From Begonia masoniana (Eukaryota > Streptophyta > Magnoliopsida > Cucurbitales > Begoniaceae), in the NCBI GenBank assembly GCA_022432975.1, contig CM039511.1, forward strand, positions 25,659,153 through 25,723,152: 64,000 nt of DNA, read 5' to 3'. The notes under the pieces are model-generated. The model saw only the letters and a list, made by a program, of their open reading frames with translations. It did no database searches and had not been told where the DNA came from. Numbering within the stretch: the stretch's first letter is position 1; each line of letters starts with the position of its first letter. Below, in pieces: positions 1-64,000 of this stretch. Position numbers and translations under genes: made by a program.

Positions 1-1610
1 ACTTCCTAAAGAGTTTGTTATTCATACCAATCACCAAACCCTCAAACATATCAAGAGTCATGGAAAATTAAATAGGAAACTTGCTAAATGGGTGAAATTC
101 CTTAAGCACTAACCTTACATCATCAAGTACAAGAAAGGGGAAGCTAATATACCGACCGACACCCTTTCTAGGAGGTACGACCTCTTAACCGAGATGAGAC
201 TAAATTCTTTGGGTTTGAATAAATTAAGGAAACTTATAATGGAGACTAAGACTTTGGCCAATGGTATGAGAAGTGTAAGAAGAGGGCCGAAGTGGGTATT
301 GTATAGTAGATGGTTACCTTTTAAAGGGAGGGAAGTTGTGCATTCCAAGCCAAGGAATCCGTGAATCGTTAGTCAAAGAAGCTCATGGAAGAGGTTTAGC
401 TAGCCATTTTAGAAAAAAGAAGACCATGGAGACAATCAATGAACACTTTTATTGGCCACATTTACTTAGCGATGTGCATAAGGTGTTGGAGAAGTGCATA
501 GTTTGTAAAAAGGCTAAGAGTTGAGTTCTACCTCAAGGCCTCTACTTACCTTTACCAATTCCAAGCCACCCTTGGGTGGAAGTTAGTATGAATTTTGTTT
601 TGGGACTACGTCTCACAATTAGAGCAAAGGACTCGATCATGGTAGTAGTGGATCGATTCTCAAAGATGACTCATTTTATAGCTTGTTCCACATAGCTGAA
701 TTGTTTTTCAAATAAGTGGCCTGCATGTATGGAATTCCAAAGTCCATCGTTTCGGATAGGGATACCAAGTTCAAGAGCTCATTTTGGAAAATGCTTTGGA
801 GGAAATTGGGCACTAAATTGCTATTTAACACATCATTTCACCCCCAAACCGATGGTTAAACCGAGGTAGTAAATAGAATCTTGGGAGCCTTATTGAGGAG
901 CATAATGGGCAAGTGACTATCCGATTGGGACATTCAACTCCCCTACATTGAGTTTACATACAAAAGGAGTGTACACAATTCGACACAAATGACTTCTTTT
1001 GAGGTGGTATATGGTTTCAACCTACTTACACCATTAGATCTTATTATGTTGCCCACAAAAGAATTGAAAAATCCTAGTAGAGCATGCAAGGCCGAGCAAG
1101 TAAAGACCTTACATGAAAAGGTTAAGAAGACTATTCAAAGGAAGAATGAGACTTATGCTAAACATGTCAAGTGAGGAAGGAAGAAGATCATCTTCAAGGA
1201 AAGGGAACTAGTTTGGCTCCATATGAGGAAAGAAAGGTTTCCCAAGCAGAAAAAAGTCCAAACTTCTCCCTAAAGCAGATGGTCCGTTCAAAATAGTGGA
1301 AATGATCAATAACAATGCCTACAAACTTGAATTGTCTGGTGAATATAAAGTTTCGACTACTTTTAACGTTCAAGACTTGTCTCCTTACTTTGGAGAAGAG
1401 GAAGAGGAAAAAGATGACACGCATTTGGATTTGAGGTCAAATCCTCAACCACCCGAGGGGGATGATGTGCAAAGGGGAGCAACCACTCGGTCATGGACCA
1501 AAGCTTTAACTAACTTGTGTGCTCATTTTGTAGGTAATACATTTGGAGACCAATTGGAGTTAGAGTCAAACACACAAGACAAGGAAAAGTCATTTCACTT
1601 ATTGACATGA
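1..1610 (+). pseudogene. Decayed Ty3/gypsy pol 3' part (RNase H to integrase)
   Basis: The first 250 bases still read as the end of an RNase H domain (HTNHQTLKHI, then KKGEANIPTDTLSRR). Positions 336-524 encode an H2C2 zinc-binding domain with FYWPHLL and the final CIVCKKAK. From about 590 to 1170 the integrase core is recognisable ([21 protein letters not shown], then TEVVNR around the catalytic Glu), and 1296-1610 gives the C-terminal part ending DLRSNPQPPEGDD and TTRSWTKALTNL. The frame is broken by stops, for example at 108-110, 522-524 and in the DG-stop-TEVVN stretch near 856, and by frameshifts, so it cannot give an active polyprotein. The 5' part lies outside the window. Family assignment to gypsy is secure; the lineage resembles H and D rather than F. 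Confidence 0.85.
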
Positions 1611-2215
1611 GAGCAACGTCAAGTCCGAACCGAGCTTGAAGAATGAATCAATGTCTTCCTTGGAGCAAAGTGATGTAACTGAAAGTTTAGTGTATTTTCT
1701 CCTAGTCTTTAGTAGTTCATCTTACATACTTGTGATGGCCAAACATATTTGCATTAGAGGCTCCTTATAGCTTTGTTTTGTAGAAGAAGGGACAACTTAA
1801 AAGTGACCTTTGGAGAGAAGGACGGGTTTGACAAAATTCGCAACACATGTTGTACTCGGCTACACACACTTGGCTGATTGCACCTTGTTTTGTTTCTCTT
1901 TTGTTGGCGAAACTTTAAACCCTAATTTTGTAAACAATAATGGTATTTAAACCACCCTTATGGCTGCTGAGAGGGAGCACCCTTTGAATAGAAAACTGAA
2001 GTTCTTCTTCATTACAAACCTTAAAGCTTTCGGCATCAAGTCTACGTATTTTGTCGGTGAGTTGTATCTGAGAGTGTGCATTGTGTTGGCTTCCATTTTC
2101 GTGAGTGTAGTGGATTCCATCATTATTGCTCACTTCTCTATCTTTTCTCTGAAGGTAGAACAATCAGCAAGGGTGTATCAACCTCTCATCAACAAGAGTG
2201 GATCGCATTTTTGAC
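1611..2215 (+). other. Probable LTR or 3' flank of the upstream gypsy relic
   Basis: This stretch follows the pol relic directly and has no convincing reading frame. A TATA-like GGTATTTAAACC lies near 1942 and is followed by pyrimidine-rich sequence, as in a plant LTR promoter. I could not find a matching second LTR copy in the window, so the LTR reading is an inference from position only. Confidence 0.35.
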
Positions 2216-2640
2216 GTATCAATTTGAATATTAAAAACTACTGTTTTAGAAATGTGATTGAAGGAAAAATGGTTTTAAATCCTGTATCATTATTTTAATT
2301 TCATCTGATTTATTTAATTGCTGATAATGATTTTAAAATTGTAGTTGGATGGTTTTGAATCATGCATGTTTATTTAAATGCATTGGATTTATCTATTTGC
2401 TAAAAACAATTTTAAAACGTGATTGATGGATTTTAAACGGTTCGAATTACGAACTTACATGCATTTTTATATAAACAACATGGATATCAAATTAAAAACA
2501 TATTTGATTTAAGATGATTTCAAAATAATCATGATTAGGTGGATGATGACATATGGGCCTGGATAGTGTGGATAGGGTTTGGGCTAACTATTTTAGTCGT
2601 TAGATTTATTTGCTGGACCAATGGCTCATTTCGTAGATAT
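2216..2640. other. AT-rich stretch, nothing recognised
   Basis: The sequence is AT-rich with runs of TTTAAA and no reading frame of note. It probably contains the 3' edge of the reverse-strand LTR J, but I could not fix that edge because no TG...CA end with a duplication was visible. Confidence 0.4.
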
Positions 2641-3509
2641 TCATATTTTTCAGATAGCGAGGACGCTCATGTGACGACATGAAGGGCTTAGGCATGGGGC
2701 GCACCCTACCTACGGCGAGCCCCCTACGCGCCCGTGCTGCGCTCGCTGCGGCAACCAACTGCGTGCGTCTGTGCCGCGTGCGCCGGTCCAACAACCGCAC
2801 GCGCACCGCACGGCCATGGCGCGCACCCTGTGCGCTTGTTCTGCGCGTGCCACGCCAACCAACCATGCATGTGCCACGCCAACCAACCATGCGCGCTCCC
2901 TGCAAGAGCCGATCGATTGGCTATTGAGCTGATCGATCAGTGATCGCTCTGGTTTTTGCCAGAAATGTGCACTGTTGGTCGATCGATCGGCCATGGGCGC
3001 TGATCGATTGGCGAACCCTCTGGATTTTTCACCAAAATTAGTCATTTTGCCAATTGATTGGCTATATGGGCGCTGATCGATCGGCTGAGTAGGGCAACGC
3101 GCTTGTCGCGTGCCCTGCTGTCCTTCCTGGCCGCCCTGTGCACGCAGGTTGTGCACCCCGCGCGCCTCCTTCCTTCTCTTCTCCATTCTCTTGCCATACT
3201 CTTAACCTTTTTCACCTAAAAATACATCAATATAAATACCTCAATTCATCCATCTATCTCCACCTGATAAACCACAATTTCTCATTGCTAATCCCTCAAA
3301 TCCGACTCAATATCTCAAACATTCCATCCACATCAAAACACACAGTGGAAGACCTACAAAAAAAATGCTCCAAAAGCGAACCCATTCATAAAGAAACTAT
3401 CCAAAACAATGTATCTCCAAGCCAATTCACTATACAATCCAAAATCATATCCAGTAAATTTTATATCTACCAGACACACCTACGTTTATCAAAAATAGCT
3501 TGGAGCACA
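2641..3509 (-). mobile_element. LTR J, first fragment (interrupted by element A)
   Basis: This is the 3' part of a reverse-strand chromovirus-type LTR, judged by the same order of blocks as in LTR F: a GC-rich zone with repeated GATCGATCG palindromes (2910-3090), a pyrimidine tract (3165-3200), and then sequence running to the conserved CCCACGGGTC block, which is now found at 13797-13806 on the far side of element A. The insertion split the LTR at 3509/13799 with target duplication GCACA. GC-rich codon-like frames in this zone occur on both strands and look like by-products of the palindromes, not genes. Confidence 0.6.
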
Positions 3510-3847
3510 TGTAATATCCGGCTCGTACGGATTTTGAAAATATTATTATTATATTATATATGACATTTTTGTAAATATGTCAAATCAGGTCCGTTTTACG
3601 AAGAGAAAGCGTCATGACGATCCTAACAATTAATAGGGATTTTAAAGAAATTTAGAGAATTTTCAGAATAATATCGATATATTCCGAGTAAATACGCTTT
3701 TCGTAATATAATTTTAGTAAAAATAGTAAACGAGGTCCGATTTGCGAACGGACAGTTTTAATAGAACCCAGATAATAAGTTGGATTTATTGGCGAAATAA
3801 GAAATTCGAAATGGTCGGAAAAACGATAAACGAGGATTAATTAATCG

Positions 3848-3851
3848 TTAG

Positions 3852-3900
<49 letters not shown>
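3848..3900. repeat. (TTA)n microsatellite in the A 5' LTR
   Basis: About 15 TTA/ATT units followed by AATAAATAAATAAA. The matching tract in the 3' LTR (11207-11250) is two units shorter. It lies immediately upstream of the GC-rich leader and may contribute a TATA-like promoter context. Confidence 0.9.
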
Positions 3901-4931
3901 AAATAAATAAAAACAAAAACAACACATTGTGTTGTTTCTTCACCGCGACCCGAGCACCCGCGACGAACGACGAACGCGAACGGCGAGCGGCATCCTTCCG
4001 ACGACGACGCGGCTCCGACGACGAGCAGACTCCGGCGAGCTGAAGCCAGAGTTCGGCTCGACATTTCCGCGCAAAAACCCGATCGAAAACCGGTGAGTTT
4101 ATTCCCTGTTCTTGCTCGATTTCTGGCCGGGATTGGCGAGCTCTGTTGAGCTCCGATCGCCGACCCTTTGTGGCTGTTCTCGGCGTAGTCTTGCCGAGGT
4201 TCAAGTCGGCAATGATTGCCGAGCGTTGGTGTGCCCAATTTGGGCCGAAAACAGGGAATCCCGAATTGGGGATTTCGGGTTTTCGGTGAATAACATCTAA
4301 ATTTGGTTAGTTTATGTTAATTAGGTATAAGAGGGATTGATTGGTGAGAAAATTAGTGTGAATTGATGAAAAATCGAAATGGGGGAATTTCCCGGGTTAG
4401 GGCAGTTCGGGTTTTGCTGCAATTGACCTATCTACGGTCGATTGTTTTAAAATTACTTTTGGCAGATTAAAATAGGTTGTTAGTGGAGCGCGTGGCCGCT
4501 GGAATCGTTCGATTCCGATAACCGACGCGAAAGTTACGCGCGTTCGAAGTTTCGGGTCGGTTTTTACCGAACCCAAATTAGGGTCCGAAATTGATAGGTG
4601 TTATCAGTAAGTAACGATATAAAGGACGTATTGAACGTTTATTGGACGAAGTTTGGATCATTCGTGAAAAAGTTGAAAATCCGAGAATTTAGGATTTCAG
4701 AAAGCTCGTAAATTGAGAATTGTAGGTGCCGGGCGTGAATTGTTCAAATAAATAGCTTCAGAAAATTGGATTAGAACTTTAAGGAATTTCTTTAGTTAAG
4801 GTTTTTGACAATTTGGAGACGTTATTAACGCAAACGCGATTTTAAAACGTCAATTCTTGTAAATTGCTTAGGTAAACATGCTCGTGGAACGAAGTCTTGG
4901 ATTGCAGCGTGGCACGAGGTAAGTTCTCGTT

Positions 4932-7042
4932 TGACCCTTCGGTATACAGTTTATAGCAAAGCAAAGCAAAGCAAAGCAAAGTAAAGCAATCGGTATACAG
5001 TTTATAGCAAAGCAAAGCAAAGCAAAGCAAAGTAAAGCAATCGGTATACAGTTTAAATGACCCTTCGGTATATAGTTTAAATGACCTTCGGTATACAGTT
5101 TAAATGACCTTCGGTATACAGTTTAAATGACCCTTCGGTATATAGTTTAAATGACCTTCGGTATACAGTTTAAATGACCCTTCGGTATATAGTTTAAATG
5201 ACCTTCGGTATACAGTTTAAATGACCTTCGGTATACAGTTTAAATGACCCTTCGGTATACAGTTTAAATGACCTTCGGTATACAGTTTAAATGACCCTTC
5301 GGTATATAGTTTAAATGACCTTCGGTATACAGTTTAAATGACCCTTCGGTATATAGTTTAAATGACCCTTCGGTATATAGTTTAAATGACCCTTCGGTAT
5401 ATAGTTTAAATGACCTTCGGTATACAGTTTATAGCAAAGCAAAGTAAAGCAATCGGTATACAGTTTAAATGACCCTTCGGTATATAGTTTAAATGACCCT
5501 TCGGTATACAGTTTAAATGACCTTCGGTATACAGTTTAAATGACCTTCGGTATACAGTTTAAATGACCTTCGGTATACAGTTTAAATGACCCTTCGGTAT
5601 ATAGTTTAAATGACCCTTCGGTATACAGTTTAAATGACCTTCGGTATACAGTTTAAATGACCTTCGGTATACAGTTTAAATGACCTTCGGTATACAGTTT
5701 AAATGACCTTCGGTATACAGTTTATAGCAAAGCAAAGTAAAGCAATCGGTATACAGTTTAAATGACCTTCGGTATACAGTTTAAATGACCTTCGGTATAC
5801 AGTTTAAATGACCTTCGGTATACAGTTTAAATGACCTTCGGTATACAGTTTAAATGACCCTTCGGTATATAGTTTAAATGACCTTCGGTATACAGTTTAA
5901 ATGACCTTCGGTATACAGTTTAAATGACCTTCGGTATACAGTTTAAATGACCTTCGGTATACAGTTTAAATGACCCTTCGGTATATAGTTTAAATGACCC
6001 TTCGGTATATAGTTTAAATGACCCTTCGGTATATAGTTTAAATGACCCTTCGGTATATAGTTTAAATGACCTTCGGTATACAGTTTAAATGACCTTCGGT
6101 ATACAGTTTAAATGACCCTTCGGTATACAGTTTAAATGACCTTCGGTATACAGTTTAAATGACCCTTCGGTATATAGTTTAAATGACCTTCGGTATACAG
6201 TTTAAATGACCTTCGGTATACAGTTTATAGCAAAGCAAAGTAAAGCAATCGGTATACAGTTTAAATGACCTTCGGTATACAGTTTAAATGACCTTCGGTA
6301 TACAGTTTAAATGACCCTTCGGTATATAGTTTAAATGACCCTTCGGTATACAGTTTAAATGACCCTTCGGTATATAGTTTAAATGACCCTTCGGTATATA
6401 GTTTAAATGACCCTTCGGTATATAGTTTAAATGACCCTTCGGTATATAGTTTAAATGACCCTTCGGTATATAGTTTAAATGACCTTCGGTATACAGTTTA
6501 AATGACCTTCGGTATACAGTTTAAATGACCTTCGGTATACAGTTTAAATGACCCTTCGGTATACAGTTTATAGCAAAGCAAAGTAAAGCAATCGGTATAC
6601 AGTTTAAATGACCCTTCGGTATACAGTTTAAATGACCTTCGGTATACAGTTTAAATGACCCTTCGGTATATAGTTTAAATGACCCTTCGGTATACAGTTT
6701 AAATGACCCTTCGGTATACAGTTTAAATGACCCTTCGGTATACAGTTTAAATGACCCTTCGGTATACAGTTTAAATGACCCTTCGGTATATAGTTTAAAT
6801 GACCCTTCGGTATACAGTTAAATGACCCTTCGGTATATAGTTTAAATGACCCTTCGGTATACAGTTTATAGCAAAGCAAAGCAAAGTAAAGCAATCGGTA
6901 TACAGTTTATAGTAAAGCAAAGTAAAGAAATCGGTATACAGTTTATAGCAAAGCAAAGTAAAGAAATCGGTATATAGTTTATAGCAAAGCAAAGTAAAGC
7001 AATCGGTATACAGTTTATAGCAAAGCAAAGCAAAGCAAAGTA
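4932..7042. repeat. Expanded 23/24-bp minisatellite in the A 5' LTR
   Basis: Tandem units built on ATGACCCTTCGGTATACAG plus TTTAA, as 24-bp (ACCCTT) and 23-bp (ACCTT) variants and TATAC/TATAT variants, roughly 80 copies by eye. Every few hundred bases a spacer of AGCAAAGCAAAGTAAAGCAA type replaces part of the unit, which suggests higher-order duplication. The array lies inside the candidate LTR intron, between the donor at about 4919 and the acceptor at about 7163. Confidence 0.95.
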
Positions 7043-7911
7043 ATAAATGAATCTGTATCTGTATTTAAATCTGAGCATGTTTTCTGAATGGCATACGCAC
7101 GCATGCATTTGCATTTACTAGAGCTTACTGAGATTTTTATCTCATAGATGTCTGTATGGTGTAGGTGTTTACGTGGAAACAGGTGAGGACGAGCTTCCTC
7201 CTCCTGAGGCATGAGGCAGTTGACGGAGGATGGGTTGCGGTGGTGTGTTGCGCAGTCGAGGTTCATCTGACCCGTGGGGACGTATGTATAGGTTTGAGGG
7301 TCTTCTTGGGGTATTTTGGGTTTATGAATTGTAAAGATATTTTAGGATGTTAGGTAATGACATTTGTTTTGAAATTCTGGAACTGTTTGGCTGTTTAAAT
7401 TAAATGTTATGAAAATGTTTTGAAATGTTTTTAGGTTGTTATGGATGGGCTGTTGGTAAACTGAATAGAACATATTAGGATGCTTGGTCTGGTAGATGAT
7501 AGGTTTATGTTTTGATGTTTTGAAACGTTTTAAAATGTATTCTGGAACTGCTTGGTATTTGTTTTGAAAACAGGAGGATTTGAATAGTTTTAAACGTAAC
7601 CACGCAGTTTGTTTTCGTGAAAACGTGTTTTATTTAACTATGTCCCGAGTCGTTTCGAGTGAGAGTATAGAGCGGTTATACGTTGAATTGTATTGTGAAA
7701 AGTATGATTGTTATGTAGGCAAAATTTGTATTATGAAATGGTATAGAAGGGCGTTAGGGTGTAAGATGTTGAAGTTATATTTAGGTGATAAAAGAAAGAA
7801 GAATTGTTTTAAACGTTTTATTAATTTGTTTTCCACTTAAATATTAAGTATAAAGGAAAAAGAAAAATTTCGTACGGGAAATTAGGAATAGTATAAGGGT
7901 CGTTACAGTTA

Positions 7912-7923
7912 TGGTATCAGAGC
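7912..7923 (+). other. Primer binding site of element A
   Basis: TGGTATCAGAGC starts four bases after the LTR end. It is complementary to the 3' end of initiator tRNA-Met, the usual primer of plant Ty3/gypsy chromoviruses. Confidence 0.92.
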
Positions 7924-8071
7924 CCCCGGGTTTTAAAATCGATTCTGTAGACTGCTCGACTGCACAGCCACTACGCGGACATCCTTCATCAACTGTAAGT
8001 CTGTTTACAGCTTTATTTGATTTTGTTTCTTAGAGATTATTTGTTTTAAATTTTATAGGAGTTTTATAGAT

Positions 8072-9208
8072 ATGGTTCGAGGAAGGGATCCTAGAGACGA
8101 CGCGATGGATCGACTTACGAAATTGTTGGACCGCCAGTCTCAGCATATGGACCGGCAAGCACAACAAATTACGGACTTGGTGAACCGAGAGAATCAGAGG
8201 GCCCAAGACTTGGTAGTTCCTGGTAATCAGGGTATGCAAAAGTTCCAAAGCCTGCGGCCTCCAGTATTCGACGGTCAATCGTCGGATCCGACACGTGCCG
8301 AGGAATGGATCCGGGTGATGGAAGATATGCTGAGTTATGCAGAGGTCGGCAACGGGAGCAAGGTGGCTTATGCTACCTTTCACTTGGCGATGGATGCCTG
8401 TTTCTGGTGGGACTCGATCAAGTCGACGACGGATGTATCAGTTATGACTTGGGATCGGTTCAAGTTTCTATTCTTCGATAAGTATTTCAGCCGCACAGTG
8501 AGAGTGGCCAAGAGGAATGAGTTCACGCAGCTGAAACAAACCGGTTCAGTTGCAGAGTATATCCGGAAGTTTGAGGCCTTGTCGCGATTTGCACCTCGCC
8601 TTGTCAGCGATAACGAGGAGAAGGTACACCAGTTTATGGAGGGCCTTAATTCAGAGATCCGGATGCACGTTGTTGTATCAGGTATTATCGATGTACCATA
8701 TTCTGACATCACAGCTAGGGCTTTGGATATTGAGGCCGCCAGAGCTACTTGTGTTAGACCGAGGGAGCCGGCTAAGGGCTTCTTTCGTGAGCTCCATCCT
8801 CAGACCCAGAATCAAGACTGGCAGCCGAGAGCACAGCAACAGCAACAACAACAAAGAGACGTTAAAAGGCCTCTAGAGGGAGGCAACGATCGAGGGAAAG
8901 GCAAGCAGGTACAAGGTGCTTCTCGGTTACCTCTTTGCCCTAAATGTCAGAGGGAGCACAGGGGACAGTGCAGAGTAGGCATGAATGTGTGCTATTGGTG
9001 TGGAGAACCAGGCCATTTTGTTAAAGACTGCCCGAATCGAGGTCGAGATCAATCAGGCAGAGATCAACATGGCATGGATCAAAGAAAAGTTGTACCGAGG
9101 GTCTTTGCATTCATCGAGCCTGACAACGCCGACGATGGGGCCCAGCCTTCTACAATTGCAGGTATTATTTTTTTATTACCTGTACATCGGTATGCATATG
9201 ATAGATAA
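8072..9208 (+). CDS. gag: Gag protein of element A (chromovirus type, intact)
   Basis: The 378-residue frame starts MVRGRDPRDD. The N-terminal 50 residues are rich in Arg/Gln and look coiled-coil-like (DRQSQHMDRQAQQI). The retrotransposon gag core lies at about residues 60-210 (PPVFDGQSSDP, AEEWI, FWWDSIK, FDKYFS, QLKQTGSVAEYIRKFEALSRFAP). A basic Gln-rich linker follows (residues 245-275). A CCHC zinc knuckle CYWCGEPGHFVKDC is intact, preceded by CPKCQREHRGQC. The protein forms the particle and packages RNA. It ends with about 15 residues unrelated to F just where protease would begin. The start is chosen because it matches the gag starts of G and F and lies about 160 bases after the primer site. 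The frame has no stop or shift, unlike the other elements here. Confidence 0.9.
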   Translation: MVRGRDPRDDAMDRLTKLLDRQSQHMDRQAQQITDLVNRENQRAQDLVVPGNQGMQKFQSLRPPVFDGQSSDPTRAEEWIRVMEDMLSYAEVGNGSKVAYATFHLAMDACFWWDSIKSTTDVSVMTWDRFKFLFFDKYFSRTVRVAKRNEFTQLKQTGSVAEYIRKFEALSRFAPRLVSDNEEKVHQFMEGLNSEIRMHVVVSGIIDVPYSDITARALDIEAARATCVRPREPAKGFFRELHPQTQNQDWQPRAQQQQQQQRDVKRPLEGGNDRGKGKQVQGASRLPLCPKCQREHRGQCRVGMNVCYWCGEPGHFVKDCPNRGRDQSGRDQHGMDQRKVVPRVFAFIEPDNADDGAQPSTIAGIIFLLPVHRYAYDR

Positions 9209-10866
9209 AATATTTAGAACTGAAATTAGTAAGGAAGAGAATAATAGATGAGTAAGATGAATTACTAGGCAAACCCCGAAGAGAAGACAATAGGACACAC
9301 ATATAACAATAAACGCCATATAGAAGTATCGTTCTACGTTAGTAGGATTAGTTCGATTTAATCAACGAAGTTTGTGCACTTAAGGTTTAGTAATAATTAG
9401 AGTGAATTTATGGCAGAAATCTTGTGATTCAATTGTGCTTAGAGTTGACAAGGAATTGAGTTAAACAAATGAGTGTAGCGTATGTAGTAAAGGAAAGTCA
9501 ATTAGTGACTTAGCGATAGAACTCATAAAGGTAGTTCAGAGTGAGACAAGATGGTTAAATGATCATCGCTACAATGGGACAAAGATCCTAAGTGGTTAGC
9601 GACTTTAGCTTCTGGTTTGACCCATCGAGACAAGGTATTCTAAGGACATCGTTGTAACGTGTAGCAACACAAAAAAAATTAATTGAGAATTTATTAGGAA
9701 CCGCGAGGTGCCCAAGGAAGTGTACGGTTTGGATACTGTTGATGGGGAAGTTCTGTGGGCACATTACTAGGGAAATGTACACTCGGGAAACTAGAGTTAA
9801 GGCCAACAAAATGATTTGTGAGGCTAGTTTTGCAACTCTGATGTTTATAAAGAAATTGTTATGACCAATAGGTGAATAAGGTTGGAGTGTAATAGAGATT
9901 TAGCGTTAGAATAAATAATTTGAGAAGGCTTCGAGAGCGTGAAGTAATTAAGTACGTGTTCGATAGACACAAGATTTAAGGAAGTTAGAAACAAAAGGGA
10001 CTTAATTCGCGGAATTGAAGTTGAAAATAAAGGGGAGTTTGGATTGCAACTTGGGTGTTGTTATGAGTCCTTGAACGATGGTCAACACGAATGATGTCGG
10101 AAAGTTGAAGTTATTGCGAGGATTGAGGATAAGAGACAATCTTTAGTAGAAACAAATTAATAAGTGAGAGAGAGTTTAATGTTTGGGTGGCTAAATGCAA
10201 ACCAACGCGTGCTCAGGACGTCAGGTGACAGGTACACAGTTAGAGGTTATTTGATCAAGACTTAGAGATTTGGTACAATTTGATGCGTAAACTGAAAATG
10301 AAGACTATGATTAGGAAGTTAATGTAGGAACTCGGCTGGTGTGTATCCCGATTATGGGTAGGATTGAAGGAATTCCGTTAAAAATATGGGTTACAGTCCA
10401 GAAATTGGAGGAGATTGAAGGCATTCAATTTGACTGGCGTTAGGAAGCCTAGGTATAGTTCTGACCTAAAGGGACAGCAGAAGAAAGACGTTGATAAAGA
10501 ATGAATTTTGAAGTTATTAATACTAAGAGATTTAATTAGCGAGTGGTTAAGTGAAAGTTGAAAGTTGGTACATTCGCAAGTGTTGAAGTGACAAATATGT
10601 TGTCGGGTTAATTAATTGAGATTTGAGAGTTTGGATTATGCTTAGTACGTGAGAGAGGACGTGTGCGATCAAATCGAAAGTAAGAAATACGAATTTGGGG
10701 CCTATGTTGGAGAATATAGTAGGATGTTGGTTTAGAACCACGAAAAAGGACCGTAAGTACAGACGATTAACCAAAGTAAAGATGCCACGAGACAGGAGAC
10801 GTTAATGTCAAGAACTATAAGCTGTGGCAAATTTTGTGGACAAAATTCTGAATAAGGAGGGTAGAA
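9209..10866 (+). other. Element A non-coding internal block and polypurine tract
   Basis: No frame longer than about 75 codons and no pol motif is visible. Parts resemble the equivalent block of element G read on its own strand, such as ACTAGGCAAACCCCGAAGAG near 9265 against CCTAGGTGAACCTCGACGAG. The block ends with a perfect 8-bp inverted repeat AATTTTGT-GG-ACAAAATT (10830-10847) and the polypurine tract AAGGAGGGTAGAA directly before the 3' LTR. Confidence 0.7.
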
Positions 10867-11206
10867 TGTAATATCCGGCTCGTACGGATTTTGAAAATAT
10901 TATTATTATATTATATATGACATTTTTGTAAATATGTCAAATCAGGTCCGTTTTACGAAGAGAAAGCGTCATGACGATCCTAACAATTAATAGGGATTTT
11001 AAAGAAATTTAGAGAATTTTCAGAATAATATCGATATATTCCGAGTAAATACGCTTTTCGTAATATAATTTTAGTAAAAATAGTAAACGAGGTCTGATTT
11101 GCGAACGGACAGTTTTAATAGAACCCAGATAATAAGTTGGATTTATTGGCGAAATAAGAAATTCGAAATGGTCGGAAAAACGATAAACGAGGATTAATTA
11201 ATCGTT

Positions 11207-11208
11207 AG

Positions 11209-11250
<42 letters not shown>
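11207..11250. repeat. (TTA)n microsatellite in the A 3' LTR
   Basis: Shorter partner of the tract at 3848-3900, in the same position upstream of the leader exon. Confidence 0.9.
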
Positions 11251-11251
<1 letters not shown>

Positions 11252-12218
11252 AAATAAATAAAAACAAAAACAACACATTGTGTTGTTTCTTCACCGCGAC
11301 CCGAGCACCCGCGACGAACGACGAACGCGAACGGCGAGCGGCATCCTTCCGACGACGACGCGGCTCCGACGACGAGCAGACTCCGGCGAGCTGAAGCCAG
11401 AGTTCGGCTCGACATTTCCGCGCAAAAACCCGATCGAAAACCGGTGAGTTTATTCCCTGTTCTTGCTCGATTTCTGGCCGGGATTGGCGAGCTCTGTTGA
11501 GCTCCGATCGCCGACCCTTTGTGGCTGTTCTCGGCGTAGTCTTGCCGAGGTTCAAGTCGGCAATGATTGCCGAGCGTTGGTGTGCCCAATTTGGGCCGAA
11601 AACAGGGAATCCCGAATTGGGGATTTCGGGTTTTCGGTGAATAACATCTAAATTTTGGTTAGTTTATGTTAATTAGGTATAAGAGGGATTGATTGGTGAG
11701 AAAATTAGTGTGAATTGATGAAAAATCGAAATGGGGGAATTTCCCGGGTTAGGGCAGTTCGGGTTTTGCTGCAATTGACCTATCTACGGTCGATTGTTTT
11801 AAAATTACTTTTGGCAGATTAAAATAGGTTGTTAGTGGAGCGCGTGGCCGCTGGAATCGTTCGATTCCGATAACCGACGCGAAAGTTACGCGCGTTCGAA
11901 GTTTCGGGTCGGTTTTTACCGAACCCAAATTAGGGTCCGAAATTGATAGGTTTATAGTAATTAACGATATAAAGGACGTATTGAACGTTATTGGACGAAG
12001 TTTGATCAATTCGTGAAAAAAGTTTAAAATCCGAGAATTTTAGGATTTTCAGAAAAGCTCGTAAATTGAGAATTTAGGTGCCGGGCGTGAATTGTTCAAA
12101 TAAATAGCTCGATAAATTGGATTAGAACTTTAAGGAATTTCTTTAGTTAAGGTTTTTGACAATTTGGACGTTTATTAACTCAAACGCGTTTTAACGTCAA
12201 TTCTTGTAAATTGCTTAG

Positions 12219-12263
12219 GTAAACAGTGCTCGTGGACGAAGCTTGGATTGCAGCGTGCACGAG
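12219..12263 (+). other. Candidate 45-nt microexon in the A 3' LTR
   Basis: The cassette is preceded by TTGCTTAG and followed by GTAAGTTCTC, so both edges are canonical splice sites. Read with two bases carried into the first codon, it gives KQCSWTKLGLQRAR plus one base, which joins in phase to the segment at 13050-13099. The same 45-nt length and phase occur in E, F, G and J. In the A 5' LTR the equivalent segment (4872-4918) is 47 nt because of indels. Confidence 0.55.
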
Positions 12264-12518
12264 GTAAGTTCTCGTGACTTGTTTGACCGAAAGGTCTACA
12301 CCATACCTCGTCGTCGTATCAAGGATCCTTGAGGGTTCCTTGTTTTATGTTGTTTAGGTTGGGTAGTTATGTTAGCTGTTTATAGGTTTTGTTGTATTGT
12401 CTTGTTGATATGTATGTTGTTTGTTTACTTTCCGTTGATTAACTGTTCATGCATCACGTGTTTTAAATGTCATGAAAACGAATTTCCGCATGACGTTTTA
12501 AAGTAAATGCAAAGAAAG

Positions 12519-12929
12519 AATGACCCTTCGGTATACAGTTTAAATGACCCTTCGGTATACAGTTTAAATGACCCTTCGGTATATAGTTTAAATGACCCTT
12601 CGGTATACAGTTTAAATGACCCTTCGGTATACAGTTTAAATGACCCTTCGGTATACAGTTTAAATGACCCTTCGGTATACAGTTTAAATGACCCTTCGGT
12701 ATACAGTTTAAATGACCCTTCGGTATATAGTTTAAATGGCCCATCGGTATACAGTTTATAGCAAAGCAAAGTAAAGCAATCGGTATACAGTTTATAGCAA
12801 AGCAAAGTAAAGCAATTGGTATACAGTTTATAGCAAAGCAAAGTAAAGAAATCGGTATATAGTTTATAGCAAAGCAAAGTAAAGCAATCGGTATACAGTT
12901 TATAGCAAAGCAAAGCAAAGCAAAGTAAT
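12519..12929. repeat. Short minisatellite array in the A 3' LTR
   Basis: Same unit as the 5' LTR array, about ten copies, all of the 24-bp form, then five AGCAAAGCAAAG spacers. Because 24 is a multiple of three, both strands show long open frames with an 8-residue repeat. These frames are a consequence of unit length and are not called as genes. Confidence 0.95.
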
Positions 12930-13049
12930 AAATGAATCTGTATCTGTATTTAAATCTGAGCATGTTTTCTGAATGGCATACGCACGCATGCATTTGCATT
13001 TACTAGAGCTTACTGAGATTTTTATCTCATAGATGTCTGTATGGTGTAG

Positions 13050-13099
13050 GTGTTTACGTGGAAACAGGTGAGGACGAGCTTCCTCCTCCTGAGGCATGA
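13050..13099 (+). other. Candidate terminal coding exon in the A 3' LTR (GEDELPPPEA-stop)
   Basis: It follows ATGGTGTAG and reads GVYVETGEDELPPPEA then TGA when joined to the 45-nt cassette. Copies in E, F, G and K give the same GEDE/GEDD and PPPEA core, with changes mostly at third codon positions, and the stop is conserved (TGA or TAA). The 5' LTR copy is 7165-7214. No ATG is present upstream in phase, so translation is uncertain. Confidence 0.5.
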
Positions 13100-13863
13100 G
13101 GCAGTTGACGGAGGATGGGTTGCGGTGGTGTGTTGCGCAGTCGAGGTTCATCTGACCCGTGGGGACGTATGTATAGGTTTTGAGGGTCTTCTTGGGGTAT
13201 TTTGGGTTTATGAATTGTAAAGATATTTTAGGATGTTAGGTAATGACATTTGTTTTGAAATTCTGGAACTGTTTGGCTGTTTAAATTAAATGTTATGAAA
13301 ATGTTTTGAAATGTTTTTAGGTTGTTATGGATGGGCTGTTGGTAAACTGAATAGAACATATTAGGATGCTTGGTCTGGTAGATGATAGGTTTATGTTTTG
13401 ATGTTTTGAAACGTTTTAAAATGTATTCTGGAACTGCTTGGTATTTGTTTTGAAAACAGGAGGATTTGAATAGTTTTAAACGTAACCACGCAGTTTGTTT
13501 TCGTGAAAACGTGTTTTATTTAACTATGTCCCGAGTCGTTTCGAGTGAGAGTATAGAGCGGTTATACGTTGAATTGTATTGTGAAAAGTATGATTGTTAT
13601 GTAGGCAAAATTTGTATTATGAAATGGTATAGAAGGGCGTTAGGGTGTAAGATGTTGAAGTTATATTTAGGTGATAAAAGAAAGAAGAATTGTTTTAAAC
13701 GTTTTATTAATTTGTTTTCCACTTAAATATTAAGTATAAAGGAAAAAGAAAAATTTCGTACGGGAAATTAGGAATAGTATAAGGGTCGTTACAGCACACC
13801 CACGGGTCGGTAAGCCATGCCAAAAAACACATCTTGTCTCCACGAGCACCATCCGTCGACCAC

Positions 13864-13910
13864 CTACGCTTTATCATCAAGAGGAGGTTCCTCACCTTCG
13901 ATCTCATCAC
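13864..13910 (-). other. Candidate terminal coding exon in LTR J
   Basis: On the reverse strand it follows ATGATATAG and reads GDEIEGEEPPLDDKA then TAG, 47 nt. It is the most diverged member of the set but keeps length, phase, an acidic core and the final stop. Confidence 0.4.
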
Positions 13911-14060
13911 CTATATCATACGATTTAAATAGTAAGCCTAATGCTTAGTAAAGAGTGCACTAAACAGAACATTTCCATAAATGCATGACTTTTGTAAAAC
14001 ATGTTTGTTTCATTTCATTTATTTAACGTTAACATAATCGTCTACTTAGTATACCACATA

Positions 14061-14118
14061 CTTGCCCCGTAAGAACCATGACTTGCTCCGTGAGAACCAT
14101 GACTTGCCCCGTGAGAAC
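14061..14118. repeat. Short tandem repeat in LTR J
   Basis: Three imperfect copies of a roughly 20-base unit (CATGACTTGCCCCGTGAGAA). It lies in the interval between the two candidate exons of J, which is also where A has its minisatellite. Confidence 0.8.
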
Positions 14119-14451
14119 ACATAACATATCACGTGAGATCATTATTTCGTTTTTGTTCTTTACTTCACTTTTCATGAAAACATGCTTATAAAACATTTTG
14201 TATGCTCTTTTCGAAAAAACATGATGAATGAGGGAATTACACGTATAGCATTCATCAAAAATGATTCTTAAACATTTCTTAAACATCCATAGCCCGTAGG
14301 AGAACAAAACACTTAACTAATAGCTATCGTTCTATCCTAGGCTACCAGACCCACCAAGAACCCTACAACTATTAAACATCATCATAATACTTATATACTA
14401 GCATCGATATGACGTAGGACCTTAAGGGCCAGAAACCTAACACTCACTTAC

Positions 14452-14496
14452 CTAGCGTCCTTAGAGAGCCAAGCACCGTCTTTAAGCTTGGGTTAC
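14452..14496 (-). other. Candidate 45-nt microexon in LTR J
   Basis: Exactly 45 nt between an upstream ATCTTAG and a downstream GTAAGTGAGT on the reverse strand. The in-phase reading has no stop (NPSLKTVLGSLRTL plus split codons). An upstream donor CCTAG/GTAAGT lies at 14854-14855. Confidence 0.5.
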
Positions 14497-14950
14497 CTAA
14501 GATATTTCATAATACATCATTAGAATCGACTTTACATAAACTGTTTCTAAAACCAAACAAAACTCCTAGCTAAGGCAATTTTTCTAAAACTCTAATTTAC
14601 TTCATTCAGGCATTATGTCGAGCAATTCACGCTCACAAATCCTATAACCTAGCATTAATGGCTTTTACACCATCCAACTACCAAATTCCAATCCATTATT
14701 AACAACCACCATCAATACATCATTAATAACCATCAATCAATAACTAAGTCAATTTCTAACCTAAGTCGATAATTTCTTGTAAAAACCTAATCAAACCCTA
14801 ATGAAATACAACACTAAAACGGCAAAACTATATGTGTATAACGCTCTAAACTTACCTAGGGCTTGATTGTGGAAGAAAACTGGAAGAGAAATCGCTGGAA
14901 ATGAAGAGATGAATCGGCCGAAGGAAGCAACGCTGTGAAGGAGGAAGATG

Positions 14951-15892
14951 TAATGCCTCAGGTTTTCCCCTAACTCGGGTCGCTACTTTGCTCGCTCTTA
15001 CAAATCGTTAAACAATGATTAAATATATGTTTGATAAAATTTTGACACAGTTTTTGAGTTTTTCAAAAACTTGAAAATAGGTGAAAAACGTTCGTAAAAT
15101 ACGCACAAAAGACTTCAAAAAAGATCGGGTTAAAACATATTCGAAAATGAAAAATTTTATAAAAAAATTATGTTGGGCCACAAGAGTGCCGCGCGCGTCG
15201 CCCAGGCAACGCCTGCCCCGCGCACGCAACCTTGCGCCCCAGAGGCGAACGATCGGCAATGCCCCTGTTGCACCTGATCGATCGCCGATTGATCGGCACT
15301 CGGCGCTGCGCGCGCCCCTGCAGCGCGCACCGTGCGCCTGCTGCGCGCGCCCCTGCAGCGCGCACCGTGCGCCTGCTGCGCGCCCCACGCCCGCACCTAC
15401 GCGCCACCTCCTGCGCTTGCGCGCCTACAGCCTGGCACCAGCGCGCCTCCCTCGACTTTTTTTTCCACCTTTTCCAATTTTCTTCACTTCTCACCCCTAC
15501 ATTTCACCTAAAAACATACCTAAACCACCTCCCAATATTTTCCACCTCTCGACAGGTTAAAACCCCAAAAATCACGACTCAAAAACGTAAACAGAAGCAT
15601 AAAAATTGGTGAAAACAAACTTTTTTCTTTTTAAAAATTTGAGCAGCACAACGGTTGATTGTTTAAAAACCAAAACCTGAAAACAACCCATTATACAACA
15701 AAATCTCCTCAAAGACCTACCAAAACCTACATCTCAATCCATGGTCAAGGCGCCCTAACAAGCTGCCTGCACTGGCAAACAAAATGCGTCGCCAACTGCA
15801 TCCTAATCCTGGCCTTGGTAATAGATCTCACCTGAGAGCTCGTCGTCACCTACACCATAGAATACAAAACGTAAGCCTAATGCTTAGCAAGA
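14951..15892 (-). mobile_element. Reverse-strand B LTR, first fragment
   Basis: The reverse complement of this segment ends GGCATTACA and matches the end of the solo B LTR at 18480-18698, including the AAAATTTTGTCAAA-like and pyrimidine blocks. It carries a GC-rich GATCGATCG cluster at 15243-15300. The next part of this LTR is displaced to 18699 by the solo B LTR inserted at 15892. Long frames on both strands at 15081-15612 track the GC-rich repeats and are not convincing genes. Confidence 0.8.
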
Positions 15893-18698
15893 TGTAATAC
15901 CTAAAACATTTTCTCAACATGAGTTGCCCTTAGATTAGAGTATGTTATGGAAGTCTAATAAAGATCCTAGGGTTATGCTAATTTTAGGAGGTAGAAGGTG
16001 AAGTTTGGAGAGGAAGTCATAGAATTGGAAATGGTGAGAGTTATAGTTGGTTGAGTTAATTAAAGTAAAGGAAATTTGTAAAAGAAAGAGGAGAAAAGTG
16101 TGATGCCTCACGTTGGAAGTAAAGAAGAGGAAGCTTTAAGGGTTGGAAAAGTCAAGAAGTTAGAAGAAATAAAGTAAAATATGGAAAGCAAAAGAAGTGT
16201 AAGAAAGTGTTGAAAAGTCAACAAACATATAGTTTGAATATTCAATAGTACGAGTAGGAAAATTTAAACCCTTCACGTGGAGGAAGTGAAAAACATGTGT
16301 TGGTGTGTAAGAGGGGTAAATTAGGAAAGTAAGAAAGAGTTTTAAAATAAAGACAACTCATGTAAGCCACTCCCACGTTGACACCTACACAATTTTGTAG
16401 GTTGTTTGATGTTATCTTTTTCAATGACTTAAAGAGTACATATTCTTTATTACAAGAAATCAAAAACAACGCCATTCTTTTCTTCTCCTCCTTAATCGAA
16501 AACTTCAACTGCCAAGGAGCTTCTCTTCCAAGAAAAACTAGTGGTAAGTTAAAGTTTAGTTATATTATGTATAAGGAGGTTAAGTATGGAGAAAGTAGTG
16601 GAGTATTTATGGGTTTTGTTAAGATTTGTTGAACACTAATTTTGATGAACAAAAATAGTTAGATTTTCTCTATTTCTTAGTTGTATTGGTGTTCTTATAA
16701 GATATAATGGATGCTAAGGAATGAAATGAGGGGAAAAACATTGGATTTGCATGAATACTAAAGATTTGAAGGAAATAGAGCAATATGGGGATTCTGTAAT
16801 TTCGGTCCAAGTAATTTAGTTTTACTTAATTATTGGTTTGAGCATGCTAAAATAGACTCTTCAAGGAGTCCATAGCCGTTGGAATTATCAAATTCGAATA
16901 TGTATAGTAGAAGATATGAATTTTTAAAGTTTAGCTATTTTGTTAAGATTTCAAAAAATTTTATAGATGATAGTTAAATTTGATGTTGGATGATGAAAAG
17001 TGTAGAAAAATTGGATTTTAGGGTTTTAAACTTTAAAGGGGTTTAAATTGTTGTTAGTTTTGGTTTAGGTAATTCCTTAGAATTTCTTAGAATGTTACTA
17101 AGTGAATTTCCCTATATGTGCTTGCTGAACGAGCAAGTAATTAGTGTACTCGGAGTAAACCAATACGTGCAGAGAAATCAGGTAAGTAGAGGAACATGTG
17201 TTTTGTTACCTTCAGGCCTACACCATGGAACAATATAGATGTTTGTTTGTTTGGTTGTTTGTTTTGGTTTGAGCATTGTATTGTCATGTATTGCATAATG
17301 TTTTCAAACTACGAAATATGAGTATGAAACATAAGAAGATAAAAAGACAATCGCCTCATCAGGAATTAGTGCTCGTGTGTAGCACCCTTAAAAGATTTCT
17401 ACGAGAGATGCTATGCTAAAAATACGTATTGTGTCCTGAATATGAATGCCTCGATATGTTCATGCTAAAAGACATACTGAGGGTTCTATGATCGATGTGG
17501 GAGGAGATCAGGTATGGCCGTCCAGGATTGTGTTGGGATGTGTGCCTCTGATCTTGCTTTGTGGATCAAGGTATTGTCGTCCAGGATTGTGTTAGGACGT
17601 GTGCCTAGTTGATTCGCGTGTAAAAGTGAAAGAGTAATGCAAAGAAAATGAAACGAAAACAACTGAGTGAGTAGAAATCGCATTTAGGGGTTGAGTTGAG
17701 CATGCATTGTTTTGAATTGCATTATTCCCTACTTGCTAAGCATTAGGCTTACATTTTGTGTTCTATGGTGTAGGTGACGACGTGATTGCAGGTAAGCTAG
17801 ATAAGAGAGGCCAGGACTAGGGAGCAGTCGGCGGCGCACTGGGCATGCCGGTGTAGGTATTTATCGGGGTGTCTCGACCATGGGCTTATGGGAGCTTTGG
17901 TATTGGATATTTTGTTGGGATTTGGTTTGTGTAAATAATGGGGAGTTTATAACTCTTTTGGTTGGTTGGAGTTTGTTGTATAAATTTTATTTCCAGGGTT
18001 TTGGTTTTCAAAACATTAAAGGTTATGATGCTCAACTTTTATTAGCAAAACATTTTGTTTTTATGAATTTTCACGTTTTCGCTGACGTTTTATAGTCAGG
18101 TTTTGGGGATTTTCACGTGTCGGGATGTATAAAATGTCGGGAAGAGGTTTGGGTAGGTTTTAGGTGAATTGGAGGTGTAAAAGATGAGGAAAATAAAGGA
18201 AAGTGGAATAGGGTTGATTTGGTGTGCTGTTGGCCGAGATGAGGCGCGCAGGCCAGAACAGGCGCGCTCTGGCACTGGGCTGGGCGCACGCAACACTCAG
18301 CACCGATCGATCGGCAATTGTTACTATTGCCCGATTGGCAACCCAAGAGGTTGCCGATCGATCAGCACATTTTGCCGATCGATCGGCATCTCCTGCACGC
18401 AAGGTGCGCACGCTGCGTGCTATTGTGCGCACGCTGCACGCCGCGGGTGTGCACGCACGGTGCCCATTCGTGCCAACTTGGGGTTTTTAAAATTTTCTTA
18501 TTTCAAATATGTTTTGACCCGACCTTTTCCGACACATTTTGCATGTATTTTACACACGTTTTTCAACCATTTTTTAGGGTTAGAAAAATACAAAAATCGA
18601 GTCAAAATTTTATCAAAAATTATTTTAAACTTTGTTTTAAACGTGAGAAGGTTGAGCAAAGTAGCGCACCGAGCCGGGGTGGGTTTGGGGGCATTACA
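15893..18698 (+). mobile_element. Solo LTR of family B, copy 1
   Basis: 2,806 bp from TGTAATACC to GGGCATTACA, with no internal domain. The flanks are CAAGA on the left and CAAGT on the right. The uninterrupted sequence in related LTRs (TGCTTAGCAAGTAGGGAAT) shows that CAAGT was the target, so the left copy has one substitution. It shares its layout with copy 2 at 44743-47746. It carries a donor TCAG/GTAAGT at 17182, CCTACACCAT at about 17217-17226, ATGGTGTAGG at about 17766-17775 and a short in-phase end GDDVIAGKLDKRGQD-stop. A 45-nt cassette like that of the other families is not clear. Confidence 0.88.
17500..17612. repeat. Direct repeat in solo LTR B copy 1
   Basis: Two imperfect copies of a roughly 55-base unit containing GTCCAGGATTGTGTTGGGA. 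It is in the variable interval between CCTACACCAT and ATGGTGTAGG. The copy-2 LTR has a different, diverged version near 46950-47090. Confidence 0.75.
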
Positions 18699-20213
18699 CA
18701 AGTAGGGAATAATAAATTTAAAAACAATGCATACTCAACCCCTAACACATAGAGTTTTTACACGCTCTGTTGTTCTCATTTTGTTTTTGTTTCATTAATC
18801 TTTCACTTAACCGTGTGGATCAAGTAGGCACCCATCCTATAACCATCTAGGACGGCAACACCTTGACCAGCAGAGCAAGATCGGAGGCACACATCCGGAT
18901 TTCGCCCATTGGACGGCCATACACGATCTCCTCCCACATCGATCGTAGAACCCTCTAGTGCTTTCTCTTGCACGTTAGCGACGAGGCATTCATACTCACG
19001 ACATCTTACGTATTTTCAGCGGTGCATCTCTGGTAGAGACCCTCTCGAGGTGCTACACCCCAGCACTAAGTAACGACCCAATCCCTACGTTGGGCCCGAT
19101 TGTGCGGTGTCCCACACCGCCACGTGACTACGATCCACAAGATATGTTGGGCCCGATTGCACCACATGTACATCTCTCAATGAGGCAGCTCTACTCGAGA
19201 CCACGTTGCAAATCTTCTTATCTTTTTACGTTTCGTGCTCACATTTGAAAACATGATAAAACCTCATTTTTCGTAGCTCAAAAACCATGATGCATGCCCA
19301 CACAAATGCTCAACCACAACACAACACAACACAGCTCAACAAATAAACAATAAAACAACCCTACCGTTCAATGGTGTAGGCCTAAAGGCAAAAGACAAAC
19401 ATCCTCTAGTTACCTGGATCTCCGTAACGTACTTACTCTCATTGGCATTGTCAATTGCTCATTCGTTAACCTAGCAAATTCATGAAATTTACTTAGAAAC
19501 CATAAAAGAAATTTAAGGGATACATACTCAAATCCTAGCAACAAACTAATCCAATTTTAAAGCATTACACCAAAATCCCGAAATCCACCCCCCCCCCCCC
19601 CCCCCCCCTTTCTTCACTGTCCAAACTTCAATCGGTCATAACTTACTCGTTTTTCATCAGATTTGAACGATCCTACCCATTCCGTAAACCTCTACATGAC
19701 TACCATCCAATGCCATAATTTATTTTACTAACCAAACAACATGACCGATCAGGTTCCACAAAAACAGAACCAGCGACACTTTGTTCCAAAACTGATTTTC
19801 AGACAAAATCAACCAAATCTCTAATCTATCTATACTATTAACCTAAACCACCCTATCTAAGGTCTAAACCACCAAATATCAAGAAAAACTCATCAAGGAA
19901 AGGGGATTTTCGGAATACCCCATTAGGGTTTCCCAAACTCCACCAAAACCCACCTAAAAACACAGTACAATTGTATAAAATCACCAAGGTATGCATAAAT
20001 CACCAAAACCCATCAAAACTAACCTTAATCTTTGATGAAATTTTAAGAAAGGAGGAAGGGGAAGCTATCCCATGGCTGTCACAAAGGGGGAGGAAGGAGA
20101 AGACAGTGAAACTTGTCTTTTACTCCTTCACCTTCTACTTTTTTAAACTCCAATTTTTCCTTTCTAAAATTTTACCACCAAACAAATGTTATTTATAAAA
20201 CCAACCGTATCTG
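18699..20213 (-). mobile_element. Reverse-strand B LTR, second fragment
   Basis: It resumes the reverse-strand B LTR after the solo LTR (GTAGGGAATAAT and the AACAAAATGAAA blocks match the reverse complement of 17640-17720). It contains a run of 21 C at 19588-19608. Its 5' end was not found: similarity fades near 20110 and the palindromic element begins at 20214. Confidence 0.7.
19588..19608. repeat. Poly-C run (21 bases)
   Basis: Uninterrupted C run in the reverse-strand B LTR. Similar runs: 16 G at 29835-29850 in F and 18 C at 63121-63138. Confidence 0.9.
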
Positions 20214-20522
20214 TAACAACCCCCCCACACCCCAAGCCAGGGCAAGTTGTGCGATCCTCCCACGCGGGCCAGAACCGCCACGTGGCAGCCGCTCAGTGGT
20301 ACTCCTCACTTGTAGCCCTTGGATCATGTCCTGGAGGTCAGGGGTTCGAGTTGGGGGGAAGGCAAAAACTCCCTTTCCAGGGGGGAGAAGATTGTGAGTA
20401 CACGTGGTGGGCCTGTGTGGCTGCCACGTGGCGGTTCTTGCCCGCGTGGGAGGATCGCACAACTTGCCCTGGCCTGAGGTGCGGGGCGAGGCCCGGCACA
20501 AAAGGTGTGGGGGGGTTGTTAC
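20214..20522. mobile_element. Palindromic (foldback-like) element with tRNA-like core
   Basis: The ends are inverted copies: TGTAACAACCCCCCCACACC at the left and its reverse complement at the right. Further in, a second matching block of about 65 bases (from CCAGGGCAAGTTGTGCG to GCCACGTGGCAGCC) is nearly perfect on both sides; the right arm has about 28 extra bases between the two blocks. The central 110 bases contain CGCTCAGTGGTACT and GGTCAGGGGTTCGAGT, which resemble RNA polymerase III box A and box B of tRNA-derived SINEs. No target duplication was found. It may be a foldback MITE or two head-to-head SINE copies. Confidence 0.6.
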
Positions 20523-20526
20523 AAAA

Positions 20527-20935
20527 GGAATGGGTTTCAAGACATTTTGTCTGTATCTAAATCCGAAGTTTATTATGTCATCTCGAAGGACAATAGCACG
20601 AGATATTCAAGGGATATTTCAAAAAGAAAAACAAAAGTTGAAGGAGTGTTTTTTTTCAACATCACAGAGAGTGTGTTTGACCACTGACACGTGGACTTCT
20701 ATCCAGAATTTGAACTACATGGTGTTGACATGCCATTTCATTGATCAAAACTGGCATGTGCAAAAAAAAAATCTTGAATTTTTGTCTGATACCGAACCAT
20801 AAGGGTGAGACCATTGGTATGGAAGTTGAAAATTGTTTGCTAAAGTGAGAGCTTGAAAATGTTACCACCATCACCGTTGACAATGCGTCTTCCAACGACG
20901 TCTCAAAGATTTTCCGCTGCAAGTTTTTGTGTTTT
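20527..20935 (+). pseudogene. hAT-family transposase fragment
   Basis: The reading starts with GFKTFCLYLNPKF, continues SSRRTIARDI and then CLTTDTWTS-x-QNLNYMVLTCHFID, and after one frame change HKGETIGMEVENCLLKW and TITVDNASSND. These are characteristic blocks of plant hAT transposases of the BED zinc-finger / RICESLEEPER group, including the first catalytic-core region (TTDTWTS) and the VDNASSND block. Only about 130 residues of a normal 650-700 remain; the N-terminal BED finger and the C-terminal dimerisation domain are missing. There is at least one frameshift near 20,800, and it ends abruptly at gypsy C. No hAT terminal repeats were seen. Confidence 0.82.
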
Positions 20936-21048
20936 TAGCAAACGTTCAAATTTGACTTTCGAGCGAAGTTTTAAATTTGGTCTGAAATTTCTTAGTTATG
21001 TCCGGGTTATGAGTAACGAACCGGGTTTATAAAACTCGGGACGTTACA
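20936..21048 (+). repeat. 3' end of an LTR of gypsy element C
   Basis: It ends AACTCGGGACGTTACA and is followed three bases later by a primer site, so it is the last 113 bases of a 5' LTR. The rest of the LTR is missing. Confidence 0.65.
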
Positions 21049-21051
21049 GTA

Positions 21052-21063
21052 TGGTATCATAGA
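21052..21063 (+). other. Primer binding site of element C (mutated)
   Basis: TGGTATCATAGA matches the initiator tRNA-Met type site TGGTATCAGAGC at ten of twelve positions. Confidence 0.75.
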
Positions 21064-21203
21064 CATTCAGTTAAACCGTTCAAAAGATTACTCATCAGTG
21101 CCAATCGTTGCATGGGAGTACTCCAACAACTGTAAGTGTTTATGTTAGCTTTAGCTATAAGATGTTTATAAGAGTAGTTAACCCTGTGCAGGAATTTAGT
21201 ATT

Positions 21204-22830
21204 ATGTCCAGACGCCCAGGGAGACCTAGAGTACCAAGAGAAATACCGAATGTGAGAGGTGAAGAGGAGCCTAGTGTGATTAGGCAGCTGACAGATTTAG
21301 TGCGTCAGCAAACTGATTTAGTGCGCCAACAGTCCGATCAGTTGGGTGTGTTGTTGAACTGAGATGTACAAGGAAGTGCTAACTCGAGTTCTAGCGGTGA
21401 GCACTCTGGAGACAGATTTCGGAGACTTCAGCCGCCCACATTTGATGGGAAATCAACTAATCCCACTGTTGCTGAAGAGTGGCTCAGAAAGGTTGAGAGT
21501 ATGTTTAGGTACGCCAATATCGAGGAAGGAGACAAGGTCACTCTAGCAACATTCCATCTGGCTGGCGAAGCTCAACTCTGGTGGGAGTCGATGGAAACCG
21601 CCGCTGATGCCCTGGCTATGTCTTGGACACAATTCAGAGAAGTTTTCTATGAGAAGTATTTCAACAGCACTGTCCAAGCCGCTAAGAAAGTTGAATTTTT
21701 GAGCAGTGGTTGAGTACAACAGACAATTCGAGTCCCTGTCAAGATTTGCCGGACATCTCGTCCATAGGAATGAAGATAAAGTGTTTCAGTTTATGAATGG
21801 ACTAAAGCTAGAGATTTTCAGAGGAGTCAAGTTTACTGGCATCAAAGGCTTGTCCTTCAGCGAGGTTGTGTCCACTGCGTTGGAAGTGGAGGGTGCGGAA
21901 ATGAACTGTACTAGAGCAAGAGAAACCCCACGGAAGTTTATCCAACCACATCAACAGAGTGGAACAAAAAGGCCTAGTAAAAGCCAGAACAATCAAGGAA
22001 CGGGAAAGAAGGTACAGGACACCAAGAAGTATCTCCAGTGCCCGAAGTGTTTGAAAAGTCACCTGGGTAAATGTAGGTTCGGATCAGAAAAGTGTTTCAA
22101 CTGTGAAGAGGTTGGACACTCGTTTAAGGATTGCCCAAAGCCCAGGATCATTCGATGTTTCCATTGTAACAAAGTCGGCCATATCAACAGGGACTGCCCA
22201 GCCTTGAAGAGTGGCCCTGCCAAAGTAAAGCCAAGGATATTCTCCATGATGGAGACGGGCGATGATGAACAGCCTGCCGGGGTGTCAGGTACCATATTGA
22301 TCAACTATATCCCTGTTTTTACTTCAGTAGATTCAGGTGCAACACATTCCTTTATAGCCTCTACATTTGCTGATAAACTAGATGTACAGTTTACCCCCAC
22401 TGAGCATGTGTTTAACGTAGCATTACCCTCTGGTGAGCGCATGTACTCTAACCAAGTGATACTGGATAGTGTTGTATTAGTGGGAAACATGAATCTGCCC
22501 TGCTGATCTCATTATTATGGATATAACGAGATTTAATGTAATCCTAGGAATAGATTGGTTGTTCAAACATTATGCCACGATCGACTGTAGGACTGGAGTA
22601 GTTAGTTTTCAGCCCCCTGGTGGTTTGAAACATACCTTCCAAGCTCTAAAGAAGAGTAAGGAAATGTCTGTGATGACTTCTATAATTTGTAGACCCTCTC
22701 CATGCAGAGAGTACTTAAGCTTCTTGGTATGTGTTTTGGATACACAACTAGTAGGGAAAGTAACTCCCCAAAATGTTTTAGTCGTCCTTAAGATTTATTG
22801 GACTATTTCTTTGGTTGAAGGATTTTAGCA
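21204..22830 (+). pseudogene. Gypsy element C gag-protease relic
   Basis: Gag begins MSRRPGRPRVPREIP. The core is recognisable (PPTFDGKSTNPTVAEEWLRK, LWWESM, FYEKYFNSTVQAAKK, YNRQFESLSRFAGH). Two CCHC knuckles follow (CFNCEEVGHSFKDC and CFHCNKVGHINRDC), then protease with DSGATHSF near 22330 and ILGIDWL near 22545. Damage: an in-frame TGA at 21360-21362, loss of about 20 bases with a frame change near 21700, and another frame change near 22505. Reverse transcriptase is absent; the frame ends at about 22830 where D-type sequence begins. Two zinc knuckles distinguish C from A, F and G, which have one. Confidence 0.85.
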
Positions 22831-22850
22831 ATTCCGCCTTACTAGTTGTT

Positions 22851-23133
22851 GGATTCGACTACTTTGGAAAATTTCATTCCATCTTTGAGCAAACGCCCTC
22901 CTAAGTAGCCCTCCGATTCAACTTTTCCACCCTTACCAAAGAAAATTTTAGTAAGACCATCCATCCTCCATGCCACCTAGAAATTCTAACGAAAGAACAT
23001 ATCCTCCTTGCCTTCAAACTCAAACCTATCAAAAGTAATAAACAAACTCATAGACGAGAAATTGTTGGAGTCATCCTTGAGAAGAAGTCAACCAACGGAT
23101 TTGAGGTCAAATCCTCAAATCACCCGGAGAGGA
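22851..23133 (+). mobile_element. 3' internal end of a D-type element
   Basis: From ATTCGACTACTTTGGAAAAT it matches the end of the D coding region at 51450-51680 and reaches the same polypurine-like end (CACCCGGAGAGGA) before an LTR. The reading frame is broken. It means that the LTR at 23134 also served as the 3' LTR of a D copy on its left. Confidence 0.75.
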
Positions 23134-24073
23134 TGACATGCCTCGGAATGCCTATTAAAAGAAACTTAGTAAAATCCTGTGCCTTATCTAAATTCTCCAC
23201 TTATTACGTGTTTTTATTTTTGTAGGAAAAATTTATGAGGAAGGATTGCATATGGATCGCTTGGAGGAGTCATCACTTAGCCCAATGGGAATTTGTCTTC
23301 CCGGGCCCTATTTTTGTAATTTTTATTTTTTGAACTTATTTGGCATACATTCGCCTTTATTGTAAGGATTTTATAATTACATTTCATGCATTAGATTGTG
23401 TGGTTAGGGTTAGATGTATGTTGGTGGATTATGGGTTGAAGAATTTCAACTCAAATATTCAAGGAAAAAGTCTACAACAAATGGAGCCCAAAGGAATCTA
23501 TGGCCCAAAGAAGAGCCCACATTTAAAGGTATGATTTTGCAAGTACAAGAGTTAGTGGCAACATGGATTGATGATGTGGCAAGATTCCCTCCATTGATCC
23601 CTTTAGGAATGACATTCATCTCCTCCCTAGGATGTGTGCTTGTTTGCTTTGATCTTGGTCATCCATCTTTTTTTATCCAAGGGCCACCATTCATTCTGTA
23701 ATACCCGGCTTTTCGGGATATTCATATTTTAATATAAATGGCATTTTTGTAAATATGTCAAATCAAGCCCGTTTTACAAACAGAAGGTTTCGTTGGGGTC
23801 CTAATTATTAATAGGAATTTTAAGGAATTTACAAGAATTTTCGGAGCAATAACGCTTAATTCCGAGTAATTACGCTTCTCGTAATATAAAGGATGTTTTA
23901 GTAAAAATAGTAAACGAGGTCCGATTTGTGAACAGACAGTTTTATTGGGACCCTAACAATAAGTTGGACTTAATGGTGAAAGAAGGAGATTTGGTGAAAC
24001 CGAATAACTAGTTAATTAACGAAACAAAGGACGAAAATCAAAGTAGGGGCAAAATGGTAATTTGCCAAAGTAA

Positions 24074-24086
24074 TTTTATAAAATAA
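24074..24086 (+). promoter_or_regulatory. TATA-like box of LTR E
   Basis: TTTTATAAAATAA followed about 20-30 bases later by pyrimidine-rich sequence (CTCTTTCTCCCTCACTTTC), typical of a plant transcription start region. The comparable site in G is TTATAAAAC on the reverse strand at about 41691-41700. Confidence 0.5.
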
Positions 24087-24620
24087 CAGAAACACTCTTT
24101 CTCCCTCACTTTCTCTCCTCCTCACGAAAACCAGAGGGCTCTGGTTTCCCTCTCCCGCGGCGATCCCTCACGCCGGCGACGAGCTCTCCTCCGATCGATC
24201 CTCATTCTTCACATTTTCTCCTCCGATCAACGTCCTAGGTAAGATTCTATAGCTTTCGGACGTTAGTTTTCAGTTTTACCGAAGTTATACGGTTGGGGTT
24301 TTCGTTTAGGGTTTCGTTAAAAACGCGATTTAAGGTTCGAGATTAATAGGTTTATCTAGTTTATGGATATAAAGGATGTATTAAGCGATATTGGACGAAG
24401 TTAAACTAATTTGTAAGAAATGTTAAATTTAATGAATTTCGGGTTTTTGGAAAAAGCTCGTTATTGGATGTTTTGTAGAATCGAGTGCGAATTGGTTATT
24501 AGAATGCCTCGATTAATTAAGTTATAACTTTAGAAGAATTTCCTTAGTTAAGGACTTCGTTAATTTTGGACGTTAACGGTTCAATCGCATTTTAATAATA
24601 ATTGTTGTGAATTGCCTTAG

Positions 24621-24665
24621 GTGCACCTCGCTCGTGGACGGAGCAAGCATTTCAACAGACGTCAG
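24621..24665 (+). other. Candidate 45-nt microexon in LTR E
   Basis: Bounded by TTGCCTTAG and GTAAGTCTCC. In phase it reads APRSWTEQAFQQTS plus split codons, sharing RSWTE with F and SWT with A. Confidence 0.6.
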
Positions 24666-25211
24666 GTAAGTCTCCGCGACTTGTTTGGCCGATTGGCCTA
24701 CACCATATGATCTTCTGTTGTTCGAGGAAATTGGAGATTATAGATTGAGTTGGGTAAATAGGTTGGGTGGTTAGTTTTAGTTAAGTGTTATATGTCCATG
24801 TTCATTGTTTGTATGTTTTAATTATGTTTACAGTATTGCACATGTTCACGCATCATGTTTCTGAAAAGCACGAAAAAGGAATTTCTATGCATATTTTCAT
24901 GAAAAGGAAAAGGTTAATGAAAAGATATAAATGTATGTAATCTGGTCAAGGAGGTGGCGGTGGTTCAGACATGGCTGCTTGGGGAGCATGTTTTCCCCCC
25001 GGTTAGATACGAGGGGCTATCCAACCGTGGGATGTGCCGCTCCTATCTAGCGAGAGTGAGGCCACGGTGACATCTCTGTAATGTAATGTAATGTAATGAA
25101 ATGAATAGCGAAAAGGTAGGACGCATGTTTTACAAACTGCATGCATGGCATTCACTTGCATTCACGTAGACTTACTGAGCCTTAAGCTCACGACTTATGT
25201 TTATGGTGTAG

Positions 25212-25258
25212 GTGACCTCTACACTGGTGAGGATGAGATCCCTCCACCCGAGGCATGA
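25212..25258 (+). other. Candidate terminal coding exon in LTR E (GEDEIPPPEA-stop)
   Basis: Follows ATGGTGTAG; reads GDLYTGEDEIPPPEA then TGA, 47 nt, in phase with the 45-nt cassette. A branch-point-like TTACTGAG lies about 35 bases upstream of the acceptor. Confidence 0.55.
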
Positions 25259-26804
25259 TTGGTTGAAGAATGATGACTCGTGGGAGTGTGTTGGGCAGTC
25301 AGTGCGCGTTTTGACCCGTGGGGATGTCTGCGTAAGTATTTTGGGGGATTTAACAAATGTATAGATGAACATGTTTTGATCTGGCTAGAAGTTAGATTTA
25401 TGTTGAGGTTTTAAACGTTTTTGGAAATCTGTGGAAATCTGTTTATAAGCCGTGTTTCTATAGTTTTTACTGGAACTGCTTGGAATTTAAAACAGGAGGA
25501 TTAGACGATTTTTAAACGTATCCATGCAGTTCATTTTTACGAAAGTTTAATGTATGTTTAGGTTGTTACATTTTAGATTACAGAGGGCATTTTTATGAAG
25601 TGTTTCGCTCTCTGGATTGCTCTCTGGAATCACGTATTCCAGAGAGTATTTGTGTTAAAAGAGAAGAGAAGAAATAAGAAGAAGGGTGGAGCGATCGGGC
25701 GCTGCGCAAGGAGCACCTGCAGCGATTGTGCGCTGCAATTGCAGCGACTGATCGCTGCAAATTGCAGCGATCGTGCGCTGCCATTGCAGCGATCGTGCGC
25801 TGCAATGTGCAGCGACTGGTCGCTACAACATGCAGCGACTGGTCGCTGCTTCTGTTTTGGCATAACACTAATTTCACGCACTGTTCACTGCACTGTTCAC
25901 TGTTACTGTTCACTGTTACTGTTCACGGACACTGTTCACCGAAAATAAAAAATAATAATAATAAACTTAAAAATAATTTTTTTTAATGGTTTTATTTAAT
26001 TGTTTTAATTGTTAAATGTTTATTTAAATTGATTTGTGTTTTGTTTTATTATAAAATAGATTACGGTTTATTGGGATAAAAAAAAAATAGTACGGGAAAT
26101 TGGGTACAGTATTAGGGGTGTTACACATTCATCCTTATGGAAACCCTAATCCACCTTAGGATTTCTATAAATTCATGGCATTGGTGCATGTATGACAATT
26201 TTTGGCTCATTTATGAAATTTCTATTTCTCTCTTCTAAGGTGGGTAACCTTTAGAGTTTTTCCTTGGTTCTTTGAACCAAGTGGAGTAGCCCTCCATTAC
26301 TAACCTAGCTTGGGTTGCTAGGATAGCTCTTAGCTATTCCCTCACCTTTTCCATTGGGATTAGGATTGAGGACGAAAATCCTGGCATACGGTGGTCGTTT
26401 TCCTCCCAGAAAACGTTTATCCGAGAGCTTAACCCGTAAGATCGCTCTACAGATCCGCCAAGGGTATTCTTTATTTTATTGTCTTCACATTCACCCACAT
26501 TTACTCTCTAAATTTCGGCCACACAAATCACATTTATTTTATTGCATTGTTATTTCCTTCATTCCATTACTTCTTCTTCCACTTTTCTCTTCATTTTCTT
26601 TTATTTTTTTTTTTTCATGCTTCATGCCATCATCTAACATCTAACTCTCAGCCATTGCATCATCTAGCATTAATTTAGTTTCTTGCACTTTATTTCTATT
26701 ATTTTCTTCTCTTTATTTAAGTTTACACAACATTAGTCACCCAAGCACTTCTTGAATATTTGTGGGTTTGAACACGGATCCTTTTCCTAAGGGATTTTGT
26801 GTCA

Positions 26805-27289
26805 TTATCTTGAGTGAATTTAGCTTAAAGTTGATAAATTTTTGAAGTTTGGTTGCAATTGTGGTATTAGAACATTTATTGAAAATCCAATTTCTAGAGT
26901 AGTTTACTAAGTGTTTGTTGAAATTCCTAAGTTGTTTTTATGACTTCAAAATCTAAATACTAAGTGTTGAGCATGTTGTCTTTTGAATATTGTCTTAGTT
27001 AGGGATCATTCCTAAGTGCCTAAAATTCATCTAAGACACTAATTAGATAATCACCTCACTAATTTAAGATAAAACAACTTAGACAAGAATTAAAATTTAA
27101 AATTTGGTAAACTTACAATTTGAATTTAAATTAAATACCTCATGACTAATAGAAGTGGATTTGCACAAGACACATCACACCAACAATAACCTAACCGGGT
27201 TAGGGACACTCCTCCTCCCGAACATACACGACACGAGAGTGAATCTAGCATGAAGGTGGCATGCAAGGTCAACTCAATGCCTTAACGGC
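26805..27289 (+). other. Element D leader
   Basis: Between the 5' LTR end and gag. A degenerate primer-like TGGTATTAGAAC lies near 26861 but is 57 bases from the LTR, so it may not be the real site. Otherwise AT-rich. The CGACACGAGAG stretch near 27230 is probably the untranslated region or a frame-shifted gag start. Confidence 0.5.
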
Positions 27290-27918
27290 TTGGTTGGTAC
27301 CCTCACCCAACAAATCAAGGACGTTTCCCTTGAGATGACCCAATTTAGAGAACACATGACAAACAATCCCCGAAGAGAATCCCATGAACGAGATCCTTCA
27401 CGAGAGACCTCTTCTAGGATTAGATCCGAATGTCTTAGACACCGAACCCCTATTCAAGAACCCTTAGAGGAAGAAGAATGGGTCGGGCCCCAAAGAAGGA
27501 GACACCGTTATTATAACTCGGAGGATGAAGATTGGGAGGGAGATGATGAAGAGAAATATCGCCCGAATCATCGTAGGGACAACGATGACCTCCATAACGT
27601 TAAGATTACAATTCCCCCTTTCAATGGAACGTGTGACAGACACATCTTTTTGGATTGGGTTGATAAGGTCGAGAGAGTTTTTGATTGTCACGATTACTCC
27701 AAAAGAGTAAAAACCCAACTTACCTCCTTAGAACACACGGGCCACGCTGCACTATGGTGGTCCAACCTTAGAGCCCAAAGAATGCGATCCATAGGATACC
27801 TCGTCTCCACATGGAACTCCATGAAAGAATTAATGCAAAAGAGGTTCGTCCCCCGGCACTACCGACACGAGCTTTTCCACCAACTCCATAACCTTAGACA
27901 AGATAACCTCACTGTTGA
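27290..27918 (+). pseudogene. gag: Element D gag, N-terminal part (split by element G)
   Basis: The frame carries an Arg/Glu-rich N-terminus and then the gag core ITIPPFNGTCDRHIFLDWVD, TGHAALWWSNL, MKELMQKRFVPRHYRHELF and NLTVD. It stops where element G is inserted; the continuation VDEYITEFETL begins at 49881. The target duplication GTTGA (27914-27918 and 49881-49885) is part of the coding sequence. The start is uncertain: an ATG at 27259 is in another frame, so either an indel or a lost start has occurred. Confidence 0.8.
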
Positions 27919-28239
27919 TGTAACGAACCTTAATTAAACCCTTATACTATTCCTAAAAAAATCCCATGAAATTTAAACTTTTATTCGTATTTTGATCATG
28001 CATGCATAAGGGTGCTCAACCCCGTTCAGCAGAAGACTATTCATGTGTGAAAATTTCCTCTAGAGTTCTATCACTTAATTTCTCTCGGAATAAATAATCA
28101 CTTAGTTCTTCTTGGGTTTCATCAATTTAAGTAGTGGAGGAGGATGTTTCTCTCTATAGGATTTGGATGACGGTAATAGAAGGAAATACCTCACAGGTTT
28201 CATCAATTTAAACAGTGGGGAGGATATTTCTCTCTATCG

Positions 28240-28625
28240 GGTTTGGACGACAAAAAGCTTAGGAGGCATGGATGACAAAAACTATAGGCAGTGTGGACGA
28301 CTAGAAACAGTAGTCAGCGTGGACGACTGAAAACTGTAGGGAGTGTGGACGATTGAAAACTGTAGTCAGCGTGGACGACTGAAAACTATAGGCAGTGTGG
28401 ACGACTGAAAACTGTAGTCAGTGTGGACGACTGACTTTCTCTGACAAAATGCTTAACTAAACTTTATCGTCCACAGACTTACTTAGATTTTTCGTCCACA
28501 GACCACGTGATTTTGTTGTCCATAATCCACGTGACTTTATTGTCCACGGCTACATAAACCCATCGTCCACAGACTAACGTCCATAGACTACTTAGACTTT
28601 TCGTCCACAGACTTTGGACGATGAC
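28240..28625. repeat. GTGGACGA / TCGTCCAC repeat clusters in the G 3' LTR
   Basis: From 28240 to 28435 a unit of about 28 bases containing GTGGACGACTGAAAACTGTAG repeats about six times; from 28464 to 28620 the complementary CGTCCACAGAC recurs about six times. The two halves can pair into a long imperfect hairpin. The cluster continues beyond F at 40096-40290 and is matched by 47755-48290 in the partner LTR. Confidence 0.85.
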
Positions 28626-28919
28626 TGTGATGACCCTAACACTGTACCCATTTTTCCCGTAATATATATATTTTTTATAACCTAAGTAATCCTATAACGT
28701 AAAGGCGGAAACTTAAAACGTTAATAGAATTAAAAACCAATGTAGCGGAATTCAAAACGGAAACCAAAATTTGTAAAACATTCGAATCTATTTTTTTTTT
28801 AAAACCACGAATAAAGCTTTAAAACAATTAAAAGAAAACCTTAAAACATTAATTAAAAACAGAGGGGAAGCATTCGGCAGAGAACAGGGGTAGAAACGGG
28901 CAATTGCCCTAAAAATGAA

Positions 28920-29110
28920 AAGGCGATCGATCGCCCATTGGCGATCACTGGTTTTGCCAGCGATCGCCTGGGTGAAGCGACCACAGATCGCGGCGACAAC
29001 ATGAGGGGCGATCGATCGCCCATTTCGGGCGATTCGCCCAGCGATCGCCTTAACAGGCGATTGCTTAACACAAGGGGCGATCGATCGCCCGTTTGGGGCG
29101 ATCGATCGCC
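28920..29110. repeat. GATCGATCG palindrome cluster in the F 3' LTR
   Basis: Repeated GGCGATCGATCGCC-type palindromes separated by short spacers, 300-480 bases from the LTR 3' end. Equivalent clusters lie at similar distances in E, K, B and the other F LTR (37868-38045). Confidence 0.8.
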
Positions 29111-29595
29111 AATCGCTCGGGAAATTTCTTTCCAGAGCGCTCGGCTTCCTCCCTCTTCTTTCCTGTTTCTTTTCCTTCTACTACCTTCTTTTCTTTCTCT
29201 TCATGCATATCAATACACTTCATAATTCCTTTAACCAAATTTTACCTACACCTCAACCATACCTTACACTATAAATTCACTCAAAATTTCATCCAAACAA
29301 CGACTCAAGGCACATTTAAAAACATAGCCTAGTTTTATAAAAACAAACCGCGTGGATATGTTTAAAAACCGAACATTTTCCTAATACCAAACGTTTACAA
29401 AATACATTTCCAAAACGTTTTAAAAACAAACTCAAAACAAAACCTATCCACTATTCAGAACCAAACACCCTAAAATGTGTCAAACTATACAGGTTTCAAT
29501 CCAAAATAGCCCAAAATACCTACATACGTCCCCACGGGTCATGAACGCCTCGACTGTGCCAGCACACTCCCGCGATCATTCTTCGTCAACTGAAC

Positions 29596-29642
29596 TCAGG
29601 CTTCTGGAGGAGGAACATCGTCCTCACCTGTCTCGTAATCAC
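29596..29642 (-). other. Candidate terminal coding exon in the F 3' LTR (GEDDVPPPEA-stop)
   Basis: Reverse strand, follows ATGGTGTAG; reads GDYETGEDDVPPPEA then TGA, 47 nt. The copy in the other F LTR is 38498-38544. Compared with E, the codons for the second and third Pro and the Ala differ only at third positions. Confidence 0.55.
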
Positions 29643-29877
29643 CTACACCATACAGACACACTATGAGATAAAAATCTCAGCAAGTTTCGTAAATGCAATG
29701 CATGCTGTGCGTATGAGTTTCAGAAATCATGCACCATTTTCTTATCATTACGTCGCAGACAGAATGTCACCGAGGTCTCAGCCTATTAGATGGAGAGGAC
29801 ACATCCTGCGGTCGGACTTCCCTCTTCACCTAACGGGGGGGGGGGGGGGGTTAGGGTTACACGCTCGCACCCATAAC

Positions 29878-30253
29878 TGTGATGACCCGGATGTCTAAGT
29901 ATGGTACGATGGCTGCACGAACCAGAACCCGGATGGCGGTACGTCCGCGCGGGCGAACCGAAAGGTAACGGTCGTAAACAAGGGGGTCGTCACAATCCCA
30001 CATCGCTTGGGGAAGTATGTGGAAATGAAACATATGTAAAGAGACCCTCCCAACATAGCAAGATGCGTTTTGGAGCACGATTGGCGACGGATCCCATAAG
30101 AACTCCGAAGTTAAAAGTGCTTCGGCGAGAGCAATTCCAGGTTGGGTGACCTTCCGGGAAGTTCTCGCCAAACAAAGCCGTGAGGGGAGGATATTGTGCT
30201 ACGGCCCAATCCCCAGAGCGGACAATATCTTGCTGGGAAACGGGGTCGTTACA
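29878..30253 (+). repeat. Cassandra LTR 1
   Basis: 376 bp. 5S-like segment at 30061-30170. Differs from the other copies in the GGTAACGGTCGTAAACAAGG stretch. Confidence 0.93.
30061..30170 (+). promoter_or_regulatory. 5S rRNA-derived segment with internal polymerase III promoter
   Basis: The segment follows plant 5S rRNA from its GATGCG start through GGATCCCAT-AGAACTCCG, a box A-like GAAGTTAAAAGTGCTTC and a box C-like CAGGTTGGGTGACC to GGGAAGTTCTCG. It has diverged from functional 5S rRNA (for example the A-rich AAAAG in box A), so it is an LTR promoter relic and not a 5S gene. Matching segments are at 30508-30617, 30955-31064 and 31402-31511. Confidence 0.88.
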
Positions 30254-30255
30254 AA

Positions 30256-30267
30256 TGGTATCAGAGC
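30256..30267 (+). other. Cassandra primer binding site, first internal domain
   Basis: TGGTATCAGAGC, initiator tRNA-Met type. The second internal domain has a mutated form (TGATATCAGAGC at 30703-30714); the third (31150-31161) is intact. Confidence 0.92.
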
Positions 30268-30324
30268 CTGTACCCAACCGGAAATGTGGCCAACGAGGAC
30301 GTTGGGCCCCCGAGGGGGGGTGAT

Positions 30325-30700
30325 TGTGATGACCCGGATGTCTAAGTATGGTACGATGGCTGCACGAACCAGAACCCGGATGGCGGTACGTCCGCGCGGG
30401 CGAACCGAAAGGTAACGGGTCGTAAAAAGGGGGTCGTCACAATCCCACATCGCTTGGGGAAGTATGTGGAAATGAAACATATGTAAAGAGACCCTCCCAA
30501 CATAGCAAGATGCGTTTTGGAGCACGATTGGCGACGGATCCCATAAGAACTCCGAAGTTAAAAGTGCTTCGGCGAGAGCAATTCCAGGTTGGGTGACCTT
30601 CCGGGAAGTTCTCGCCAAACAAAGCCGTGAGGGGAGGATATTGTGCTACGGCCCAATCCCCAGAGCGGACAATATCTTGCTGGGAAACGGGGTCGTTACA
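30325..30700 (+). repeat. Cassandra LTR 2
   Basis: 376 bp; 5S-like segment at 30508-30617. Confidence 0.93.
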
Positions 30701-30771
30701 AATGATATCAGAGCCTATACCCAACCGGAAATGTGGCCAACGAGGACGTTGGGCCCCCGAGGGGGGGTGAT

Positions 30772-31147
30772 TGTGATGACCCGGATGTCTAAGTATGGTA
30801 CGATGGCTGCACGAACCGGAACCCGGATGGCGGTACGTCCGCGCGGGCGAACCGGAAGGTAACGGGTCGTAAAAAGGGGGTCGTCACAATCCCACATCGC
30901 TTGGGGAAGTATGTGGAAATGAAACATATGTAAAGAGACCCTCCCAACATAGCAAGACGCGTTTTGGAGCACGATTGGCGACGGATCCCATAAGAACTCC
31001 GAAGTTAAAAGTGATTCGGCGAGAGCAATTCCAGGTTGGGTGACCTTCCGGGAAGTTCTCGCCAAACAAAGCCGTGAGGGGAGGATATTGTGCTACGGCC
31101 CAATCCCCAGAGCGGACAATATCTTGCTGGGAAACGGGGTCGTTACA
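30772..31147 (+). repeat. Cassandra LTR 3
   Basis: 376 bp; the 5S-like box A region carries GTGATTCGG where the others have GTGCTTCGG. Confidence 0.93.
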
Positions 31148-31218
31148 AATGGTATCAGAGCCTGTACCCAACCGGAAATGTGGCCAACGAGGACGTTGGG
31201 CCCCCGAGGGGGGGTGAT

Positions 31219-31594
31219 TGTGATGAGCCGGATGTCTAAGTATGGTACGATGGCTGCACGAACCGGAACCCGGATGGCGGTACGTCCGCGCGGGCGAACC
31301 GGAAGGTAACGGGTCGTAAAAAGGGGGTCGTCACAATCCCACATCGCTTGGGGAAGTATGTGGAAATGAAACATATGTAAAGAGACCCTCCCAACATAGC
31401 AAGACGCGTTTTGGAGCACGATTGGCGACGGATCCCATAAGAACTCCGAAGTTAAAAGTGCTTCGGCGAGAGCAATTCCAGGTTGGGTGACCTTCCGGGA
31501 AGTTCTCGCCAAACAAAGCCGTGAGGGGAGGGTATTGTGCTACGGCCCATTCCCCAGAGCGGACAATATCTTGCTGGGAAACGGGGTCGTTACA
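31219..31594 (+). repeat. Cassandra LTR 4
   Basis: 376 bp; starts TGTGATGAGCC (one change) and is followed by the right ATAAC duplication. Confidence 0.93.
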
Positions 31595-31940
31595 ATAACA
31601 GCCGTGCCTGAGCCCCACCTCGCGTAACCAGATACAGATTACATTGATTCATTACGTTTATTCATTTCATTTTCATAAACACGTGAAGAAATCCGTTTTC
31701 GTGCTATTTTAAAAATACGTGATGCATGAACAGTTATAGACATAAAATAAACAAACATCATACATACCATCAAGACTATAAAAATCATAACCTATAAAAG
31801 ACTATAAAAAGCATAACCTATAAAAGAACTAACCCTATCTACCCGACCAAAGCATATAAACAAACAACTCTTCAGAGATCCTCGACGCGACATCGACATA
31901 CGGTGTAGGCCACTCGACCAAGTAAGTCACGAGAACTTAC

Positions 31941-31985
31941 CTCGTCTGCGCTGAACTTCAAGTTCCGTCCACGAGCGTTGTTCGT
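31941..31985 (-). other. Candidate 45-nt microexon in the F 3' LTR
   Basis: Reverse strand; bounded by TTTGTCTCAG and GTAAGTTCTC. In phase it reads EQRSWTELEVQRRR plus split codons. The Cassandra array lies in the intron downstream of it. The copy in the other F LTR is 39112-39156 (donor GTAAAT). Confidence 0.6.
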
Positions 31986-32922
31986 CTGAGACAAAACACA
32001 ACAATTGTCGTTAAACGAGTTTTAAACCTTTATACGTCCAAATTTTACGAAATCTTAATTAAGGAAATTTTCCTAAAGTTCTAACTCAACTCTTCGAGAC
32101 ATTTTATCGAGCAATTTGTGCTCATGAATTTCCAAAACTCCATTAATGGAGATTCTCAAACCTAAAAATCTAGCTTTTCAACCTAAACACCGAATACACT
32201 CTAGATTTCATCCAATAACGTTTAATACATTCAATATACTCACTAATACGTCAAACCTATCAATTTCTAACTTTAAACTACGATTTTCACAAAACCTAAA
32301 CGAAACCCTAACCTCTAAACTCCTTGAAAACTGAACTATAACGCTCCAAAAGCATAGAACCATACCTAGGGTTGCGAGAGGAGGAGAAAACGTGAAGAAC
32401 GGAGGACAAACGGAGGAGGAACGAACGTCAGAAATGGGGAATCGCCGTGAAGCTTCGTCGGAGGAAGGACATCGCAGGGGAGAGGAGAAAAAATGGCGTG
32501 GAGAAGAAGAAAGACATGTGTTTTAATTGAAATTTTTGACTTTGCAAATTACCATTTTGCCCTTCCTTTGATTTTCTATTTGTTTCGTCCTTCGTTTCTT
32601 TAATTAACAAACGATTCGGTTTCTCCAAATTTTCTTACTTTGCCAATAACTTCAACTTACTACCAGGGTTTTATTAAAACTGTCCGTTCGTAATTCGAAC
32701 CTCATTTACTATTTTTACTAAAGTATCTTTTATATTACGATAAACGCAATTCTCGTAAAATTAGCATTAAACCCCTAAAATTTCCAAAATTTTCTTAAAA
32801 TCCTTATTATTTATTAGGATCGTAATAACACTTTCTTTTTGCAAAATGGACTTGATTTGACATAATTATAAAAATGTCATTATATTATTAATTTACAAAA
32901 TCCAGTAAATCCGGGTGTTACA

Positions 32923-32962
32923 TTCCATCCACCTTATTTAAAATTTTGTCCTCAAAATTTGA
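32923..32962 (-). other. Element F polypurine tract and adjacent hairpin
   Basis: On the minus strand AATTTTGAGGACAAAATT (32942-32959) can fold into a 7-bp stem, followed by the purine-rich AAGGTGGATGGAA directly at the LTR. The same pair of signals is present in A and G. Confidence 0.85.
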
Positions 32963-35900
32963 TTATACAAACAACTCGGGATACCTAGCCATCATATCTT
33001 GCTGTCGCTCCCAAGTCGCTTCCTCAACCTCGTGGTTCCGCCATAGGACTTTAACTAGCAGAATCTCTTTGTTGCGCAAAACCTTGATGGAAGACTCCAA
33101 AATACGTATCGGCTTCTCCTCATACGTCAAGGTAGGCTGTACCTCGATGTCTCTCGCCTCTACGATATGCGATGGATCGCGCAAACACTTCCGAAGTATA
33201 GATACGTGAAACACGTCGTGGATGCCTTCCATTGAAGCCGGAAGCTGTAGTCGATAAGCCATCTTCCCGACCTTCTTCAAAATAAGAAAGGGCCTCACAT
33301 AATGAGGGTTTAACTTGCCATTCCTTCCGAATCTCGTAACGCCTTTAAATGGAGAAAATTTCAAGTAAACCTCATCACCTTCTTCGAATTCCAGTTCCCT
33401 CCGTCTCGTGTCAGCATAGCTCTTCTGTCGACTCTGAGCTATCTCGATACGCTATCTAATAATGTCAATCTCTTCTGCCGTTTGCTGTAGGATCTCGGGA
33501 CCAACAATACTGGCTTCACCAACCTCATCCCAATACAGCGGAGATCTACTCTTTCGACCATATAAAGCTTCGTACGGAGCCATACCGATGGTAGCCTGGA
33601 AGCTGTTGTTATAAGAGAACTCGATCAGTGGCAAATACCTGCTCCACGATCCTTGAAATTCCAACACACAAGCTCTGAGCATATCCTCCAGAGTCTGATT
33701 CGTCCTCTCTGTCTGACCATCAGTCTAAGGATGAAATGCTGTGCTGAAATTCAGTTGAGTCCCCATAGCTTTGTGCAGACTCTTCTAGAATTTCGATGTA
33801 AACCTCGGATCTCGATCTGAGACAATCAAAACTAATACACCGTGCAATCTAACAACCTCCTGCACATAAAGCTCGGCTAGCTGGTTCATCGAAGATGTCA
33901 TCTTCACAGATAAGAAGTGAGCCGACTTTGTCAATCGGTCCACGATCACCCAGACGCCATCATGGCCCTTCGTCGTCCTCGGGAGCCCCACAATAAAATC
34001 CATGGAGATCTGTTCACATTTCCACTCCGGAATAGGCAGTGGCTATAGTGTTCCGGCCGGCCTCTGGTGTTCTGCTTTCACCTGTTGATAAACTAAACAG
34101 GTTTCGACATATTTGGCGACCTCTCTCTTCATGTTTGGCCACCAGAAGTGTTGTTTCAAATCCCGGTACATCTTGGTACTTCCCAGGTGCACAGAATAAG
34201 CTGAAGAATGTGCCTCAGCCAATATCTCCTTCTTTAGCTCCTCATCATTAGGCACGTACTACCTATTCCTAAATTTTAGAATACCATCCTCTGATAAATG
34301 GAAATCCGACGAATCCTCGGATGTCAAGCCCAAACAAAACTCCTCGCACTCCCTATCATTCTCCTGAGCTTCACGGATCTTATCCAGAATAGTCGGCCTG
34401 AGAGAAATGTTGGTGAGCATACTGGACAACTCTGCCACTATCTCCACATCGAACCTCTCAATCTCAGACCATAATGTAACCGACATCATTGCAAGTGAAG
34501 GTTGACTCGCAGAAGGAATTCGGCTTAAAGCATCAGCAACTTTATTCGCTTTTCTTGGATGGTACTTTATCTCAAACTCATAGTCTTTGACGAACTCGAG
34601 CCACCTTTTCTGCCGCATATTAAGTTCCTTCTGTGTAAATAAGTACTTCAAGCTTTTGTGGTCAGAAAATATCTCGCACTGCTGCCCATATAAATAATGT
34701 CTCCAAATCTTCAGTGCGAAGACCACGGCTGCTAACTCCAGATCATGCGTAGGATAATTCTGCTCATACGGCTTCAGCTGTCTAGAAGCATAAGCAATCA
34801 CCCTACCTTCCTGCATAAGCACGTATCCAAGTCCAACTCCGAACGCATCACAATATATACTGAATTTATCACCTTCAACAGGCAATATCAACACTGGAGC
34901 TGTGGTCAATCTCTGCTTTAACTCCATAAAACTGTCATCACAAGCAGCCGACCATACAAATTTCTCGTTCTTCCGAGTCAAGCGTGAAAGAGGAACTGCA
35001 ATCTTCGAGAATCCCTCTATAAACTTCCGATAATAGCCAGCTAATCTGAGAAATCCACGTACTTCACGCATGTTTTTAGGCTGTGGCCAGTCTCTGACCA
35101 CCTAAATTTTGCTCGGATCCACAGAAACCCCTTCTTCTGATATAATATGGCTGAGAAAACTGACCTTATCCAGCCAAAACTCGCACTTAGAGAACTTCGG
35201 ATACAACTGGTGCTGGCATAGAATCCTCGGAACTATTCTCAAGTGCTCCTCATGTTCTTCCTTCGTCTTTGAATAGATTAAAATGTCGTCGATGAAAACA
35301 ACAACGAACTGGTCCAAGTACTCCTTGAAGACTCGGTTCATCAAGTCCATAAACGCTGCAGGGGCATTAGTAAGTCCAAATGACATGACAAGGAACTCAT
35401 AATGCCCATACCTCGTTCGGAATGCCGTCTTCTGAATGTCTTCCTTCCGTACCTTCAACTGATAGTAACCCGAGCGTAGGTCAATCCTGGAAAACACTCG
35501 GGCACCCTGTAGTTGATCAAACAAGTCATCTATCTAGGGCAGTGGGTACTTATTCTTCACTGTAAGCTTATTCAGCTCTCTGTAGTCCACGCACATCCTA
35601 AGGCTCCCATCTTTCTTCTTGACGAATAGAACAGGCGCACCCCATGGTGAAAAACTGGGTCGTATGAAACCCTTGTCTAGCAACTCATCTAACTGAGATT
35701 TCAACTCTTTCAACTCAGCAGGCGCCAATCTATATGCATTCTTCGACACAGGCGCTGAACTAGGATAAACATCAATCACAAATTCAATCTCCCGGTCTGG
35801 TGGTAAACCAGGGAGATCATCAAGGAAGATCTCAGAGAATTCTCTGACTACATGAATGTCACTCGGCTTTACTTCGCTGAGCAACTGAGTATCAAATACA

Positions 35901-37417
35901 GTGGCCAAATAAATAGAGCACTCACCTTTAAACTGCTCGTTGACCTTCATTGAATAAGAAATAGGCGACCCACTCAATCGGTTTATCGCCTGATAAGAAA
36001 ACTCTGCTTTACCCGGGGGTCGAAAGGTCACAATCCCGGATCGACAATCGATGGTGGCGAAGTGCTGTGACAGCCAGTCCATCCCTAAGATAAGATCGTA
36101 CCGCTCTATGTTCAGAACTATCAGACAAGCATAAAGGGTAGCATCCCCCATTGAGATGAAATTACCCCGGAGAATACGATCCAACTGCATATGCTCTCCC
36201 GAAGGCAACATCACTCTATACTAGACCTCTGCTAACTCAGACGCTAATCTCAATCTAGCCATGCAAGCAATTGAAATAAAGGAATGCGTAGCTCCAGTGT
36301 CTATCAACGAAAATACCGCTACGCCCATAATCAAAATGGTACCTGCTATCACCGAGGGCTGAGCCTCATCATCGATATCACCAAGCTCAATGAATGCAAA
36401 GATCCTCGGCATAACCTTCCTCTGGTCTCCACTCAACTGATCCCGGCCCAGCTTTGGGAAATCTCTAACGTAATGGCCAACTTCACCACATCTATAACAC
36501 TTGTTAGTGCCAACCCGGCACTCTCCACTGTGCTCTCGCTAACATTTCGGGCACCAGGGTATCTAAGAAGTTCTCTGCACCTACTTGCCCTTGCCTCGAT
36601 CGTTGCCTCCTTCTAGAGGCCTCTTTACACCCCTTTGCTGCTGTTGGGGCTGTGGTGCTCTGGGCTGCCAACCTCGGTTCTGAGACAGAAGACGAATCTC
36701 ACGGAAGAAGCCCTTAGCTGGCTCCCTCGGCCTAACACAAGTAGCTCTGGCAGCCTCGAAGTTCAGAGCTCTAGCTGCAATATCAGAATAGGGCACGTCT
36801 ATAATTCCCGACACAACCATGTTCATCCGGATCTCTGGATTCAGCCCTTCCATAAATTGATGCACTTTGTCTTCATTGTCGCTGACAAGACACGGTGCAA
36901 ATCGTGATAAAGCCTCGAACTTCCGAATATAATCAGCAACTGAACCTGTCTGCTTCAGCTGCGTAAACTCGTTCCTCTTAGCCACCCTCATCGTGCGGCT
37001 GAAATACTTGTCAAAAAATACGGTCTTGAACTGTTTCCAGGTCATAATCGATACATCCATCGTTGACTTGATCGAATCCAACCAGAAACGGGCATCCAAC
37101 GCCAAATGGAAAGTGACATAAGCCACCTTACTCCCGTTCCCAACTTCTGCATAACCCAGCATATCCTCCATCACCCTGATCCATTCCTCAGCAACCGTTG
37201 GATCAGATGATCTGCCGTTGAATACTGGAGGTCGAAGACTTTGGAACTTCTGCATGCCCTGGTTGTTAGGAACCACCAACTCTTAGGCCTTCTGGTTCTC
37301 TCGGTTCACTAAGTTCTCGATTTGCTGTGCCTGTCGGTCCATGTGTTGAGACTGATGGTCCAACAATTTTGTAAGTTGATCTAAGGCGTCATCCCTAGGG
37401 TCTCTTCCTCGAGTCAT
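32963..37417 (-). pseudogene. gag-pol: Element F gag-pol polyprotein, one frame with 12 nonsense codons
   Basis: A single minus-strand frame of 1,484 codons with no frameshift. In order: gag (37417 to about 36500), CCHC knuckle region CYRCGEVGHYVRDF near 36480 (last Cys replaced by Phe), protease DTGATHSF near 36290, reverse transcriptase with FIDDILIYS near 35290, RNase H ([11 protein letters not shown] near 34840, HDLELAAV near 34740), integrase H2C2 near 34110 (CLVYQQ, second Cys replaced by Tyr), integrase core ([27 protein letters not shown]), GPY/F module and chromodomain (EEATWERQQDMM) ending at 32966. Stops: 37283, 36581, 36563, 36539, 36221, 35534, 35102, 34259, 34043, 33785, 33725 and 33452 (lower coordinate). 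It cannot now make an active enzyme set, but an intact version would be the natural helper for A and G. Confidence 0.93.
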
Positions 37418-37564
37418 ATTGTATAAAACCTATAAAAGTTAAACAGATAATCTTAAGAAACAAAAACAAATAAATAAAATAGAACGTACTTACAGTTAAT
37501 GAAGGATGTCCGCGTAGTGGCTGTGCAGTCGAGCAGTCTACAGAACCGTTTTTAAAACCTGGGG

Positions 37565-37576
37565 GCTCTGATACCA
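37565..37576 (-). other. Primer binding site of element F
   Basis: Minus-strand TGGTATCAGAGC, five bases from the 5' LTR end at 37582. Confidence 0.92.
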
Positions 37577-37581
37577 TAACT

Positions 37582-40091
37582 TGTGACGACCCTAACACTG
37601 TACCCATTTTTCTCGTAATATATTTTTTTTTATAACCTAAGTAATCCTATAACGTAAAGGCGGAAACTTAAAAAGTTAATAGAATTAAAAACCAATGTAG
37701 CAGAATTTAAAACGGAAACCAAAATTTGTAAAACATTCGAATCTATTTTTTTTTTTAAAACCACGAATAAAGTTTTAAAAAAATTAAAAGAAAACATTAA
37801 AACATTAATTAAAAACAATTAAAAACAGAGGGGAAGCATTCGGTAGAGAACAGGGGCAGAAACGGGCAATCGCCCTAAAAATAAATGGGCGATCGCTGGT
37901 TTTGCCAGCGATCGCCTGGGTGAAGCGACCACAGATCGCGGCGACAACACGAGGTGCGATCGATCACCCGAAATGGGTGATCGATCGCCACTCGCTCTAG
38001 AAATCTATTTCCAGAGCGCTCGGCGATTCGCCCAGCGATCGCCTGGCTTCCTCCCTCTTCTTTCCTCTTTCTTTTCCTTCTACTACCTTCTCTTCTTTCT
38101 CTTCCTGCATATCAATACACTTCACAATTCCTTTAACCAAATTTTACCTACACCTCAACCATACCTTACAATATAAATTCACTCAAAATTTTATGCAAAC
38201 AACGACTCAAGGCACATTTAAAAACATAACCTATTTTTCTAAAAACAAACCGCGTGGATATGTTTAAAAACCGAATATTTTCCTAATACCAAACATTTAC
38301 AAAATACATTTCCAAAACATTTTAAAAACAAACTCAAAACATAACCTATCCACTATTCAGAACCAAACACCCTAAAATGTCTCTAACTATACAGGTTTCT
38401 ATCAAAAATAGCCCAAAATACCTACATACGTCCCCACGGGTCATGAACGCCTCGACTGCGCCAGCACACTCCCGCAATCATTTTTCGTCAACTGAACTCA
38501 GGCTTCTGGAGGAGGAACATCGTCCTCACCTGTCTCGTAATCACCTACACCATACAGACACACTATGAGATAAAAATCTCAGCAAGTTTCGTAAATGCAA
38601 TGCATGCTGTGCGTATGAGTTTCAGAAATCATGCAACATTTTCTTATCATTACATCGCAGACAGAATGTCACCGAGGTCTCAGCGTATTAGATGGAGAGG
38701 ACACATCCCGTGGTCGGACTGCCCTCTTCACCTAACCAGGGGGGGAGGGTTACACGCTCGCACCCATAACAGCCATGCCTGAGCCCCACCTCGCGTAACC
38801 AGATACAGATTACATTGATTCATTACGTTTATTCATTTCATTTTCATAAACACGTGCAGAAATCCGTTTTCGTGCTATTTTAAAAATACGTGATGTATGA
38901 ACAGTTATAGACATAAAATAAACAAACATCATACATACAATCAAGACTAGAAAAAGCATAACCTATAAAAGACTATAAAAAGCATAATCTATAAAAGATA
39001 TAACCCTATCTACCCGACCAAAGCATATAAACAAACAACTCTTCAGAGATCCTCGACACGACATTGACATACGGTGTAGGCCACTCGGCCAAGTAAGTCA
39101 CGAGAATTTACCTCGTGCGCACTGAACTTCAAGCTCTGTCCACGAGCGTTGTTCGTCTGAGACAAAACACAACAATTTTTGTTAAACGAGCTTTAAACCG
39201 TTATACGTCCAAATTTAACGAAACCTTAATTAAGGAAATTTTCCTAAAGTTCTAACTCAACTCTTCGAGACATTTTATCGAGCAATTCGTGCTCGTGAAT
39301 TTCCAAAACTCCATTAATGGAAATTCTCAAACCTAAAAATCCGATTTTTCAACCTAAACACCGAATACACTCTAGATTTCGTCCAATAACGTTTAATACG
39401 TTAAATATACTCACTAATACGTCAAACCTATCAATTTCAAACTTTAAACTACGTTTTTCACAAAACCTAAACGAAACCCTAACCGCTAAACTCCGTGAAA
39501 ACCAAACTATAACACTCCAAAAGCATAGAATCATACCTAGGGTTGCGAGAGGAGGAGAAAACGTGAAGAACGGAGGACGAACGGACGAGGAACGAACGTC
39601 GGAAATGGGGAATCGCCGTGAAGCTTCATCGGAGGAAGGAAATCGCAGGGGAGAGGAGAAAAAATGGCGTGGAGAAGAAGAAAGACGTGTTTTAATTGAA
39701 ATTTTTTACTTTGCAAATTACCATTTTGCCCTTCCTTTGATTTTCTATTTGTTTCGTCCTTCGTTTCTTTAATTAACAAATGATTCGGTTTCTCCAAATT
39801 TTCTTACTTCGCCGATAACTTCAACTTACTACCAGGGTTTTATTAAAACTGTCCGTTTGCAATTCGGACCTCGTTTACTATTTTTACCAAAGTATCCTTT
39901 ATATTACGATAAACGCAATTCTTGTAAAATTAGCGTTAAACCCCTAAAAATCCCGAAATTTTCTTAAAATCTTTATTAATTATTAAGATCGTAATAACGC
40001 TTTCTTTTTACAAAATGGACTTGATTTGACATAATTACAAAAATATCATTATATTATTGATTTATAAAATCCCATAAATCTGGGTGTTATA
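37582..40091 (-). repeat. Element F 5' LTR (2,510 bp)
   Basis: Partner of 28626-32922, without Cassandra. At 38765-38769 it preserves the empty ATAAC site (CACCCATAACAGCC) that the Cassandra array occupies in the other LTR. Terminal exon 38498-38544, 45-nt cassette 39112-39156, leader donor near 39536, GATCGATCG cluster 37868-38045. Confidence 0.93.
39112..39156 (-). other. Candidate 45-nt microexon in the F 5' LTR
   Basis: Same length and position as 31941-31985; the donor is GTAAAT instead of GTAAGT, and five or so bases differ, leaving the frame open. Confidence 0.55.
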
Positions 40092-40656
40092 ATGTCTTTC
40101 TTACAGAATACTTAACTAAACTTTATCGTCCACAAACTTTGGACGATAACTTTCTTACAGAAACACATGACTAAACTTTATCGTCAACAAACTTTCGACT
40201 ATGACTTTCTTACAGAAACACATAACTAAACTTTATCGTCCACAAACTTTGGACGATGACTTTCTTACAGAATACTTAACTAAACTTAAAGAATCCCGAC
40301 TCTAAACCATGCATTACCCGATCGATCGCCCCTTCCTGGCGATCGATCTGCTAGCTCTCTTGATTTTGTACTGAGAGCTACCTTCATATTATTTTCCTCT
40401 GTACCTACACACCATTCACACAGAATTTCCAGAAACATTAAACGTCAAAAAATATATTCCATTTCATCGATTTAAATATCTATACTATCCAGACATCAAA
40501 CACCCTAAAATGAGTTCTATACATTTCTTTCCTATCTAAACACCCATCAGCGCATTTAAACTTCAAAAAACCACAAAATCCTTGACTATTGCACCCACGG
40601 GTCAATTTAACTCAGACTGCACTGCACACTCCCACGGGTACACCTCTTCAACCAGC

Positions 40657-40703
40657 TTATGCGTCGGGTGGAGGAATCTCATCCTCACCTGTCTCGAAGT
40701 CAC
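40657..40703 (-). other. Candidate terminal coding exon in the G 3' LTR (GEDEIPPPDA-stop)
   Basis: Reverse strand, after ATGGTGTAG; reads GDFETGEDEIPPPDA then TAA, 47 nt. The partner LTR copy is at 48642-48688. Confidence 0.5.
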
Positions 40704-41255
40704 CTACACCATAGAGATAAACTATGAGCTAAAGGCTCAGTAAATCTACGTAAATGAAAATGCATGACGTGCATATGCAGTTCATAAAATCATGCAGTCA
40801 TGTTCATTCTTTACATTTCATAACAGATGGTGTCACCGAGGGTTGTCTCTCACTAGATGGAGAGGGGACATCTCGCGGTTAGATAACCCTTTCCATCTAC
40901 CGGGGGGAAAACATGCTCCTCCTCTCAACACAGCCATGTCTGAACTCCACCCCGGACGTGACCAGATTACATGCAATCATATCCTTTCTTTTAGCCTTTT
41001 CTTTTCATGAAAACTTAATGCGGGAAATTCCTTTTGATGCTTTTTTCTGAAAACTATGATGCATGAGCGTGAACAATGCATTAAACATACAACAAGCATA
41101 AAGTAGTAAATAAAGCTTAGGCAGGACATTCTATAAATCATAAGCACCCTATCTACCCATCCAGCCTAGACTAAAGCATTAAAATCACCAAATTCTAAAC
41201 CAATAACTCTCTTGTAGTGTAGGCCAAATCGGCCAAGCAAATCACGTTGACTTAT

Positions 41256-41300
41256 CTCGCATCCTTAACACGCAGAGCTTCTCGTTTTGAGCTAGTCCAC
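41256..41300 (-). other. Candidate 45-nt microexon in the G 3' LTR
   Basis: Reverse strand; preceded by TGTTCTAG, followed by ATAAGT, so the donor GT has become AT. Length and open phase are kept (GLAQNEKLCVLRMR). In the G 5' LTR most of this cassette is deleted but a GAG/GTAAGT donor remains near 49240. Confidence 0.5.
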
Positions 41301-41935
41301 CTAGAACATTTCACAACCCACGGCATTAGAACCAAACCTAAATCATCAAACTTTCAAAATCTCCAACATTCACCAATAGATTAACCAACTACTTCCAATA
41401 ATCGCCAATACATCCACTAGAGTCATAAATACCGCAAACCATCCATTTTTAACATAAACCATCAATTTCGATAAAACCCTAAACGAAACCCTAGTTAATA
41501 ATAACTCCAAAACTTGTACAACAACGTCCTTAAGAATAGAATCTTACCTAAGGGTTGTTTTTGGAGAAGAAATGTGAAGGATCGATTGCCGGAAGTGGAA
41601 TCGCGCGAGAGGGAGAAGGGAATTGCCTGGAACCCTCTGGAGGAATAAATGGCAGAATGAAAAATCGTGGGAGGGGAAAGAAGTTGTGAAGTTTTATAAT
41701 TAATTTGGCTTGGCAAATTACCATTCTTCCCTTCCAATTAATTTTCTATTAGTTTCGTCAATTATTTCGTTATTTAACTAATGATTCGTTCTCTCCAAAT
41801 TGTGCTCACTTCACCAGAAATCCTCATTTATTATAGGGGCTCTATTAAAACTTCTCGTTCACAAAACGAGCACAGATTCCTCTATTTATGAAAATTCCCT
41901 TAGTAAGTGGGAACCCGAAAATCTTGGGTGTTACA

Positions 41936-43132
41936 TTCCGCCCACCTTAATAAAAATTTTGTCCTCAAAATTGGCTTAGCGTATATTTCTCGACATTAAC
42001 GCCCCACGCCTTGCGGTCTTATTCTGCACTTTTCGGTTTCCTTCCCTTTATCTATCAAAATTGTAATTTCTTATTTAAAAAACTTGATTCTATCTATACT
42101 TGGAATCTATCTCTGTAGTTCTAAAACAGAACTCTTATAACCAATTGATACATCATTAACCTCATAACTGCATTCCTTACTTCCAATTGTGCTAAACACG
42201 TCTTTGCTTACGCTAGGAGTCTTACCAAATTTCCCAGGTCCTCAATCAAACGATCTCTAACTGTTTATTTGACATTTGACGTCTCGTGTATGCTTTGGTC
42301 TATATTTAATCGTCCAGTCGTTAAACTCTCTAACTCATTATTCTCATATGTCTAACTCAAATCCTTATTCTCCTTATTCTATGAATCGCAAATTTCACTA
42401 ATCGCATGCCATTAAACACTGATCTAACTTCCAATCTTAACTTTTCCAACTAGGCGTTTTATTGTTTAATCACTCATACACCCATTGATTTCACTTAAAC
42501 TCTCAATCTCCTTTCCTTTTTAATCTAACTAATTTCCTTCACTTATCCTTAAGCCCACATATCATTACTTCCAATTATTCCTAAGATCTCAATACTTATA
42601 ACTATATCTAGTCTCTCGCAGGATTTCCTCCCTCCTAGTCAAATCCTGAGCACTCTTCTCAACTTCCTCACAACTATTCATCCGACAACCTTCTCGTCTA
42701 TAACTTATTGTAATTAGTCTAACACTCTTAATCCGGACCTTACCCTTACATTTTTCCTTGAAATCTAGAAGTGTCCCTTCATCACCGTTTACCTCTATAG
42801 TTCCTCGAACGATGATATCCTTACTTATATCTTGGAGGTAATCTAAGATGGTAGGTCTCGAGTATCACCTCACACATGACTTTAACTCTCTAATATCTGG
42901 AAACTCACGAACTTCTAACTTCAATCGTATCCAAAACATACGAGTTTTTTTTTCTTTACAATGCACCCTTATCCGCTTAATCACACCAATGGTATTCCTT
43001 CTAATAGTAACTAAATTCTAAATGTTTCCATATCGTCTTGTATTCAACCTACAGTCTTCTCGTCGAGGTTCACCTAGGAAACCCTCTTTACCTAGCTTCG
43101 ACTATTCTCTTGCCTCTCTATTCTAATGTTCT
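41936..43132 (-). other. Element G non-coding internal block and polypurine tract
   Basis: No pol motif or long frame. Starts (minus strand) at the end of gag and runs to the hairpin AATTTTGAGGACAAAATT (41955-41972) and AAGGTGGGCGGAA before the 3' LTR. Short blocks resemble the equivalent region of A. Confidence 0.7.
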
Positions 43133-44236
43133 TCATTTCATTAACTGTTGAGATAAAACCATACCTGAAATAACTAAAGGTCTGGCCTCATTATCAATAT
43201 CGCCAGGCTCGATAAAAGCAAAGACTCTTGGCATAACTCCCCTCTGATCCCCACCTGGTTGGTCTCTACCTGACTTCGGGCAATCCTTGACATAGTAGCC
43301 AACCTCTCCACAACGATAGCACTTACCCGTACGCCATCGGCAATCTCCACTATGCTCTTTCTGGCACTTAGGACACAAAGGTTTCAGAGTGGTTCCCTGT
43401 ACTTGTTTTCCCTTACCCTGGCCATTTCCTCCCTCATATGGTCTTTTAACTCCTCTTTGTTGTTGTTGTTGTTGTGCTCGTGGTTGCCAGTCTTTGTCTT
43501 GATGTCGAGGTTGGATCTCTCGAAAGAACCCCCTAGCCGGTTCTATTGGTTTAACACAGGTCAATTCTGCCGCCTCAAAGTCCAAAGCTCTTGCTGCAAT
43601 GTCAGAATACAGCACATCCAGAATCCCAGACACTATGATGTTCTTTTGAATCTTTGGATTCAACCCGTCCATAAATTGGTGCACTTTGTCCTCATTATCG
43701 CTCACTAGACGCGGTGCAAACCGAGATAAAGCTTCGAACTTCTGAATGTACTCCGCAACTGAACCTGTTTGCTTCAGCTGCGTAAACTCTTTTCTCTTAG
43801 CCACCCTCACAGTGCGGCTGAAGTATTTGTCATAAAATACGGTCTTAAACCATTCCCAAGTCATTACCGTCACATCTGTAGTAGCTTTGATGGAGTTCCA
43901 CCAAAATCAAGCATCCAATGCAAGATGAAACGTAACACAAGCGACCTTTTCTCCATTGTCGATCTTCGCATAACCCAACATATCTTCCATAGTCTGAACC
44001 CACTCCTCTGCAATTGAGGGGTCCGAAGATTGTCCAACGAACACTAGAGGCCTCAACATTTGGAACCTCTCCATGCTGTGATTATTTAGGATGACTATAT
44101 CTTGGGCTCTCTGATTCTTACAATTTACTAAGTTCTCAATTTGCTGAGCCTGTCTATCCATATGCTGAGCCTGACGGTCTAGCAAATCTGTAAGTCTATC
44201 CAAGGCTTCATCCCTGGCGTCTCTCGCTCGAACCAT
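43133..44236 (-). pseudogene. gag: Element G gag
   Basis: Starts MVRARDARDEALDRL at 44236 and covers the same N-terminal coiled-coil-like stretch and gag core as A and F (AEEWVQTMEDML, FYDKYFSRTVRVAKR, QLKQTGSVAEYIQKFEALSRFAP). An in-frame stop at 43907-43909 lies just before the expected FWW-type block, so the gene is broken, although the reading continues in the same frame to 43133. The zinc knuckle CYRCGEVGYYVKDC has Tyr in place of the metal-binding His. It ends a few codons after the point where protease would start. Confidence 0.85.
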
Positions 44237-44386
44237 TTTTCTATAACTTCTATAAAAGTTAAAACAAAATAACCCTAAGAAATCAAAATCAAAGAAAGCA
44301 TTTAAACGTACTTACAGTCGAAGAAGCGTGTCTGTGTAGTGGCTGTGCAGTCGAGCAGTCTACAGAATCGATTTTAAAACCTGGGA

Positions 44387-44398
44387 GCTCTGATACCA
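44387..44398 (-). other. Primer binding site of element G
   Basis: Minus-strand TGGTATCAGAGC, four bases from the 5' LTR end at 44403. Confidence 0.92.
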
Positions 44399-44742
44399 TC
44401 ACTGTAACGAACCTTAATTAAACCCTTGTACTATTCCAAAAAAAAATCCCATGAAATTTAAACTTTTATTCGTATTTTGATCATACATGCATAAGGGTGC
44501 TCAACCCCGTTCAGCAGAAGACTATTCATGTGTGAAAATTTTCTCTCGGTTCTATCACTTAATTTCTCTCGAAATAAATAATCACTTAGTTCTTCTCAGG
44601 TTTCATCAATTTAAGCAGTGGAGGAGGATGTTTCTCTCTATCGGGTTTGGATGACGGTAACAGAAGGAAATACCTCACGGGTTTCATCAATTTAAACAGT
44701 GGAGGAGGATATTTCTCTCTATCAGGTTTGGACGACAAAAAC

Positions 44743-47700
44743 TGTAGCACCCGAGAAATTATCGTACGCTTTAATTCTTAGTATTTAATAAGTTAGGTTA
44801 TTTCAAACGTATTTAGTAATAAATAGTAAAGATAAAAATATTTTACAAGTTAATTTATTTAAAGGAATTTAAAATGGATAGTTAAGGCTTTGGGGTGTGT
44901 TGGAAGAAATTGAGGGAAAAAGAATGAAGTGCAAGTGATTGAAAATTATGAGTGTGATTAGTTAAAATTTTATAGAATTGATAAGTCAATAAGTCAATAA
45001 AAAAGAGATTAAGGGATGGAGTGTTTGGCATTGAAAAAGTTAACAAAGAAAAAAATTAGATATTGAAAAGTCAATTAACATATAGTTGACTAGTCAATGG
45101 TACAAGTGGAAAAATTTTTAACCCTTCATGTGGAGAAAGTGAAAAACATGTGCTGGTGTGCTGAGAGGGGTAAAATAGGAAAGTAAGGGAGAGTTTTAAA
45201 AAGACAACTCATCTAAGCCACTCCCACATTGACTGCAATTTGGTAGGTTGTTTGATGTTATCTTTTGCAATGACTTAAAGAGAACATATTCTTCATTACA
45301 AGAAATAAAAAAAGGACGCCATTCTTTTCTTCTCCTCCTGAATCGAAAACTTCAACTTGCAGAGGAGCTTTTTCTTCTAAGAAAAACTAGTGGTAAGTTA
45401 AGGTTTAGTTATATTATGCATAAGGAGATTAAATATGGAGAAAGTAGTGGACTATTTATGGGTTTTGTTAAGATTTGTTTAACCCTAATTTTGATGCATG
45501 GAAATGGTTAGATTTCTTTATTTCTTAGTTTTATTGATGTTCTTATAAGATATAATGGATATTAAGGAATGAAATGAAGGAAACATATTGGATTTGCATG
45601 AATACTCAAGATTTGAAGAAAATAGAGCAATATGGGGATTCTATAATTTCGGTCCAAATAGTTTAGTTTTACTTAATTATTGGTTCAAGCATGTTATAGT
45701 GGACTCTTTAAGGAGTCCATAGCCTTTACAATTATTGAATTCGGACTTATATTTAATTTGTTACGAATTTTTGAACTACGTCGATGTTTGATATAAAACT
45801 GTAAATTAGGGAAATTGATAAAACAGGGCAGGTCTGGGGTTTTATTTATTTTGACCAAGTTATTTATATTAAAGTGATAACTGGATTTCAACATTTGAAA
45901 ATATACATCCTAAGGTTTACACAGAATTTTGAATCGACGAATTCGGATATGTATACGATTTATGGTGAATTTTTGAAGTAGTTAAAGTTTAATGAAATCT
46001 GGAATTTAAGAAATAACAGGGCAGGTTCGGTTTTGCACAGTTTTGGCTAAGCTAATGATATTGGTTTTTTGAATGGTTTTAGTCATTAAAAACTAGACTT
46101 CTCAAGTTTTAAAGAACATCTTGAATCATCAAATTTGGATATATATACGATTTGTTATGAATTTTTAAATCTATTGTACAAAAACTGGAAACTTTTTGGA
46201 GCAGTTTCAGTTTTTGGTAATTCTGATCTCGTGGAGGATTTTGATTGATAAATTGACCTTGTAATGTTAATGTAGACTCATTAAGGAGTCCATAGGCATT
46301 GGAATAAACGTATTTGGATAAGTATAGATTAAATTATGAGTTTTCAAAATTGGTATAATGTATTGTGATATAATCTGAATTTTATTAGTAAAGGAAAATC
46401 ACTTGGATTTGGATCCTTAACTTGAGTTATGTATGATGTCATGTCTTGGAAATATTTGGATGGATAGATTACTTAAATTGGATTAGTTGGATATCGATTG
46501 GTTGTGATTGGAATAGATAGTTGTGTAAATGATTATGATGGACTTTGACATTGGTTTTCTTTAAATATTATGAAAATGTGGGAAAATTGGGTTTTAGGGT
46601 GTTAGGTTTCAAAAGTTGTTTATTTTGTTGTTAAATTTAGTTTAGACATTCATTAGAGTTCCTATGTTGTTACTAAGTGATTTTCCTATATGTGTTAGGT
46701 TGAGTTGAGCATTTGGAGTAACTGAAAAGAGTAAGCACGTACAGAGTATTCAGGTAAGTAGTGGTTGTTTACGTTTTGCCTTTAGGCCTACACCATGGAA
46801 CGGTAGGGATTATTTGATTATTTGCGAGTTTGTGTTTTGTTTTGTGTCGAGCATATGTGTGGCATGCATCATTATTTCCCAACTACGAAACACTCGTTTT
46901 GAGCATGGTTTTGAACGGTGAGTATGAAATGTGTGGGGATTGGGTAGTGTCATCCTTGGAGCTAGACTCAGATGTATGCTAGGAAATCGGGTACGGCCAT
47001 CTTTGGAGCTGGACTCGGTTGTGGCCCTCCGATATCGCGCTGTTGGTTCAAAGTAGGGCCATTCTAGATGATCTAGGATGTGTGCCTACTTGATCAACAC
47101 TGTTAGAGGATAGATTAACATTTTGAAAAACAAAATGAAAGCAACAGAGCGAGTAGAAACTGTATGTGTTAGGATGTATGAGCATTGTATGTGTTTGCAT
47201 CCATTATTCCCTACTTGCTAAGCATTAGGCTTACGTTTTGTGTTCTGTGGTGTAGGTGACGACGTGATAGCAGGTGAGAGTGCCTAGGACTAGGGAGCAG
47301 TCGGCGACGCACAAGGCATGCCGCTGCAGGTATTTGTCGGGGCGTCTCGACCATGGTCTTCGGGAGAGGTGTGGGATGTGTATTTTGATAGTTCGGGTTG
47401 GATTTTGTTTGTGTAAATAACAGAAAATTTTACTATTCTGGTTGGTGTTTTGGAAAATGTTGTATAGATATTTGCTTTACTGTTTTGGGGTTTATAAAAT
47501 TATTTTTTCGTAGAATAAACCATGTTAGTTTTCAACTGTTTTCGCGTTTTTGTTGACAATTTAGAGTCGGTTTTTCTAGGATTTTTACATGTCGGGAAGT
47601 CAAGAGTGTCGGGAAGGTTTTGGGTAAGTTTTAGGTGTTTTGGGTTTGTGTGGTTTGAAGAAAAAAAATCATTTTAAATTACGTTTTAAACGTGGGAAGT

Positions 47701-47746
47701 GTGAGCCAAGTAGCGCACCGAGCTGAGACGGGTTCGGGGCATTACA
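44743..47746 (+). mobile_element. Solo LTR of family B, copy 2
   Basis: 3,004 bp from TGTAGCACCC to GGGCATTACA, flanked by a perfect duplication AAAAC (44738-44742 and 47747-47751). The partner G LTR shows the related empty site GACAAAAAGCTTAGG at 28245-28259. It aligns with copy 1 (CCCTTCATGTGGAG, ACTAGTGGTAAGTTAA, CCTACACCATGGAAC) but is longer in the middle, where variations of GAATTTTTGAA-type blocks repeat (45740-46330). Confidence 0.93.
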
Positions 47747-47754
47747 AAAACCTT

Positions 47755-48290
47755 AGGAGGCGTGGACGACAAAAACTGTAGGCAGTGTAGACGACTGAAA
47801 ACAGTAGTCAGCGTGGACGACTGAAAACTGTAAGTAGTGTGGACAACTGAAAACAGTAGTCAGCGTCGACGACTGAAAACTGTAGTCAGTGTGGATGACT
47901 GACTTTCTTTGCCATAATGCTTAACTAAACTTTATCATCCACAGACTTACTTAGACTTTTCGTCCACAGATCCACGTGACTTTGTTGTCCACAATCCACG
48001 TGACTTTATTGTCCACGGCTACATCAACCCATCGTCCACAGACTAACGTCCATAGACTACTTAGACTTTTCGTCCACAGACTTTGGACGATGACTTTCTT
48101 ACAGAATACTTAACTAAACTTTATCGTCCACAGACTTTGGACGATGACTTTCTTACAGAAACACATGACTAAACTTTATCGTCCACAAACTTTGGACGAT
48201 GACTTTCTTACAGAAACACAACTAAACTTTATCGTCCACACACTTTGAACGATGACTTTCTTACAGAATACTTAACTAAACTTAAAGAAT
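47755..48290. repeat. GTGGACGA / TCGTCCAC repeat clusters in the G 5' LTR
   Basis: Same arrangement as 28240-28625 plus 40096-40290 in the partner LTR: forward units to 47905, complementary units to about 48060, then about four copies of a 55-60 base unit around CTAAACTTTATCGTCCACA. Confidence 0.85.
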
Positions 48291-48641
48291 CCCGACTTTA
48301 AACCATGCATTACCCGATCGATCGCCCCTTCCTGGCGATCGATCGGCTAGCTCTCTGGATTTTATCCAGAGAGCTGCCTTCATATTATTTTCTCCTGTAT
48401 CTACACAACATTCACCCAGAATTTCCAAAAACATTAAACGTCAAAAATCGTCTTCCATTTCATCGAATTAAATATCTACAATATCCAGACATCAAACACC
48501 CTAAAATGAGTTCTATACATTTCTTTTCTATCTAACACCCATCAGCCCATTTAAACCCCAAAATACTCGACTATTGCACCCACGGGTCAATTTAACTCAG
48601 ACTACACTGCACACTCCCACGGTTACACCTCTTCAACCGGC

Positions 48642-48688
48642 TTATGCGTTGGGTGGAGGAATCTCATCCTCACCTGTCTCGAAGTCAC
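48642..48688 (-). other. Candidate terminal coding exon in the G 5' LTR
   Basis: Partner of 40657-40703; same GEDEIPPP core and stop on the reverse strand. Confidence 0.5.
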
Positions 48689-49880
48689 CTACACCATAGA
48701 GATAAACTATGAGCTAAAGGCTCAGTAAATCTACGTAAATGAAAATGCATGATGTGCATATGCAGTTCATAAAATCATGCAGTCATGTTCATTCTTTACA
48801 TTTCATAACAGTGGGTGTCACCGGGGGTTGTCTCTCACCAGATGGAGAGGGCACATCTCGCGGTTAGATAGCCCTTTCCATCTACCAGGGGGAAAACATG
48901 CTCCTTCTCTCAAGACAGCCAAGTCTGAATCCCACCCCGGACGTGAGCAGATTACATGCATTCATATCCTTTCTTTTAGCCATTTCTTTTCATGAAAACT
49001 TAATGCGGGAAATTCCTTTTGATGCTTTTTCTGAAAACTATGATGCATGAGCGTGAACAATGCATTAAACATACAACAAGCATAAAGCAGTAAATAAAGC
49101 TTAGGCAGGACATTCTATAAATCATAAGCACCCTATCTACCCATCCAGCCTACACTAAAGCATTAAAATCACCAAATCCTAAACCAATAACTCTCTTGTG
49201 GTGTAGGCCAAATCGGCCAAGCAAGTCACGAAGACTTACCTCGCGTCCTTAGAACCGAGCCTAAATCATCAAACTTTCAAAATCTCCAACATTCACCAAT
49301 AGATTAACCAACTACTTCCAATAATCGCCAATACATCCACTAGAGTCATAAATACCGCAAACCCATCAATTTTTAACATAAACCATCAATTTCGATAAAA
49401 CCCTAAACGAAACCCTAGTTAATAATAACTCCAAAACTTGTACAACAACGTCCTTAAGCATAGAATCTTACCTAAGGGTTGTTTTAGGAGAAGAAATGTG
49501 AAGGATCGATCGCCGGAAGAAAGTCGTTCGTCGCCAGAAGTGGAATTGCACGAGAGGGAGAAGGGAATCGCCTGGAACCCTCTAGAGGAAGAAATGACAG
49601 AATGAAAAATCGTGGGAGGGGAAAGAAGTTGTGAAGTTTTATAATTAATTTGGCTTGACAAATTACCATTCTGCCCTTCCAATTGATTTTCTATTAGTTT
49701 GGTCAATTATTTCGTTATTTAACTAACGATTCGTTCTCTCCAAATTGTGCTCACTTCACTAGAGATCCTCATTTATTATAGGGGCTCTATCAAAACTTTT
49801 CGTTCACAAAACGGGCACAGATTCCTCTATTTATGAAATTGCCCTTAGTAAGTGGGAACCCAAAAATCTCGGGTGTTACA

Positions 49881-50276
49881 GTTGATGAATATATTACGGA
49901 ATTCGAGACACTCAATATGTGTTGTGCTATTCGTGGACTAAATTGCAATATAGGTGATGCGGTGGAAATGCAACAACTGGAAGCCATGGACATGGTCATT
50001 CCGTCAGCCCTCACGGTGGAGAGACAATTGAAGAGAAAGTGTAAAAACAATTTTCCTACCAAGTTTCCACCAAGAAATTTTAACCATGACAAATCTACCC
50101 CAAATAATGATGACAAGAGGCCACTTAATCGTAATTGGCTCTCAAAAGGACCAAACTTTACTCACGATCCCCCACCAACAAACAAAGCCCAAGAAAACCA
50201 ACCTAAAGGACCAAGAACACAAGATGTCCAATGCTTTAAATGTCTAGAAAAGGGACATTATGCTAAGGAATGCTAA
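49881..50276 (+). pseudogene. gag: Element D gag, C-terminal part
   Basis: Continues the split gag with VDEYITEFETLNMCCAIRGL, then a degenerate stretch, a Pro/Asn/Lys-rich linker and an intact CCHC knuckle CFKCLEKGHYAKEC just before a stop at 50274-50276. Together with 27290-27918 it makes a gag of roughly 340 residues. Confidence 0.82.
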
Positions 50277-50442
50277 CTGTCATGTGATGGTCATCAAGGA
50301 ATCAAGTGGTGAATGAGAGAGTGAAAATGATGAAGGACAGTATAATAAAGTCGAAGAGAAAGAGTTAGTAGAGGAGAGTGATCAAGAAGCCGATGATTGT
50401 ACGGCTCAAGAAAGACCTCTACTATTAGTCATATGGTGCGCC
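50277..50442 (+). other. Short acidic linker between gag and the protease frame of D
   Basis: Glu/Asp-rich reading (for example EEKELVEESDQEADD) in a broken frame; matches the acidic spacer in gypsy elements of this type. Confidence 0.5.
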
Positions 50443-51654
50443 TTGGTATCTAAGACTATGGAGGAAGACTGTCAACGAGAAAATATCTTCCAAAGTCGTT
50501 GTGCAGTCAAAGACAAGGTTTGCTCCTTAATTATTGACAGAGGCAATTGTATTAATTCCGCTTCACAAGACATGGTCGGTAAGTTAGGGTTGGAAACCAT
50601 TAATCACCCTAAGCCTTACAAGTTGAGTTGGTTGGATGATAGAGCTAATATTAAGATAACCGAGCAAGTAATCATAGACTTCACCATTGGTAAGTATAAA
50701 GACTCGATTCTTTGCGACGTTATCCCATTGAATGCCAGTCACATTCTACTAGGACGACCATGGTATTACGACCAGAAGGTGAGTCATGATGGGTTCCTTA
50801 ACCACTATACCTTAAAATTTGGTGGTAGGACAATCAATTTGTTACTCATGACTCCAGAACAAGTGGCTCGTGATAATGTCGTGCGTAAGGAAGGAAAAAT
50901 CAAGGAGAATCTTTTCTTATCTAAGTGTGGGTTAAGATCAAGACAATACCAAAAACACTCTCAATCGAGTGGTATCAAGTGGCATCTTAATCCCCTCTAT
51001 GACGAAGAGATACCTTATCATTTGGGAGAAGAGTCAATATGGCATCACGAGAAGAAAGAATTAAGTGAAGAGAGTATTTTTGAGATTTACGATATGATTA
51101 TTAGACCATCTCACTCCCTCCCACATATTGAAAAGATCCACTTTCCTTCGTACCCAATTATGAAGAAGTTAGTTGTTTGCCTTGAATCTACATATTGTAC
51201 TGCTTTATTCCTTATTAGAAATAGGCAAAAGAAAAGGAATTTTACACCCTTTGTGCTCAACGAATGTCCAAGTTTACGATTGGGTGAATTATCAAAACAA
51301 TTATCCCCACCATGTGATTACCATGAATTTTACCATCAAACTAGGGACAAGGTTCAATTGAATGGAAAGCTTGCATTTGTGGTTTTAAGGATAAACCGAT
51401 TAATTCTTTGGTCGAAAGAGTATAATGGAGACCCAATATTGCTACATGCCGAATTCGACTACTTTGGAAACTTTCATTCCATCACTGAGCAATCGCCCTC
51501 CAAAGTAGCTCACGGATTCAATCATACCACCTTCACCAAAAATTTTTTTAGTAAAACCACCCGACTACCAAAGATACACTTATCATCCATACTTAGTGCC
51601 CAAATTCCGTTGGTAATGAAACTCGTGAAGAGGTGGCTGAATCATTGGATTTGA
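50443..51654 (+). CDS. Element D protease-like ORF with unknown C-terminal region
   Basis: A 403-residue open frame. Residues 25-145 are a retropepsin-like domain: LIIDRGNCINSASQDMV holds the position of the active-site DSG or DTG but reads DRG, and ILLGRPWYYDQKVSHDGF is the usual second hallmark of plant gypsy proteases. Residues 150-403 have no RT, RNase H or integrase motif that I can see. They are polar with several Tyr/His-rich stretches (YDEEIPYHLGEE, PPCDYHEFYHQTRDKV, EFDYFGNFHSI). The same end region occurs in broken form at 22851-23133, so it is a real part of this family. The frame ends at the polypurine tract. Catalytic activity is unlikely with DRG. Confidence 0.72.
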   Translation: MVSKTMEEDCQRENIFQSRCAVKDKVCSLIIDRGNCINSASQDMVGKLGLETINHPKPYKLSWLDDRANIKITEQVIIDFTIGKYKDSILCDVIPLNASHILLGRPWYYDQKVSHDGFLNHYTLKFGGRTINLLLMTPEQVARDNVVRKEGKIKENLFLSKCGLRSRQYQKHSQSSGIKWHLNPLYDEEIPYHLGEESIWHHEKKELSEESIFEIYDMIIRPSHSLPHIEKIHFPSYPIMKKLVVCLESTYCTALFLIRNRQKKRNFTPFVLNECPSLRLGELSKQLSPPCDYHEFYHQTRDKVQLNGKLAFVVLRINRLILWSKEYNGDPILLHAEFDYFGNFHSITEQSPSKVAHGFNHTTFTKNFFSKTTRLPKIHLSSILSAQIPLVMKLVKRWLNHWI

Positions 51655-51680
51655 GGTCAAATCCTCAGCCCCAAAGGGGA
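51655..51680 (+). other. Polypurine-like tract of element D
   Basis: GCCCCAAAGGGGA immediately before the LTR start TGATTAGCC, preceded by GATTTGAGGTCAAATCCTC, which is an inverted repeat (GATTTGA-GG-TCAAATC). Confidence 0.7.
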
Positions 51681-51861
51681 TGATTAGCCAAGGAGGCCCA
51701 ATTCTAGATCATAGTCCAAGGCCCATAAACTACTTAGCATTTTAACTCATGGAATTATTTTCTTTTCTTGCAGGAAGTTGATCTTGTTGGAGCCTTTACT
51801 TGGAGCACTTGGAAGGATTCATCTATTAGCCCATGAAAATTTGTCTTCCTGGCCCATGAAT

Positions 51862-53771
51862 TGTAACGCCCCTTAACACTATTCCTAATTTTTCCATATT
51901 ATTATTTTTTTTATCCTTGTAAACTTCGTAACGTTTGAGTAGAATTTAAATCATAGACTAAATCATTAAAATCGTTCGAAAACTATTTTAAAACCATTTG
52001 AATAAAATATAAAACAAGTTACAAAACAATTAAATAAAACTTAATATAACATAACAATCAGTGGAATGCAAAAGGGACAATTGTCCATAACCAAATGCAG
52101 GGGCGATTGATCGCCCCTATACCAGGTGATCGATCGCCTGTATAAAAACTGGAGGGGCGATCGTTCGCCCCTCACCTCGGCGATTGATCGCCTCAGATCA
52201 ATCGCCAGCCGATTGATCGCCCCTTTAGGCGATCGATCGGCACACTCTCTATAAAATCCAAAGAGTGGCAACCACAGATGGCGATCGATCGCCCTTCTCT
52301 GCAATCGATCGCCAAGTCCTCTGGAATCCGAATTCCAGAGAACCTGCACCCCTCTTTTCTTTCTTTCTTACTTCCCCTACATATACATACATTACACTCC
52401 CTTTTTCTCTTCCACATTAACTCCAACATCTTATACACCCTAAATAATTCGACATAAGATCATAACCTTACTCATTTATCATTTCATCAACCACTAACTA
52501 ATCGACCCAAAACATATCTTTGAACGTATTTAAAAATATAATAAAATTTCGTAAAAACGAACTGCATGGATACATTTAAAAACTAAACAATTCCCTGTTT
52601 CAAATCACCGAGCAGTTCCAGTAAGTTTCAAATAAAATACTTCCCAAAAGCAGTTTATAAAATAGGTTTTCAAAACGTTAAAACATAAACTTATCAACTA
52701 ACCAGATTCTAAATATCCTAAAATGTTTTATCTATACAACTTTCCAACGTTTCTATCTGTTTAAAACATCAATACATTTACTTACGTCCCCAAAATACCT
52801 GCAGACAACCCCACAGGTCAAAAGCGCACCGACCGCACCAGCACACTCACACGTGCCATCGTTCCTCAACTGATCATTCCTCGGGTGGAGGGATCTCATC
52901 CTCACCTGTATCTAGATCACCTACACCATACAGACAACTATGAGCTAAAGGCTCAGCAAGTTTCGTAAATGCAGATGCATGCTGTGCATATGAGGTTCAG
53001 AAATCATGCAACATTTTCTTATCATTACGTCTCAGACAGAATGTCACCGAGGTCTCAGCTTATTAGATGGAGAGGACACATCCCGCGGTTGGACAACCCT
53101 CTCCACCTAATGGGGGGAGTGCACGCTTACATCCGTATACAGCCGTGCCTGAGCCCCACCTCGCATGACCAGATAACAGATTACGTAGGTTCATTTTGTT
53201 TTAGGCGATGTGGTATTGTGATAGGCCCCTTTTGGCCTACACAATAAATCAATAGCCCCCTTTCAGCCCACATCTCTTTTCATGAAAACATAGTGCGAAA
53301 ATTCATTTTCTATGCATAATTGAAAACTATGATGCATGGACAATTACGTGCATAAAGTAAACATACGACATATATACCATCGAGACAATAAAAAGCATAA
53401 TCTATAAAAGAACTAATCCTAACTACCCAACCAATGCATTTAAACAAACAAATCACTAAGGTTCCTCGACACGACATCGACGTACGGTGTAGGCCAATCG
53501 GCCAAAGTAAGTCACGAGAACTTACCTCTCGCCCGTTTGCAAAACGGATCTCGTTTGCTATTTCTATTAAAATATCTTTTATATTATGAGAAACGTAAAA
53601 TCCTCATAATTTGCGTTACAACTCCAAAATTCTCGAAATTTTCTTAAAATTTATATTAATTATTAGGATTATAATAACGCTCTTTGCTCGTAAAACAGAC
53701 TTAATTTGATATATTTACAAAAATACCATTATATTCTGGAATTACAAAATCCCGTAAAACTGGGTGTTACA
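51862..53771 (-). mobile_element. Solo LTR K (chromovirus type, reverse strand)
   Basis: 1,910 bp between TGTAACGCCC and GGGTGTTACA with a perfect duplication TGAAT (51857-51861 and 53772-53776). GATCGATCG palindromes cluster at 52101-52315. The terminal coding segment is at 52874-52920. The part that should hold the 45-nt cassette and leader is deleted at about 53526, where sequence jumps from the donor region straight to upstream LTR sequence. Confidence 0.92.
52874..52920 (-). other. Candidate terminal coding exon in LTR K (GEDEIPPPEE-stop)
   Basis: Reverse strand, after ATGGTGTAG; reads GDLDTGEDEIPPPEE then TGA, 47 nt. Confidence 0.5.
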
Positions 53772-54079
53772 TGAATTGATGTACTTTTTGTTTTTGAACT
53801 TATTTGGTATACTCTAGCCTTTTTGTATGAATTATTTATATTAGCATCATGCATTAGATTGTGTTGTTAGGGTTAGATGTATGATGATAGATGATGGTTT
53901 GAAGACTTGGCCACCCAAGTAAAGGAGCCTTTCAACACTTATGAATTTTCTACTCAACAAATTGGACTCAAATAAAGCCTTAACCCAAAGGAGAGCCCAA
54001 CATTAAGGTATGGATTTTACAGATACAAGTGTTAGTGTCAACATGGATTAAAGACTTGGTAAAATCTCATCCATTGGCT

Positions 54080-54430
54080 AAGTAATGCCTCGGATCAAAT
54101 GTGGCTGGATTCAAGCGCGCGCGGGCAGGAAGGCTAGCATCGGGCAAGCGCGTGCAGTAGTAGGCAGCAGCGGGTAGGCGCACCGATAGCTTCATTAGGC
54201 ACCGTTGGATGCGCACGCACGGATCGCCAGCATGTTCCTGGGTGGCGCGCAACAAACTCACCAGCACCGTAGGAAGAGCGTGTACAGACCGATCTCAACC
54301 ATCAGCTGGGGGTGCGCGCGGATAAGCCATTTGGACTGCTGATAGCGCGCACTCAGCAGCAACCTGGACCACCCGATTGGCGCGCTGGTAGCACTCCTCC
54401 AATCAGCTGCGCGCACACGGCTTGACTCCT
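54080..54430. other. GC-rich insertion in the D 3' LTR
   Basis: Rich in CGCGC and GCAGC words with no match to the 5' LTR of D. Frames on the minus strand here (54067-54446) have no recognisable domain; I call nothing. Confidence 0.5.
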
Positions 54431-55156
54431 CTTGATCATTGATCACCTACTCATCCAATGGCTCACATCCACTCTTCCAAATGCCAAACCCTAATCATCC
54501 ACCCTAGGTTGTCTATATAAGCATTGCATTGGTGTGTGTAAAAGAACTTTTGGCCATTTTATGAGAATTATCCTTTTCCTAACCTAAGTGTTAGAAGCCC
54601 ATTTTTGGTGTTCCTCAATTTCTATCGAGTGGAGAGGTCTTCTGTTGTTCCCCTAGCCCTCGGGTTGCTACGTGAACTCTTACTCATTCTCTCACCTTTA
54701 CTCTCTCTAGAGTTTAAAGTTTGAGGAAGAAAACCTAGGCCTATGGTGGTCGTTTTCCTTTGGGAAAACGTGCACCCGAGAGCACAACGTAAGATAGCTC
54801 CCGAGTCCGCCAAGGGTATTGTCATTTCCATTACATTTGCACACACATTTTCACCTCTCATTTTCGGCCATCACTCATCACACACTCACCTTTATTTTCT
54901 TGCATTTTTCTTCATCTTCATCTTCTCATTTCTTCACGTTTTCACACACTCTATTGCACCTTCATCTTGTTCCATTTTCTTTTGCCTTTCACTCATTATC
55001 TTCCCTTTAATATTCGCCCATCACATACACACACTATCACCTTCATCTTACTTACATTTTATTTCCATTTACTACTCTTATTTCTCGGCTTTGTGCAACA
55101 CTTCTTCACCTGAGCACTTTGTCATCTTTTGTGGGTTATACGCGGCCCCCGTGTCA

Positions 55157-56029
55157 ATTTTCTTATTGGACTTAAACCATTTTTATTTCATGTTGGACCT
55201 TTAATTGTAAGCTTCACTCGGTTTAGCCTAGTGGCAGTGGGCTTGATGTTGATGTTGTTGTTGCTTGTAATTGTTTGTCCAAGAACCTTAATTTTCTTGT
55301 GAAGTATATAAGCTTCTCTTACGGTTCTTTTCAGCCACTTTTTAACAAATTATCACCTAAATTTGGAATTGAAATACTTTCCTTTTCAAAGCACACATCC
55401 TTTTTAGTGGTTTCATTTGACTAGTTTGTCTGCAAACAAGTGGTGCTTGACATTCGTGACCTTAATCAAGCACTCCTATTAGTGTCACATTCTCATTACT
55501 TTCCTTAAGTAGTGAAGTTTTTAGCAAGGTGGCATCCTAACCGAATTGGAGAGTTTTCTAGAAAAAGGTGGCCAAAGTAGTGAAAAGGCACCAATTTCAC
55601 CTTTTAGGACCAACTTGGATTCATCCAATCACAACTTTAAATCACAACTTTCTTTCCATAGTGATTTTGACTACGATTATTGGAGGGTGTGATCTTCACT
55701 TACAGAGAGAGTTGTTGTCCAATATTCGTGAAAAGCGTATCTATATTGACAGAGATATCACTTTCCCAAGGGAACCCTAATCCTAGGCTTAATGGTGTGA
55801 TTTTATCTCCAACCATCTCAGTCATTTTTGCAATATCTCCCTATTTCCATGGCTTTTGCCCAAAATATTTGGTGGTTTTGCTTATTGACATCTTGGAGCT
55901 GCTACTGTCCAAATTTCATGAGGAAATGAGTTATTTTGACTGAGATATAGCATTTCAAAAGTCAACCTCAAAATCTGCCAAGAAATCCAAGTTACCATTT
56001 GAGTTACCAAACTCTCCATTTTCGTACCA
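55157..56029 (+). repeat. H-type LTR, right part
   Basis: Matches the H LTR from about 58507 to its end (ATTTTCTTATTGGACTT, CACTCGGTTTAGCC, GTGGTTTCATTTGACTAG, GCACCAATTTCACCTTTTAGG). The left part is not seen next to element D. Confidence 0.82.
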
Positions 56030-56729
56030 CGCGGTTATATGAATAGAGGAGATCTGCACAACACAAACTACCAAACCTGAATTCATAATGAAGTGCTGCC
56101 GAATTCACGTGAGATTCTGAGTCTTCAACTTCTACCACACTTATCCTACATTACCTTGAGATCTCAATTATGGAGAAGGGTGATATTGTTCTTTCTTATT
56201 TTCAAACCTTCATTAGTATAGAATGCTGAACAAGTAAGTGGTTGTGCCCTAAGAAAGAGTCATTGTAAAGGTCTTGGATTGTTGCTCAAAAGTTCAATCT
56301 AATGAGCCGAATGGTTGAGTTAGGATGAAATATTTAAGGTAGAGCCTTGGAGCACGAATGTAGGCAAGATTGGCTGGAACACATTAACAAATTAGTTTGC
56401 ATTCTCTTTCTATTCTCTTTTATTATAGTATTTGGGTTTGATATTAGTATTAAAACTATTAAGTTAAAGAGAAACGATAATATAGAGTGCTTGCAAACTA
56501 ATAAGTTTAAATTACGAAAAAGTGTCAAATAACCTAATTCATCTCCCCCTTAGATTATTTTGATCATACAATTGATACTATAATAATTTTTAATCTTTAT
56601 TGTGATAACAATACACATGCACACATCTATGTGTGTGTGTGCGCTTGCGCTTGTGTGCTCGCTCTATGTGTGTGAATATGTATATTGTGCCTTGATTATT
56701 TGCCATGACTTTCAATATGAAGGACAATC
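56030..56729. other. Unassigned sequence
   Basis: No convincing frame. A TG-rich simple stretch (GTGTGTGTGTGCGCTTGCGC) lies near 56630. It probably carries leader or LTR sequence of the copia relic downstream. Confidence 0.4.
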
Positions 56730-57480
56730 TATTTCCAGACCTCTTTTCTTTGATGAAAATGATTATTTTGGAAGGCTATGATAAGAATCTCTGCGCAATC
56801 TATGGACTATGAGTTATATAATATTATTCAAAATGATTTTTATGTACCTATTAAAGTTGAAAATGGATTAAATACCCCAAAATTGCCTTTTGAGTATGAT
56901 GAGAATAATAAACACGGAGTAAACTTAAATGCCAAGGCCATTAACATATTATATTGTGCTCTTACTACAGATGAATTCAAAAGAGGTACAAGGATGTGAT
57001 AATGCAAATAAAATGTGACATTTGAGATACACACTAAGGAACAAACCAAGTAGGAGAAAATAAGATGAGTATGCTTGTACACGAAAATGAATTATTTTTC
57101 ATGGATAAGAACGAAACTATTAGCTAAATGTTTAAAAGATTCGATAACATGGTTTGGAAGTTCATGAAAGAGTTTATCCTAATGAAGAGTTGGTTAGGAA
57201 AATTCTTTGGTGTCTTCCAAGACCATGGCAGCTCATAGTGATCCAAGAGGCAAGATATCTCAAAATGGAATAGTTTATTAGATCTCTCATGACACATGAG
57301 ATCACCATGAAAGCAATTGAGAAAAAGGCGTAAAAAGAGAAGGAAGTCTCAAAGAAAAATGACATTACTCTTAAACCATCATCAAGCAACCAAGTGAAAT
57401 CTGAAAAAGAAAGAAGATGATGAAGAGATTGATTTCATCACAAGAAGGTTTAGCAAATTTCTCATAAGAAAGAAATGGAA
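56730..57480 (+). pseudogene. Ty1/copia gag relic (UBN2-like)
   Basis: The readings YELYNIIQNDFYVPIK, VNLNAKAINILYCAL and then, after damage, NEELVRKILWCLPRPW and FIRSLMTHEITMKAIEKK are blocks of plant copia-type gag proteins (UBN2 / DUF4219 group). Several frameshifts and stops separate them. Zinc knuckle, protease, integrase and RT are not found. The copia call rests on these blocks only. Confidence 0.7.
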
Positions 57481-58222
57481 ATGAAAGAAATCAAGGATAG
57501 GCCATGTCACTATCTAGGGATATGCCAAAGTAGAAACTCCAGGTCGGGCGATCCGATTCCCAGAAAAGGGAACTTGATCACCTTACTCGAGGCTATGTTT
57601 GTAGCGGAAGTTTTTCAAAATATATACAAAGTCAAGCCCGTATAGTAAAATACCAAGCATATAGTGCCATAAAATAAATACTTAACAATATTCTACAGGG
57701 AAGAGAAGTAAAGGGTTCAAATCCAACAATTAAGGTTACATATCCAAATTAAAAAATTAAATCCTTAATTTCACGTTCATTTTGTGAAGAAACTATTTAG
57801 AAATCTGAGAGCTGAAGGTGCCAACCAATCTAATAAGGTTCGACCAGTCTAACAAGGTGTCGACTGGTGCAACTCTAATAGAAATTTCATAGAGCTCAAA
57901 GTCTCGATCGAGCCAATAAAGTGTCGATCGATTAAACATGATAGGAATTCTAGAGCGATCAAAGTATCGACCGATCTTGCAAAATGTCGACCGCTGCGAA
58001 ATACTAAACGATGAATGGTCGACACATGCCATACTTTAGAAATTTAAAAAAAAAAACTCGATTTCAAAGTATCAACCGATCTTGCAAAGTGTCGACGGGT
58101 GCAATCTACCAAGGGGTATACTGAGTTGTTCAAAATATTCAAAATATCACACAATAGTTATGAAAGTTTCGATCAATTAAATTGAGTGGTTTACCGATAC
58201 AACTATTTTTCTGAACACTTGT
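57481..58222. other. Unassigned sequence with diverged TCGACC repeats
   Basis: Between 57820 and 58110 words such as AAAGTGTCGACCG and GTCTCGATCGAGCC recur every 50-70 bases in diverged form. No gene is visible. Confidence 0.5.
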
Positions 58223-59395
58223 TGATGTGTCACGAGGACCGATCTCAAGATCACCAACCTGAGGGCTAATTAACCTTTTTTGTTCTCTCTATTTTGCTGG
58301 TAAAAATCTTCTTGAAGACTTGGAAGTGGCTCCCTCAACTAGTGACAAAGAGAGTCCTAAACACATGTTGATTTGGGCGTCCATGTAAGAGGAGAAGGAG
58401 CTGGGATGCGTGACCATGTTGCCATGATGGGCTGATTCTCCATCTTTGTTTGGTTGAAGACTTATCTCTTGGGCTCCTAATTGATCTACTTTATTATGTT
58501 ATTAATTTTCTTATTGGACTTAGAAATTGTTTTTAATGTCTGGTCTTTAATTGTGAGCCTCACTCGGTTAAGCTTAGTGGCTGAGTGGGCTTAATGTTTT
58601 GTTGTTGCCGCTTATTTTATTTGCATGTAATTGGTTGTCCAAGAACCTAATTTTCTTCTAAAGTATATAAGCATCACTTAGAGTTCTTGGCAGCCACTTT
58701 TGAACAAATTACAACCAATTACAACCTTAATTTTTGAATTGGAATACTTTCATTTTCAAAGCTCACATCCTTTTTTATGGTTTCATCTGACTAGTTTGTG
58801 TGCAAACAAGTTGTGCTTGATATTCGTGAGATTAATCAAGCACTCCTGTTAGTGTCACCTTCTCATTACTTTCCTTAAGTATTTAATTCTTCAAGAAGGT
58901 AGCATCCAAGCTCTTAACAATCCGAATTGGAGATTTTTCTAGCGAAAGGTGGTCAAAGTAGTGAAAAGGCACCAATTTCACCTTTTAGGACCGACTTGGA
59001 ATCATCCAACCACAACTTTCTTTTCATAGCGATTTTGACTATGATTTTGAGGGTGTCTTCTTCACTTACAGAGAGAGTTGTTGTCCAAAAATTGTAAAAA
59101 GAGCATCTATATTGACTAAGATATCACTTTCCCAAGAGAACCCTAGTTCAAGGCTAAAAGGTGTGATTCCATCTTCAACCATCTTTGTCATTTTTGCAAT
59201 ATCTCCGTATTCCCATGGCTTTTGGTCAAGATATTTGGTGGTTTTGATTACTAACATCTTGGAGCTGCTAGTGCCCAAAATTTACGAGGAAACGAGTTAT
59301 TTTGATTGAGATATAGCATTTCAAAAGTCAACCACAAAATCTGCCAAGAAATCTGGGTTACCATTTGAGTTGTCAAACTATCCATTTTCATATCA
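58223..59395 (+). repeat. Element H 5' LTR
   Basis: About 1,170 bp. Matches 62131-62475 and 63705-64000 (partner LTR, split by the D solo LTR) and the fragment at 55157-56029. Contains the promoter-like AAGTATATAAGCATCAC near 58660. Confidence 0.8.
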
Positions 59396-59402
59396 CATCA
59401 TT

Positions 59403-59415
59403 TGGTATTAGAGTC
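59403..59415 (+). other. Primer-like site of element H
   Basis: TGGTATTAGAGTC, seven bases after the LTR, differs from the initiator tRNA-Met type site at one position in the first eleven. Confidence 0.65.
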
Positions 59416-60059
59416 ATCTCTCCTATTTTCCCTTAGATATTTGGTGATTTTTTTCTCCAAAATGATGACAACAGGTTGAGAAAAGGCTGCATGAGAACGG
59501 GAGACAACTCAACGTAACAACTAATCAGTCGAGCATCCTCCATTGAGAAATAAAGAACCGACTTTGCCAACCTCAATGGGATGAAGTCCATGGTAAGTTT
59601 TCTAGGATGCAAAAAACTTTACAAGAGCACTTAATCATAAATAAGAAAGATACTACAAAGGGGTTAAGTTTAACAAGAGAGAAGAAGGTTTGGCCATGAG
59701 TAATCCATAGATTAGAGGTATGATGAGGGTGAGTCCGATTTTGAACACCTACCAAGCCCGCGACATAGACAAAATATCAATGATGAATTGAGACATGTGA
59801 AGCTCTCTATTCCAACCTTTAAGGGTTCTTGCAATGGAGACAAATTTCTTGATTGGGTAGTAAAGGTAGACAAGGTGTTTGAGTGCTACAACTACTCAGA
59901 GAGGGCAAAATTCAAGTTGGTAACCCTTGAACTTTTAGGCTACTTAAGTTTATGGTGGGAGAATGTTAAGGCTAAAAGGAAACGTGAGGAAGAGGAAGAA
60001 GTTAAAACTTGGAGGATGATGAAAACTTTGATGAGAAGAAAATTTGTTCCCACACATTA

Positions 60060-60443
60060 TGTGATGACCCAGATGTGTAAGTATGTGTACCGGATGTGTA
60101 AGTATGTGTACGATGGCTGCACAAATCGGAACCCGGATGGCGGTACATCCAAGCAGGCGAACTGGAAGGTGACGGGTCGTCACAATCCCACATCGCTTGG
60201 GTTAGTATGTGGAAATGAAACATATGTAAAGAGACCCTCCCAAGATAGTAAGACGCATTTTGGAGTATAATTGGCAACGGATCCCATCAGAACTCCGAAG
60301 TTAAAAGTGCTTCAGCGAGAGTAGTACTAGGCTGGGTGACCGACTGGGAAGTCCTCACCAAACAAAACCATGAGGGGAGGATATTGGGTCACGACCCAAT
60401 CCCCAGAGCGGACAATATATTGCTGAAAAAATGGGTCGTTACA
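60060..60443 (+). mobile_element. Solo Cassandra LTR
   Basis: 384 bp from TGTGATGACCC to GTCGTTACA with a perfect duplication CATTA (60055-60059 and 60444-60448). It has a duplicated ATGTGTAAGTATGTGTAC stretch near 60070-60110. Its 5S-like segment (about 60250-60360) is closer to 5S rRNA than those of the tandem array, with GTAGTACTAGGCTGGGTGACC in the box C region. Confidence 0.94.
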
Positions 60444-60714
60444 CATTATAAGCAAGAGTTATGTTTACAAATTCAAAGTCTTAGAAAAGAGACACTCTCA
60501 GTTGAAGAGTATCTAACTGAGTTTGAAACTTTGAGAATGAGGTGTGGTTTGGAAGAACTAGAGGAGCACACAATTGCTCATTTTATCAAGAGACTCAATA
60601 GAGAAATTGGGTTTGTGGAGGAGTTGTAACCCTATGAAGTCATGGATAGTATGATGCAACTAGTCATGAAAGTTGAAAGACAACAAGGGAGAAGATCCAA
60701 GTTGTACAACTCTG

Positions 60715-60882
60715 GGTAAGTCCAAAAATTTTAATGTTGATTCATCAATGTCGAAGTCAAAAAGTTTAATGTTGATTCATCAATGTCGAAGTCAAGAAAT
60801 CCAAGTTGTACAACTCTGGGTAAGTCCAAGTTGTACAACAAGAAGTTTAATGTTGATTCATCAATGTCGAAGTCAAGGGATG
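60715..60882 (+). repeat. Tandem duplications in the H gag linker
   Basis: Three copies of a block containing TTTAATGTTGATTCATCAAT followed by GTCGAAGTCAA, and two copies of AAGTTGTACAACTCTGGGTAA. Confidence 0.88.
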
Positions 60883-60960
60883 TGAAGAGCTCCAAGTGTC
60901 TCGGGTTAGGGCATATTGCATCTCAATGCCCTAACAAGCGTGTGATGGTACTTAGAGGAT

Positions 60961-61140
60961 ACCAATGAGATTGAAAGTAAAAATGAGTTGGTTGATTCAA
61001 CTAAAGTGGAAGAAGATGAACAAGCTGAAGTTATCTATGCAAAAGAAGGCTGCCTCCTTATGGTCATCTAAGTGGCACTTACCACTCAAGTTCTAGACGA
61101 AGCTTGCTAATGTGAGAATCTTTTTCATAATCGTTATTTG
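60961..61140 (+). other. Acidic linker remnant of H
   Basis: Reads as a Glu/Asp/Lys-rich stretch (KVEEDEQAEV) in a broken frame, as in D at 50277-50442. Confidence 0.45.
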
Positions 61141-61410
61141 ATCAAATAAAATGTGTGTACTTTAATATTTGATAGTGGTAGTTGTACCAATGTGCCATCT
61201 TTGAAATTGGTAGACAAATTGGGATTAGAATCTTCTATGCACCTGAGATCATATAAATTGAGATGGTTTAATGATTGAGAAGCTATTAAGGTGTCCAAGC
61301 AAGATCGCATAACTTTTTCCATTGGAGGGTGTAATGATGAGGTACTATCTGATGTAGTGCCTATGAGTGCTAATCATCTATTGCTTAGGAGGACATGACA
61401 ATTTGATCGG
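61141..61410 (+). pseudogene. Element H protease relic
   Basis: IFDSGSCTNVPSLKLVDKLGLE keeps the DSG active-site triplet at 61171-61179, followed by KVSKQDRITFSIGGCNDEVL and SANHLLL. One stop interrupts it near 61277. Homologous to the D protease at 50530-50770. Confidence 0.78.
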
Positions 61411-62130
61411 AGAACTAAACACGATGGAGTAACAAACTTTTATTCCTTCTTTATTTGGAGATGAGGTCATTAAATTGGCTTCTCTTTTTCTGGATCAAGT
61501 TGTTTGGAATTGTGAGGTTTAGAAGGGGAGGAAGGACAAAGAAGCAGTACTCATGTCAGTAAGGCCTTGGATACTCCTAATTCAATGGTGTCAAATTTGA
61601 ATCGGTGCATACAAGAAAGAATGGAAGTATTTCCACGATCCCTAGCTAAGGTACCCTACTTTAAGTATGTTGATTTGATAGACGTTATGAATATGGAGCT
61701 TCCTAAAGTTTTTCCCTTGAGTGAATTGTAGCTGTTTGATAAAGTCTTTTGAAATTTTTGGACATATGATGAAGTTAATCTTTGGGGCAACAAAACAACT
61801 TACTTTGTTAAGGAAAAGATTGAAGTTAGGGGGCTATGAATAAATATTTTTTGTTGCCTCTTTTAAGGAGAGTTAAGTATATTTGGTTGAAAAAATGCAC
61901 TAAGTGCTTCATAGGTAAAAAGACCATTTGCACCTTCTTGGTTTGAATTTGTTCAAGCAGTTTCCAAACTTCCATTGGGATAAACCGGACTTGAACTTAT
62001 TTTGGAAATGTCTAGAGCATCTAGAGGACAATCTAACTTGGAGATGTTGGTGCAATTATCAAAGTTGGCATGGATAAGTTGATTGGGGAAAAGCCTTGGA
62101 TTTGAGGACAAATCCTCAATCACCCGGGGA
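61411..62130 (+). other. Decayed 3' internal region of H
   Basis: Fragments such as EVFPRSLAKVPYFKYVDLIDV and PKVFPLSEL suggest a coding origin, but frames are broken throughout. Ends with GGATTTGAGGACAAATCCTC and a polypurine-like CACCCGGGGA. Confidence 0.5.
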
Positions 62131-64000
62131 TGATGATGTGCCACAAGGAACTATCTCAAGATCACCAATCAAGGGGCTACCAACTAGTGAGAGAGAGAGG
62201 CCTAAGGACATTATTTGGGCACCCATGGATGAGGAGAAGAACCTGGGAGGCGCAATCATGTTTTCATGATGGGTCGATTGTCCATCTTTTGTTGGTTTTA
62301 AGACTTATCTCTTGGCTCCTTATTGATCTACTTTATTATTTTATTAATTTTTTTATTGGACTTCAACCAATTTTATTTCATGCTGGACTTTTAATTGTTA
62401 GCCTCACTCGGTTTAGCCTAGTGGTCGTGGGCTTGATGTTGTTCTTGTTTGCAATTGGTTGTCCAAAAACCTTCATGATATGCCTCAGAGGGCCATTACT
62501 TGATCTCAAACAAAGGTTCAAGCTTTATTAACCTATTTACTAACAAGTCTAATTATTTTGTAGGTGATGATAAATTCGATGATATTTTTGAAGACTTGGA
62601 TTGATAGGTTAGTACAAAAGACATGGAGCAACCCATGCATGTGCTCACATGGAAATCATGGTTGGAAGATCAAGAAGAAGGAATTTATCTTCCCTAAAAT
62701 CACTTTGTAACTACACACTTAGTTTTATGTTTTCTTTGTATTTTGTTGGCAAACATTGGCCTTTTATGTAAACTTATTAATTGCATGCATCATTAGACAT
62801 TATGATTAAATGTATGGTAGGTTAGAAGATAGTTTGTATTTGGTTAAAAAAACAAATGCATGGCTTGCATGCAAGTACCACATGGCTCAAAGAAAATCGC
62901 CCCCTTTGGGCGCCAAATTGGAGTGGGGACCATTACCCCATTTGGCCGATCATTTTGCTGCCTTTTGAAGATGCTATGTTGGAGTTTTCTTTCTTGAAAA
63001 AAGCCTTGGATCGATAACATGACAACCCTTAGCCATTGAATCAAATTGCACCTTCCATCTTGGCCATCTAAGTGAAGAATGAAGCAAAGTATGTGGCCAT
63101 TCCTCCAACGGCTACTTGAGCCCCCCCCCCCCCCCCCCAACCAAACCCTCCAACAATCTTTATGTCTATATAACCATGGTTGTTGGTGTTTGTAAAAAGG
63201 TTTTTGTTGAATGAAATAGTTGTTATTTTCTTAATAGAAACCAAGGAAGTTTGAATACCAAAGGTAAGCCTCGATGTGTGCTCACCAGATAGGAGTGCAC
63301 CTCCATTACTTTTAAGCTCAAGGTTGCTTGAAGGTTCTTATTTCAATCCTTCTCTCCACTCTTTCAATAGTTGGAAACCAGAAGGAGGTGGCCAAAATGT
63401 TTTCTAAAGGTTGCCTTTTCTTTCCTTGGAAAGAAGAGCAAGCCGAGAGCCTCAAAATATTGTTCATCGGCCAACCTCGGGTTTTCTTGTATAACTTCAT
63501 TTCCGCAATGTATTTTGTTCTGAAAATTCATATAGTTTCATTTCACTCTTAATTTAAGTTTCCCTTAAAATTTCAAGTATTTTTCAATTCATTTGCCTAT
63601 AGAACTTTTGATCTATTTTAAGGTAATCTTGGCTTGACCAAGCACCGAGAGGTCTAACCCTTTGTGTGGGTCAAAATGCGCCTTTTGCAGGCCTTGGTGT
63701 GTCACTTAATTTTCTTGTGAAGTATATAAGCTTCTCTTAGGGTTCTTGTGAGCCACTTTTTAACAAATTACCACCTTAATTTGGAATTGGAATACTTTCC
63801 TTTTCAAAGCACACATCCTTTTCGGTGGTTTCTTCTGACTAGTTTGTGTGCAAACAAGTTGTGCTTGACATTCGTGAGCTTAATCAAGCACCCCTATTAG
63901 TGTCATATTCTCATTACTCTTTGTAAGTAGTGAATATTTTAGCAAGGTGGCATCCTAACCGAATTTGAGAGTTTTCTAGCGAAAGGTTTCCAAAGGAGTG
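62131..64000 (+). repeat. Element H 3' LTR (partial, contains a D solo LTR)
   Basis: Segments 62131-62475 and 63705-64000 match the 5' LTR; the end lies beyond the window. Confidence 0.8.
62476..63704 (+). mobile_element. Solo LTR of family D
   Basis: 1,229 bp from TGATATGCC to TTGGTGTGTCA. Flanks CTTCA (62471-62475) and CTTAA (63705-63709); H LTRs elsewhere read AACCTTAATTTTC, so CTTAA is the original. A run of 18 C is at 63121-63138 and a TATA-like CTATATAACC near 63166. Confidence 0.82.

Follow-up and report, generated by a model that had tools for sequence, protein, structure and literature searches.

Nested LTR Elements in the Window

The window, a 64-kb stretch of contig CM039511.1 from Begonia masoniana that was analyzed as sequence of this one plant, consists mostly of nested Ty3/gypsy LTR elements. 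Element A, on the plus strand, is an LTR retrotransposon with two LTRs (~3510-7907 and 10867-13793), a primer binding site after the 5′ LTR (TGGTATCAGAGC, 7912..7923), a gag gene (8072..9208) with a zinc knuckle and matches to Ty3_capsid and Retrotrans_gag, and a target-site duplication, GCACA, seen by eye on either side. Its two LTRs are 97.5-98.8% alike across their two long aligned parts. E is a solo LTR on the same strand (23697-26125, with CATTC on either side), F and G are minus-strand elements with two LTR copies apiece, and J and H are partial; the 5′ LTR copies of A, F and G are denoted A5, F5 and G5, and the 3′ copies A3, F3 and G3. Three further LTR groups, K1, K2 and K3, were detected via a conserved block downstream of a donor. 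The C-terminal part of element F contains a Tf2-1-type SH3 domain, and only this element gave a Chromo match (E 0.0012), which at 19.2 bits lies below the cut-off of 25.1, while comparison of the integrase tail with the PDB by sequence returned a single weak match to Ty3 (E 0.051). From their overall features we take the elements to be of the Tekay/Del type, and their primer site is presumably of the Met-tRNA type. Relatives sought by gag in viral_contigs were not confirmed, motif patterns matched 0, 1 and 0 stretches in the same collection, and a motif pattern matched 11 records in genome_contigs, which are bacterial by title.

Several of the elements are inserted into one another: A lies in J (3505-3509 and 13794-13798), K1 in the 5′ LTR of G (44741-47741), and K2 apparently within K3 (15.9-18.7 kb). 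An array of 447-nt units repeated in tandem, in which a primer site and four stretches resembling 5S rRNA were recognized (29878-31595), presumably a Cassandra-type TRIM array, sits in the LTR of F3 with ATAAC on either side, and a relative that is ~84% alike is found at 60068-60450. At the Rfam gathering thresholds five 5S rRNA matches were obtained, and otherwise no known RNA family.

A Short Cassette Shared by the LTR Groups

In the LTRs a short cassette lies between an AG and a GTAAG-like donor, and the sequence-only reading had placed this cassette, with a length of exactly 45 nt, in five LTR families. All of these copies were located as claimed, namely in A3 (12219..12263, plus strand; GC 25/45, T 9/45), E (24621..24665, plus), F5 (39112..39156, minus; donor GTAAAT), F3 (31941..31985, minus), G3 (41256..41300, minus; donor ATAAG) and J (14452..14496, minus). 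The fixed length, however, holds for six of the ten measurable copies. The copy in A5 has several indels and measures 47 nt (4872..4918, plus), and the homologous cassettes of the K groups, which had been missed before and share the donor and the downstream block with the other groups, measure 55 nt in K1 (46699..46753, plus; donor 46754), ~54 nt by alignment in K2 (donor 17182), where the acceptor AG is lost, and 57 nt in K3 (19414..19470, minus; donor 19413). In G5 the cassette was lost by a deletion, and in H only its last bases are left; both retain the cassette donor and the block downstream of it (49239 and 53525, minus strand). A5 also carries a large array of ~23-24-nt tandem repeats (4932-6909), which replaces the 5′ arm of the stem P2 described below and whose counterpart in the 3′ LTR is much shorter. 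Profile searches with the donor block and with the acceptor block gave 12 strong matches each (E 1.2e-5 or better), and beyond those 12 only weak matches (E 0.15-9). The composition of the cassette stands out more clearly than that of the other predicted exons: in eight copies, 0.9-2.7% of the windows between the leader donor and the second acceptor, both introduced below, are at least as GC-rich and as T-poor.

Predicted Splice Sites and Introns

In the following, D1 denotes the leader donor, D2 the cassette donor and D3 a donor within the last segment, A2 is the cassette acceptor, and the second acceptor is the 3′ splice site of the predicted intron 2. The upstream donors D1 are present where they had been claimed, at 11444 (A), 24239 (E), 32365 (F), 41547 (G) and 14855 (J). 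Since the sites were chosen by eye as donor-like, the fairer control is the count of strong donors on the antisense strand: with a donor matrix that is approximate, nine LTR copies contain 28 donors of at least 8 bits in sense but 2 in antisense, and 23 of the 28 are D1, D2 or D3. D2 is the top-scoring donor in seven of the nine copies (third in F5, mutated in G3), D3, with the pattern G/GTRAG, is among the top three in eight of nine and sixth in E, and D1 ranks 2-8 in the eight copies scored. On the acceptor side, of the AGs located 20-150 nt before D2, A2 scores highest in A3, E and F3 and second highest in G3, J and K1. Against splicing stand the mutated sites, that is the donor of G3 and the first acceptor of K2, and the second acceptor, which has a moderate score (in ten copies it takes ranks 1-19 relative to other AGs) and whose AG falls within the stem P2.

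The layout can be followed in A3 on the plus strand. A leader exon 1, taken as 150 nt (11294..11443), is ATG-free with 66% GC and 9% T, and a TATA-like ATAAATAA is found 190-194 nt upstream of D1. Downstream follow a predicted intron 1 of 775 nt (11444..12218, GTGAGT...TTGCTTAG), the cassette as predicted exon 2, and a predicted intron 2 of 786 nt (12264..13049, GTAAGT...TATGGTGTAG). The spacing of 540-790 nt reported for the latter stands for A3, E (546 nt), F5 (567 nt), G3 (552 nt) and J (541 nt), but not for F3, where intron 2 spans 2298 nt (29643..31940, minus strand) owing to the inserted 5S-bearing element, and where P2 is still predicted. In J the downstream sequence is ATGATATAG, where ATGGTGTAG had been described. 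Most copies contain the set of signals that characterizes spliceosomal introns (donor, branch-like site, acceptor, U-rich body and GC-richer exons), the exceptions being the moderate acceptors and the leader exons of K1 and K2, which are not GC-rich.

The last segment had been taken as 47-50 nt long, but this length is that of a stretch ending at a stop codon, and a strong donor already follows after 15 or 18 nt, so that the segment is probably a microexon. In A3 the predicted exon 3 has 18 nt (13050..13067, plus) and is followed by a GTGAGG donor, D3; 18 nt are also predicted in A5 (7165..7182, plus), K1 (47256..47273, plus) and K2 (17774..17791, plus; donor GTAAGC), and 15 nt in E (25212..25226, plus), F5 (38530..38544, minus) and J (13896..13910, minus). 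At 13052-13099 and the homologous places, five copies could be read as ETGEDE(I/V/L)PPPEA-stop or nearly so, without a start codon. A protein-coding exon was considered and rejected as the main explanation: no in-frame start was found, and in A5 and K1 the length of the cassette cannot be divided by three.

The composition of the predicted exons and introns was compared in a pool of seven copies (A3, E, F5, G3, J, K1 and K2). Leader exon, cassette and 15/18-nt segment have 48-51% GC and 20-29% T, with 4.8, 3.0 and 8.8 ATGs per kb, respectively, as against 32 and 39% GC, 38 and 34% T, and 22.8 and 39.2 ATGs per kb in introns 1 and 2. The spread within the pool speaks against splicing, as the leader exons of K1 and K2 have 33% GC and two ATGs each, and that of F5 has 37% T; furthermore, exon 1 contains 5 ATGs where base shuffles give an expectation of 10.6. 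If left unspliced, the leader contains 106 ATGs in A5 and 46 in F5, counted from 150 nt ahead of D1 as far as gag; exons 1-3 combined contain 0-2 across the seven copies, and the primer-site segment, if retained in the messenger, would contribute one.

A Predicted Stem Spanning Intron 2 and a Predicted Hairpin at the Branch-Like Motif

Intron 2 contains the block CCTACACCATA 32-36 nt from its start and the reverse complement of this block, TATGGTGTAGG, at its 3′ end; the two can form a stem, P2. In A3 the 5′ arm lies at 12295..12306 and the 3′ arm at 13039..13050 (plus strand), covering the 3′ splice site, and the core pair probability is 0.89. Over nine groups, 96 of 99 cells pair at positions 1-11; all 16 positions counted pair in K1 and K2, and 14 in K3. 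When ten introns were folded as single sequences (A5 and K3 left out), the core was predicted with a probability of ~0.8-1 in eight, including the 2.3-kb intron of F3, but P2 was not predicted in G3 or J. When the two end blocks were aligned across nine groups, their consensus fold reached -19.0 kcal/mol, compared with a mean of -0.84 +/- 1.18 and a minimum of -7.74 after shuffling of the columns, with 0 of 300 shuffles as low. Among 11 copies, the non-Watson-Crick combinations at positions 1-11 are 9 G-U, 3 A-C and 1 T-T in the sense RNA, some of them shared by related copies.

The covariation of P2 is modest. In J, T-A replaces C-G, a two-sided change, alongside one mismatch, and at position 12 of the K groups G-C is exchanged for C-G. 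Few pairs are lost when arms are exchanged between groups (eight cuts, P 0.02-0.35), with P 0.02 for positions 1-13 and 0.04, 0.09 and 0.21 for other cuts with nine groups, and 0.10-0.35 with six groups. This weak significance arises because the core hardly varies, so that the support for P2 rests on its invariant complementarity together with the two changes in J and at position 12 of K.

About 20 nt before the second acceptor a further hairpin, P3, is predicted (13014..13029 in A3, plus strand), with a branch-like motif at its 3′ arm. Here 95.6% of the cells pair, a value reached by 3 of 500 shuffles, and one pair swaps G-C for A-U in four of nine distinct rows. The covariation score itself was reached by 44 of 500 shuffles, and at least one pair with a two-sided change arises in 326 of 500, the latter speaking against the leader-intron reading given below. 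The 3′ arm reads CTCAT, CTCAC or CTTAC in all 11 aligned rows, each fitting the branch-site pattern YTNAY. Another candidate, a hairpin with D2 in its loop, forms stems of 5-6 bp in several copies but was discarded, as it did not stand out from shuffled sequences (P 0.13-0.98 over 11 copies).

A Predicted Mini-Intron Before gag

Between the primer site and the gag ATG at 8072, element A contains a predicted mini-intron of 64 nt (7995..8058, plus strand, 55% T). Corresponding segments running from GTAAGT to TTATAG measure 64, 64 and 66 nt in A, F and G, have 55-58% T and end 12-13 nt upstream of the gag ATG in all three. The sites score unevenly: the donor has a T before the GT and lies outside the eight best donors in A5, F5 and G5, which argues against splicing here, and the acceptor, second-ranked in A5 and fifth in F5, lies outside the best twelve in G5, where TTTCTTAG inside the mini-intron ranks 2. 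A comparable intron-like segment of 60 nt, GTAAGT...TGTGCAG with 38% T (21132-21191), is found between primer site and gag ATG in a fourth element, whose gag is more distant and of a second type.

Interpretation and Alternative Explanations

The strength of the donors, the pooled composition, the lower number of ATGs in the exons, the YTNAY motif and the conservation over nine groups make it probable that transcripts of the LTRs undergo splicing at these sites, as the sequence-only reading had proposed. Conserved sites, composition and pairing can be read directly from the DNA; from them we infer that splicing takes place, what D3 is joined to and what the stem does. We consider it fairly probable that the LTRs of these Ty3/gypsy elements carry a leader-intron module that separates a Gag messenger from the genomic RNA. 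Transcription would begin inside the LTR with an ATG-poor leader exon, which would be joined to the exon of 45-57 nt, then to the 15/18-nt microexon and onward to gag, and the further mini-intron of 64-66 nt would be removed directly before the gag ATG. By stripping dozens of upstream ATGs, splicing would yield a translatable Gag messenger. In the unspliced RNA, the LTR leader would be complete and the primer binding site retained, and translation would be poor; as the only form able to regenerate intact LTRs, this RNA would serve as the genome. The gag-proximal acceptor is a candidate partner of D3, and if the two were joined, the messenger would lack the primer site.

The balance between spliced and unspliced RNA would probably be set by P2 together with the P3 hairpin at the branch-like motif. 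Since P2 covers the acceptor AG, it is expected to restrain splicing; alternatively, it might bring the two exons together. More tentatively, and with greater doubt than belief, P2 could be an RNA switch shared by many families of this retrotransposon clade: in its closed state the acceptor and branch site would be hidden and the RNA would become a genome, while in its open state the two tiny exons would be spliced in and the primer site probably skipped, giving a Gag messenger that cannot be copied.

The same blocks could instead represent RNA structure of the unspliced genome, such as a packaging or dimer signal, the splice-like motifs being incidental. Retroviral packaging signals are located just downstream of a donor, and the 5′ arm of P2 likewise lies just 3′ of one; the strong, conserved pairing of P2 and P3 would also be in line with such a role. 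However, D1, D3, the mini-intron before gag, the contrast in composition and the scarcity of strong antisense donors would then be left unexplained, and we regard this explanation as rather unlikely. It also appears unlikely that the motifs are boxes of a promoter or enhancer acting as DNA, with CCTACACC in inverted copies as a factor-binding site. LTRs do carry promoters, and a search for the 13-mer CACCTACACCATA allowing at most 2 mismatches gives 19 occurrences against 1.09 expected, mostly in these LTR copies, but neither the strand bias of donor strength nor the predominance of G-U in the sense RNA among the departures from P2 pairing fits a signal in DNA.

Two explanations assign the blocks to genes. 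The start of a host gene, with promoter and first exons, might have been captured once by an ancestral LTR and passively inherited; the gene-like order, with a TATA-like box and a pyrimidine-rich leader in E, F and G and three donors, is what such an origin would leave behind, yet the donors and stem arms were retained while the flanking LTR sequence diverged, so that we give this origin little credence. A small protein encoded across the leader, the 45-nt exon and a last exon, as an earlier coding interpretation of the locus implied, is scarcely credible. Inspection by eye indeed shows no stop in the joined frame across exons 2-3 of five families, and in the last segment the variable columns of five copies number 2, 2 and 8 at codon positions 1, 2 and 3, with the stop kept as TGA, TAA or, in J, TAG. 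A coding phase is nevertheless not supported: none of the eight leader copies translated has an in-frame ATG after the last leader stop, element A has a stop in this frame 16 codons before D1, the cassette measures 47, 55 or 57 nt in other copies, exon 2 has no codon-like pattern by eye, the excess at third positions is confined to the last segment, and that segment is broken by a strong donor.

Comparison With Known Systems

In HTLV/BLV and foamy viruses the R region of the LTR contains a splice donor, and the unspliced RNA serves as genome; these are animal viruses with one donor, and they are not known to have small internal LTR exons. How one transcript is divided between translation and replication is an open question for most plant LTR elements, to which a conserved exon/intron module, located within the LTRs of an abundant group, would offer a concrete and testable answer. 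Such a module might also account for the great length of these LTRs and, if real, solo LTRs would spread ready-made first exons and donors across plant genomes.

A 2025 review describes plant LTR elements as generally intronless, with Ogre and EVD as notable exceptions (PMC12786077). Both have functional introns and partly spliced RNA, as is proposed here, but their introns are described as lying between or within coding regions, unlike those in the LTR (PMC6317226; PMC12786077). The Copia element BARE1 is reported to maintain separate RNA pools for translation and packaging, and its intron, like the predicted ones, is U-rich between GC-richer flanks; at 104 nt it belongs to the end of gag rather than to the LTR leader, and Bagy2, Ogre and CRR, named as spliced in the excerpted account, are not described there as spliced in the LTR (PMC3735527). 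Spliced isoforms are made by sunflower elements, although the expressed set as excerpted includes no Tekay member, which speaks against the leader-intron reading (PMC7730604). Tekay/Del chromoviruses share with the elements of the window a Ty3-type gag and an integrase tail, here with a weak chromodomain match, and leader introns are not mentioned in the excerpted description of them (PMC6317226).

The arrangement had been thought to be without any known description. This stands for the conserved multi-exon architecture, since the accessible literature, searched in part with narrow queries, returned no description of a conserved multi-exon LTR module with an intron-spanning stem, but not for LTR splicing as such. 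For a CRM4-derived tandem repeat in maize, three full-length cDNAs have their 5′ ends 18-43 nt downstream of a TATA box, their UTR is mostly spliced out, and one has an extra splice in the LTR (PMC3648361). The excerpted account describes no conserved small exons or long-range stem, and the repeat belongs to the CRM clade and is a tandem repeat rather than a set of intact elements; nevertheless, these cDNAs are a precedent for splicing within the LTR of a plant chromovirus (PMC3648361).
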